From positions 9,933,501-9,997,500 of the forward strand of contig CM050656.1 in assembly GCA_027574665.1 (NCBI GenBank): 64,000 nucleotides of DNA, given 5' to 3'. This DNA is from Rhynochetos jubatus (Eukaryota; Chordata; Aves; Eurypygiformes; Rhynochetidae). The notes beneath the pieces were generated by a model. The model worked only from the letters and a program-made list of their open reading frames with translations. It was not told the origin of the DNA and searched no databases. Of this stretch, positions 1 to 64,000 are shown piece after piece. Both the position numbers and the translations under genes were made by a program. The number at the start of each line of letters is the position of its first letter. Positions within the stretch are counted from its first letter, which is position 1.

Positions 1-3000
1 CACTCCACACACGCTTTGTTAATGATCCTATTCAGCTAAATTGTGATGAACTGCAAGTGCAAAAGTCAGTCTTGCTGATTTCAGCCGTGATTGCAGTAGG
101 ATGCAAGCCTGTGCTTAAGTGTTTTCCATAATAGCAAGCTAAATAAACCATCTAAGATGCCACACAAATAAGGAGGAGAAATCCACCAAGAATTTTAGAT
201 GCCCTATATATGTACAGAGAGCAAGAGTGGCATTTTTCAATCTTAATTCAGCAGGTTAAAAAGTGTGCATGTTCCACATGTCCAGTAATATCTTATTTAG
301 GAGAGACATCAATCAAGGTTAGACCTCAGGCAAAATCCATGTAATTGCAATGATTTATACCTTTTGACACTCTGGTCTGCTGACACTGGAAAGACAATGT
401 GCATCTGACTTTGTTGCAAATATCCACTAACACATTTTTTCTGTTTTTTAGGGGTTAGAAATATGAAAACATATGTTCTGATTTATAAACTGCAGGTCAA
501 ACATGCAGGTGTTAATGGCTTTTTCCCTGAGATTTTCAACTCCAGCCAGACCTGTGTATGAACGACCAATTAAAAAATAGAAAATAGCACAGCATAATGG
601 TGTTCCCATCATCTCATAGTAACAAAATAGCACAGCAAAATTAGAAACACAGACCTTTCCACCAGGACTCAACCTCCAGGTAAGAAAACATCTTGGGATC
701 CTGCTCAAATCCAACAAATGCTTTTGCTTTGACCTTAAATGGCATGATTTACAGTAACAATAAATATTTTAAAGACCTTTCCAATTTAAATGGCTGAAAG
801 TTGAAAGTTTTAACTAGTAGAGTTAGTTGAATGATTAAAAGTAACTATAACCCTGCTGGTACTAATGAAGGCTGCACAAAGGGTCAGATTGCCTAACAGG
901 TACATTTTTCCTTGTTTTTTTTCTTCCTTGTTCTAATATTCCCTTTGGGTCCCATCTGCACAGGTGAATTTATGATGTTGAGGATTATCCTGAAATACAG
1001 GCTCTATCTACACCGGGCTAATAGCCTGGGCAGGTAAATACAGGCATATCATAAGATCTGGTGCAGTTTGGTTGTCTCCATGCCCAGTCATGAGTGCTGT
1101 GCTACCCAAGGACGGTGTAGGTTAGGACTTCACTGCTGCTTACTCTGCCAGTCTACATGCCAGAGGGGCATGATGTGAGAAGATTGATGTAAGTAAAAAT
1201 ACTAAGGCCAGGACTCATCCTCTGATTTTCTTCCACAGTCACATGAAACACAGCAACAGCCACTATAGGTGCTTTCTAAGCTATGGCCAGAGAGAAGCGG
1301 TGCCCAAAGGCAGCTCAAGCTCCCCATTCATAGCTGAAGCTAATTTTGAAGACTGAAATGCTCTCTGGAGGGTTTTTCTTTGCTGTCTATAGAGGAGGCC
1401 CAACCTCTTCCAACTAAGATGCCACAGCAAGATGAGTATATGGGGAAAATTCAAGATTTTAGAACAGCTTTGCCTGCAAGCTCACATGTACAAATCTTCT
1501 GCATGTAAGAAATCCACACTCTGCATGGGATGCTCCGCCATCCCTGGCGCTGCACATCAATCTGCAGCTGCATCAGGTCAATACTGCCCTGCTTGAGGCC
1601 TAGAGCACACCAGAAGATGCAATACTTGCAAAGGTGCAAAAGAGCCGTAGAAGCATGGATGTGTTTGCTGGGAAGGGCACCTGGATATCGCCCAGCCCAA
1701 CTTCCCACTTGTAGCAGGATTGTTGCCAGCACCAAAGCAGGTCAGCCACTAGCAGAGTCTCAAAACCCTCCAGAGCTGGTGATCCCACAACCTTCCTGAG
1801 TACCTGCTCCAGCACCGCACCCCCTCCCGAGTGAAGCATCTTGTCTTAACATGCAAGATTGACAAGAAAAGACCAACGCACCCACATGTGCAAAGTACAA
1901 TGGGGAAAAAATGAAAGTAAAAACGTGCATTTGAAGATTAGCCTAATTTTCATTGCAGCAGGTGGCTCACATCACACAAGAACACACAACTCTTTGATAC
2001 ATATTGGCTTTTTTTAAGGCTGGTTATTTCTTTGGTTTACACAGGCTGAGAAACACTGCCCAAAATAGCTGGGGTGGGGTGGGGTGGAAATGCCTACACA
2101 ATTTCTTCCGGGTTTAAAGATTATTTTCCCATCAGGTAATATAACTTATAATTAAACCAAAGATTTGTGAAGACAGCAAGGCAAGATTGCCTTGAGACCA
2201 GAGAATTGTTGAAAATTATTGTTTTAATAGGGATACAAAGTGGGTTTGCATCATTACCTCAATATATAAAACAGCTACACATTTTCAAAATAAAGAACTG
2301 GCCACAATTCCCAGCAAGTCTAGCTTCTAGCAATAGCGTCGTGAAGAAAACACCATCGTTTTCAATCCCAGTAAAAACATGGTATATGCGGTAGAAACTA
2401 CAACCAAAGAAAGCTAGAGAACATCCTTTAAAAACATTCCAAACATCCTTCTTTTTCATGCTATGAGAGATGATTTTTTCTATTTCTTGTGAGGCACTCT
2501 GCTGTTTTGCTTATAATTCCTGAGGGACTAGTGACCTCATGAAGAAAAACAACCCAGACAGAATTAGACCTTATTTATATATTAATAGTTTTACCTCCAG
2601 CAGCAACACATACAAATTTGAGTCAAAAAACATAATTTGTGAGTGTTTGGATAGCAGTGCTCCTGCAAAGTTGTGGTAGCAGGAATTGCTGGGGAAGGCT
2701 GAATTGTGGTTGCCGATCGCTGCATTTATTAATGATTGGATCTGAAAATTAAGCGTGTACTCCAAAACCGATGAAAGTCAGGAGGATCCTTTGCATTCCC
2801 TAGATTTTATATCAAACCTTAAACATAGAGTCGAGTCATAGCACAGTGGGGAGCACTGACAGGGAACGCAAGGCAGCAAACCTCTTCCAACGTAAGCTCT
2901 CTCTGCAGTATTAGTTAACGGGACAATGCTGGAGGCTTTAGGGAGGATTGGATCTCAAAAAGCCCCCCTCCTCAGCACTGCCATTCCCCCGACCAGGCTC

Positions 3001-5366
3001 AGTTTAACAGGTGACTGAACCTCATCTTCACCCTGTTCAGCAAGAGATCTGGTCCCCTCTGCCTGCCTCCCTCCCCAAAAGACCCCTCGTGGGGCTGCAA
3101 GCGGGAGCCTCCACTCCAAGGGCCAGCAAGGCAGTGAAAAACGATACGAACCGAACGGCAAAATCAATATTTGGTCAGGCTGAGGGGGGACTATCGATTC
3201 TTTTCTCATGATATCCGTGTCTCCTGCACTTCCTGCTTCTCCGGGGCACTGGAAACCCAAGTCCCTCCTAGACCAAGGGTGGCCAAGCTTTGACTCTGCA
3301 ACATCTGTACCTCACAAGAAGTTCACGTGTGGTCTCCCGGGCCAACGTTCATCCACTTGAGTGGCAGCAGGGACATGCTGGCAAGAGAGCTACTGGGTAA
3401 GCTGGGAGGAAGTGGGACAGCAGGAGACGCCGAGGGCAACATCATTGGGTCAGTGCAGGGGAGCACCACATGGAGATGCTGCCAGCTCCTGCCTCTGCCC
3501 TCTTCCTCACAGCCTTCTGACTATGTCAAAGTTTTAGCTTTTAACTTTTCATTCAACTTCCAACAGCCATTTTCTGTAGCTTTTCTTCCTGCCTCTCTCT
3601 GTCCCAAAAGTCTTACATCTTGGGCAGAGATAACCATGGGACCCACACAACTAGGGACCGCAGGAATGGTTCCCAATCCTCACATCCAGGAAGAGTGCCT
3701 GGGCACAAGCCAACTGCATTGTTTGTGTGCCCTCATCCTAGCTCCAGATTTTCACAGGGTATCTGGACTGAGGGATGAACAGCAGCATTCATCACAGGTG
3801 AGCACAAACACAGCCAAGACCAAGGGCTATACTTCTGTGAAGTTGGTTAACGCTTTCTTCCAGTTTCTCCCAGTTCCCACACCACTGAGGACCTTCTCAC
3901 AGGTAGCCATGGATGATCATGATAGCCAACACAAGGGACAGCAAGTCAAGAGGGAAATAAAGCCACACCACTGTGTTACTAACCACAGTCAGTTTAGTAT
4001 CTCAAAATATTAGTCATTTTCCAGAAAAGGTTCTGTTTTAAGATTCTTCTTCCCTTGAGTCTCCATAGACTTCCTACAGTCTCCATAGAAGTTGCCCTAG
4101 ACAGAGGGGTTTGCTGAATCACACGCTGCACTGTTCGGTGCCTCCGTTTGTCCACTTGCAATAGTTTTGAATTACTCCAGAAAGAACCCAGGGATACAAG
4201 GATGAGAAGAGCATGGGAAATCTTTACTCCTCTTTCATCAAAACCTTTTGTTCCCAGGTTCGAGAGCAATACTACTCACAGTAGAAGGCTGCTTTTTAGC
4301 CATGGCTTACAGAAACTTGCCAGATGCCTTGGACTCCAGAATGGAGAGTGACCAGTGAAATTCAGCTACTTGGCCAGGCAAGAGACCTTTTTCTCTGGAG
4401 CAAGAACAGGGCAGTGAAACAACCCTCTGTGCATATCTGCGCAACACCCACAAACCCAGCCCATGCTGAACAGCCACACCACAGCAACAGCAACACCACA
4501 GCACAAGTTGTCCACTCCAAGACAGGTTCATGGCAAGGATTCCCACATCACCCAGAACTTGATCCCACAAGAAAACCAAGCTTCCTCAGCCATCTGCACA
4601 TCACACATGCTGACTTCTGATCTGGCTCAAACTGGGAATATGGAATTCCACTCTTCCATGCAGTCTAGATATAGCAGGAAACAGCTCAGCTGGAGCTGAC
4701 ATTTGCCTTGCAAGGTCTCCAAAGGCATCACCAGGTTCTGTGGCATCCTGGCCTCTCTCACTGCTCTGCCCTCAGCCAGAAGGGCCTGATGGAGGTGGAA
4801 GAAAGCCTGAACTCAGCCCTGCTAATGCACAACAAGAGAAAGGCATGAGAAAGCAAAGGACATCACACTGGGCAAAATTGCATCAAGGAAAACCTGAGCC
4901 TGGCAGCCAGAGAATCCCCCAGGAGAAGCACAACCCCAATGTGACAGGGTTAGGCACGCTGCTGAGAGCACCAGGTGGCACTCAGATGCTGCGGTACCAG
5001 GGGCAACAGAGACAGGGCACAGGTCTACCTCCAAAAACCAACCCTCAAAACAAAATCAAATCAGCAGGCACCTGACTGAGAGCAGCTTCTGTCACTGCCT
5101 ACAGAAACACAAACAAACCATGTCTGCGAGCGTCCTTCACAGGTTGCATCTGGCAAAAATTGCCTTGCAAGGGTTTGGGAGAGTCTATAGAGAAAGCGCT
5201 CAGCCCTCAAAAAGACAAATATACAACAGGGCTGGCTAGGTGGTGGCTGCCCTTGTTAAACTTCATGGAAAAACACAACTTGTGCAAACTGAATTCCCTC
5301 GCTAACCTCTTCCCCTTGTTGAAATATTAAACAAAAATAACTTCTCTTTTTATCTTTGAGCCAGCG
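1..5366. other. Gene-free sequence
   Basis: Mostly AT-rich, non-coding sequence. Apart from the old CR1 piece near 1.8 kb and a GGGGT run at 2071-2087, nothing is recognised. The 228-codon plus frame at 3327-4013 has no domain or coding-like composition. Confidence 0.6.
1750..1855 (-). mobile_element. CR1: Old CR1 LINE fragment
   Basis: The plus strand has CAAAACCCTCCAGAGCTGGT, then CCACAACCTTCCTGAG and CTGCTCCAGCACCGCAC. This matches the antisense CR1 3' region pattern (AACCTCCAGGGATGG, CCACAACCTCCCTGGGC, CTGTTCCAGTGC). It is more diverged than the 6.4 kb copy. Confidence 0.65.
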
Positions 5367-5440
5367 GGACAAATTCATCATTAAAGGAACTTCACTGAAG
5401 TCAACAGGGATATATCTGAGATGAAGAAATGAATTTGACC
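5367..5440. repeat. Degenerate fold-back repeat with CACTGAAGTCAA centre
   Basis: The arms ACAAATTCAT (5370-5379) and ATGAATTTGAC (5429-5439) are inverted complements around CTTCACTGAAGTCAACAGGG. This follows the widespread sauropsid palindromic pattern of CAAATTCATCCCTGG, CACTGAAGTCAATGG and GGATGAATTTGGCC. Confidence 0.5.
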
Positions 5441-8400
5441 TATTGCGTTCTGTGTTCTTGTGTTCTAGCTAATAAGTAAGTTGTACAGACTTTTAATCAA
5501 TGGAATTTGAAAACCTGGCCAAAGCTGCTTGCTTTCTTCCCCACAGCATCGCTATCTGTACTTTCATGTTGCTTTGCCTTTAAGTAACTCTGGAAAACAG
5601 GTATTTTCAGCCAATTTAATCACATCATTTCATTAGTATATTGCCAAAGTCTTGACATACAATTTTCATAAAATATTTGTTTCTGAAGCAGAAACTAAGA
5701 AATAAAACTAAATATTTCTATTTTAAACATTTAAAATTTTACTGATTCCTACAAACAAAAAGTTTTGTGAATGTTTTAGACACACGTTTGTTAAAATTAC
5801 TCCAGCCAGAGGATTCCTAGTCTGATCCAAGGATCTCCCTGGAAGATGCATGGAATGAATCAAAACAAAGCTGCAGCACACAGAGAGCCAAAACGCTGCA
5901 TCTCGGCACATCAAGTCTTTCTGCGGAGCCAGGGAACACACTTCTTGCCGGGCAGAATAGAAGAGATTCAGAGAAAGGAAGAGTTGCCAGCAGAGGAATG
6001 GGAAGATGATGAAATATAGAAGCTACTGAAGCTGGTGTTAGGTAGAAGATGCATTTTGTGTCTCATGTTATATTGCCTGCCAGTCGATTACGGTGCAGCC
6101 TGTATAAACACATCATGTGTGCTCTGACAGGGAGTCGGGGTGAAGCAGGGTGTCAGGGTAAAACAGAGGATAATAAAATCACTTTAGATTTATTTCTCTA
6201 AATTGGAAACTTCATGCTTACACCTGACTAAATCATCAGCCTGAAACTTTAGCTTGACTCCCACAGAAAAAGTATGAAACCTTATCCCATCTTTGTTTAA
6301 CAAAGGCCAATCAAGCTTGCCTAATGAATTCTGCAGATGTAGGCGATGAGACGTGTTTGGCCATTTTAATTCTGCGGGGCTTCATCAAACCTGCCTCTGA
6401 CATACCCATCTTACTCTTTAAGCAACCAAAGAGGTCTCATAGACCCACAGAATGGTTTGGGTTAGATATCATCTCATTCCAACCCCCCTGCCATGGGCAG
6501 GGACACCCTCCACTAGACCAGGTTGCTCTAAGCCTCATCCAGCCTGGCCCTGAACACTTCCAGGGATGGGGCATCCACAGCTTCTCTGGGCAACCTGTCC
6601 CAGTGCCTCACCACCCTCTCCGGGAAGAGGTTTCAGCACTCCTGAAGCCGGGCTGCCCCACTGCAGCCCGGGGCAGAGCGGACACATGAGCATGTTATCA
6701 GGCATTAGCCACAGCCTTCATAAATTCTGACAAATATTAAGGAAAGCATCACAGGTGGCCAGCGATGGGGGCTGGAAGATGGCAGTACTTGTCCCTGTTC
6801 CTCCCCAGCCCAGCAGAAGAAGGGCACCTCCGCCGTCATCCCACCGCCAGCAAGTCTCCCCACTTGCAAAGTGCAAAAGGACCCTTTTTTTAAAAAAAAA
6901 GTCTAGCATAAGGAGCTGGTTAAAAAACAATAAATCAGTGGTGAAATGTGGATAACAACCTTCTCTGTAAAATCAACATGGATTGTGTTCCTGCAGAGAG
7001 CCGTCTGACAGGCTGGTTGAAGCCTGACTGCTTGCAGCCAGATTTTTTCTTTTTTTTTTTTTAACAAGCTGTAGGAGTATCTTGGATCATGGGGGAGACG
7101 AGGAGGTCTCTTCCTTTTGTACATGGTTCTGCTGTGTTAGAAAATCAATAAGCAAGGTCCTGACCTCAGCATAACTTCAGACATCACTCACAACTCCTTT
7201 GAATCTCTTCCCCCACAAAAACTCAATTTTCTTTACAATCATGCACACCAGAGGGAGTGCTGGCAGGGAGGTGAGGTCTAGCCTCAAGACTGGGCAAAAC
7301 CCGTTTGCACCCATTTTTCCTGACAGGTAGAAATCAAATTAGAAGTGGAACGCGCACAGAGAGCAGGGTTAGCTGAGGTAGAGCACAGCCCAGCAGGAAA
7401 TGCCAAAAAAGAAACCATATGGAGCGTGGAGGTGTTATGGATTAATATGAGAATTCCCACTATTTTTTTTTCTTCGCCAGAGGGGAGGGCATCAAAAATA
7501 AAATGTACATTCTTTTTCCTTCTTCTCCCTTCTTGTTTTTGCACTGGGCTATTTTCTGTTAAATCCACCTTTTAAAAATAAAAATAAAAACCACCACACA
7601 AACCATGCTTTGCCGCACATTTTCCCTCTAGCCGACTCCTCAGGCTGGCTAAATTGGGTGATTAAAATATAGGAAGGCCTCCAGATTCCCCTCAGGACTG
7701 TTTTTAATATCTGTAAAACTGCCACTTTGTCTTGCCAAGGTAAACACCATCGCATGCAGTTCAAAGGTGAGCAAGCCTAAATGTTTCCCTTCGCCTGAAA
7801 GGAATCTGCTTTGGGACCCCGCGGGCCGTGCCGGAGGGGGACGCGGCCGAGCCCGGACCACGGCGCGGTGGCCGTAGAGGCATCTGTGTACACAACGCTA
7901 ACTTCTCCCACACAAATACTAAAAATTTCTCATTAAAAATTATTGCTGTGTCAACATGTGAGGCCACTCAGCCCCCAATCTGGAAAAGACGTTCTGTTTT
8001 TTTCTTGCCTTTGCTGGGAATGCGGCGGCGGGGAGGGAGCAGGGAGAGGGACGTGAGACCAGAGTCATCTGCTGCTGACTTTGGATCTCTTCTTTCTCCC
8101 TTGTCACTCAAGTTGAGATTTCCAACTGTTCCACTTCATCTATTTTAGTTACTTGCTACCCAGATTTTTTCCCCTCTCCTCCTTTGCTCCCTATAGCGGA
8201 GCTTTATATTTCCCTCACATGGCTGGGCTGGCCACGGCACTTGGCGTTACTTTAAATGGAAATGCAGTTTTAAGCCATCTCTTTTGTTGTGGCGGCTGCA
8301 CTGCCTTCAGAGCAAAAGATTTGCTGTTATCTAGACCCATCTACACAGATGCAGCCATAAATCTGAACACGCTCTGCCCATGCGTGATCCCTTCCACGGG

Positions 8401-8899
8401 TGGCCAGGAATTCTTAACAAAACAGTTCAGGGACTAGATATTTGACCAGAGCCAGCGAGAAGATTCACATAAAAACCCCATCAGTTCAGGCTCTTAATTC
8501 TGCCCTACAACACTGGGCATTTTGCTCCAACGCACCAAAATAAGAGTTTAAAAATATGCTTTCTTATCAAGCGAGGTGAAGGTTGGGAAGTTACCCCAGG
8601 GAATGAAAAAATGGGATGGGGTGGGGTGGAGAGGGGAGGGCAGGGAGCCAGCTGTGTACTGTAAAAGCAAGCAGCCACCCCTGCTCCAGCATCCATCTCA
8701 GGGGAGGGCTGGGTGGTGGGCGGGCGGCCAGGCCACCCCAGCCCTCCAAGAGGCTCCCGATGCCCCACTCTCCAACGCCATGCCGTGATGCATGCAGGTT
8801 TGTGCAGAGACGACATGAAATACAGCGATGTGTAATTAACCTGATGTAATGCTATATATCAATAAGTTAAAAAACCAACAACTTGCTTTGAGGTCAGGC
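5441..8899. other. Gene-free sequence
   Basis: Apart from the CR1 copy at 6.4 kb, only a small CpG-rich patch near 7.8-7.9 kb and a G-rich run near 8613-8636 stand out. Neither is linked to a frame with family resemblance. Confidence 0.6.
6437..6640 (-). mobile_element. CR1: CR1 LINE fragment, 3' end
   Basis: The plus strand reads the complement of the CR1 3' region: AGAATGGTTTGGGTTAGA, then CCAACCCCCCTGCCATGGGC, CCACTAGACCAGGTTGCTC, CACTTCCAGGGATGGGGCAT and CTGGGCAACCTGTCCCAGTG. The sense element is thus on the minus strand, 5'-truncated, with its 3' end near 6437. It is the best-preserved repeat in the window and a firm avian marker. No reverse-transcriptase frame remains. Confidence 0.95.
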
Positions 8900-9330
8900 A
8901 CCCACACACACAACTCAAACAGTGGAGACCTAATCCAAATTTATTGGAGTTTGTAACAGCTGGACTTATGCCTCTAATACCTTTTAAGTGCCTCTTTTAA
9001 CAGAGAACTGAGTGTGTCTTTCATTAAGGTGGAGTTGAAAGTATGTTAAGTTCATAAGCATGAAAATAGCCATTTAGTTCTCTTGGAGATTAATTCTGCC
9101 TTCAGTTTACTCTCATCAAACCCCATTAATGTCTGGGATTTAGTCTTTAGTGTCCCATTTGCATAAGCTCTGTTTATTATAGGGCCTCTTGATAATGTGA
9201 AAGTATTAAAATATTTCTTTCCCAAAATATAGAGGCATTAATCATGGAATCCTCCTAATGTCCTTAATTTGCCATCAAATCCCACAACAGGAACAAATGT
9301 GCTTTCTAATCAGCAATCTTTTCTCACTTA
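8900..9330. promoter_or_regulatory. Candidate AT-rich enhancer block
   Basis: A repeat-free, low-CpG block has a POU octamer ATTTGCAT at 9157-9164, a forkhead-type TGTTTATTAT at 9171-9180 and several homeodomain words (CCATTAAT, GCATTAATCATG). Motif density and lack of decay resemble conserved non-coding elements, but no comparison was possible. Confidence 0.3.
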
Positions 9331-9331
9331 T

Positions 9332-9436
9332 AGGCCCTGATCCAACAAGCTTTTAAGCAAACAATTTACTTTTAAGCAATGAGTAGTCATACTGGAACCA
9401 ATGGAACAGCTCATGTGTTGTGATGGATTGGGGCCA
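9332..9436. repeat. Degenerate fold-back interspersed repeat
   Basis: The arms GGCCCTGATCCAACAA (from 9333) and TTGTGATGGATTGGGGCC (ending 9435) are inverted complements. The interior carries GAGTAGTCATACTGGAACCA then ATGGAACAGCTCATGTG. This resembles the palindromic repeat common in turtles and archosaurs (GGCCCTGATCC... GAGTAGTCCCATTGAAGTCA ... GGATCGGGCC). The family is recognised from pattern only. Confidence 0.55.
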
Positions 9437-9439
9437 CAG

Positions 9440-12400
9440 AAAATTGCCTTGATGAAAATGTCAATGTTCCCAAGAGCTGGTGAAAATATATTTTTATTAT
9501 AAACACGCAGATGAACTGTTTTGATCTGAACATTATGGGGAACAAGCTTTGAACCAATGCTTTTTCACCGTCAGACCTAAACAGAAACTAAACACCACCA
9601 GGTTGGATGACAGTTTAAAAAGGCAGCCCAGAGCCAGATTGATGTTTGTATATAATGAAATTCAGTATTGATGGGATATGGACACTGTCCAGCCTCTACA
9701 GCTTGTTAGGGTGATGTACAGAAAATGTGGAGAAGATAAATTCAAAGGAGCACAAGGAAAATAAGTCTCAACACTAAGAGGAAACATTGTTTTGAGGAGC
9801 TATATCACTGCAAATGTTTTGAAGATAAGCTACAACCAGATGTAGAATACAGAAGTGACGATGATGTCCGAGCACCATGCACAGACATCTATCATGCTTG
9901 AGATTAACTCAGCAAATCAAAGTTGGGCCGTTCACCAGACACTAGTTAATAACTGGAGTTGGGTTCACAGAGGTTTCAGAAAACCATTTCTTTGTTCCCA
10001 TACTAACACATGCCCATGGGCATCAGGCAGCATGTGGCCAGGGGTGTTCTGGGCAGCATTTCCATCACCCTTGCCCACAGGTGACTTTGGGCAACACCGC
10101 TCTGAAGTGAGGTACAAACTATTACAAGAACAGACATTACATGGCAGCACATGGAACTGACAGATAAGAAGCGATAGCAGACAGCAACTAAACCCCAGAG
10201 ACCAGTACAGGGTTAATCCCAGATTTCTTCTGTAGTGGATAGGGAATCACCCCTGTTTTTATGAATATCATATGCCCATCTGTTTGCTGTATTGCTGTTG
10301 TGTTCCCTGCTCTATGATCACCAGGACTTACTCACAACCAGGAGCTAACCCCACACAGGTCAGGGGGCTGATGGCAGCCTCAGCTGGTCCCATTCCCCAA
10401 CACAGATGTCTCTCACCATGGAGGTTCACCTTGCACCACACCCAGCTTGGCACAAGGGCAGAAGGCCAGGAGTCAAGCCAGAATGAGAAACCTCATGGCA
10501 AATGAAAATGCAGGTCCTAAAAGCACAAGGGAGACAGGGAGGAGCAATTCTGGGAAGAAGCTGGAGCCTTGGCTCAGACAACAGGGATCAGAGTAAACCA
10601 GCCATAAGTGGTTTAAACTTAAAAGCCCAGGTTTGCTGCTTGTTTTAAGCACATCACCTGCAAACTCTGAAAGGTGCTTTTGCAGCAATACAGCTTCTGA
10701 TGCTTTCCACACAAAGAGAGGATAAACCAAATAGGACACCACGGAACAAAGTTAACCACCGTTTCTTACACCACTGCAAAGAGAGGAGAATTAGCAGCAG
10801 AAGCCTTTACCAGGGCATTGTGGAGACCAAGATGACTTCCATAGCTGAATTTAAAAAAAACAAACACACACACACCCCCTAACAACTACCACACCAAAAG
10901 AGGACAAGACAAATTCAATGCCAGACCCATCACTGACTCAGACAAAACAGACCCTCCTCCCCACCGTGTTGCTGAACTTCCAATGTGGAGGATGTGTCAG
11001 GGGAAGAATTACTCTACTCTCACCTCATTTTTCCCCAATTATCAGCAAGCAGACCCAGCCACAGGCACAGCCCTGGGTTAGACACACTCTGGACTGAGCC
11101 AGCACTGTGCTGGGTACATGTGCACCTGGAAGGATGGCAGTCCCTGGCACAGAGGTTTCCATCAGCCTTCAAGCAGGTCACAGGCACAGAAGGCACCCCA
11201 GTGAGCCCACAGCCTGGTCAGCCAGCCTCCCACTCCCATAGGAGAAACCACAGCCTGGAAGTGGGAATAGGAGTGGTACCAGCACCTCAGCAGGGAAAAC
11301 AGGACAAGGAATTGAGGTGGTAAAAGAAGGGGTGAGGTAGAAAAGGAGCCTTGTCCCACCAGTGTCTCCACACCAGATGCCCTTGGATGCAGAAAACTGC
11401 TGGACCTGAGGGAACTGGGCAAAGAGCCAGAGAGGAACAGGCTCTTCACCAACTTCCATCTGCAACAAAGCCACCTCCCAGCTGTAAACCTTGCAAATCA
11501 ATTATGCCCACAGGTTGTTGGGTTGCAAGGGTGGAGGAGAGCAAGTTTGTTTGTTTTGCTTTTCTTAGTAAACCACAAGACCATTTCCTCGCACATTATC
11601 CCAAGAATGACAGGCAGGGCCAGGGCTGCCGGGTGCCCTGGAAGAGGCTGCCAAGTCCCAAGGATCACCGTTGCTAATTGGCTCCTCTGAAATGAGCGTG
11701 ACAGAGCCACATTTTCTCACCCGCAGGTTTTGGGGTTATATTTAAACTGTCCGAGGAGACTTAAATGTCAGCTTGGCTGGAAGGGGAAAAAACAAAACAA
11801 AAACAAACAACAACAAACAAAGTGAGAACTTGTCATTAAGCCGGGGGGAGTCAGTGCTAACTGCGCTTGCGGACGATGCCCACACACAGGGCTGGCAGGC
11901 ATGGGCGGCCCTGACAGCAAGAAGGAACCAAGGGACTCATCCCTTTGAAAACACATAGTTTAGATTCAGATCATTTATATTGACTTGTGAGCAATACAGG
12001 GAACGGGGGAGACTGATGGTAGGGACTTCTATCCTTTACAATTTCTCTGCTGAATATTCCCACCCCCTCAGTTTGATTGCAGCCACAGAATTCCACATCC
12101 AGCAACACAGAGGACAGAAACTTCCAGCAAAAAGGGGATGGTGAAAAGAGACAGGGACAGAAAACTCCTCAAACACATCTGGAGCCACTGCAGGAAGCTC
12201 AATTCAGCTGGAGCACAGGTCCCTTTGGGGGTGATGAAACAGGGTGGAGGAGGAAGGGGAAGGAGCAATGCCTCCCACATACACAATGCCCACTCCAAAA
12301 CAACCAGCAATGCTTCCAATAACAACGTACATGCAGTCCCTGGCATGGGAAGGGCAGCTCCCTAAACCATGGGTTCAGGCTCCCTTGGGACACAGTACCA

Positions 12401-13699
12401 GCCAGAGCAGAAACACTTCACCCCTGCAACCTGCTGCCTGTCTTCACACGACACACATACCCCGCCTGCTTCCTACCTGCCATCAGGTATGCAGAGGGGT
12501 AAACAACCCTTGCCACAGCTCTTAAACAGCACCCAGCCCCTTCCCCTTTGGCAGAAGACAGTGCTGGCATCTCACAGGCTTAAAAAGCCAGTATTAGGTT
12601 GTTTGAGATCTCAGCATCCCCACTTGGATACAGCAAAGGGGATATTTGCCCTCTGCCAAACAGGATGATGCAGGACACAAGCACAGAGACAAGGCACACA
12701 GAGCCTGCTTTGGTTGCTCCTCACTTGCTTTGGTTGCTCCTCACTTGCTTTGGTTCAGAGATGAGGACTTTATCACCACGCAAGCCACCTAATACAGACC
12801 CTTCTTGGGTCAGGTTTATGAAGGCAAGACCAGGACCAACAAAAGGGAGAGCCATAGGTCCCCCAGATCATGCTGGACAACACCAATTTGCTCCCACTCC
12901 AAAGGCAGCACAGCTGTGTGTCCTATCCAGAGTCACAGATTGGGAAAGGATGAGCAGGATCACAGGGAGTAGGGGGAGATCTTAAAACATGGGAGATTCA
13001 CAGCTTTGTGTGCATTAGCTAATAAGAATATTAAACTTGTATAGGTATGGTCCTAATTTTGCATTGCAGGAAGTTTTCTTTCCTCCACCAGAAACTAGTT
13101 TAATCCAGGTATTTTCTTCCTCCTCCCATTCCCCAAACAAGAAGATGTCAAATTCTAGGAAGGTAGAGCTAGTCCAGGAACACTAAAGCCTCTTTTCCAA
13201 ATGTAAGGTTTCACATTTTACTTTGAAGTATTCCAGACCAAACTGAGTTTAAAATCATGCTTTTCCAAGTCAAAATGGACATTCCAAATGCAATTATTTG
13301 GTTTTAGCAGTTTAACCTCAAGAGGAGAATGAGAGTTAAACTTTTTGACACTATTGAATCGGAACTTCTTATTCAGTGGAAACAGGTTATTTTGACTTTT
13401 TCACCTTAACTGGGGCACCAAAAATTTCAAAAGCCCAACAAAAAGATGACACAACCAAATTTCTTCCAGCTGACAGGTCTGTTTTCTTGCCACCCCTTCT
13501 TAAATGAAGATGGAAATATTAAGCTTCAGCTCACAAGTCTACAGGCTTATTTTCTTTAGCTCCCATCTTTAAAATCTGGAGACCATAGCCTGTTTTTTTC
13601 CTCCAGACTGCAACACAGTCTTTTAAACCAAACATTTGTAATCATCACAGCTGTAATAAGTACAACATTGCTTCAAAGGGATTACATTGGACTGTGGTT
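9440..13699. other. Gene-free sequence
   Basis: Apart from the 20-bp tandem repeat at 12.7 kb, nothing is recognised. Overlapping short frames occur on both strands at 11.0-12.7 kb, as expected by chance. Confidence 0.6.
12706..12755. repeat. 20-bp tandem repeat, 2.5 units
   Basis: The unit TGCTTTGGTTGCTCCTCACT occurs at 12706 and 12726 without mismatch, and its first half again at 12746. Confidence 0.9.
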
Positions 13700-13960
13700 T
13701 TCAGTATTGCTTCGTTGTCTGTTGTGAAATCTCCTCGTCATAAATTAATTTGATTCTATTATCTTTCCGATATGATCTGCTTTCTGACAGATCGGTTTTA
13801 TCTTGGTTCATTCCTGTTTCTTATTGACAGCTCAGAGCACTGTTGAAGAGATGCGAGTTATTAATGTTGACAGGGTTTGTAACGGAATATCTTTTATCCA
13901 GCAATGTATCCTTTGCAATGTTTTTATTCCCCCTTCTCTGGCTTCTTTAACAGGCTGAAC
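13700..13960. promoter_or_regulatory. Candidate enhancer block with three TALE sites
   Basis: TGACAG, the MEIS/PREP/TGIF core, occurs at 13785-13790, 13825-13830 and 13868-13873 in the same orientation about 40 bp apart. TAAATTAATTTGATT lies near 13741. The block is AT-rich and free of repeats. Confidence 0.3.
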
Positions 13961-16900
13961 ATTTAAAAAAAATCCTAGCCATATAGTTTGACTTTCCTGG
14001 AAACCTCTTCAGTTCTTTCTGGAACATCTTTCTACATCCACCAAGGATGTTATGGTATAAGGTGTTATTCATGTTGGACTAAACTACTCAAATAATAACA
14101 TACTGAAGGTTAAATACAGTGCAATCCTGTTGGAAGTCCAAGGTCTGGATCAAACAACTTAAGTTCATATTTTCACAGAATTACGTAAGCCTACAATGCC
14201 AACCAACAAGAGAAATGGGGAGGAAGATTAGCAAGACAGCTTATGTACTACCCAAGTTTGAGATAACACCTCCCCACACACCATCAAATAGGAGAGAAAA
14301 AAAGAGGCATGAAGAGATTCAACCCATTAATTCAGAGGAACATGTCTGGCTCACTGGAAATAGGCACCTATCTACCTTCTGTAGGCCTGATCCCTGGGTT
14401 GTGTAGGGAGCTGAGCCTAAACCTTCTCCATCATGCTTTACCACTATCCTCAAAACACCCCTTCATTCCACATGATTCATTTTGCCTTAAATGCCTATTA
14501 AATATTTTCTTGAAAACATTAGAACTGCACAAGGAACACAAGAGAAGAATTAAACTGTCACACCTCTCCCCTTGCACCTTCTCTGCTGGAGCAAACAAAT
14601 TCCAGGCATCAAAACTCCAGCAGCAACGGTTGTAGTTACACCAGGAACAGCAGATAAAACACCTCTAAATCAGCATAATTCTCTATTCAGGTTCCCCTGC
14701 AAAAGCATTTTATAGCCACCCTGGGTTCACACCGCACAAGATATCACGATTTACGATTGGTATTTTAGCAAGTCTGTAACTGCTAATGAATGGGAAAAGG
14801 TTTTGTGTGCAGGGAGCATGACCCCCAGCAGCCTCCACTTGGTTTCCTATCTCTTTTCAAAGTGTATTATTGTGCTGATGCTGCAAGAGGCAGAAGGACC
14901 AGGTGTTCAGGACTGGTCCAAACGGTCCCAGAATAGAGCAAGAACTATTCCTGCATCCAGAAAAAAAGCCTTAACAGGTTTCCACCTGGAGCAGGAGATT
15001 TTCCCACTGGTCCCTTCCAAGCGACACCATCAGGAACACATCTTTTCCAGCGGCATGTCAGGAAAGGACCTCATCTCCTGCCTCACTCACAGGGATTCAC
15101 TAGACCGGGGGCTGGCTGGGTCTGACTTGTCCCTACACGGACATTTACTGACAGAGTACTTTTCCTAGATCTGTTGGTTTACTTTGACCATTTTCCACAT
15201 TCTTATCTTACCTCTAAAATGATCAGGCCCTATTTCTTGGTCTCTTTAGCAGTAGGCTCTTAAAGCTCAGCCGGCTTGCCTTCCAGTAAAGTTAATAGTG
15301 CCTTTCCCTAATTATCTGGAGCCCTTGAGAGCCCCCTGTTATTACTGGAGTGTTTTTCATTAGCTGTGCTGGTTCCAGGCTGCGGGAGGATGGAGCTCAG
15401 CACAGGAGTCGGACTGTTCTGGACAGAGCAAACGAGAAACCCTGTAACACAATTAGAAGTACCCATAGGGTAACATATAACTTTACTGTCAAGCCCTGAA
15501 ATAACACGGCTGGCTAATGAAATAACAAAATAAACTTTGTTTTAATTAAAATTAAGAACATTTTATCTCTCTCATTTTAGTCTTAAAACAGGGGCAGTTC
15601 AAAAGTCACAGTGGAACAAATGAAAAAAACACTTGCAAAGCGAGGGGCAAGGGGCAAGGGCAACATCACCGGGTGTGGAGTGACCTGCACCACAAACTCC
15701 TGGCAGGATTTTTGTCTGAAAACAGCCTGCAGTAGATGTGTATGAAACAGATTCCTAGTGAAGAGCTAAACTTAAAATATCCAGGTATGATCTCACAGGA
15801 CCACCTAACCTCCAGATTCAGGCAGAGCAGAGGATACTCCCACCCCATCGCAGGAAACCCCTGCAACTCAAGCAGTGGGATGCGAACTATTCAAGAGCCA
15901 CCAAGTGTGGCCCAAGCACAAGCAATCACAGTCTCTGCCTTGTACCGCTCTGGTCCCAGCAGCTCTGCTCCTTGCGGGGAGTTTCATTCCACTTTATCTT
16001 CACCTCTCAGCAGCAGCTCACTGGCTGGCAGCCCTCCTCATTCCCGTGCTCCTGGGGTACCAGCAGTCGGCAACACAGCTTTTGCTGCTGCCAGCCCATG
16101 AACCCACAGTGCTGAAAGCGAGCCAGGCATCTTGATGCCTTCTACCCACTGGACTTTCCCAGCTTTGTCTTCACTGAAGACAGGTGGGCTGAACCCAATG
16201 CCTTGTCCTTGAACAGCATCGTGATGTGCACACCAGCAGCAAGCACAAGCAGAACACCCAGAACAGGCTTGAGAGTACGTGGCTTTGCTGTTCCAGCCGC
16301 TATTGGAGCCAAACACTTTCCACTATCCTTCATTTCTCCTACAGCTTATTGTTTCTTAACTGTTCTGGAAAGCCTTGGAGGGGGCCAGAGTTACACTGTG
16401 AGAAGGACACACCACTGTTTTCCTCACATGATTATGCAGCACAGGAATGAGCCCACCTTGAGACATCCTAGCTGGACAAGATGTGTGCATAAAGCTCCTA
16501 TAACACAAATGGAAAAAAGTGAGAGCTGGTAAAAATAATCATCAGCTTTCCTTTTTTATATATGTAAACAGACATTCTGGCATAAGGTATTGGGGCAAAA
16601 AATATTCCATGCTTGACCGGTTTTAATGAACAATGAAGGTATGCGGAAAGCTAGACTATGTGATCGGAGTCTGATGAAAAGCAGAAATTACTCAGGGGAA
16701 CCAAATCCTCTTGGTTGAAATCCCAGTTTTCTGTCAGAAGGTCTCCAACAGATTTTCAACAGTTTCAATATAACTTTTTTTAAAACCAGTTTGATATCTA
16801 GTCCTGCTGTAAATGAGATTTAAGAAATTTTCTGGTCTCAATGCTCCTCATATGTGCATGCTACCAGTACGTCCAATATAGATATGGATGAATCAGTGAG

Positions 16901-19900
16901 GCACCAGTGAAATTGCAGAAAGTATAATTTGTATATATATATTAATGCATTTATCTCATTTTAAAATGCTGTGCAACCTCTGGACCACCACATTTGTTCG
17001 TTGCCTCCACTATTCCTTAACAGTTGCTGTTACATACGTGAGCTGAGGAAGACAGATCAGAACTAGAGCATGCTAGAGCAGAGATGACCCAACAGATCAG
17101 TGGAAGCACAGGTAAGTTAATAAATCATACCACATCCCCATTCCCCCTGGCTGTTACAGTGGAGGGTGCTCTGTTGAGAGCATTAGATGTTCAGAAGGCA
17201 GATCATTCCTCAGCCTGGCTGGAAAACCAGGCCCCTGGAAGTCCAACAAGGTCAGGCACCCAACCACTGATTTCTCAGGCAACAGTCCTTAAATCACCTG
17301 TCCAAGCCCTGCAGCTGGCTCACTGCTTTAAGACACATCTACAGTTTCCCAAAGAAACTGGCAGGGTGTGTAGCTTGCTCTGGAGGTCACCAAATGCAGA
17401 GCATGGAAAAAATAAAATCCCAAACCAAAGAAGTAATATCCAAAGCCAAGGAACATGAAATTAGCCAAAATATCCTCCCTTGCTTACTGTGAGAGCACTC
17501 ACTTGCTCTGGAAGGGACTCAGAAGATGGGCAGCCTTCTTCAATCCAAAGTTCAATTAAATTCTTGACCTCTGTCATTGGATCCAAAAGCCGAGACTTCC
17601 AAGTTACAGGGAAGTCTGTCAGTAATCAGGCAGGACTGCGGCATGCAACTGCGGTGGGGTCCTTTGTGCCAGACTCAGCATCACAGATGAATTTGCTCTT
17701 TCTACAAGATCTGATTGCCAGAAGACCTGAGCTACCATAGAAAGCACAAGGCAATGAAAGATGCTTCTAAAGTGACCAATGTAAGTGCCGCAAACCACAG
17801 CATGAGCAAAGCTCTTTAAGGCTCTTTGATGCCATGGTTAAATAGTTTTCTGATTAAAACCAGCTCATATTTGCTTACGTGTGCTGTAATCGTATCTAGA
17901 AACCTAATTTCTGCAAAGTTTATGCTGTCTATGACAAATATTAGATGTCTATTAAAAGCAAAAGAGGCTTCCAAAGCCAGAGCAGAAAAGATTAAGGAAA
18001 GAAGTGTGAAAGGAAAAGAACAGAGGAATAGGAACGAAAATCTCAGAAGAAACTCAGGATGTCAAGAAATAAGAAGTGATGTAAAAATAACACAGGAGGT
18101 CAATCACCTCACAGTACAGTTCACCATTCAAAACCTGCATATCAAATGTTCTAAACTTATTCAATCCAATAAAAGCAACAGTTCTCATTATACACTTACT
18201 ATAGGGAAGTATTATTTCTGCATTGGCTTACAAATTGTCTCCCTCTTTTTTTCTCAAACTCATCACAATCTTAACTAACACAAGTAAATCTCTGTGCATG
18301 AAATATGAACCACTGGCAGCTCTAAGGCTTGCTTTTCATCCCAAGCCTAATGGGCAAAGCACTGTGATTTCATTTCACAACCTTTTCCAACTGAGCTCAG
18401 AGTCGATCATTTGCCAGAGTTTGGCTTTTGCAAACAGCCTGTCGGAGCCGCTGAACTCAAGGGGCCAAATCCGTCAGTGGTGCAACTCCAGCTAACCTGA
18501 GACACTTGAGGCCAGAGACTGGTTTGTTCCAAAGCATTAAAAATGCCTCGAGACATGTGATCACAGAACATTGTCATAACACTTAAGAAGTTATGGTATG
18601 TTAATTGAAAGTTGTCAAAATATATATATGGCCCTGCCTGCACTTCACTTGGCTGTGCACAAGAAGCCAAGAAGTTCACGTGTAACAAAAGGAAACATCA
18701 CCAGAGCGCTGCAGCTCCACGAGACAGCAGGGTGGCTGTCCAGCACAGCTTTCAGATGGAAGCTGTCTTTGCCTCTCCAGCACAAGGTTCCTGGTCCCTA
18801 AGCAGTGCTACCAGGCTCGGTCGCTCATTTAAACACCTGAACCCAAAACATGAATTTCTCATCTTAAATAGCATTGGCACTTGGTGCCCCTCTCCAGGAA
18901 GGAAAGTCTTGTAGGTCAGAGGAGCTAGAAGAACTAACTCAGGCAAAAATGAGCAATGAGCCTATAAAACTTGATAGATAGTGGGGTTTCCCCTGTACCC
19001 AAGGGACATGAGAGGTGCTGTGTGGATTGAAATACATTTGCTACTGACCACTTTCAAGCATGGCAAAGAGGAGGTACAAACACCTACCAGTAGGCTGCTA
19101 TAAAGGGTGGAGTGAATCAGACCTCAGCAGTGAGTCCAGGGGGACTGAAAACTAAATCTGTGCTTATGTAGAAAAGCTGGACCTCCAGTCCTTTTCTCAT
19201 CTCAAGGGTATTTTTTATGTCTTTTGGAAATTTCTTCCTGCACCAAACAGGGAAGAGCCAGGGCTACAGAAGAGACATGCCAGTCCTTGCCCGCTCTGCA
19301 AGCAGGAGCAACAAGCAGATCCTGGCCCCACGGTGGTCTCAGCCACTGGTTTACAGACACTGTGGAGCATTGCATGAGGGAGAGCCCCAGGACCACACTA
19401 GGGGAACCAATATGGCACAATAGCTCTGTGTGAGGACACAATGCTTATCAAAGCATACCTGGAGCACCATGTTTTACACTCCATACAGGGTCAGAAGGAC
19501 TTAGTGCTACATCCTCACTCAACCCACTCCTGAACTCTTCAGAAAAGCCTTAACAGCCCACAGCAAGGCTGGCAAGAGCACCAGATCCCCCACTCCTACC
19601 TACTCACCAACCCGCTCCCAGGGGGTATGGGATGCCTTGGCCCAAACCCTACACACAGAGTACAGTCTGGAGCCACCCCATGTCCCATTTTCCTGCCTTA
19701 ACCTAAGGGCTGCTGGGAGGAGTGAGTCCCTACAGAAACTGCAAGGAACACAGGAAGTTTCCTTTAAAGTTTCTTCCTTTAAAGTTTCATTTTGGACAAA
19801 AACTGCGATTTCCAAACAGGGGTTAGAGAGACAGCAGGCGGGAAATGGGTTGTCAAAAGAATTCTTGTGGTGCTTTAAGTGCTTTGTTGGATCTGGATGC

Positions 19901-22059
19901 AAAGAAATTAGAGAAAGGCTAAAAATGTACGGACAACACACTACAAAACATATTAGAATAACATCAGTCCTTGGCAAAAGTATTTGTTCCCACTGCTTTT
20001 GATAATATATCATCAAATGTCAGTAAAAGCATTGTACTATAGCCTGTGAAAATAACATCTCACAATGAAATACTTCGTTACTGCTTTCTGCTTAACTACC
20101 CTAGAACAGCTAGCTACAAGAAACTATGAACTGTCAGGGAGTTAAGTGCATTAATTGGAATATAAGGAGGTGTTGGATTCCTCAGAAAGAAAGGAACTTT
20201 TGCTGAGCAAAGGTGATTATTAAAATGCAAGTCATGCAGGTTATACCCTGTATCCACCGGGCAAGAACTTTCCATAGTTAATATTATGAAAATGTTCTTA
20301 AAGTAAGATGATACACAGTTAGTTCATTTTAAGTCAATTATGCAGAACAACAATATTCAGGTGGATCTGGGAAAGCAAACAGTATTTGTCACCAAAAGAG
20401 CTACATGGAGCATTCATTGACTATTCTGCTAGGTAGCTCTCTAATTAATCACTTTTTAGCAGAGTGTTGGCAGGAGCTAGCACAGAAGTAAGGCAGCTTG
20501 ACTTGTGGCTAGGTCCCTGTTAATTTTCTCTCCTCCCATTATTCAGTTTAAGTCCAGAATACCACCAATACAAGATTAAAAAAAAAAAAAAGGCTTTAAG
20601 TGATGTCAGTGCTTCCATCTCAGATGATCTCGGTCAAAAGTGCAATGTTAACTCAACCACATCACATATCCTGTTTGTTTTACTGTAATTGTTAATGGGT
20701 GTAAACCCCGGAGAAAAGAGGAGGAACAGAGAGCATCTCGCATCCTTTGGACTCAGTCACTGAGACAGCTCTGGATGCAAGTTTGAACTGCCCCAGAGGG
20801 ACTCTGGTTTACAATTGCCTCTCACAGGGATGCTTAGCAACATCCTCAGAGAAAAACCCATAGAGGTGGAAGGAAGAACCTGGGAGGTTGCACAGGGGTC
20901 AAAAGCACACATACACTCTGGGAGCAGGGCTGGGACTGCCCTGAGAAACAGCAGGTTCAGGTGCCCAGGCAGCTCCATGCCAGCGGCTGCTCAGGGATGC
21001 TCACAGGCAGAAATGGGATAAGCACAGGAGGTCTCTCTGAGCTAGCAAACTGCACGTTGTGTGCCATAGTCACCAGAAGGACAACAAACAGGAGAAACAA
21101 ATATTCAACTTCCCAAAGCAGGTGGCAGATGGGGAATATCCTCAGCTTTGGCACACCTGATCTACCAATTATTCTTATTTCTCCCTGTTTGCTTCACCTC
21201 AATTCCTAATCCTGTTCTTGAAATGCCAGAAGATAAAAAAAGTGACAGTAACTCAATTGCACATTTTACAAAGCTTCACTGAACTTGGCAACAGGCTCTG
21301 GACATCCTCAGAGCACTCAAAATTTAGAGCCTGAATCAATTCCCATTGGAGCTTTTCCATTCATTCAGCAGCAGAGGGATCAGGATGGTCAGTAAAGGAG
21401 AGAAGGGAGGGCAGCTGCCTGGGAGAGTGGGCAGTCAAGATGCCTGGGTTGCTTTCCCATCCCTGTCCCCAAACTCACAGCCCACCCTGCACCTTCCCCC
21501 CACAACTGTTCCCCCTTCACCCTATCTTTGAGGGCAGCGTTCAGTCATTTTACTTGCTGCAGCTCTGCCCAAAATTCACCCTTTTCAAAAGGGTTTCCCG
21601 CCCCCCAGTCCACAAGCTCAGACACCAGAGATGAAGCCTGGGAAAGTCCAGCCCAGAAGGGAACATTTTGGATATGCGTGAATACGTAAAACGGGGTGTG
21701 GAGACTGCACAGTCCTTGCCAAAATCAGACTGCCTGGGTGCTAGTAAAGTCCCATTCGAGATTCCAGACTCCTGGAAAAACCTCTTCACTTCTCCAGGAT
21801 ACTTGAGCAGAGCAGGGAGGTGGGAGGCAGTTAAGTGTTAACAGCTTGTGCTACAGGATCAGGCCTCCATCGAGGTCAAAGACGCTCTTTATTCCTGGAA
21901 CATCTCCAGTCCCTGGCTGCCCTTGAAACCTGGGAACATAGCCACCTTTGCCCCACCTTCCCTGGCTGTGCCAAGCTCAGGCTGGCCACCACCCAGATTT
22001 GGGGCCACCAATTCTCATTTTTAAGTAAAAAAAGGAGAAGGGAAGAGGAGAGCAACCAA
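13961..22059. other. Gene-free sequence
   Basis: No repeat or gene is recognised. Segments near 15.22-15.56 kb (CTAATTATC, TTATTACTG, GCTAATGAAATAAC words) and the 20 kb block look repeat-free and AT-rich. The longest frames (150 codons or fewer) are unremarkable. Confidence 0.55.
20030..20700. promoter_or_regulatory. Candidate AT-rich conserved-like block
   Basis: Repeat-free sequence with homeodomain words such as CTCTAATTAATCAC near 20440, CTGTTAATTTTC near 20517 and TGCATTAATTGG near 20147. It also has a poly-A run near 20580. There are no open frames of note. It is listed as a candidate only. Confidence 0.2.
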
Positions 22060-22185
22060 GACATGGAAAGGTGAAGTGTCTTCGCCAAGGCTAAACAGCA
22101 CATCAGTGGCGGAGCTGGCATTCGAGCACAGGAGCGCCTGTTTTCTACGCCAGTGCTAAAGCATCCAGACCACCCTGCTGCCTCC
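22060..22185 (-). mobile_element. MIR: MIR-type SINE relic
   Basis: On the plus strand, GGTGAAGTGTCTTCGCCAAG, ACAGCACATCAGTGGCGGAG, CTGGCATTCGAGCACAGG, then TGCTAAAGCATCCAGACCAC and CTGCTGCCTCC follow the complement of MIR (tRNA-derived head GGATTCGAACCCAGG, then AGTGGCAGAGC). The sense element is on the minus strand. MIRs are ancient amniote repeats, so a recognisable copy in a bird implies slow decay or retention. Confidence 0.75.
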
Positions 22186-23639
22186 GAGACCACACCGCCT
22201 CTGTGAAATGTGTGGAAATTCGCAGGCATTTTCCCCAATTTTTACAGGGATTTTTTTTGTTGTTGTTCCACACTTGGCTCACAGCTGTTTGCCAAAATCA
22301 AATTGCTGAGGTGTTTCTGTCTCTTTAAAACTTCATAAACAGACACTTGGACAAAAACCATCAGCAAATCACAGCTGCAGTGGGGGGATTCAATTTAACC
22401 ATGGCAGGCTGAAGGCAAGAAACCAACAGAGATATAGCCATGACACTCTGCCATCCCAGGGGCTCATAGCCGCACACAACCCCACTGGCACCATCCACAA
22501 CTCCTTCGCTTGGAATTGCTCTTTGATTCCTCCCAACAAATAAACCAGCGTTTTCTGCAAAAAATATTTCACTCCTTACTTCCGAAGGAAAATAAATCAG
22601 AAAACTTCCAGGTCCCCTCTTGCTGCAGTGCCACCAGGCTCTGCCACAGCTCATCATCCATATTTCAGCAGATGGTGTCAATTTACTCAGTTGAGCATCG
22701 GCACCTTGCCCCCCCACCACAGCTGAACTATATTTCCCCAGCTTGTCACCTTGCTGCTCTGCTTGTGAGACCTGCAAAGCCCAAGTGTCTTAAAAGCCAG
22801 CCAGAAACCCCTCCTGTCCCTCCCTCATCCCTGACCAGGTAACACATGGTGCAGGTGAGACTTCATTCCTGCCCAACACACCTGCCCTCGAGATCCCTGC
22901 CCATCCCACAGGCTTTCCTTCGCACCACACATCTCCCTGCAGACCAGCCCCAGGTCACATCAGGTGCACCAGAGTAACAGAGGAAGATATCCAAGGCTTA
23001 CCCCAGGCAGAGGCACTGCTGCTAGCAAACAACATGGAGATGATGTGACTATTTTTTCCTCCTTAAAAAAAAAAAAAACAAACACCAATGCATCTGCAAC
23101 CAAACCACATTCTGCAACTTTCCACCAAGGTTCTGCACAGCAAACAAAAGGTTAAACAAACAAGCCCTGAGCAATGTCTCAGGCTTGCCAGATGCAAAAA
23201 AAAAAAAAAGCTTTCAGCCAGTGACATTTCTCCTTCCCCAGCTGTAGGTTCATATTTTTAATGTCAGATTGCAAGAATAATAAAAAAGGGGGGGAGAAAG
23301 CAAAAAAAAAAAAAGCAAACATTTAGCTCACAACTGGATGGGAAATGAACTGGAAGCTTGCATTTGTGTATATTTCTCCCTGGCGAAGAGAAGCCAGCTG
23401 GTATGTACAAGGTCCTGAAAACCTGTCCTGACATCGGCAGAAGTGTGAGCAGCAATACCTCTCCCGTGCCGGCTCATGCGTTTTCTCCTATCTCACTTCA
23501 TCTCTCACCGAGCTCAAGCGAGCCCACGCTATTGCAGATTTATCGCCATCTGAAAAACATTAAATATCTCAGGGTTTCAAATATTTGCAGACAGCTGAAG
23601 AAGTGGCTGTGATGGAACTGTCTCTTTCTGGCATAAAGC

Positions 23640-24070
23640 TATCAATTTTCCATGAAAGTTGAGGCCTGGATATTTTTTTTTATCTTATTTTTTTACCCCT
23701 GGTAAAACACTAACAAATGACTTATTCCCCTTTTAGCAAATGCGAGGGAAGCGGACAGTCATTATTACCAAATGTGTGCACGCACAAGTAACTAAGGGAA
23801 AATAAATCCCATTTGAAGGTTAATTAACTAAGGCAGGGTCACAGCTTGACAATCTGCCCTCAGCAAAGGGGAAACACAATGTCGGAGGGTCTACGAAGCA
23901 GAGCCGTAATGAATTGTGACTTGAGGCTTGTCTATGCAGGGAAATTACTGCGCAGCGAGCTACGGGCTGGATTTATAGTGCTCACTCTACGTTTATAGCA
24001 TTAGACCCTTTGTACAGACTAATTAGGAACTAGTTTACCTCATTTACCTTCTGACAAATGCTTCTTTGCA
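23640..24070. promoter_or_regulatory. Candidate AT-rich conserved-like block
   Basis: Repeat-free block with AGTCATTATTACC near 23757, GGTTAATTAACTAAGG near 23818, CGTAATGAATTGTGAC near 23905 and CTAATTAGGAACTAG near 24019. Homeodomain-type cores are dense and mostly palindromic. Confidence 0.25.
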
Positions 24071-26599
24071 CAGAAGCCCACAAGAGTAAATTGAGCCCCA
24101 TCAACTCCTTGGGTTTTGCCCACACTGCTGGCTTTGCACAGCGACCAGCAAGTCCAAGCTAGGAAGCAAGGGAGGGGTTAGGAGAAACATCCAGCCCCCA
24201 GCACGTGAGCAGGAGCTTGTGCTTAACACTCTCAAGTGCAAGCTCACCCTAAGGTAAGCCTAACACCCCAGAAAGCCCCCAGGTTTGGATAGAAACAAAC
24301 TTGCAACAATCATCACATCCAGCCTTGGGAGAAGGTTGAGGGTGAAGCTATGGAGAAGCCAGGGTGTCCGTCCTCCCAGCATCTTGTTCATTCCACTGCC
24401 CACACCGTCCCTGCCTGCGGTGCCTCACACAGCCTCCTGTGCCCAATGGAGCAGGAAAAAGCAACAGCAGTTTAGCCCAGGAGGCTGCAGGGAGTCAGAG
24501 CAGTGGTGGCGGAGAGAGTCATACTTTCCATGCAAGGCACCAAGAAGATCTGGTGGAGGGAAGTAGGGCTGAGCCCAACCTAGATTTCTTCCAAGAACAT
24601 TTCTAAAGAGGACTAGCCAGCTCGCTTTCATTCTGCCTAGCTTCTTGGTCAAACTGAAGGGCACCAAGCCAACATGAGGCTACCTTAGTGCTGAACAAAT
24701 ACACCCACCACAGAAGTTTCGTGCAGGTTGGCTATTCTGCTTGCACTACTTTGTTACACAACAAGTGTGAAGGGAGAACGGGGTCAGCATGCTGCAAAGG
24801 TGGGCTATGCTGGGCACCAGCCAGTGGCAGGTACAAGGGCCAGAGCTGGCACGGGTAACGCCAGGCTGGAGTCTGGCCGAAAAGGCGACAATATGATGCT
24901 CCCGCACACTGGCTGACAGCTATCTGAAGCCAAGTCCTTTAGGGTCGCTTCAGAGATGCAGGGTCACGTGTGCAAAATTAGTCAAGACACCAGGTGACAG
25001 AAGTGCTGGGGAAGGTCAAACATACCATCACCAGTTAAAAACAAACCCCCATCTTTTGACATGTTGGCCTTTTGAGGTACCATACAGGCAGGGATACTGG
25101 CAGATGTCTGTAGGAGGAGAGAAGAGGTTGTGGGAAGAGCTGTCAGAGAGGGATCTGCTGTCAGCCCCTACAGACACCTCAAAAAATCATTTCTTCTCCC
25201 TATGCTGCTTCCCCTACAATAACAGAAGGCAAGTGACTTCCTCTGGGGGAGGATATTGCAGGTCTTAGGGGTTGGCAAAGCTCTGATAAGCAGCAACCCA
25301 AGCCACGGCTTTCTCAGTGTAGTGTGGCTATTTTCACACCTCATTTCCACACACAGCACAGAGAATGGCTGAGTTTCAGGGGATGACTGCAAGGTGCAAA
25401 ATAAGCTTTCTGTCCAATGGGATCTCCACCCCAGTGAAACAGGCCAGCCAGTTGGGGACACACCATACGGTGGGCTAAAAGCTCCCCCTTTTGGGGAGAT
25501 CCCTTTGGAGACAGCTCCGGCACAGGGAGGTGGTGTCTGGCAGACACATTTCCGTGCTAAAACCAGAGATTGGCAATAATTTCTGCTCTTATCTCTCATC
25601 TGCTGTGGAGCTAATGAAAGGGGTTCACTATTAACATTCAATCACACTCCTCCCCTTGGGGCCTGGAAGTCCACCACCTCCTGTCTGCAGCAGCAGTTTT
25701 TCATTTACCACTTTATCTCATTTTTCTTTTCCTCCTCCCAAACCATGGGCACAAAGCTTCCGAGACAGCTGCTTTACTGAAAAGGAAATGCTTAAAGCCA
25801 GCTCAGCTGTAAGGTGAGCACTGTCAAAGGCTCAAGTCAGCTGGTGAAAAGACTGTCTCCTTCCCCAGTGGTCCAAAACCCAAAGGACATGGAGATAAAA
25901 CCATCAGAGAAGCTGCTGAAACGAGAAAACAGGCACACAGGCCACCAAAATACAGAGCAGGCCCCAAGAGGCACCCTCTAAGCAAAACCATATGGCAATT
26001 TTGGCCGAGCCATCAAGAGATGTATTCCTACCCGGCGCCTGCTAGCATGCTCTGCAAGCACCTCGTAGCAGTCCCTCTTTCAGCACAGAGACATCCCAAG
26101 TGACCTCCCCAAAGCGATAACACCAAACAACCCATTCAGCCTCCTACATGACCCTCTTTCCTTCCTGGCCCTCTACCTTGATTTTTCTCCCCCCTCCCCC
26201 TTTTTCTTTACGTTCTTCCATATTCACAGCTAACTCATCACCTAAGACTCTTTGCTTTCACCTACTATTCTCGATCAAAGCACTGCAGATCGAGCATCTT
26301 ACAAGCTTTCACAATGTTGGCATCACACTACCAGCACCAACCGATTCCCTGTGAAATCAATGACAAGATGATGTTCCATCATGGCCCGTCAGATGAGCCC
26401 TTTCACCAATATGCACAAGAAACCTAGAAGGAAAAACATCAGTGGGAAGCAGGTGGGGAGAAATTGTGAGTTTTCAGTTCTATTTTCAATGGTCTGTTTT
26501 AAAGTAGAAATTAACTTTCACCACTGGATGCAGAGATTGCATCCCCATGAAAACCTAGATGGCCCCTTCTCTACAAAAAAACATGTTGGGGAATAAAAT

Positions 26600-26950
26600 A
26601 GTATAAAGCCACATACTCTGCAGGCTGGTCCTATGATGTCACAGCCCACTGATGTGTGCATACTGTCATATGTTTACCTACTAAAATATAAATAATATTT
26701 TATGTAGGAGTCCATTTATGAGGCAGTGTTTATGCAGAAATGGGAGGGCCTGTTCTACAGGAGCGAGGGGAGGTTAAAAGGGCTGCGTTGTTGCACTGAT
26801 TTACAGGCTGCCTGATTTAGTTAGTACTTGAATATGATTATTTTGGGGGCTGTGGGTGGTCGTTCACAAGGGAATGCCAATATCATCATTTGAAAGCTTT
26901 TCATTTATTTCATGGGATCATGTAATTGTATGAAACTGCCAAAAAACCCA
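26600..26950. promoter_or_regulatory. Candidate AT-rich conserved-like block
   Basis: Contains a CRE-like TGATGTCACAG near 26635, CATTTATGAGGCAGTG and TTTATGCAG (HOX/CDX-like TTTATG) near 26712-26735. It also has ATATCATCATTTG near 26880. No repeats or frames are seen. Confidence 0.25.
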
Positions 26951-27199
26951 AAACATCCTTCTTAGGTACATTTGTGTAGCACCTTTACCAAAAATACCAC
27001 AAGAAACAGATAAGAACCTTTATTCCTCAACCTGTTAGGGCAAGGATGAAACATCCATTGCACAGACACCTGTGCTGGGAAACAGAGAGGTTTAGCATCC
27101 TTCTCCAGCACAAGGAGGAACATGGTTCCCACCGATGCTGTCCTGACCATGAGGCTCCCCCTCCCTCACACCCCCACCCACCTCATATTTCTATGCTGT

Positions 27200-27520
27200 G
27201 TGTGCTCATATAGTCCCGTTCTTATTTTAAGAACATTAATATATACATTTGAAAACCTAAACCATTAAAAAGTAGTTGGCTCAAACTTTTACTGGAACAC
27301 GTGCACAAATATGTTGTTTGGATATTTTTACGGCCATTAACTTTTCCATATATAACCCAGACCTCCCATTAGGTGTTGTGAACTGGATCACCTCTTTACT
27401 TGCCAAGTTATATTTCAATTAAATTAAAGTCACCTTTGGTCCTAATGAACCCCTGTTGTTTGCCTAATGCCATGATTAATTCCAGCTGCAAGAAGTGGTA
27501 TTAGTCTGGGTGGGTACATG
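27200..27520. promoter_or_regulatory. Candidate AT-rich conserved-like block
   Basis: Contains AGAACATTAATATATAC, ATTTCAATTAAATTAAAGTC (near 27412) and CATGATTAATTCCAGCTG (near 27471), among other homeodomain cores. It is repeat-free and low in CpG. Confidence 0.25.
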
Positions 27521-30500
27521 GTTGAAGACTGATTCTCCTCCAAGATTTATGGGTGCTAGACAAGGCTCCATAATTCATATTGCTGAGTATATTAGTATTC
27601 AGACAATAGACAGAGGCCTCTGTCACAATAGGCCTCCACTAGTGCTTCAGAAACTGGGATTCACCCTAAATTTGTTCCTGCAGTAGAAATTTAACACATT
27701 TCTTTGGGCACAGATACCCAGCTGCTTTCTTCCAAAGCTCAGCAGAAAGGGAGGCATCCCAAAGACCTTGAACAGTCACCTGATGGCAAGCACCCTACCT
27801 GGAGAACTGCACAACCAGGAGGGACTGCAGCCTGTACTCTCCATCCACACCCTCCAGAGACAAAGTTCTCCCTCTGACCATGTTACCATATTAGATTTAC
27901 AGGGCCAAAAAGAGAAAAGCAAGCAGGAACCAGATTTTCTCCTGTGATCTGAGAAGTGATGAACTCTAATTCTATGGCTAATGACTTATTTTGCATCCAA
28001 GGTAGCTACTTAACATGGAAAAGTAACATTAGATGTAGAAGTCACAGGCCACCAAGACCCCAGGTGTCTCACGTACATGTCTAGCCATTAGTCCACTCAA
28101 CACCCTTGAGAGGCTGTATTCAATGCCAAGAGAGTGACCTTAGAAGACCTACCAGTCCTTCAGGAGACGCACACGTGAGAAACTTACTACCCTTGCCCAA
28201 AACCCACCTATGGGATGAGGTCTCGGCTTTACCAGAAGTATGCTGCCTCGGGTGCTGTAGTAGGACCCAAACTTCAGGTGCCCCAATACTTAAAAGCAAA
28301 GGTCCATCCAAGTGCAGAATCTTTCTGAAACATTTCCTGTGAGGTAAAGATTTTCTGTGATTAACAGCCACAGATGAGCTCATCCTTCCTGGACTTTATC
28401 CAATTCCCTTTTCATCCCACTTGCACTTAAGGTCACCCTATGGCATCAGACAGCAGGATCCCACCACATTATTGCCTGCAAAGTCAGGTACCTGCCAGGG
28501 CACAGTGTGGTGCTGGAGGAGTTGTGTCAGCTCTGGCCACAATATCCTATTCTGACTATACCACTCTGAGATGCAAAGAGATCACTATGACCTACAAAGT
28601 TCTTGCTTTTTTTTATTTTAATTTCACAGATTTACAGGTGAATTTTTTTGTGGCCAGTCCCTTCTCCATATTAAGGCCATCGAAGTTGCTTTACTATTCA
28701 AAAACATGACTAGATTATCAGTCCTTTTCTTTTATTAGTGCCAGTGGCAATCTGATACCATGTCCCAGCCTGGCCACTTGCTTCACACCTTCCCAGCTAG
28801 CATAAGCTGTCCTTAATCACAGTTGCAGAGATTTCCAGAGAAGGGGAACTCAGAAGTCTGGCACCACAAACTCAGTTCAGACTGTCCAGAGATGGAACAG
28901 GATAAAAACAGGTGGGATATCTCAGCTGTATGAAAATTTCTGCCTTCTCCTCCTCAAGAAAATCATCATTACAGAGAAAAATTCTGTTCTGTTGTCAGAA
29001 CCTTACTTTAGGATTGTATCTATGAAAGATGATACCTGTTGTTGACATCCAAAGTAGTCTTTCCCTGACAATCAGCCTACAGGATCAATTCTTAGAAGAA
29101 TTCTCCCACATTTAAACCCAGATAAATAAGGAATAGCTCAAGCTGGATGCAGCTTAAGATCAAGATGAGAATAAGGATTATGATTTTAGGGGGACCAGAG
29201 CAGCATAAACAAATGTCCATGAGTCCAAGGTTCAGAATAGTCTCACTTCACACAGCAGTTCAACACAAATCACAATCTAAGTACAATATTAAAAATAGTT
29301 GTACAATTATCATATTCAGTTCCCATGACTCCCCTGGCATCCACCTCACATAGACCAGGACTACATTTCAGCAAGAGTAAAAAGGCAGAGCCAAACCATG
29401 TTACATGTAACTCCACAAAGAAATACAGAGGTTCAATAGGCTTCAGACTAACCCAAGAATAACCATTACACTGTGGAAAGTATTTGCCATTAAAACATTT
29501 TTCATTAAAAGTGGCATTTCTGAGACTTCTATCCTGCTGAAAAGCAATACCAGTCTCACGTCAGAAAGTCTTTAAGAAAAATTTCCATTGCTATAATTAA
29601 CTTCTGTTGAGGCTGTATTGTTCCTCTTTCATAGAAAATCTCAGCAGAATTTCCATGGTTTCAAGGCAGCCAAAAAGGTGTCCCATTCCATTTGTCAGGA
29701 GGAACTTGTGGTCAGCAAGGAATCTAGAACTTTAAGTTATACATAGGGTTCAGAGCAAACACGGGGTAAACACCTACCCCACTAAAACCAAAGGCAAGCC
29801 AAATGAAAGGTCCAGTTCAGTCTGTAAGCCAGCTTTGATGCTGGAGCAGCTACAAACTACTACCTGTTGGCCCATAGTTGCCACAGGACCACAGAAGAAT
29901 CAGAAATAGTGCAAGAACCAGGCTTGTACATCATGTTCTTTCTGATATACCTTTTCTTGAAAGCTTCACTACTGACTGGCAAAATACAGTGTGAAGAGCC
30001 TACAGAACAAAACCAAAATCTTAGAGAATCTGAAAGGAAACCCAAGAAGCTCAAGCCATCCCTACACCCACTGCAGCCAACTTCTAACCCTGCCATTAAT
30101 CCAGCAGGCAGAGACTCTCATATATAAATTGGTATTGGTCCCAGTAACTGCAAATTCACTTTTTCCAGACAGGTACAGCCTGAATGAGGTCCTTTTGTTT
30201 CCCTGATATGTTTTTGGATTGCTAATACATGCAGATTATTATACCAGCCTCTACAGGAACATGCCCCATATAATGTGCTATTGTAAAGTCTCCTGGGTTT
30301 TGGGTGGCAATTGTGAGACATGATGGGGCAGGCAAGACCCTCCTCAAAGTAACATCTAGAACAGAACTCAGTTACCTCTCCATTGAGACCAGTAACTTCT
30401 AACTGGTGACGACATTCATACTGATTTTAATACCTAAGATTTCACTATTTCTTTTTGCATATTGCTCCTCACCATTAGTGTGCTGTAATTCTACTTTGAA

Positions 30501-31440
30501 TACAGGGCTCGTGTCCAGTTTTCCCTCCAACCCCCACCTCAAGGGGTTTAATACATTTTCTCCTGGTGATAGCAGTCCACATACTAACAAAGTCATATCA
30601 GTTTCATCTTTGAGCTTAAAATATTTCTCTTATCCTTGTGAGCTAATACTAAAGACACCAATGCAGTGATTCTTTAGATTTCTCCATTCCCTCTAAAAAT
30701 GTTGAACCCATTCTCTCCTCTTTTTCTACACCTTGACCAGTCTTTATTGAACTTAAACTACTGTGAATTAGGCAGGGAGGGGGCAGAAACAAAGAGGAAA
30801 ATAAAAAAGAAAGCCTAGTTTATGTCCCTCAAGACAAAGGAAATAAAGACAGCTCAGCTGCCCCACGAACATGGAAATACAAACAGCTGAACACCACAAA
30901 GAGCTCAGAATCAGATTCATCTTGGGCACATTGCTGCACAGAGAATCATTAGATCAGGGAAACGAGAACATTCTGGACAAGAACAAAGTGAAGGTTGCAG
31001 TGATGATTTCACTGGATTCATTGCTCAGGAAAGCCTTATTTTCCTTTAAAACACAATTTTCTTACATTTCAGGAAAAGTGTCAAAAACAGCCTTGCCATT
31101 TAAGCCACATATTTCCAGGATACAACTCTGAGGCTCACAAGTCAAATAGCTGGTCAAGAAATTATGAAGCAGCTGGTCTCATTCCCAGAAGACGACATCC
31201 TGCCCAAGTACAAGGCATCATCTCAGCTCTTCTGCTCCAAAGCCAAAGACATCAGGTGCTCAGCCCCTCCCCAGCCCCATAACACCAGATGTACTGCTGC
31301 CCTCTGATTCAAAGCAAAGCAAACTGGATATTGCCCATTTCTGTGGGCTCTGGCTTCCAGGATCCGGAACTGATGTTGCCAGAGACTGCAATTCTCTTTG
31401 TAAAAGCCATGTCCTGTTTTGCTACTGAATGCTGGCCCAG

Positions 31441-31472
<32 letters not shown>

Positions 31473-31473
31473 C
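31441..31473. repeat. Poly-A plus (CA)n microsatellite
   Basis: A run of about 17 A is followed directly by about seven CA units. No LINE or SINE body was recognised upstream, so this is listed only as simple sequence. Confidence 0.7.
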
Positions 31474-34400
31474 TTTGGCACATCTCCCCTCTCTACCACT
31501 TAAATATCACTGACACATATAATTAACACCAGGTCAAACATACCACCCTAACATTTTAGAGACTCTGGTTTCAGCTGCTGCACTGAAGCTCTTTGTACCA
31601 AAGATGGGTAACAGACACCAGGACATAAAGCAGGGTCAAGAAGTATCTGCAGAAAGTTCTTTTCCCAGTCACTGAGGATTTTATAATCTGTTTTAACTGC
31701 TAACTAAAGTAAAAGGGATTTGTTTGTATTACTATCTCTGTACTGACATAAAACCTGTTTACACACAAAGAATGTCTATTTTGTATATAGAATAAGATAT
31801 TACCATATAAAATAAGATATTACACAGGCCAAAGTGATCCCCAAAAACCATCTAAAGTTTGGACAACCTAAAGCTGAACAGACTGCTACCTGGACACTCA
31901 CCATTAGCCAATAAGTCAAACCACCTAGATAAAATGTCAGTCCCAAATTCCTCCTGGACCCACTTGAGTCCCACTGACACCTCTCCATTCCTTATCAAAC
32001 AAAATAACCGATGACTCATCCAGAGCCCTGGATAAACAACTGAGCAAGAACATGCTAGGAAATCTCAGCAGACCATGAAGTTAACGAGAGGGACAGATGC
32101 ATTCCCCGACATTTAGTAGTGTCAGTTTAAAGTTGATTTTCTTTCTGTGCCATTACACACTGCTCAGCCCCAGGGCTTTGTGCCAGATGCGAGGATCACC
32201 CAGTAAAGTCTCCAGCTGGAGCTGCATGGACAGGTATGTTAGATGAGCACAGCTTCTGCTCTGTTTATGGCTGAGCCCATCCAAAAGGAAGAATTCCCAG
32301 AAATCCCAGATGCTGCAAACACATCCTTCCCCAAGAGAAAAAAAATATTTTCAACATGGTTTCACAGATCCAGAGAGCTGGTTTGTTGAATTAGTGTTTG
32401 ATTACACTCCCAGCTACACCTGATCTCCTCACAGTTCATTCACCACCCCCTGAGAAACACCTGTAGTAAATCACCCCACCTGTCCTAAAATAACATGGCT
32501 GGATAAGAAAAACAGAAGAATCCAACTTCAAAAGCAGTTTCACATACTACTGAAACTCCTACCCTAGACCATTGCAAGCAAATCAAAGCCTCACATATGG
32601 TGAACAAACCTACTGAGCAACACAAAACCTCAGATCCTGTAGGTGACCTTCTGCCATCCCACCAGCTTGCATGACTACATGAGACAACTTAGCAGACAAC
32701 ACAAATACATCCAAGTTCCCTGTCTCCAGAAATCTTCCAAATGCTGTTTTAAAAGGTCCACACAATGTAACAAAGCAAAATAACATTTCTTTGCAGCAAG
32801 AAAATCCACAATCACAATACGATTTGCTTTTGAATACAAAACATACATCAAAACCATTTCTTAAACTTCCCTTTGACAAAATAAATAAAGGGGCCAACCA
32901 TGTCATATCTCAGTCCTCAAAACGTACAAGAGAAGCCCTGTTCAGACAGGGACAAAGTTAGCCCTAAGCAGCATCACAAAGAACCAGAATGAATTTGTGA
33001 AATGCCACAGTGGAACTGGGCACAGATAGGAACAGGGTACAGCTGTGATAAGTTCAACATGAGCACAACAAAGCAACAACAATAAATACAGTGCAACAAT
33101 CAGCTTCACATTTCGACTCCTCTCTCCAAGAACAGTAAATATTTCTTACCTGGGAGCCCATGACAGCTGGAGACAAGGCCAAGAGGACAAGCTGGATGCT
33201 TGGCATAGCTGGTGGAGCTTCTGCTCTTCCTTTGCAATAAAACATGCCTCTGTGTCCTTACCTTAAAATCCAGATGCATGTTCATGGCCAGTCACTGCTG
33301 TCCTGTTTGACAACTGATCCCAGCTGCTAGCACCTCAGGGATTCTGGGCAGAAGATAGGGACCCATCACAAGCTGCCCAAGATGTTCCTCCCCACCCAGC
33401 TCCCAGTAATCCAATTCTGTCAGTCACTAACGTCTTCATAAAGCCAGTCCTGGAGAGTATGCAGAACATGGATTGCCCTGGCTGCAGCCAACATCTCCTT
33501 GCAAATGGATAGAAGAATCCAGTGCAGGTTCTTCCCTTTCTCTAAGGACATCCCAGATGGAGCCACCTCCTGGAGATGGAGGTTAACATTTCAGGCAGAT
33601 TTTTGTTAGCTAACACTTTTCACCTGGGATACCCGTAGCTAAGCCCAAAATGGATCTGCTGGCAGTGCTCACCCCTTGCTGTCATATTGCTGGCACCTGG
33701 CCATACCCCCGAGCAATGAAGCAGACAAAAGCACAGAGGAAATTATGGATGAACTCTTGGAGCAACAGGAGTTGCAGACCCTTCATTTAGAAGTCAGTTT
33801 TGGCTGACACTATGGCAACTGGGCCACAAGAGTCCTCCTTCTCTGAGGGGAGAGACAAATTAACTCTGTTGCTGTTGCTTACTTTTTCATGCTTAGCACT
33901 AAAAGCTTTATCCAGACTACAGTTAGTTCATCATTGACTTACAGCACAGGCAGGTTTGGAGGATCATCAGAAAAAAAGAGTCATGTCTCTTCAGCAACAT
34001 CTCTCCGCTGCTCTGCCTAAAATTAAAAAGTAATGTCAGATTTCTGAAGGTAATGGACAGACTTCTGAGCACATAAGGTGAATGCATTTTAAGATTTTAA
34101 AATTGTTATTTTAAATTACAGATACTTTGCCAAAGTTAGTTTTTAAAAAGTGAAAGGTTCATTCCACCCCAATACAACTATTTCCATTCCATATACTTCA
34201 AGGAACAATGTTTATTCTTAAAAAAAAAAAAAAATTATAAATACTTTTGTCAAAAAGACATGGGGAGAGTGGCTAATATTTTTCTATAATTTTTTTTCTC
34301 TCCCAGCTCCATTATCTTCCCCTACCATTTTAGTATGGAAAAAGAGGAAATGCCAGTTATACACAAAAAGTTCAGCTCATGTTTGTTTAAATCCATTAAA

Positions 34401-34940
34401 AATAGCTTCAGAAAGCAAATAAAACATTTTCCTCCCACAAAAAAAACTCAAGTCTTTCCAAAACAAAATTAAAAAAATCCTCCAACCAGCTTCACTTACT
34501 CAGTATTAACCTGGCTCTCTCTACAATCAGGGCTCCGCATTTAAAGCCCTTCTAGCAGAGGCATAACAAACCGACATTAAGCTCTCCCATTGCTACTTAC
34601 TAGCTCAAAAATTACTGCTTTCCAGCTAAAACACCAGTCTGGATCCACAGCCTCAGAAGAGCTAGATCTGAGGTCAGGATCCCTAATCCCAAAACCTCCC
34701 TTAATTTTACAATCAACAAATCCATCACTTGTGAATATCACAGAGATTATTTTCCAAGCAGCAGAGTGAGATTGCTTGCCTAATTGGAGGACAAGCAGAA
34801 GAAAAACTTGCACAGGGTTTGCCAGCAGCCTACATTCCCTAATCCTCCCCTCCAAGCAGAGCAGACACCTCCATCCTCACCTGAAGCTCAACACCTTACA
34901 CTGCAGAGGCTGGTGCAGGGCTACTTACAGGTGACCCTGT

Positions 34941-35305
34941 GGGCGGGGCTTGTGCTGACTGGGCGGGGCCCATTGTGACCAGGCGAGACCTGCTATGATG
35001 TGATGAGGCTAACACACACCCCAAGGGTGGCCACCATGATACATGGCATCAAGGACATCGTTGCCCTGACTCCGGAGCAGCGCTGCTTCACAGCGTGTGG
35101 GTTCTTTAAATGACCTTCTGTAAGGGCATGGTGCATACTGATGGCACCTGCTGCCTTCTGTGTTGAAGGCAAAGCCAGGCTGGCTGCTGGAGCACTCCTC
35201 AGTGCGTCACAGCAATACTTGGCGCAATTTATTCCCTCCGAGTTAGGGGATGCCTGGGTTGGTTCGCTGGCCGGAATGTTAGTCTCAACGGCGTTCAAGA
35301 AATAG
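34941..35305 (+). other. Unassigned block: paired GC boxes and a 54-codon open frame
   Basis: Two GGGCGGGGC Sp1-type boxes lie exactly 20 bp apart (34941 and 34961) in AT-rich surroundings. About 170 bp further on, an ATG at 35141 opens a 54-codon frame (stop 35303-35305). Its residues are rich in Ala, Ser and Leu with no recognised family. The opposite strand is also open for 101 codons (34993-35298). A small gene, decayed retrocopy or chance are all possible, and chance is favoured. Confidence 0.2.
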
Positions 35306-36166
35306 AGGACTCCAAGCCAACTCCTACAACAACTAAAGGCTTCAGTATTATGCCCAGTAGAATCCCGCTAAAACTTCTGCCGAGCCTCATCCAAGTGCTG
35401 GCCTAGGAAAGCGGGAGAGAAATTCCCCTGTCTGCAAATGCTCAGGTTTGGTTCATGAGTGCTGCATATTTATCAGAAGAGATGGGAAGCAACGAGCATA
35501 CCTTGACGGATGCTCCCTTCCACCCTGAGCTCTGCCGCACACTGAGTTTAAACTAGGTTGGCCTCAAGCCTTCGGGATGCAAGCGTGGAAACCACTTCAT
35601 GGCAGCTGAAGCCTGGCCAGGGCTTTGGTAGGCTCTGTGTGGTATTTCTGGGGCTTTCCACCACGAAGGGACCATTAAAAGCTGTGCTTTTCGGCATCTG
35701 TGCTAGAAACTGGGAAATAGAGCATCTCCGAGCTGCAATATCTCACCTAATAATTTCATGTTCCCGCTATCAAGGTTCTGCCTCCTCTGTCCCCAGAAGC
35801 AATGATCAGATATGAAGGTAGAAGGATGAAGAGACCAAAGACATCTCCTTCAGCTCCACCTCCCTGAGGTTGTCCTGTATAACCCTGGGGGAACAGACCC
35901 TGAAAACTGACTATTTTTGGTGTCCTGGCACATGGCAGCTCAGGCATCAACAGGGTTTCCAGATAACTGCTGAATGCCCTGAGAAAGAAACTTCTCCAGT
36001 CTGCTTTACCCCTGGAAATAGTCCAGCAAAACCATGCATGAATGATAGAGGTGTAGCTGGGGTGTTGAGAAATGAAAGGACACCAACCAGTGCTATAACT
36101 AAAGCTAAAATCTATTTTCATTACAATGAGGTGAAATAAAAAGCTTTATTTAAAAAGCAGATATCA

Positions 36167-36177
36167 TCCATCCATCC

Positions 36178-36221
<44 letters not shown>
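36167..36221. repeat. (TCCA)n/(TATC)n tetranucleotide microsatellite
   Basis: About three TCCA units run straight into about ten perfect TATC units. The perfect array implies a young, polymorphic locus. Confidence 0.95.
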
Positions 36222-39200
36222 GTTGTTCCTTTCCTAGAAGGGTGGGAAAAGCCACTTTTCTTCCCAGTTCCCCTGTCAGCATTGCACCCCTCTGAAGACC
36301 ATGTCCAGACTAAGTTAATTCGGGTGATTTGCTACCACACAGCCAGGGTCCAAACAGCTATATTTACAATCAGATGCAAAACACACCAAGCCTCACCACA
36401 TGCAGATTTACTGGAGGGTGGTGGGAAGAGGACCTGACTCAACCCCATATTTGCCACTGCAACATCTATACAATCTTCCCCAGCTCACCCAGACCTGGCT
36501 GCGGATACAATGGCTCTGCTGGCTTCTGGTGGCCACTGCAGGAGAAGATCGGGGGTTCATTTGAGGACAACTAAATTATTTAGAACATACTACCCCCTTT
36601 CCTTATGCTACAGTAGCTTAGGAAATACCACTGCCCTTTCCCTACACAGCACAGCACATGCAGATTCAGGAGCTTGAACGCAGCTTTAAACCATTGCTGT
36701 AGGTGCATCAGCTTTACCGGTTTCCCTCAGGTCTCTCCTTCATCATGTCTCACGCAGCCCCCGGTCAAAGTTAAGTGAATGATAAACAGTACAGACAGTC
36801 TGGAAACGCTGGATATTCCTCCACTTTCTGCATGACCGCCATGGGCTTGTTTTCCTGGGTTTCATAGCTCTCCCCGGACTCAACCATTCCTTTCATTGCT
36901 CCATGCTTGGCCTCTCCTCCATCCTCTCCACAACTCCTCACAGTTGGGGATCACTGAAGCTCAAGCTGCCGAGCCTCCCTGAGACCCCATCCCTCATTCC
37001 CAACACATGAGTCACTTCCCCTCAACAAACCTCACCTTTTAACTTCCATTTCTCATTTGCTTATGATTTTCTCTCTATCTCCATAGGGGTTTTTTTTGCT
37101 CTACACTGTTCAATCACAGCCCTGTTGATCTGGGCAGGAGTGCTGCTACTGGTTTCTGCAGGAAAGGGAGGGGTGTGAATCCCTCAGTGCAACACAGCAC
37201 CAGCCCCTGTGGAGAGAAGCTGGCTTGCATCAGCTTAAAATCTAAGCTGTGTTGCTGTGGTCACTTGGGGTTTCTTTTCTCTCAAGAAAATATCATTATT
37301 GGATGACCAAAAGTTGGCTGGAAATGGAAAAAAATCTGTCTGGAAATAAAAAAGAAAAAATTTTCTTTTTTTTTTTTCCCATTCACATGTTTTGAAACCG
37401 GCATCTTTTCTATGATTTTTCAGCAGTACACTGTTGAAATTATTGGTGGTTTTGGAAGCCATCGGAAATACAGCTTTCGATAAGAAAATGTAGTGTCTGG
37501 CCAATAAAAGGATTATTATCAGGATTTCAATGAGCATAGTGAAAAATCATGACTAATCTCATTAAAAAGTATGAAAATATAATTAGTGCTAATATAGTTT
37601 CATAAAGATTCATTTTAAAAGAACTTACTTTAAAAAAAGCTTTTTGCCTGTGAAGCACTTTAAACTTTAAGTTCATCATAAAACTGTTCATGCTGTGGTT
37701 TGGTGGGTTTGCTGTTCTCAGCCCAAGGAGCCAGCAGCATAGCGTCTTCTGAATGGCAGGGTCCATCTGGGCCTTCTGGCTCACTGGTCTGTGATGGACA
37801 CATCCCTATGGCTTTGTCTCATTTAAAGCATCGACTGTTATGTGGTGTCTTCATTAAAGCAGTCCTTATTCTTCTTGCACCCTGTCAGGTATGCAGGGAA
37901 ATACTTTCCCCAGGGAAAGTCCTCTGGGGATGTTCAACCAAGGGGAGAAAAAGCATGGCCAACCCCTGGATTTTAGCATATATAATAAGCCATACCTATG
38001 GTCAGAGCAGAGATAATCCAACATCCACCATTGCCGCTTTCAAAATGTCACTCCTGCTTTCAGCATCCTCCTCCTGGGCTCTTCTTCCTTTGCACCCTCA
38101 GTTCCCTAATGCTCAATGACAGTCCACACCACCCAAGAACTTGCCACCTGAGCACTCCCCCTCCTTCACCAAGGGGATGATCTTGCTCAAATGAGGTTCC
38201 TCCTCCTGGGGACTCTTCTGAAGATCCCAGCCTCCACCCAGACTTCTCCAGCCAGGCACCTCTTCCAAGAAACTCAGGCAGCAGGAGCTGTATGTCCACA
38301 GCCATTGGAGGAGAGAAAAGCACCCTCCTTCATTTATGCCACCTCCAGACAGCAAGCTCAGACCCTGCAAATGCTGCCCAGGGCCATGTACACAGGCTGG
38401 GAAATGCAGCACAGGCAATACAGGTTCATATGACCACCAGCTCAGGCCTTTGACCAAAAAACACCAGGCTATACTGGGGTCTGGGATTGCCTCTCTGGCT
38501 AGCCTGTGGCTCACAGCACCTCAGTTTTCTCCTCCTGCTTATTACCCCAACTCTCCCTGACCGCTCTCTCACAGCAACCTCCCTAATACAAAGTCTTTGC
38601 GGGGGTTTGGTCACTGCCCACATCTGGGCTCTCCCTCGCCACCGCCTGTTTGAAAGATGCAGACCAGGGAGTGAAGAGTGAGCCCTGCCAGGGACTGCCC
38701 TCCCATGGATGCTCCCCTCCATCCCAGGTGACTATGGGCCTAGGACAAGGGGGGAGCCCAGGAATAAGGAACAGACGGGGTTTGGGAAGGTGCTCTGGTG
38801 CCCCCACTCACCCTGTGGGAGCCCAGTAGTGCGAGCACGTCTTCCCTGGAGCAAGTCGGAGATGAATTACTGAGGACAGCTGAGACAGGAGGCAAATGGC
38901 ATCGCGCTGAAGCTGAACAAGGCCTGTGACTGTGCGCTGTGGGATCCTAAATATTTGGAGAGCAAAGGTCAGGAGAACAGGACACTCCTCGAGGATGACT
39001 TTCTTCCCACCCCCACAGTAGGGGCGTGGGGCTTCTGTGGCTGGAATGAGCCCAGGCATGGGCCAGAGCCAGTGCCTTCATGGGTCCCCAGGGTTCAGTG
39101 GTACCCACAGGCAGGTCCTTGTTCTCCTCAAGGTTTCGGCTGCCACCGGAGCCCGGCATGATGCCCTTCCTGAGGCCAGTCGGTATTTACGACAGACCTG

Positions 39201-42200
39201 ATGTAGTGCAGCCTGAAGCCAGGAGAAAAGTGCTCGCTGGCCACGGCACATCCTCAATGGGGCATGGTGGGAGCTGCCACCAGGCAGCTAATCCACCTCA
39301 CCACATCCCCCATGCCCGCTGGCCAGGCCCCCCACCGTTGCCAAAATAAACACTTGGGCATGCCAACACTGACATTTGCTTTCTGCAAACAGGCACTCAG
39401 AGAAGGAGGAGGAGGCGTTATTTTTTGCAGGCTGGTCACGAGGCAGGAGACAACTTGCTCAACACAGGGCGTTTGGGATGGCATCTGCTCTCATGACTTT
39501 GCGGCCATCCCAGCTGACCCCTCCACATGAACTTCATCCCGCGCTGAGCTCGTGGCCATATCCTGAGCCTTGGCGATGCTCCTGGATGTCTCTGCAGGGT
39601 TAAACATCTCTTGCTACACTTTGCTGTCTCCATGCCAGGGCCAGAGAGGTTCCCAGGGCAGCAGCCCCACAAGTGGAAAGGTTCAGACAGGTATGGCCCC
39701 ATCAGGCAGGGGACAGGAAGATGGCATGCAGCCCATCTCTTCCCCCAAAAGAACAGAGTGTTCCAGCTCTGCCCGATGCTGGTGACACCAGCAGCCCCCC
39801 ACACTTGGCTGGTGGCTATAACTGGGGTCACCTGCTGGCTCTTTTCATGCTGGGGAAGGTTCAAAACTGGAGGGAGGTTAGAGGGGTGAAGAAGATGAGC
39901 CAAGGATTCTGCAGGAGGACAGGAAGGTCTATCCATCACATGAGCATGGAAAGTCCTTTCCTGCAGATTTGCTGCTCAGTTGTCCAAGACCAGCTGGGAG
40001 AAGAGGCAGCCCTGCCACTGGTTATGTGTGCAGATCTCACCCCTGCCACCCCAGCTCCTTCCCTCTGCCTGAGACCATAGGAGACGTGAACATAGAGGAT
40101 CCCATGGCTGCCCACATCCCAGCCCATTCACAGGAACAGAAAACCTCTGATGGAGGGTCATCAGGACACTTCACAAGGGACAGAGAGCGGTTTCGTTGAG
40201 AACACCCACCCTCAGCAGCTCGCTGACGCTGCAGCCTTTCTTACCTGTCCCAATTCCCGATTCTCATCCTAACTCAGGATTTGGGAATCAGGTAAGATCA
40301 GCTGACAGAGCTCTGGCATCCCTGGGATTTCCATGGCTGGGGACAGAGGGGAGTCCCTGGGAATGCAGTGCCAGTCGATTTTATTCTGGGAGAGATGCCA
40401 AAGCTGAGCACAGCTGCCGAAACAGGGGGTTTCCCCATGAGCAAGCTGCTGTCCCACTGCCCCTGCCCTCAGTTTAACATTGCAGGGAAAGTGGAAGAGA
40501 CTGCACATCCCTCCCCTGCACCCTAACCTCCCTCAGCATGGGGGAGAGGCATCAATCCCCCTGTCACAACCCCGATCCCAAACCCTCAGGGCTGTGGCTG
40601 TGTGAGCATCCCCGTCACACTCATTAATTACCCAGGTAATTCAGCTCAGTGCAAAACGAAGGGGTTTGTTTTTCTGGTTATTGCCCCAGCCAGGTTAAAG
40701 CATCTGGAAATGACTCCCACATTTTCACGCTGAACTGAGCTTAGAAGGACAAGTTGCAGCAGCAAAAGATCAGACTGTGGAACCACACAGCTTTTCATTA
40801 ACACAGTGCATTACAAAAATGGTCAGGAATCACAAGGCAGAACAGGGAAACTGAGGCACAGAGCAGCACAGCAGCATCCCCCACAAGCACACCATTATCT
40901 CTGCAGCCTCATCCCCAAGACCACCCTGATCTCCCCCTCAGTAGAAAGGCTGGGCAATGCTCTTGCTGAGCAGGGTCCTGTCCCTCAGACAGCAGCAGGC
41001 AAAGCAGTTTCGGAGGGGACCGAGGGCACAGAGCCCTCAGGGCCCACACTAGTGGTGCTGGTGAATTCCTTGAAGCCGCTGGATGCTTCTCGCAGCTGCA
41101 GAACAAATTCAATAACAATACTATGAGCAATGCCTTTCTAATAGGCACGAGGTGAAAAGAACCCAGCAAGTCAATATTTGTGGATGAAAACAAAATAAGC
41201 CGAGCTGTTAGCGCAGAGGAATGCAAGGGAGGCAGGGAGGCGGCCGGGGTAATTATTATTTCATCTGCCAGATAGCCGTGGTCCTGCCCGCTGCCTCCTT
41301 CCTCCCCTGCCCATGCTGCCTGTGCCGGAGGGAGGGCAGGGGAGAGGTGGAGATGGGGCAGAGAAGAGCAAATGTTTTGGCTGCAGCAGCACGGGGCGTG
41401 CGGCCGGGGCTGGCTCAGCTCTCCATCCGAAGGGTGAGCGCTGCTCCGGCCCAAGTATTTAATGTCAGCGGCTGGAATGTGCTTAACACAACATTTTACA
41501 AGGGAACATTAGTCAAGCATCCACACTGACAGAGCGGGTCAGCGATAAGGAGCCAGCGCATGGGAGCTGCTGGGAGACAGCTCTTGTTTCAGGCGAAGGA
41601 GAGCAAGGCTCGTGGAGACGGTGACGGGGCAGGCTGAGGGGGCCCAAAATGGACCAGGCAGCCCCATTCTTGGTCTAGCTGTCCTGACAAGCATCACACT
41701 GGGGTGACAGTGCCACACTGACAGCAGGGTCAGGCTTCTCACGCTCCGCCAGCTGACCCATGCACCCTGAGAGCTCCCTCCTCCAAACCCCCTGCAAGGT
41801 GGGATTTGGGGAAACCTGTCTAAAAGCCATTCCCTGCCACATGCCCTTGTTTGAGGGACTACCGGTGTTTGGCTGTCTGTGGATATTAGGTACAGGTGGG
41901 AGAATTTTGCTAACACAGCTCAGGCTTTGCTCCCTGCCACAGGGTCCCTTGAGACAACCGCTTCCACCTGAACCAGCACAGTCAGGCCACAACAAGGAAC
42001 ATCCATCCCTAAACAGCAGGAGGGAGATGTGCCACAGCCTGGAAATCTCTCAGAAATCAGGTCAGTGAAGCATTAGTCAGCTTTGCCTGAGACCTGAAAA
42101 TGGCACTACCCTCCATCTATTCCTAGAGCTATCCCTGTTCATTAGCCTTCTTGGCCCCCAGGCTTAAAAAATCCCCCAGTGTCATGACTCCTTAATAAGA

Positions 42201-42519
42201 TGTCATCTTCAGCCATGACAAACACGAGCGCTCAGTAAATAATAGCCCTGCCATGTAATGTCATGCCTCTCCCATCTGTTGTAGTAATGACTGTGCCTTG
42301 CTCACCTGCCACCCTCTCCCGGCTGCTGGGTGTGGGCAGCGGCTGAGCCAAGTCAGCCCTTCCCCAGCTGGGGCAGGACCCTTCCCCTCTGACAGCTGAT
42401 GGACTTGGGTTTGGGGTGGGCAGGGCAGCCAGCCCTTTTGCAAGGGAGGAAATCTGCTTGGACACAGGTGGTGGTGGGCAATCCAGCGTGGGACAAAGCC
42501 CTGGGAGCTGTGGAGGGGA

Positions 42520-42603
42520 TTTCTCACCTTCTTCCCTCTTCCTTATTCTCACCTTTTTCCCTTTTTATCTCTTCTCTCTTCTCTTCTCTTTCTATTTCCT
42601 TTG
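42520..42603. repeat. Polypyrimidine (CT-rich) tract
   Basis: A mostly C/T stretch of TTCC, CTTCTC and TCTCTTC words. Simple sequence. Confidence 0.7.
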
Positions 42604-42817
42604 CTGTCCCTGCTGCCACAGTCCCATGCCCCTGTGCTTGGTGCCTGCAGGGCTGTTTGAGCACAGCCTCTCAGCTTTCACTGCAAACCCGTTTCCAAAA
42701 TGCTCTCCAAGCATTGCCTAAGGGACATAACAAAGCTGAAAGAGTTGGAAAAGCTCACCTCAGCAGTTTTTGAAGAGGCTTCCCCTTCTTCCCCAGATCC
42801 TCCTACTAAAGAGCATT

Positions 42818-42862
42818 AAACCCTTTGTGCCTCAGTTTACCCATCTGTATATCTAGATTAAT
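42818..42862 (+). mobile_element. Possible MIR fragment
   Basis: TTGTGCCTCAGTTTACCCAT followed by CTGTATAT resembles the MIR phrase TGTGCCTCAGTTTCCTCATC then TGTAAAAT. Only about 45 bp can be matched. Confidence 0.5.
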
Positions 42863-43643
42863 GACCCACAGCAAACCTGTTGCCATGTGGTGGGTTTTTC
42901 ACACTGATTGGCTGTGAGCATTTAATTCTGCTCCCCAAAAATCCACCTCCTCTCTGAGTCATGAAGAGGAGACATCACTAGAGCAGCTGTTGCTCATCAC
43001 TGCTTAAGTAGCCCGTTTCTCTCCTCCCCACACTGTGCCCATTACCACACCTCAGAGCAGCCCCTTGCAGGGCCTGGAGAGGTAGAGGTATTGCATTGGA
43101 GTTGCAAAGCAGGAATTGATTGCTGGCAGCAATTTTAAAAATTATAATTATTCAATTATACAATTAAATTAAACATTAATAAAAATTAGAATATTTTTTA
43201 AATGTAAAATATTTTAAAATTAAAATAGGGGGGATTTTGAGTGTGTAATGTCCTCAGTCTGAAGTGAAGATGGAGACAGACACTGCTTTTACAAGATGTC
43301 TTTTTTGCTCCCTCCCTTTCCTGCAAAACTTGGGTTACACTGAGTGCGTAAAGGATAGCAGGACGTGGCAGCACTGCTTGCTGTGAAAACTAATAGGGCC
43401 ATGCCTGCTTTCATCAGGAGTGTAATCAGAGCCACGGATAATGTTTTAAAAGGCACAGCAGCTTCAAGTGCAAGCAGGGATTTATTAGTGAAAACGAAAC
43501 CATGCTTGAGCCTTTGCAAGTCTTATTTTAAGAGTCTGAAGGAGAAAGGAACAGGCTGGCTGGCTGGGCAGCCAGGAGGAGAGGCAGCCAGAGCTCTGCT
43601 GCCTAGCAGTGGTGACGACATTGCTGGGCTGCTGTTCTTGCTC

Positions 43644-43790
43644 TGCCACAGGTTGTCTGCACAACCTTGGTCATGTCACTTAACCTCACCATGCTTCAGC
43701 TCTTAGCCTGCACTGGAGCACAAACCCCACTCCTCTACAGCTCTACAGAGAGATTATACTTCTGTATAAATGAGGATCATGCTCCACAGA
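43644..43790 (+). mobile_element. Possible MIR fragment
   Basis: CCTTGGTCATGTCACTTAAC, CTCACCATGCTTCAG and, about 65 bp later, TGTATAAATGAGGATCAT occur in MIR order (CCTTGGGCAAGTCACTTAAC, CTCTGTGCCTCAG, TGTAAAATGGGGATAAT). The gap suggests an insertion or decay. Confidence 0.5.
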
Positions 43791-44884
43791 CACTTCCAGC
43801 CTCTGCAGTCCTTTTGGGAACCCAAGGGAGTGACCAAGGGATCCCACAGGATCCTACAGGTTCAGAGAGCAGCTCTGGGACCTTCTCCCAATCTGGCACT
43901 GCCACGGAACAGCACAACCACTCACAGATGGTGGGGACAGGAGGAGAAAGGGAAAAAACACCCCAGCAGGTGTTCATAGCAAGAAAATGGATGCCCAGGC
44001 TCCCAGGATCTCTGGTTCTGCTACGGACCCAAGGTTTGTCCCATATTTGAGGTCCATGGTTTCTGCTGTCTTGAAAGAGAGGCAGAGCAGTGGCCTGGTG
44101 CTACTGTTGGAGGGCTGAGTTCCCAGTTTGGGCTGGCTCTCAGCATCTCCTGATGCTACTCAATAGACTCAAATATCTCCTCTGTGCTGATGGACAAAGA
44201 ATGTCTCACCAGTGCTCAACCAGGCCGGGGGAGGCAGTGAACACAGCTCTTTGGTGTTTGGGAGAGACCTGAGTATGACCTGTAAGTGCATTTGAAGGCT
44301 GAATTTGCTGCAGGAGGGAAGGAGACTGCTCCTGAGAGCATGACACATTTTTAGGGTCTGTTTCTCCATCCCAAGGACAGTGTGGCATGTCAGCAGGAGT
44401 GAGCTGTGTAGATAAAATAATCCTGCATCTATTTATCTCTTTTTGAAAGAGAGGAAAACATGTAAAGTGAGCAGTTCTGTTTGGAAAAAGCTTGTTGGAG
44501 AGGCTTTCTTTGCCTCAGATGCCCTTGACATCTGCACGCATACGAAACCCTTCATAAGGTTCTCATTTCCTCTTTACCTTTTATATATAGCCCATAATAA
44601 GATCCCTAATTTTAATGGGCTGTATGGATCTCACTAGCAGGCTCCAGCAGAGAGGTTTTGACTTCCTGTTTCAACAGGATCCGCGATGGAGTTTTTGGTC
44701 CCTTGCTCGGCTCCACTGCAGGTGCTGGTAGCATTTCTGCAGCCACCTTCACCAAAGCCTTTCCTACCTGCCGGGAGATGCCACACCGTAGGTGCCCCAT
44801 TTAGTGTTTGTGGGAAGTCAACCCTCTCCCTCAAGTGCTTATGAAGTGGTACAAGAAAAATTAGCACTTCTTTGCCAAATTGGA

Positions 44885-45095
44885 AGATGTGGAGGGAGCT
44901 GGGCTTGTTCGGCCAGAGAAGGCTAACGGGTGGTTGCGGTTAAAACGGAGCCACACTCTCCTGGAGGTGCATGGGAAACAATGGACACCAGGCACAGCAA
45001 GAGAAATTCCACCCAAATACTAGGAAAATAATTCTTAGTGAGACTAGTGACAAGAGAAAAGCACATGGAAGGGTGACTTCCCTGGGCCAATTCTC
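44885..45095 (+). mobile_element. CR1: Degenerate CR1 LINE fragment, sense
   Basis: It begins GGAGCTGGGCTTGTTCGGCC then AGAGAAGGCT, the familiar CR1 phrase for the 3' region. GGAGCCACACTCT, CAATGGACACC, AAATTCCACCCAAATACTAG and AAAATAATTCTTAGTGAGAC follow in the expected CR1 order. The end is blurred by divergence. Confidence 0.75.
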
Positions 45096-45750
45096 TAGAG
45101 CAAAGAAGAGCCTAAAGATGTGACACCCAGGGCGGCTGCAAGTGGTCTCAGCAGGGCACCATACCAGAGCTGGATCTGTGTTAAAACCCACTTACTGGCT
45201 TGGGTGAGAGGCAGGGGAGAGCATAACCTGGCCCAAAAAGTGTTACAGTACCCCTTGCCTGGGGCACAGCTCAACCTGGATGTCAGAAGCCTGGCTGGGA
45301 TCTCGGCTGGAGAAGGCAGCGCACAGGAGCTGATGGAGCCGTTACACCAGACCAGGGAAGGCAGAGCCAAGCAGTGAGGACACACAGAGCACGTGTCAGA
45401 GGATCTGGGCTGGTTCCTGACAGCTACTTTCTCTCAGAGCTCCTGGACGGGAGACAAAACATGATTTCTTGCTCCTTCCACTCAAAGGCGGCTGTGAAAG
45501 TCTGATTTATGCTGAACACTCTGGAAAAGACAAAAGCTTGGCTGTGGAACCAAGTTTAGCTCCCAGCCAGGAAAACCTTGTATGGGATCAACAAGTTTTA
45601 ACCATGCAAATCAAATTTGGGTCCAAACAGAGCCCTGTTTCACGACTTCTGCCTCTCCCTTCCTCGCTGCATAAGGTCAGGCTACCTCCCCCTTGAACAA
45701 GCACCAACATCCATTCCCAGTGGCAGAGGCAGACTGGGATGTTGTAGACA

Positions 45751-45806
45751 ACTTCTCCTCCTTTTCTTTTTCCCTTTCCCTTTCCTTTTCCCTTCCCTTC
45801 TTCTCC
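45751..45806. repeat. Polypyrimidine (CCCTTT)n-like tract
   Basis: CCTTTT, CCCTTT and CCCTTC words tandemly repeated for about 55 bp. Read on the minus strand this produces a Lys/Glu/Gly-rich spurious frame. Confidence 0.75.
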
Positions 45807-46457
45807 AAGAGAAGAGACAAACATGTCACAGTTCCATACATTCTCAGCTGCCAAAATGTACTGGAAGAGGTCCACCTGCGTGTGAGTCTGTCACCAAAAG
45901 CTGTGGCTGAGCATGGCCTCATACTATGTGACCCCAGGCAGCACAAAGGAGTGCTTAGGGCACCGGAGAGAAGGAATTCCTTGGCTGCATTGCCAGCAGT
46001 GAAGGTGGGCAGATGATCATCTCTATCTCTGCCTTTGTTTCCCCAGGTGAATGCAGCAGACCAAAGGCCACTGTATGTCCTTTTTCCCCCAAATCCACCG
46101 TCTCCCGGACAAACCTGAAAATGTGCTGTGGGAGCAATCTTTGGACATTGTTTGGGGTGTCTCCAGTCACAGCAAGAGCAAATCCTCACCCTGTGCTCAT
46201 ACAAGTGAGACTGATTCAACAGCAGTACTGACATACCTTGGAGAGGTGAGATCTCCCATCCAGGCCTGCTCACAGGGCAAGAGTCCAAGGGAGTCAGGAG
46301 ACCCAGAACCTGCTGTCTAAGCTGGGATCTTCTCTGAATTTTGTGCCCAACAATCTGGCTTGCAAGGCAGGTACAACAGGGCCTGCACCTGGACGTCCAC
46401 CCAAGGTGCACAAGGACAGAAGGAGAGGCACCGAACACAAGTTGCAGAAGGGAAAGC

Positions 46458-46665
46458 TTTGATCAGATATTAGGGGAAAAATTCATCCTGAGAATGGTTA
46501 AACACAGGAGACCAGAGAGGTGGGGGAATCTCCATCTTTGAAGACATTCAAAACTTGGCTGAAAAAGCCCTGGGCAACCTGGTTGGTCTAAATTAGCTCT
46601 GCCTTGAGAGCTGTTGGACCAGAGACATCCAGAGGTTCCTGCCAACCTAAATTATCCTGTGACCT
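46458..46665 (+). mobile_element. CR1: Degenerate CR1 LINE fragment, sense, 3' end
   Basis: In CR1 order it shows CAGAGAGGTGGGGGAATCTC, ATCTTTGAAGACATTCAAAA, CCTGGGCAACCTGGTTGGTC, GCTGTTGGACCAGAGACATC and AGAGGTTCCTGCCAACCTAA. It ends near a relic of the terminal ATTCTRTGA words (ATTATCCTGTGACC). This copy is older than the 6.4 kb one. Confidence 0.85.
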
Positions 46666-47642
46666 ACATCCACAGCACTACCCAAGATGCTCTTGCATCA
46701 TCTAGAATTCAATAAGTCCATCTGGGCTTCTGCTTCTAAATCAGCAGGATCCTAAATCTCCCTTATGATTTAATCCCTTAATTCATTTGCCATAATCCTG
46801 TAGTCTGTGGCTGGAGGAAAAGGAAACGACACAGAAAAGCAAACAGAGAAACGCAACCAGTGCCCCTGAGAATAGTATATTACTCCTCTTCTTTCCTGTT
46901 TGCCTTCCTGCCGTTCTGCTTCCATGAAAATTTGTGGGATTTCATCCAAAGCTCCAGTATCTCCTCTCCAGTGGTGTCTGGGGATGGACGCTTAGAAAGA
47001 AAATACCAGAAGCAGTGAGCACAGAACGATCTGCTCCCTGCCAACCTCTGGCAGCTGAAGTTTCAAGGACACCTGATGCTAAAGGCCACATCCAAACCCG
47101 AGCGTTTAGTCGTTACCATCTGAGAAGCTGCCAGTGGAGTGAGAGCCACAGCAGAGTGAGTTTTACAGGGTGCCCTGGGGAAAGGTATTTCCTCTTCTTC
47201 ATGTGAAACAGGCTGGTCCTTTCACCGTGCACCTCCCTGTGCCCAGCCCCAACTCCTGGAGTGGATACTGGAAAGGAACCAGAATCACTTGTAGACCTGC
47301 TTTGCGCTGTGAGCATTGCATCCAACCCACATAATACAGAGAGCCCGAGCGTTTCATCACCCGTCCCCCTTTTGTCTTCTTCCCTGTGTCCCTGATCCCG
47401 CAGTGATCTCGTGAATCCATTAATAAAAGCTGTCTCCGGGATAAAACACAAGCCCCCTTCCCTTGACAGGCAGTGCTGGGGTGCTTCTCAGCAGCGCTGT
47501 GACTCAGCCCCAGCCGTTGTTTGCCTGCCATGTGCCCCTGCAGCATGCGTTCGGGTTGAAGAGCCCTTTGGAGACAATTTATCCACCAAGACAGAACTAC
47601 TCTACACTTTGCTCTTCCACTGTGCTGCCAAGGGAGAGCTCC

Positions 47643-47811
47643 CGCATGCATGCACACACGCACCTGCACACCTGCACACACCTGTACATGTACACACCTG
47701 TCCGCACATGCACATGCACACCTGTGCACACACACACCTGCACACACACACGCACATGCCTGTGCACACACACACACCTGCACAAACACATACACACCTG
47801 CGCACACGCAG
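47643..47811. repeat. CA/TG-rich imperfect microsatellite
   Basis: About 170 bp of alternating purine-pyrimidine sequence is built from CACA, GCACACCTG and CATGCA words on the plus strand. The imperfect CACACCTG-type period gives open frames rich in His, Thr and Cys on both strands, which are not genes. Alternating CA/TG and CG steps favour Z-DNA. Confidence 0.85.
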
Positions 47812-48693
47812 AGCAGAGCCTGCAGTCGGACCAACGGAAGCAAGCAACCTGCTGCTGTTTTAAAACACTGTGCTGGCAATGGTGCTTTCCTGGGGGTGCT
47901 GAGCACCCTGGTTCAGAGTGCTGGGAGGCAGGAGGTGAGCGCTGGGCATGTTCTGTGCTCAAAGGGGACACCAGGCAGTGGGTCCTGCCAGCTCACAATT
48001 GTGGGGGAGGAATGATAAGGATGCTGCAGTCAAGGACGTGGCCCAACCCCACGTGCGTACCCACCGTTCAATTGTGGGTGTGTGCACCGACAAGGTGAGG
48101 GCAGCTTTATACCAGAGCTTTTTCCTTCTCCGAGCCCCTCGCTTTCAATAGCCCCCGCCCCTCTGCTCCACCCCACGCGGCACCAAGGCATCGATGCTGC
48201 CTCAGCAAAGGTCATCTGAAACGTGGTTCTCTGAAGAGCTGGATGTGTGTCCACACATTCTGTTTCTTCAGAGGCATGAGTGAACTGAGTGCAGCTCTAT
48301 GGAAGAAAATAAACTACACACATACTCACCGATATTGCCCACTAATGAAGCATATGGTGGTTGTAGGAACCCCATTCTGTGGTGTTCCTGGGTACCCAAA
48401 GTTCACGCAGAAGGCATCAGCTGCGAGATGAGAGCGAGTGGATGCCGCTCCTGCCCCCAGGCTGACTTGCAGGGACGGCTTAGAAAAGATGTTGGTGAAG
48501 TTTGGAAAAGAAGCAGAAATATGTATTTCCCCAATAATCTGAAAACTTCAATAAATGTTTTCCCTCAGTAGGACGTAGCTGAGGAATCTGGGGACCGTTG
48601 CTGGAGCCAGGCGCTCTGAGAGGAGAAAGCAAAAAGCCAGTCCAAGTGCAACAACTGCCAGGACAATAAAGGGATCTGAAGGGGTTCAAGGAC

Positions 48694-48706
48694 GGGGGGG
48701 GGGGGG
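48694..48706. repeat. Poly-G run (13 G)
   Basis: A short G homopolymer in otherwise ordinary intergenic sequence. Confidence 0.75.
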
Positions 48707-51544
48707 AGCGGGTTGTTTCTTCAGTGGAGTTTCTTGATTAATATTTACATGTCAGAACCAGCAAAGCACACCTCCAGATCACGCACGGGATCTTTTTCTC
48801 CTTACTTGGGCAACAGAGCATATAGGCAGGACAATTGTGCAAACAAAGATGCGTGCCAAGCCCACCTCACCGAAGGGAAGAAATAAAAATACCAGTTATT
48901 TAAAACACGTGTATTAACAGAGGGGTTCACCTCTCCCCTGCCTTTGTGCTCTGCTGACATCGTGGAAGCAGATGAAAAACCTCACTGGAGCATCAGGCTG
49001 ACCCCACGCCCCTGGTCTCCCTGGGCCACCCATTGGCACCCACACCATCACCCACACTGTCACACACACCTCTGCCCCAGCAAGGTCCTGGGGAGTAAGA
49101 TGCAGGTACAAGGCGAGCTGGTTGAAATTCCCACCTCCTCCCTGTCATGGAGAAGTACAGCTCTGATGTAAATTGGGGGGCAAGGTGGATGGAGTGTCAT
49201 GATATCCTGATGTGGGAATGCTTCTTGTGTGCCTGAGCCTCATCTGCACATGGTTTGCAGCATCTCCTGGGTACAGCGATGGATGACAGCCTCAAAGGGA
49301 CAGGATCCAGCCAAATCAACTTTGTGCCAGCAAGGCTGTAACTCTTTCCCCTTCCCATGTCCCTCTCCCCACCCTCCCTCCCTGCCTCCCCTTTTCAAGT
49401 GCATTCAAAAGAGCTCAGCCCAAATGTCCTCAATTTGGGGTTGAAAGCAGCATTCTCAGCATTTGTGCTTTGTAAGTGGGATGGAGGGATGCAGAACAGC
49501 AAAGAGCTGGTGATATATGGCCCAGCTTTGCACCAGGAGGCCAAATCCTGCAGGGAGGTGCCCCGGGGCCCTCCACTCCCCAAGCAATTAAGGTGACATG
49601 ATCTGGGTGCTTCAGCATGCAGCGAGGAGGGTGATGCAGGGCCCTCGGGGAGATAACGGGAGCCAGAAGGTCTTATCAACTTCTTGGAGGGCAGAGTCAA
49701 GCCCTTGAAATGAAAGCCCTTGAGGGAGTGGAGAGGATCTTCCCTCAAGTGTCAGGCGCATTTCAGCAGTTTATAAACACTGATGTCTTCCTTCTGCCGC
49801 GCTCGGCCTCGCAGCACCAACAGCCCAGCTGCGTCCTCAGACCCAGTCCTGTCAGAGCTGGGTGCCTGAGCTTGACTTGGCCAGGGGAAGGCAGGATCAG
49901 ACCTGGGAGGGGGGAGGGGGTGTTTCTAGAGGCATCTTCAGCTGCCATTGCTTGGTTCAGCCTTCTCAGGATTGAGCTACAGGTTTTTTCCCTGCACAGA
50001 CCAAAGAAGGCATTAAAGAGCCCACCTTTCCAGGAGCAGGACAAGGCAGTCACTTGGCTGGAAAGGGAGCAGAATCCAGCCCCTTCCTCTCCCCCTCCCT
50101 GTTTCTCTCCTGCACATCCCACTGCTGAGAGCGCTGTCTTGCTGCAGAGGCTCCCCGGAGATGAGCTGAGCTGTGAACCCTAATAACGGGAGAGGGGACA
50201 ACGGCATCAAACCCTGGGGGCTGATCCCAGCCACACTGTGGGCTCCCCAGTGCATCCATACTGGAGACCAAACACACAGAGTGGGTTCAGTAGCCTCATA
50301 CCCCAGAAGAGATGGGGCTCTTCCCAGGTCTCCGCTCCCCATGCCCACCCAGCCCTTTCCCAGCTGATGCTCTGCTGAGTGGGAACCCCCAGGGCGATGC
50401 AGCCCCCCACAGACCTGCTCACCCAGCACAGCCAGGCTAACACCATCCCTCTGCTGTGGCACACTCAAACCTGCCGAGACTTACAGAGGGTGGGAAAGGG
50501 GATGGGGTGTCCCAGGGTGGCCAGTGAGCCCCCACAGATTAAGGGGTGGGTTAGACCTGGTCTCACCTTTGCAAGGAACAGGAGGATTTTAGCAGCACAC
50601 CACCTTCTGCTGGCTGGGCTCCCGGCTGGTAAAAGGGTCTGTATTGAGAAAGAGGGTAAACAGAAAGCTCCTAGGGCTCTTTCTCACAGACTGATGAGAG
50701 GGGTAAACACAGGAGTTTTCCTGAACAGCCCAAATACTCCCCTTGGGGCCCCTGGGCAGGAGATGAGTTTGCTGCTGGTTGCAGTCAACATCCAGGCTGC
50801 AACTGCTGTTCTACATTAGAAAGGGAGCTGAGTCCCCTGCCTTCCTCCCCTTCCCCTCCAGCTTCTGTCACCTGTGAAGGGTGGAGGAGGGTGAATTGGG
50901 AAGGAACTAAACTCAGCTGAGTTCTCCCAGCCCTGCTATGAGGCACCTAGCGCTGGTGATGCTGGTTTCCAATGGAATCCCACTGGGTTTCCCCTGGATC
51001 CACCTCCCGTTTAAAGTAGAGGGGTGACTGCCCCAAAAGGCATGTGAAGTTTTGAGGGTTGCTGGATTCGTCCAGTCCTAGGAACAAAAGGAGCATCCTG
51101 AGATGGAGACTTGCGTCAAATCCCCCAAATTTGGGGGTGTGCTTAGTAGAGACCCCCAGAACCACTCAGGGATGGGCAGTGTGGCTGGGCTTTCAGGAGA
51201 GCAGCTGGAAGGTGGCAACACAGAGGGGGTGAGATGGGGGAAAATGCATTTGCCAGCAATGTCCTCCCGATGGACACCGGTCAGCCCTCCCCACGCCAGT
51301 TCCTGCCTCTGCCCCCGGGTTCCTCCTAACGAGGTTTCCAGCTCGGCTGAACCCCTGCGTTGCTTTCAGGACTGCAACCGTCCAGGACTGAACGGGGCTG
51401 GGGAGGGGGGAAATCGCCGTCCCCATCCCCTGATTTCTCCTCCCCAGTTTTATCGAGGGTTCAGGTTACATCAAACAAACGCGAAAGCGCAGTAGAATTT
51501 GGCGAGGGGATGCAGAAAATATTGTCACCGGTCCTAGAAAGACC

Positions 51545-51560
51545 GGGGGGGGGGGGGGGG
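51545..51560. repeat. Poly-G run (16 G)
   Basis: A homopolymer of 16 G is followed by AGGGAGGGG, giving further quadruplex potential at the left edge of the CpG-rich domain. Confidence 0.8.
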
Positions 51561-52239
51561 AGGGAGGGGCGAAGGGGTGTAAAACCCTGTGCCAACGGTC
51601 CCTTTGGAAGGGGGCAGCCCACGGTTGCTTTCGGCGGTGGTCCCCGCGCCCTGTGCAGGAGTTCGTGATGGGAAAGTCTGCAAAAGCCATTAGGACTTTT
51701 GTGCTGGGGCACTAGAAAAGCAACGCAGACACCACTCACTTTTCTAAATAAACATTAGTCTTAAAAAGTTTGCACTGCTGACCCCCGCAGCTCTGATTAC
51801 TTGTAATTCTCTGAACCATATTTTAAGACTTCAAACTTTTTTTTTTTCTTTCTTTTTTTCGTGGTGGGGGCGGATTTTATTCGTTTCTCCCAACAGCCGT
51901 GCTACAGATGTGCCGCCGGTACAGTGTGCTCCGGGGGCGGCGGGCCGGGCCGGGGGGGGTCCCTGCCCATCCCCCAGGCAGGTACTTATTCCCCATCCCC
52001 GCAGCCACAGCCCCTCCGCATGTTCAGGTCCCTCCACGCTCCCCCGGAGAGGCTTTTTCTTCCTTTTTAGAGGGGTTGGGACCACAATCGCGATACCGGC
52101 TCAGAGATGCTCTTCCCCTCTTCGGGCTCCCGGGGAGGGCAGAGGCGTGCGGGTTGCGGCCCCATCCCCACCAGGCTGTGCCCCCAGACAGCCCCAGGAC
52201 CCCCTCCCCAAACCCCCTAAACAGCCACATCTTCGCAGC

Positions 52240-52450
52240 GCGGCGGAGGCAGCTGCACCGAGGTATCATCAGTATAATTGGAAGGGTCACATGTTAAACC
52301 CTCGCTGTTGTTCGCGGTAATGTAGCTGTGTCCCTCGGTTGCACATTTACCGATTTCTCTGAAACCAACCATTGTCACAAGGTTCACTCCAGGAGGAGTG
52401 ATCCAATGGGTTGCCACGGCAACTATAATGACATTAAAATAGAGGCGGCA
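52240..52450. promoter_or_regulatory. Candidate regulatory block with CCAAT box and palindromic X-box
   Basis: A low-CpG, mixed-composition block sits inside a CpG-rich region. It contains CCAAT at 52403-52407 and, directly after it, GTTGCCACGGCAAC at 52410-52423. That palindrome is a near-perfect match to the RFX X-box (GTTGCCATGGCAAC, one centre mismatch). An ATAATGACATTAAAAT homeodomain/TALE-like stretch follows. An E-box CAGCTG lies near 52250. A composite CCAAT/X-box is typical of promoters and enhancers, so this could be a lncRNA promoter or FOXD2 enhancer. Confidence 0.45.
52410..52423. promoter_or_regulatory. Palindromic RFX X-box
   Basis: The 14-mer GTTGCCACGGCAAC has two GTTGCC half sites in inverted orientation with no spacer. 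This is the high-affinity arrangement bound by RFX-family winged-helix proteins. The motif is visible directly; occupancy is inference. Confidence 0.6.
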
Positions 52451-53432
52451 GCCGCCGCCCCCCATCCCCGGGCCCAGCCCTCCCTCCCCTCGTGCTTCAT
52501 CCTTCCTTAAAATCAGCAGCCTGGCAAACCCCCGCACCTTTCCCGTCGGGGCAGCCCGGGAAATAACACCGGTACCCAGGTGCCAACACAGTGTGTGGGG
52601 GGGTGATGGTGGTGTTTTATTTAAACTTTCCCGGGGAAAGCGGCCAGGGGATAACGCCCCAAACGCGGTGGGAGCAGCGCGGAGCTGCCCCCCGCTCCCG
52701 CGGAAGGTGAAATTGACCAATTCTGGTCAGTTTCCAGGCCGGGCCCGCGGGAAAAGGGCGCAGGCGGCCGGGCTGCGGGAGAGGGAAGGAGCGAGAGTCG
52801 ATCCCTGCCGGGAGCAGGGAAAACGGGACAAAGCTCTGAGTTATAAAGCCCCCGCCGAGGCACCTGTGGGTTGGGCGGTGAGACCTCCTCCCTCGGCCCG
52901 GCCCCGCGCTGGAAAGCAGCTTCTCGCCACTTGGTTTTCGGGAAAACGCTCGTTTCCGATTGATTTGCCTTCAGCATTTCTCATCGGCGCTGCTACGCCG
53001 CTTTCAGCATTTTTATTTTTCCCCTCGAAACTTGGGAAGACAAAAGGTGTTTTAAAAAGGGACCCGTGTTTCCTATTATCACAAGACACCCTTCACTCTC
53101 GATGAGTATTTCCCATCTGTTCTGTGCACATTAAAAAGAAAAAAAAAAAAAAGCTGCATCCAAAGAATACTGTGAAAAGCAAAAAGAAAATTCTGGGGCC
53201 ATCGACTGTAATATCAACTGGATCTGGCGAAGGGGCTCCAATGTGTGTGTTTTCCATATGGGAGAACGTACTGCCCGTCTTTAGTCGCCGGCAGCCGGTA
53301 GCAGTGCCTGAAATTGGGCTCTCCGGGATTTCAGCGATGCTTTCCTGAATCTATTTCCCGATTTCTAAGCGCAGCCAGAAAACGAGTCATTTCTATCAAT
53401 TTCTCGCCATTTTTTTCTTCCACGGGAGCCCA

Positions 53433-53492
53433 CGGGCTTGGGGCGCCAAGTTGTATCTTATTTAATAAAATAATAAAATGCGAACTGGTCCC
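53433..53492. repeat. Paired 60-bp element, copy A
   Basis: This copy shares 54 of 60 bases with copy B at 56552-56611, in the same orientation and without gaps. It starts CGGGCTTGGGGC, has an AT-rich core with ATCTTATTTAATAAAATAAT and ends in GGTCCC. The middle 27 bases (53454-53480) are identical in both copies, although both sit in CpG-rich DNA that otherwise does not align. Such retention suggests an ancient duplicated cis-element. The core has HOX/CDX-like TTTATT and TTTAAT words and, on the plus strand, two overlapping AATAAA hexamers. Confidence 0.8.
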
Positions 53493-56400
53493 TCGGGCAA
53501 GAGCGGAGGGGAAAGAGCAGACAGCTCCGCTCAGAGACGTGGTTTCGTTTCCTCCACCAAAACGTGCCCGACACCTGCCTGCGGCAGGGATAAATCCCCA
53601 CTCCGGACAGAACCCCCAGGTGCCCACGGCTGGCAGCGCCAAAAAATAAATTAAAAAAAGGGGTGGGGGAAGGATTCGGCACAACCCGAACCGGAGCCGC
53701 CCGCAGCCGGTTCACACGCGGTTTGCGGCGGCGGAGCGGTTTCCTCCAGACGGCGGAGCTGGCGGCTCCGACATCCGCACCGGACTGTCCACGACGAAAA
53801 TCCTCCGAGAGACCCGGGCCAGACTGAGGGGGGGAGGCCGGGCATCCCAAACGGAGCACCCGTCGCGGGAAGGGGCCAGACGCGCTGCGATACAGACGGC
53901 GGGGCCCGGCGCTCTGGGGATGCTGGGTCTGGGGGCACCGCTTGGCACCGGCCTCCCTGAGGGGCTGCGCGACCCTCCGGAGCCCCTCGCACATAACCTC
54001 TGCAACCGCGGTGCTGCCCCCGGGAGGGGGAACACCCTATTCCTTGTGCCACCCACCTCTCAGGAGAAATGGAGAGAGGGGAACACGGCACTCCCTACCC
54101 CGCAGCCTGGCCGCAAGTTCCCCACCTCCGGGTACCGCTGGCAAACGCACTTGGGCTGGCAGGGGGTGGGGGGCACGACAGCCGGGGTGGGCGGTTTCGC
54201 CAGCTGCGGTTCCCCGAGGGAACCCGAGGGTGAGGTCTCCCCCCAGGAGCTGGGGCGGGGAAGAGCGGCCGGGATAGGGAGAAGGACCGGTCGGAGCCGC
54301 GGGAGAGACGGAGAGGCGGCCGCGGGTGGGTCTCCCCATCCCGCAGGGCTAAGGGGGGGTCCCGGCCCCCAACCACAACTCCAGCTCCTTGGGGCAGAGC
54401 ATAGAGAGGGTGGGACCCTTCGCGGTGCGGCGGGAGGGGAGCCCCGGGGCGAGGGGACGCTGCCGGGGGTGCAGCCGGGTCTCAACTCGCCGCAGCTGCC
54501 GGGAGGCCAGAAATGCCCTTTTCGAGCATGTCCCGGGCTCAAGAGCCGTCAGAAACGTCTTTCTGAAGTGATCCTCTTGGCGGGGGCTTATTGAAAGAGA
54601 TACACAGAGCTGGAGCATGCCCTAGAAGACATGGGAGCGTTGTGGGGCAGGGGAGAAAATTAAATTAAAACCGAACTGAACAGAAGAGGGGAAGAGAGAG
54701 AAAGGTGGGGAAAGAAATTATCCTCCTTGTGAAACGCGTCGGGCTTCTCCGGAGCAACTGCAGAAGGGAGGCCTTTCCACCAGGGTGGATAAATTTACTC
54801 GTGTCCCACATGACCGAGGGTGGGGGACCCGGGCGGGAGGGGGAAAGAGAAAGGTCATGGGACTGGGATTTGGGTTGTAAGTCACAGAGGAGACGTGGAT
54901 TTCAGTGCCGGGATCCGCGTTAGGTGGCCGCGGCCTCGGGTTTTGCAAGAGAAGGAATTAAATAGGAAAAAAGGGGGAAAAAGTGGGGGGAAAGGGCATT
55001 TCAGAAACAATCCCCCTAAGACCTCAGGGAGTTAGCGGTGGGAAGATGCATTTGGGGGACACAGATCCAGGAGAGCGCCCCAAGGAGACCCTGCTCGCCT
55101 AGGGAAGGGGCTGCCCCCCACATCCCTTCTGGGCTGTGCTGCACCCCGTGTGGGCTCGGAGAGCTCCCGCCCGGCCTCGGCTCTCGGCCGAGCCCTGCCC
55201 GCTCCTTTTGTGGCCTCTATTTTGTGGCCACGACTCTCTCCTGGGAAGAGGAGATCCCAAGTGGGAAGAGGGGGGAGCACTGCCCCAGCCAGCCGCTTCC
55301 CATCTCCCTCCTCTCGCCCCCACGCACCCTGCCAGGACCTGCCGCGGAAGGGGGGAGCCGCAGTCCGAGGCGAGGGGGGTCTGGCTGGACCCCGGCATTT
55401 TTTAACCCCATCCCCAGAAGGGGGAATTTTTTCCTTTTCCACTTATTTTGCGGGGTCCGGCCCGCTGAAGCCGGGGGAGGGGGGGGGGCCTAACACCGTT
55501 CCGCTCCCAACGCGTGTAGGGTTTCCTACACCCGGGTTCTTGTCCTGTGTTCCACGCCCCCCCTCGCTCAGGGTTGATGGGGAGGCACCATGGGGGGGAC
55601 CCCAGGTGATCTCGTCCCGGTCGGGGGAAAAATTCCCACGGATTTTGCAAGGAATCTGGCTGGAATTAAAGGCGATCGTGTGCCCCGCAGACGGCTCTCG
55701 CTGCCGAGGAATGGGGGGAGGGCGGGGGGGGAGTGGGGGCTCGTTTAGGTTACACGGGCTTTACGGGCACTCTCCGCTCCCCTCCGCCGGTGAGGAAACG
55801 TGGAGTACCTGGGAATTTTTGCAAGAGTTAAAGGAATCGGCCGGTGTTGGTTTAACCCGCCTCAAAGCCCCGGTGCTAACGAGAGAGGAATTAATTTCAC
55901 TTAAAAAGAGAGCGAAAGCGGGGAAATCGAAATCTCGCCGAAACGGGCAAGGACTGCCCCGAAAAAAAGCTTCCCTGGCACCCTGCGATATGGAGCCCGA
56001 CCTTCGATACCCAGAAAGGATCGGGGGGTTGGGGGAAAAACACCAGCGAATCGGTAAATTGAAAGATCCCGATGCACGACCGCGAAGCCTTCCCTGCGGG
56101 AACCACCACACGAACTCCCTACACCCCCCGGGCTCCCGCCCGACCTCTCCGCGGGGACATTATCTCCCTTGCAGGTTTTCGTTCGGGTTGAGGAGACCTG
56201 ATTTGGCACACGGAGCAATGAACGATGACAAGTCACTCCACATCCATATCCACGTATCTAATCTACCGGGATCCCCCAATTGGGGGGAGGGATGCGGGCA
56301 GCCAGGAAGCGAGGCATCCCGAGCCTTTCCCCGCCGGGCCGGACTCCGGGATGCTCGGGGCCGGCTGCCCAGCGGGACCGGACCGGGAGGGAGAGCCCCT

Positions 56401-56551
56401 TCCCGGCGGCCGAATCCCGGGACGGTCCACCCGAGGAGGTCATTAGCATGTGAATGATGAGGAATGGTTGGAAAGTTGCGATCAAACCCTGCCGCGAGAG
56501 GTTGGGGTTTTTTTCTGCCGTCGTGGATCGCAGCGTCACCTGTTGCTGCCG

Positions 56552-56611
56552 CGGGCTTGGGGCACCAAGTCGCATCTTATTTAATAAAATAATAAAATGT
56601 GGACGGGTCCC
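56552..56611. repeat. Paired 60-bp element, copy B
   Basis: This is the second copy of the element at 53433-53492, 3.1 kb away in direct orientation. The six differences from copy A all lie outside the AT-rich core. No similarity longer than scattered words was found in the flanks, apart from a short match of the ACNGAACCCCC type about 110-125 bp downstream of both copies. Confidence 0.8.
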
Positions 56612-56808
56612 GCACGGGAGCCGGGCCCCATCTGCGCCCGGGGGGGAGTGGGGACCGGCACACGCTCGCCCCTACAACCCTGCGTGGGCAAGGGACGCCG
56701 CCTCCCGCACGGAACCCCCGGTAAACGCACCGACGTGTCGGTGAAAAGCGGGGTGTACAGGGATGCGCTGCAGGCCGGGGTACTGGGCTCCGGGAAACGC
56801 GCCCTGAG

Positions 56809-56849
56809 CTGCCCTGCAGCCCACCAGGCTGCCCTGCAGCCCACCAGGC
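56809..56849. repeat. 20-bp tandem duplication in CpG-rich DNA
   Basis: The unit CTGCCCTGCAGCCCACCAGG occurs twice head to tail with no mismatch. Confidence 0.85.
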
Positions 56850-57051
56850 ACAAGCAGGGGAAGCGCCGAGCGGGGGGGACACGGGGACACGGCCGGTGTC
56901 TCCCGTGGTTCAAAGGAGGGGAGACCTCCCACACGTTGCGGCCGGACGAGCCGGGCCCCAGGGCTGGACAGAACTGGAAACCTCCTGGAGAGAGCGGGAG
57001 AGCAGCCCTTGATGGAGCCGAGGCGAAGCGGGTGAGAGTGGAGGGACCGAC

Positions 57052-57505
57052 AAGGAGAGAAAAAGGGAGGGAGGGAGGAAGAGGGAAAGAAGAAGAGGAA
57101 AAAAAAAAAAAAAGAAAGAAAATAAAAAAGAGAGAAAAAGAACGATTAAAATAGGGGGAGAGAGAGAGAAATTAAATAGAAGAAGAAAGAAGAGAAAAAT
57201 AGAAGAGAGAAAAAGAAAGCAGAAAAGAGGGAGAAAGAGAGGTAAAGCTAAGGAGGGAGAGAATAAGAGAGAAAAGGGAGAAAAACAAAGAGGGATAAAG
57301 GGAAAAAGAAACAGGTAAATAGAAGAGTGAAAGGGAGAGAAAGGACGGAGAAAAAGAAAGAACAAAAGCAGGGAAGAAAACAAGAAAGAAAGCTAGAAAG
57401 GAAAGCAAGAAAGAAAAGAGAGAGAATGAGAAAAGAGAAAGGAAAATAGAGAAAGAAAGAGGACGAGAAAGAGAAGAAGCGAGGAAGAGAAGGAAAAAGG
57501 AGAGA
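57052..57505. repeat. Polypurine tract of about 450 bp
   Basis: The plus strand is almost entirely A and G (GAAA, GGAG, AGAGAG words) for about 450 bp, with only a handful of pyrimidines. The minus strand therefore yields spurious Phe/Leu/Ser-rich open frames. Such tracts can form triplex (H-DNA) and often cause assembly and polymerase errors. Confidence 0.85.
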
Positions 57506-59949
57506 TGAGTGCTGGCCCGGGAGGCGAGGAGAGAGCGCGGGTCCGGCCCCTCATCTCGCCAGACAGACAGACGGAGGAGCGAGTGCAGGGCCCTGACCTA
57601 CCGCGAACATCTCGAGGAGGATTTCAAAAAGCACCAAATTAATTTCCAAGGCAATTTTCCTGCAGCTGAGTCGGCTGCGACAGCTCCTCCCGCCCTCGGA
57701 AAATGTTGGTTTGGGTTTTTTTGTTTTGTTTTGTTTTTTAAACTCGTTTCTCTACACTCCGTGCCGGGAAAGGAAAGAAACGAAAGGGAAAATGGGGAGG
57801 GAAAGAAGATGCTGGCGCGTAGTTATTTTCCAAAGTTACAAGGCAGGAAAGTGTTTTCAGGTCGGACACTGGGGCACAGGGAAACTGGGCGTTATTATTG
57901 AAACCTAAATCCACCGTGAAAACGGGAGTTTCTGCGCAGTCACAGGGAAGGGCCAGAGCAGGCCCGGGGGAAGGGCCGAGGTATTGAAAAAGATGCTCTT
58001 GATGTTTAAAGGTGGTTTCTATAATCCAGGTTGATTTATTTTTGTGTGGGGCTGCGCGGAACTAGAAAGAGAAAACCAAAAAGCTACCGGAGAAAGGAAT
58101 AAGATCTTGACCTTTCCTAATTCTCCAAATCGGCAGTAATGGAAAGCAGAAAGTGCCAGGGGAGAAAGAAGGAGGCGAGGGCCGAGCGGGCGGTGCAGCG
58201 GGGCCGGCCGGGCCGGAGTCACGCATCCCACACCCCGCAGCCGGCGGGTCGGAGCCCGGCTGGAGAGAGAAGGGCCACTCGGTCCCTTCCTCGGAACCCT
58301 CTCTGCTTAACAGGGGCTTAGTTAAACGAAAACAGAGAAAAAGGAATTGTGTCCGTCCCCGCTCCCACCCGCCGCGGTCCCGACGGGGATATTCCGTAGC
58401 GGGGATCGTTTTATCCCGCTCCGATAAAATCCGAGGAGAAAACCCCGTTTTCCGCCTCACCCGGGCTGTGCACACACGGAAAACCGCCGCGGTGTAAATA
58501 CTCCGAGCGCTCCACGTTTTTGCTAACAATCCCTTCATCTGACATATAGGAAGGAGAGGAGTGGGGGCACGTTAAAAAAAAAAAATCAGCTCCACAGATG
58601 TCTGACCAAAGCCAAAGTAAGGCGGAGAAATCCGCATCCCCCCGACCCCCTCGGAATCAGCCGCCGAGCCCAGCCCCGGCGCGAAAGGGAGAAGGGACAA
58701 AAAACGCCAAAGGATCGGGCCCGTGGCCGGAGCGGGGTGGTCGCCCGCCCGGCTTTGCCCGGGGTGTACCGCTGGTAAAACAACCACTGAAACCAACCCC
58801 GAGAACCAGGAGGATTCGCCTACGGACGAGAGGGAAGGGAAATGCCGGGTCGCCTTTTTGGCCAGGGACTCCCAAGCAGCGACTGCAACAGCTAATTATT
58901 TTCCTTTCAGTGCTCGGTTATTGCTGGTGTCCTCCCCGCCTCCCCCACCCCCCAATAAATAAATAAAACCCTCCTTTAGGCAGCGAAGCGTGAAAAATTA
59001 TCCTCGCTGAACGCTTAAAAATAATGTCCCGTGAAGATCGGGGCTGCGGAGCCAGCCAGCCCCGTAATTAGGAGCCATTATCCGTCCTCCCTCGCCAAGA
59101 TTCCGCGTTAACCCCCCGAGCCGAGCCCGGGCCAGGGGTTCCCGACCCTAGAGGAGCCCCCCGCCCCGGTGGGAGGGAGCCGGTTCCCGGGGGGGTCTCC
59201 GCCGATGATCCCCAAGCGACGCAGATATTTGCAGGCGGCGTGAGTTCGACCGGGACACTGCAAGAGCTCGGGTGCTTGAAGGGAATTTAAGGGATGGGAA
59301 AAATCTCGACTTAGTGCCGCTCGGGGGTCTTGCCCCCAAAATGACCAGCGGCGCCGGCGCTCGCAGGCCCGGGAGAGCCGAGCCCAGCCCGCCCGGCCCT
59401 TCCTGCGGGGGGGTACCGCGGCTAAGAGGGGCAAATCCCCCCGGCTCCCAAATCAGCTCAGCTTCAATCCCGACCGGCGACCGCGTCTTAAAACCTCGCA
59501 AGGCAAAAGAAGGGGAACGGAGCCGGGGCTCTGTCCCAGCCCCAGAAAGCCCCGAGCCCCCTCCCCTGAGCGCGTGGGGGAAGGGATCTCTGCAAAGAAA
59601 CACTGCTTCCCTGCAGAGAGGACCACCCCCCCCTCCATCCCTCCAAACCCTGAGACCACCAACTTGGAGAACCCCCTGCTCCCCGCGGGGGCTGCAGGGG
59701 CCAGACGCACTAGTTCACCCCCGCGGGCACCGGCTGCTGGTTCCTATCGGCTCCTGGCATCTTTGGATCATTTTTCTCCCGCACTTCGCAAACAAACAAG
59801 CTCCCCCTCCCCCCAAAAAAATTAAAAATCGCTACTTTATATTAAAATAACCCGTCCCCCACCGCTTATTCCAGGCACACAACCACCACCCAGCCTCGCT
59901 GCACATCGCTTTCTTCCTTGGGATGCCGTCTCCTCAAAGCAGGCTGGGT

Positions 59950-60330
59950 TATTAAAGGAGGCTGAACAAAGATAGCCCCGAGAGCAGCTATCAGCGCATT
60001 TTAACTTCATCAAAGACTTCGGGGGAGAGGGAGAGGAGGGGTCTGGCACCTTCTAGTAATGAGCTTGTCAGGAACACCCCTGCCAGAGCAATTGAACAAT
60101 TTGCACACAAGCAAAAGAAAAGGAGCGGGGAGGGAGGGAGGAAGGGGAAATGCTACAAAAGCCCCTTCAATTTCCAACCATGTGCTTGGCAATCTGGAAA
60201 ATAGATTCATTGGCCTCCTCTCTTCTCCCATGTCGAGTCTTGTAGCCCCTTTTGTAGGAGCTGGACATGAAAGGGAGACAACCAAGTGCCGGACACGAAG
60301 ATCGCTTTTCAAAAGCAAATGTGTGTGAAG
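59950..60330. promoter_or_regulatory. Candidate FOXD2-proximal enhancer block
   Basis: A moderate-GC, repeat-free block lies between CpG-rich segments. It has a SOX-like GAACAAAG next to a GATA-type AGATAG (near 59965-59980), CTATCA, an ATTGAACAATTTG stretch near 60091 and AAGCAAATG near 60315. The dense, varied motif content with low CpG resembles conserved enhancers. Conservation is not measurable here. Confidence 0.3.
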
Positions 60331-60619
60331 GCGAGATGTGAGACCGCTCGCTGCGGGGAGGCGGCACGTTCAGGAACAACATCAACAAACTGCGCGGAGG
60401 TTCGAGGTGGCACAGACTGGGGCAGAGGAGAAGGAGTGGGATAAAAAGGGAGGGGGGAGGAAGAGAAAAGAAAGGCCGACACCATCACCACCCCCCCGGC
60501 GCACACCGCCCGGCTCCTGCCCGCGCCCCGGCGGGCCCCGCACAAAGCCCTGCTCGCTCGGGGACCGGCTCCGTCCCCCGCTCCCTGCCTCGTAAGCCTC
60601 TTGGGGTTGGTTTTTTTTT

Positions 60620-60640
60620 GGGGGGGGGTGGGTGGGTGGG
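60620..60640 (+). other. G-quadruplex motif
   Basis: A run of nine G is followed by three GGG tracts, each separated by a single T. Four G-tracts with one-base loops is the most stable parallel quadruplex pattern. It lies on the plus strand (template strand for a read-through FOXD2 transcript), 1.9 kb past the stop codon. Confidence 0.6.
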
Positions 60641-60793
60641 TGTCTTTTTCTTCTTCAGCACGGGCAGAAAGGCCTCGATTCCTTAGATCAGTGTCCCTGC
60701 CAACGAACAAACCGAAGAGCCGCGTTTGGTCCCTGAAATAAATAAATAGAAGGGGAGGGAGAAGTTTGGAGAAGAAGGGAGCGCTTAAAGATG

Positions 60794-60799
60794 TTTATT
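60794..60799 (-). terminator. Possible distal poly(A) signal AATAAA
   Basis: A second minus-strand AATAAA (context GTAAATAAACATC) lies 650 bp beyond the first. It could serve a longer FOXD2 3' UTR, but a lone hexamer in AT-rich sequence is weak evidence. Confidence 0.25.
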
Positions 60800-61160
60800 T
60801 ACTTTGTAAGTTGTTGCAAAATTTAGGCGGAGATCAAGTTTCATTCGGTCATTCAAATGCTTCAGGCCCAAGGGGAACGTGTGTGCGGAGGGGGGGGGGA
60901 AACCCTCCAACTTATTTTCTCATGTGTCAACTTTTCCAAACAAAATAAAAGGAGGCGGAGGAGGGAGAGAAAGGAGAACCTTTCTCCCGGCCCCCACTTC
61001 CCTCCCTCTGGAAACAGGCAGTTTGGTGTTGGGTTGTTTTGGTTGTTTTGGTTTTTTGTTTTTTTTTTTTTAGGGGGGGACACACCAAAAAACAAATACA
61101 AAAATTAAAATTAACAACAACAAAAATCCGGGGGGTCCTTTCCCTTGCCGGCCCTCGGGG

Positions 61161-61178
61161 CCCCCCCCCCCCCCCCCC
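61161..61178. repeat. Poly-C run (18 C) next to GGGG
   Basis: A homopolymer of 18 C follows directly after GGGG in a CpG-rich block. Its length is probably unreliable in any assembly. Confidence 0.8.
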
Positions 61179-61424
61179 ACCTGTGGCAGCCTGCAGCGGT
61201 GGGCAGGGGAGGAGGCGCGGAGCAGCCCCGCGCAAAGCTGCGCGCCCGGCCGCGGAGGGAAAGGCTCAGCCCCGCCGGCTTCGGGCGGCGAAACTCCGCG
61301 ACCGGCCGAGTGTCGCCGGCCCGAGGGTGGGAAATACTCGCTGTCCCGAGGCCCGAGCGGGGCTCTCGGCTCTCAGCCTGACAAAGGACATCGCAAAGAA
61401 CGATTTGGATTATTACTATTTTTT

Positions 61425-62525
61425 TTTAACCAGGTCACAAACATTTATTAATTTACACCAACGGTGGACAAAATTCTGTTGCCTTTTCCACATCAAATTA
61501 TTCACAGATTCTCTCAATAAAATAGATATGACGGATGCACAACCAGTGAAGAGTTAACTGGACTCCGCTCATTAGCTCCCGAATAATCTATATACAAATA
61601 ATTATCATTACACCAAAAAACCCACGCACGGAGAGGGTGGGAAAACGGGGATTAAAAAAAAAAAAAAAAAAAAAACAACAAAACCAAAAACAAATAAACA
61701 GTACGGGAATTCTCCAAACTTCCTGACGGATCGGATTTTCTTTTAAACGTGCATTTGCATGTCTCATTGGAAAAAGAAAAAAAAAAAAAGAAAAATATAA
61801 ACCGCAGTCCTGAGTTTCACCGACTTTTCTTCTTCTTAAAAATAAAGAAACCCTAAACAGTGCCTTTTAAAGCCAAACCCGAAGCTTCAAAGAAACTAAA
61901 AATAAGATCGAACCATTAAAACATTTTCTTTGAGAGCGGGGAGAGACAGACACACATGGCAAAACCGCCCGGGAGAGAGACTCGCAGGAATGAAAAACGG
62001 GCTCGCTGCGACCGGGGCCGCCTGCAACTCCCCCGGCCGTTTTCCCAGGCCATTTGAGGGGAACCCCCGCGGCAAAACCCGCACCTCTCAAAGGAAACAT
62101 TTCCGACCCTAAAACCGCTTCTTTCCGAACACCCCCCCTCCGCACACACACACTCTCCTCGCCCCCTGCAAGACGTTGCGTGTTCAACCAGCCCCAGGTC
62201 CCAGCTTCTGTTACGGCCGCTTTATAAATACGCTTTGGCTCTTGCAGGACGAAATCGTGTTATTCTTTCCCCCCACCCCATCTCTCTCTTTTTTTTTTTT
62301 TTTTCTCCCGAGCAAAGAGACAACAAACGGATCTGGATGCCACAGAGCCTGGAAATAAAATAAAAATTTAAAAAAAAAATATTTCCTACCTTAAAACACA
62401 ACAGGAGGAGATGGGGGGGACGGGGGAGAGGGAAGGGGAGCAGTTTCGGAGGAGGGGAGAGAGCTGGGAAGGGGCCGTTTGCTTCGCGACTCTCCCCCCC
62501 TCCCTCCCCCCCCCCCCAGCACACT
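61425..62525 (-). other. FOXD2: FOXD2 3' untranslated region (inferred)
   Basis: This runs from just after the TAA stop (62526-62528) to the expected cleavage zone beyond the AATAAA at 61444-61449. Read in the gene's direction, it has a poly-A stretch from a plus-strand T-run near 62290, U-rich tracts (plus-strand A-runs near 61655-61675 and 61780) and an AT-rich end. No other canonical AATAAA occurs between the stop and 61444. The boundary is inferred from signals, not from transcript data. Confidence 0.65.
61444..61449 (-). terminator. FOXD2: Poly(A) signal AATAAA of FOXD2
   Basis: On the minus strand the site reads AATTAATAAATGTTTGTGAC. The canonical hexamer is followed within a few bases by a GU-rich TGTTTGTG, as expected of a downstream element. 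It lies about 1.08 kb after the stop codon. Confidence 0.7.
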
Positions 62526-63872
62526 TTAAAAATGACAGCTGCTCAGGGTTGTGATTTTACTGGAAAAGTTCTGGGCCGGCTGCAGGAGCGGCTCGTGTGC
62601 CAGGCTGACCTGGGGCTGTGCCGGGGCCAAGGCGGGGCTGAGCACGGCCAGGACCTGCGCCGGGGGGCCCGCCTGGCCGGCGGGGTAGGGCGCGGCGGGC
62701 GCGGCGCTGGGGTTGGTGCTGGGCGGCGGGGGCACGGCCCCCCCGATGATGTTGTCTATGGAAAAAGAGGGCCGGGAGGGGTGGTTGGTGGTGCCGCCGC
62801 CGCCGCTGCCGCCGCCGGCGGGCGTGGGGTCCGGCTTCAGGGTCTGGAGGAGGGCGGCGGGCAGGGCGGTGGGGCTCAGCTGGGGGTGGTAGAAGGACTT
62901 CCTGCAGTTCAGCTCGCCGCCCAGGAAGGAGGGCAGCCCCGAGGCGGCGGAGAAGACGGAGGCGGCGGCGGGAGGCGGCGGAGCCGGTAACGGGCAGTGC
63001 GGCGCCGGGAAGGGGAAGGCGCCCGCGGCGCCGCCGCCTCCGCCGCCGGGGTGGTGGTGGTGGTGGTGGGGGTAGCCTTGGAGCTGCAGGCCGTAGTTGT
63101 AGCCGTAGGGTCCGTAGGCGAAGCCGGGCAGGAAGGCGGCGGGGTCGGCGGCCCCGGCCCGCAGCAGCAGCTCGGGGTGCGGCGGGTGCAGCTGCTGCTG
63201 CCGCTTGAAGCGCTTCCTCCGGCGCAGGAAGCTCCCGTTGTCGAACATGTCGGCGGACTCGGGGTCCAGCGTCCAGTAGTTGCCCTTGCCCGGGTTGCCG
63301 GGCTCCCGGGGGATCTTGACGAAGCAGTCGTTGAGGGAAAGGTTGTGGCGGATGCTGTTCTGCCAGGCGGGGAACTTCTCCCGGTAGTAGGGGAAGCGCC
63401 CGCTGATGAACTCGCAGATCTCGCTCAGCGTCAGCCGCTTCTTGGGGCTCTGCAGGATGGCCATGGTGATGAGGGCGATGTAGGAGTAGGGCGGCTTCAC
63501 CAGCGGGTTCTTCCCCCCCGCGCCGCCGCTGCCGCCGCCCGCCGGCGCCTTCTCCCCGGGCGCGGCGCCGCGGGCGCACGCCGGCTCCGAGCCGCCGGCG
63601 GGGGAGAGCCGCTCCGGGGACCCCCCCATGCGCGCCTTGGCGGCCCCGCTCCGCGGCAGGGCGAGCCCCAACGGATCCCCGCCGTCCTCCTCGTCCTCCT
63701 CCTCGTCGTCGTCGTCGTCCTCCTCCTCCTCGTCCTCGCTGTACTTGCCCCCATCCTGGGGCGGGCCCACCACGTCGATATCCGCGTCCTCCACCTCGGA
63801 GAGCGGCTCTTCCTCCGGGGAGCGCTCGGACATGATCCCGCAGCCGCCGCCGCCGCTGCTGCCCAAAGTCAT
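62526..63872 (-). CDS. FOXD2: Forkhead box protein D2 (FOXD2), complete single-exon CDS
   Basis: This frame encodes a 448-residue forkhead transcription factor that would act in the nucleus. The start MTLGS and the DADIDVVG motif (residues 29-36) are typical of FOXD proteins. An acidic run of Glu and Asp follows at about 46-63. The forkhead domain spans about 122-224, from KPPYSYIAL through [20 protein letters not shown] (helix 3 recognition region) to the basic end [10 protein letters not shown]. Next come the PELLLR...[10 protein letters not shown] segment, a His run (269-274), low-complexity Gly/Pro/Ala regions and an Eh1-like motif, FSIDNIIGG (370-378), expected to bind Groucho/TLE. The protein ends TTLSSCHF. 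The MTLGS...IMS start, PELLLR/AFLPGF block and CHF end fit FOXD2 rather than FOXD1, FOXD3 or FOXD4. The start has A at -3. It is slightly shorter than human FOXD2 (about 495 residues), through shorter low-complexity tracts. FOXD2 is known in kidney, paraxial mesoderm and craniofacial development. The single exon is normal for the FOXD family. Confidence 0.95.
62739..62768 (-). other. FOXD2: Eh1-like Groucho/TLE-interaction motif in FOXD2
   Basis: Residues 369-378 read [10 protein letters not shown], preceded by RP. This fits the engrailed-homology-1 pattern F-x-I-x-x-I-I that FOXD proteins use to recruit Groucho co-repressors. It is one of the few ordered motifs in the low-complexity C-terminal half. 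Confidence 0.75.
63051..63068 (-). repeat. FOXD2: Histidine-codon (CAC) run inside FOXD2
   Basis: Six consecutive CAC codons encode His 269-274, followed directly by Pro and a Gly run. On the plus strand this is a GTG triplet repeat. It is a low-complexity tract with no assigned role, and polyHis tracts can promote nuclear-speckle targeting in some transcription factors. Confidence 0.7.
63213..63509 (-). other. FOXD2: Forkhead (winged-helix) DNA-binding domain of FOXD2
   Basis: These codons encode residues 122-220. The invariant [10 protein letters not shown] start, the [18 protein letters not shown] helix region, the [13 protein letters not shown] recognition helix and the [10 protein letters not shown] wing are all intact with no frame break. 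The variants [17 protein letters not shown] and DPESADMF fit FOXD1/FOXD2 and differ from FOXD3. Confidence 0.95.
63684..63735 (-). repeat. FOXD2: Acidic-codon trinucleotide tract inside FOXD2
   Basis: GAG/GAC/GAA triplets encode the Glu/Asp run at about residues 46-63. On the plus strand this appears as tcc/tcg triplets. An acidic N-terminal stretch is usual in FOXD proteins, but the triplet purity makes its length likely to vary between individuals or species. Confidence 0.7.
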
Positions 63873-64000
63873 TGTTGTGCGGCCGGGGCCGGGCTCCCCC
63901 CCCCACCTAGCGGCGGCTCCCGGGATGGGCCCGGGGCCGTGCCGGAGGGCTGCGGCCGCCGCTGGGACTCCGCGCCCCGGCGCCGCCGCTCCGCGCCCCG
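63873..64000 (-). promoter_or_regulatory. FOXD2: FOXD2 5' UTR / proximal CpG-island promoter (partial)
   Basis: The sequence immediately upstream of the FOXD2 start is extremely GC- and CpG-rich and runs into the window edge. No TATA box is visible, as is usual for a CpG-island promoter. The transcription start cannot be placed here. Confidence 0.5.

Follow-up and report, generated by a model that had tools for sequence, protein, structure and literature searches.

A 63-bp element is present in two direct copies in the CpG-rich DNA on the 3′ side of FOXD2 (table 1). The copies lie in the same orientation, 3119 bases apart from start to start, and are identical at 56 of their 63 bases (88.9%). 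The duplication is real and statistically secure. The E-value of the pair is 5.7e-18 against the window, that is, the whole 64-kb stretch of DNA that was analyzed (C11:9933501-9997500), and 1.1e-14 and 9.1e-15 in two genome-wide searches; a chance match is therefore excluded. The ungapped match of 54/60 that the earlier note had placed at 53433-53492 and 56552-56611 was confirmed, and the true match is three bases longer on the left. In an ungapped scan of the window for direct, as distinct from inverted, matches at offsets of at least 60 bases, 3119 is the sole offset reaching 46/60.

The element may be a locally duplicated cis-regulatory module of the FOXD2 domain, with a core of putative homeodomain-binding sites. 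This reading is held tentatively, somewhat short of an even chance, and by judgement it is narrowly preferred to a neutral micro-duplication.

Table 1. Coordinates of the duplicated element and related features (positions in the window)
Feature	Position	Strand	Remarks
Copy 1 of 63-bp element	53430..53492	+	direct repeat, 56/63 to copy 2
Copy 2 of 63-bp element	56549..56611	+	direct repeat, 56/63 to copy 1
26-base identical core, copy 1 (ATCTTATTTAATAAAATAATAAAATG)	53455..53480	.	longest identical run
26-base identical core, copy 2	56574..56599	.	longest identical run
Two abutting octamers TAATAAAA, copy 1	53463..53478 (starts 53463, 53471)	+	exact match; putative posterior-HOX/CDX-like
Two abutting octamers TAATAAAA, copy 2	56582..56597 (starts 56582, 56590)	+	exact match; putative posterior-HOX/CDX-like
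CpG-rich domain with both copies, 3′ side of FOXD2	52500..62000	.	CpG o/e 0.49-1.12
FOXD2 coding sequence, presumed target	62526..63872	-	single-exon 448-aa ORF with forkhead domain

Copy number and genomic setting

The host genome (1.33 Gb in 148 contigs) was searched with different parts of the element. The 100-bp query (E ≤ 1e-3) returned two matches, both copies of the pair, and an 81-bp query from copy 2, at a threshold as loose as E ≤ 10, returned copy 2 itself and copy 1. The left half, a pattern of 27 letters in which three mismatches were tolerated, is found at two places (control: none), and the 23-letter core has two exact matches. When up to three mismatches are allowed in this core, 64 + 71 = 135 matches are obtained vs 50 + 63 = 113 for the reversed control, which is mostly background and therefore no sign of a wider family. 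The two-copy result is strong, if short of absolute, as the genome DNA search skips very common words. The many genome-wide copies by which the earlier note would have been refuted were not found, and the element is no ordinary repeat. As expected, the exact pattern has no match in the viral and prokaryote contigs scanned.

Similar pairs were sought in a background sample of 53 out of 60 loci (186,077 bases), the seven excluded loci being those which contain the element or FOXD2. Direct pairs that reach 46/60 and are separated by 200 bases or more occur at 5 of the 53 loci (L007, L009, L033, L049, and L052; best 55/60), and three of these five (all other than L007 and L009) look tandem or low-complexity by eye. 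Spacings of 3.1 kb are barely sampled by this comparison, since all but three loci are about 3 kb long.

The presumed target gene carries a PF00250 match at C11:9996743-9996997, which is the forkhead domain of FOXD2. The names FOXD2 and FOXD3 are our assignments by family resemblance; FOXD2 and the FOXD3-like gene share 86% DNA identity over 423 bp of the coding region. Because the FOXD2 ORF is on the minus strand, the copies are placed on the 3′ side of the gene, at distances of 5.9 to 9.1 kb to the stop codon. A second forkhead gene is located about 17 kb past FOXD2. We take it to be FOXE-like, which fits the human FOXE3-FOXD2 order.

Neither the 20 kb around FOXD3 (C11:1475000-1494999) nor the 10 kb that adjoin the window on its FOXE3 side (C11:9997501-10007500) contain a copy. 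In both regions the best ungapped match is 30-32/63 and the best local match 21-23 bits, in a comparison run with either copy and confined to these regions, the FOXD1 and FOXD4 loci lying outside it. The result at FOXD3 is an indication that no ancient paralogous element exists there. Visual inspection of the 23 forkhead matches (150 of 413 candidates scored) did not reveal FOXD1. A separate stretch of 45 bases 3′ of FOXD2 (60495-60539) is 84% identical to a place at the FOXD3 locus (E 4.4e-6). This match is likely due to low complexity, because 59362-59407 matches the same place at FOXD3 at 78%.

The DNA that surrounds both copies is continuously rich in CpG. Measured in steps of 500 bases, the whole stretch between 52.5 and 62 kb stays within the CpG o/e range of table 1, and the value for 62-64 kb is 0.87. 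Between 52500 and 57000 the CpG o/e is 0.78 with TG/CA o/e of 0.89/0.87, in contrast to 0.23 and 1.37/1.37 at 40000-50000, outside the domain. These ratios suggest that the domain is of the developmental type and has probably been largely spared germ-line methylation. The steps which hold copy 1 (53001-53500) and copy 2 (56501-57000) show CpG o/e of 0.88 and 0.80 and GC contents of 0.44 and 0.67, respectively. The earlier description of CpG-rich DNA beside FOXD2 agrees with these values and with the position of the ORF, whereas the different CpG-rich block assigned to each copy proved to be one and the same domain.

Extent and age of the duplication

The similarity ends at the borders of the element. 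Among random regional pairs, 328/883 score at least as well as the left flanks at 100 bp and 190/852 at 300 bp; for the right flanks the respective counts are 111/883 and 75/852. The flanks are thus at random level, as had been claimed for the surrounding DNA. A genome search (E ≤ 1) with the adjoining blocks (52980-53429 and 56180-56548) returned no match other than the blocks themselves. A larger duplication with decayed flanks was rejected, the flank signal being not above that of random pairs and the adjoining blocks being single copy. The present-day duplicated unit is about 63 bp.

The flanks probably differ because just these ~63 bp were copied. If so, they were never alike, their dissimilarity is uninformative on age, and the main argument for an old duplication is removed. 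The premise that a recent duplication leaves similar flanks holds only if flanks are copied; the blocks next to the element each occur once in the genome.

The seven differences between the copies are unevenly distributed: 5 affect the 12 positions that belong to a CpG in one or both copies, and 2 affect the remaining 51 (Fisher P 0.002). Four of the five differences at CpG positions are CpG transitions. The AT-rich core was correctly reported as identical, the longest identical run being the 26 bases of ATCTTATTTAATAAAATAATAAAATG. However, when seven differences are placed at random, a run of at least 26 bases arises in 14.7% of the trials, and in 37% when the split between CpG and non-CpG positions is kept. 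The identity of the core alone is consequently no evidence of selection, and an old duplication kept by selection, as proposed originally, is not established: its flank argument falls and the identical run is unremarkable.

If the avian mutation rate is taken as 1.9e-9 per site per year, the non-CpG divergence translates to an age of ~11 Myr (upper bound 39 Myr). The estimate shifts to 20 Myr (upper bound 74 Myr) with a rate of 1e-9 and to 7 Myr (upper bound 25 Myr) with one of 3e-9.

These results suit a neutral and fairly recent dispersed micro-duplication, in which ~63 bp were copied to a site 3.1 kb away and both copies have been drifting since. This is a substantial possibility, ranked next after the regulatory module. 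The copying may perhaps have proceeded through template switching during repair, with the AT-rich stretch helping as a breakable site. The single-copy flanks without residual homology, the concentration of the differences at CpG positions, the age estimated from the avian rate, and the unremarkable length of the identical run are all in its favor. In addition, the 10-mer CACGGGAGCC is present on the left border of copy 1 (53421-53430) and one base to the right of copy 2 (56613-56622). A word of this length is common to 8 of 4466 random flank pairs, in a test that was one of four flank comparisons and whose left flank reached three bases into the element. The shared word could be a remnant of the copying or a coincidence.

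On the other hand, the TG/CA o/e of 0.87-0.89, compared with 1.37 outside, shows no CpG decay. CpG mutability should be modest here, since the FOXD2 domain lacks such decay, and differences concentrated at CpG positions are thus not readily attributed to methylation-driven mutation. The contrast between CpG and non-CpG positions may instead reflect constraint on the CpG-free core. Moreover, a neutral event would have happened to pick up a piece whose AT-rich run is among the most conspicuous in the domain.

Core motifs and possible action on FOXD2

The core is arranged in the order TTATT-TAATAAAA-TAATAAAA-TG, and abutting TAATAAAA pairs are found in the two cores only, on either strand of the 64-kb window. 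We take TAATAAAA to be a putative posterior-HOX/CDX site. On the plus strand, each core also holds two AATAAA hexamers. The 22-base A/T run lies wholly inside the copied piece, and between 50 and 62 kb the only longer one is a poly-A-type run at 61651. A random 63-mer of the 9.5-kb domain holds such a run with a probability of ~0.4% (42/9500, a post hoc estimate).

The optimal sites for HOXB13 and CDX2 are given as CAATAAA and TCGTAAA in the respective study (PMC5896879). The AATAAA(A) stretch is common to the TAATAAAA octamers and the first of these optima, but TAATAAA is one base off CAATAAA, differing in the first base, and it is absent from the main text of that study. As motif content, the HOX/CDX-type sites and AATAAA hexamers that the earlier note proposed are both present.

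In the preferred reading, a bare piece of ~63 bp would have been copied once to a site 3.1 kb away, and its working part would be the invariant AT-rich core, with the two abutting TAATAAAA octamers and the overlapping TTATTTAATAA. Such a core could offer two same-facing homeodomain sites of the posterior-HOX/CDX type within GC-rich and probably unmethylated DNA. Two of them in one CpG-island domain, as a homotypic pair, would raise the local occupancy. The pair might then switch or hold FOXD2 in the manner of poised enhancers, where a factor-binding core is combined with an orphan CpG island. Binding, action on FOXD2, and upkeep by selection are inferred here.

Counted in favor of this regulatory module are the two-copy result of the searches in the 1.33-Gb genome, the conspicuous A/T run that it contains, the likeness of TAATAAA to the HOXB13 optimum, the CpG islands at known poised enhancers, and the CpG and TG/CA ratios, which are marks of developmental DNA unmethylated in the germ line. 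Counted against it are the non-significant identity of the core (P 0.147 or 0.37) and the 2/51 differences outside CpG, which suit a young neutral copy, as well as the FOXD3 locus devoid of a copy and the core without a wider family.

Known systems resemble the pair in part. Conservation between species is the defining property of the duplicated conserved non-coding elements (dCNEs) of vertebrates, which are sited near paralogous genes (PMC2781166). Like a dCNE, the present element is a short non-coding sequence in two related copies near a developmental transcription-factor gene. Unlike dCNEs, however, both copies are placed in one locus: the 20 kb around FOXD3 contain none, and the genome searches lead to the FOXD2 pair only.

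The paralogous CNE of HOTAIR and HOXD11 is a 32-nt sequence whose copies belong to the HoxC and HoxD clusters; every jawed vertebrate examined is reported to have two of them, with the exception of teleosts and birds (PMC7139118). It is also short and duplicated with limited flank homology, and its copies are reported to carry compensatory mutations. Its copies are distributed in separate Hox clusters, whereas those of the present element share a locus.

Poised enhancers of the mouse depend on orphan CpG islands and those of chicken are close to CpG islands (PMC8285398). The FOXD2 pair similarly combines a putative factor-binding core with CpG-rich DNA off the promoter of a developmental gene, where the non-promoter status rests on the distance to FOXD2. 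Poised enhancers are identified by H3K27me3 together with ATAC/p300 signals, whereas the present pair is likened to them by its sequence.

Among the matches listed in the literature search, no FOXD2-linked duplicated element was found, and the core as a literal string has no occurrence in the text searched. The gene foxd2 is named once, in a table of gene examples (PMC11034925). The lncRNA FOXD2-AS is included among positionally conserved lncRNAs (PMC5853149), and the duplication and loss of CNEs have been modelled (PMC4008492); in the parts accessible, neither bears directly on the element.

A stronger form of the preferred reading would make the pair ancient and selected: identical homeodomain cores, 3.1 kb apart in a Polycomb-type CpG domain of FOXD2, would act as a homotypic two-point switch or tether, with the doubling in cis itself conserved. 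This form is unlikely. If both copies were conserved, they would constitute a clean natural case of a short core that occurs twice in one developmental CpG domain. Their small size would allow each copy to be deleted in turn, as a test of why vertebrates keep redundant regulatory modules. If the second copy is young and neutral, the pair is an ordinary local micro-duplication, which warns against equating shared sequence with selection.

Transcript-level readings and other features of the domain

The readings that involve an RNA hairpin, poly(A) signals, or a transposon are weaker. In the first, each copy would form a plus-strand hairpin in a non-coding transcript antisense to FOXD2. RNAalifold predicts a 17-pair hairpin common to both copies on this strand, with a stem of UYGYAU / AUGYGR and a 9-base AU loop, and a standard pair is kept at 5/6 of the paired differences in the fold of copy 1 and at 4/5 in that of copy 2. 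However, this number of plus-strand pairs survives in 39% of the sets of random substitutions, and 4.4% or 18.5% of the trials attain the alifold energy, depending on the starting copy. Folding is ordinary compared with shuffles (z of -0.96 and -0.71 on the plus strand, -0.60 and -1.65 on the minus strand), and pairing on the minus strand is kept at 2/4 differences. No Rfam family matches the 64-kb window, and the invariant part spans the loop, unlike the arm of a microRNA. A structured RNA is accordingly quite improbable.

Slightly less probable still are paired poly(A) signals, by which the two plus-strand AATAAA hexamers of each core would end transcripts headed towards FOXD2 from the other side. 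No G/T-rich downstream element is visible by eye after either copy (GAACTGGTCCC and GGACGGGTCCC), and the match spans 28 bases ahead of the A/T run, needless for a poly(A) signal. The relic of an interspersed repeat, which a short, AT-rich, and dispersed element might recall, is least credible of all and largely refuted, as many genome copies are expected of such a family and the search at E ≤ 10 and that of the left half with up to three mismatches found the same two places.

Two other stretches of the CpG domain deserve mention. About 500 bases at 57000-57510 are nearly all purine (GA-rich) on the plus strand, with a GC skew of 0.755 and an AT skew of 0.849 at 57000-57499, and their composition makes them a candidate triplex or R-loop former. 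A block at 52240-52460 appears by eye to be CNE-like. It contains the near-palindrome GTTGCCACGGCAAC at 52410-52423, followed by ATAATGACATTAAAATAG; the former resembles, in our view, an RFX X-box, and the block could represent a separate regulatory element 3′ of FOXD2.
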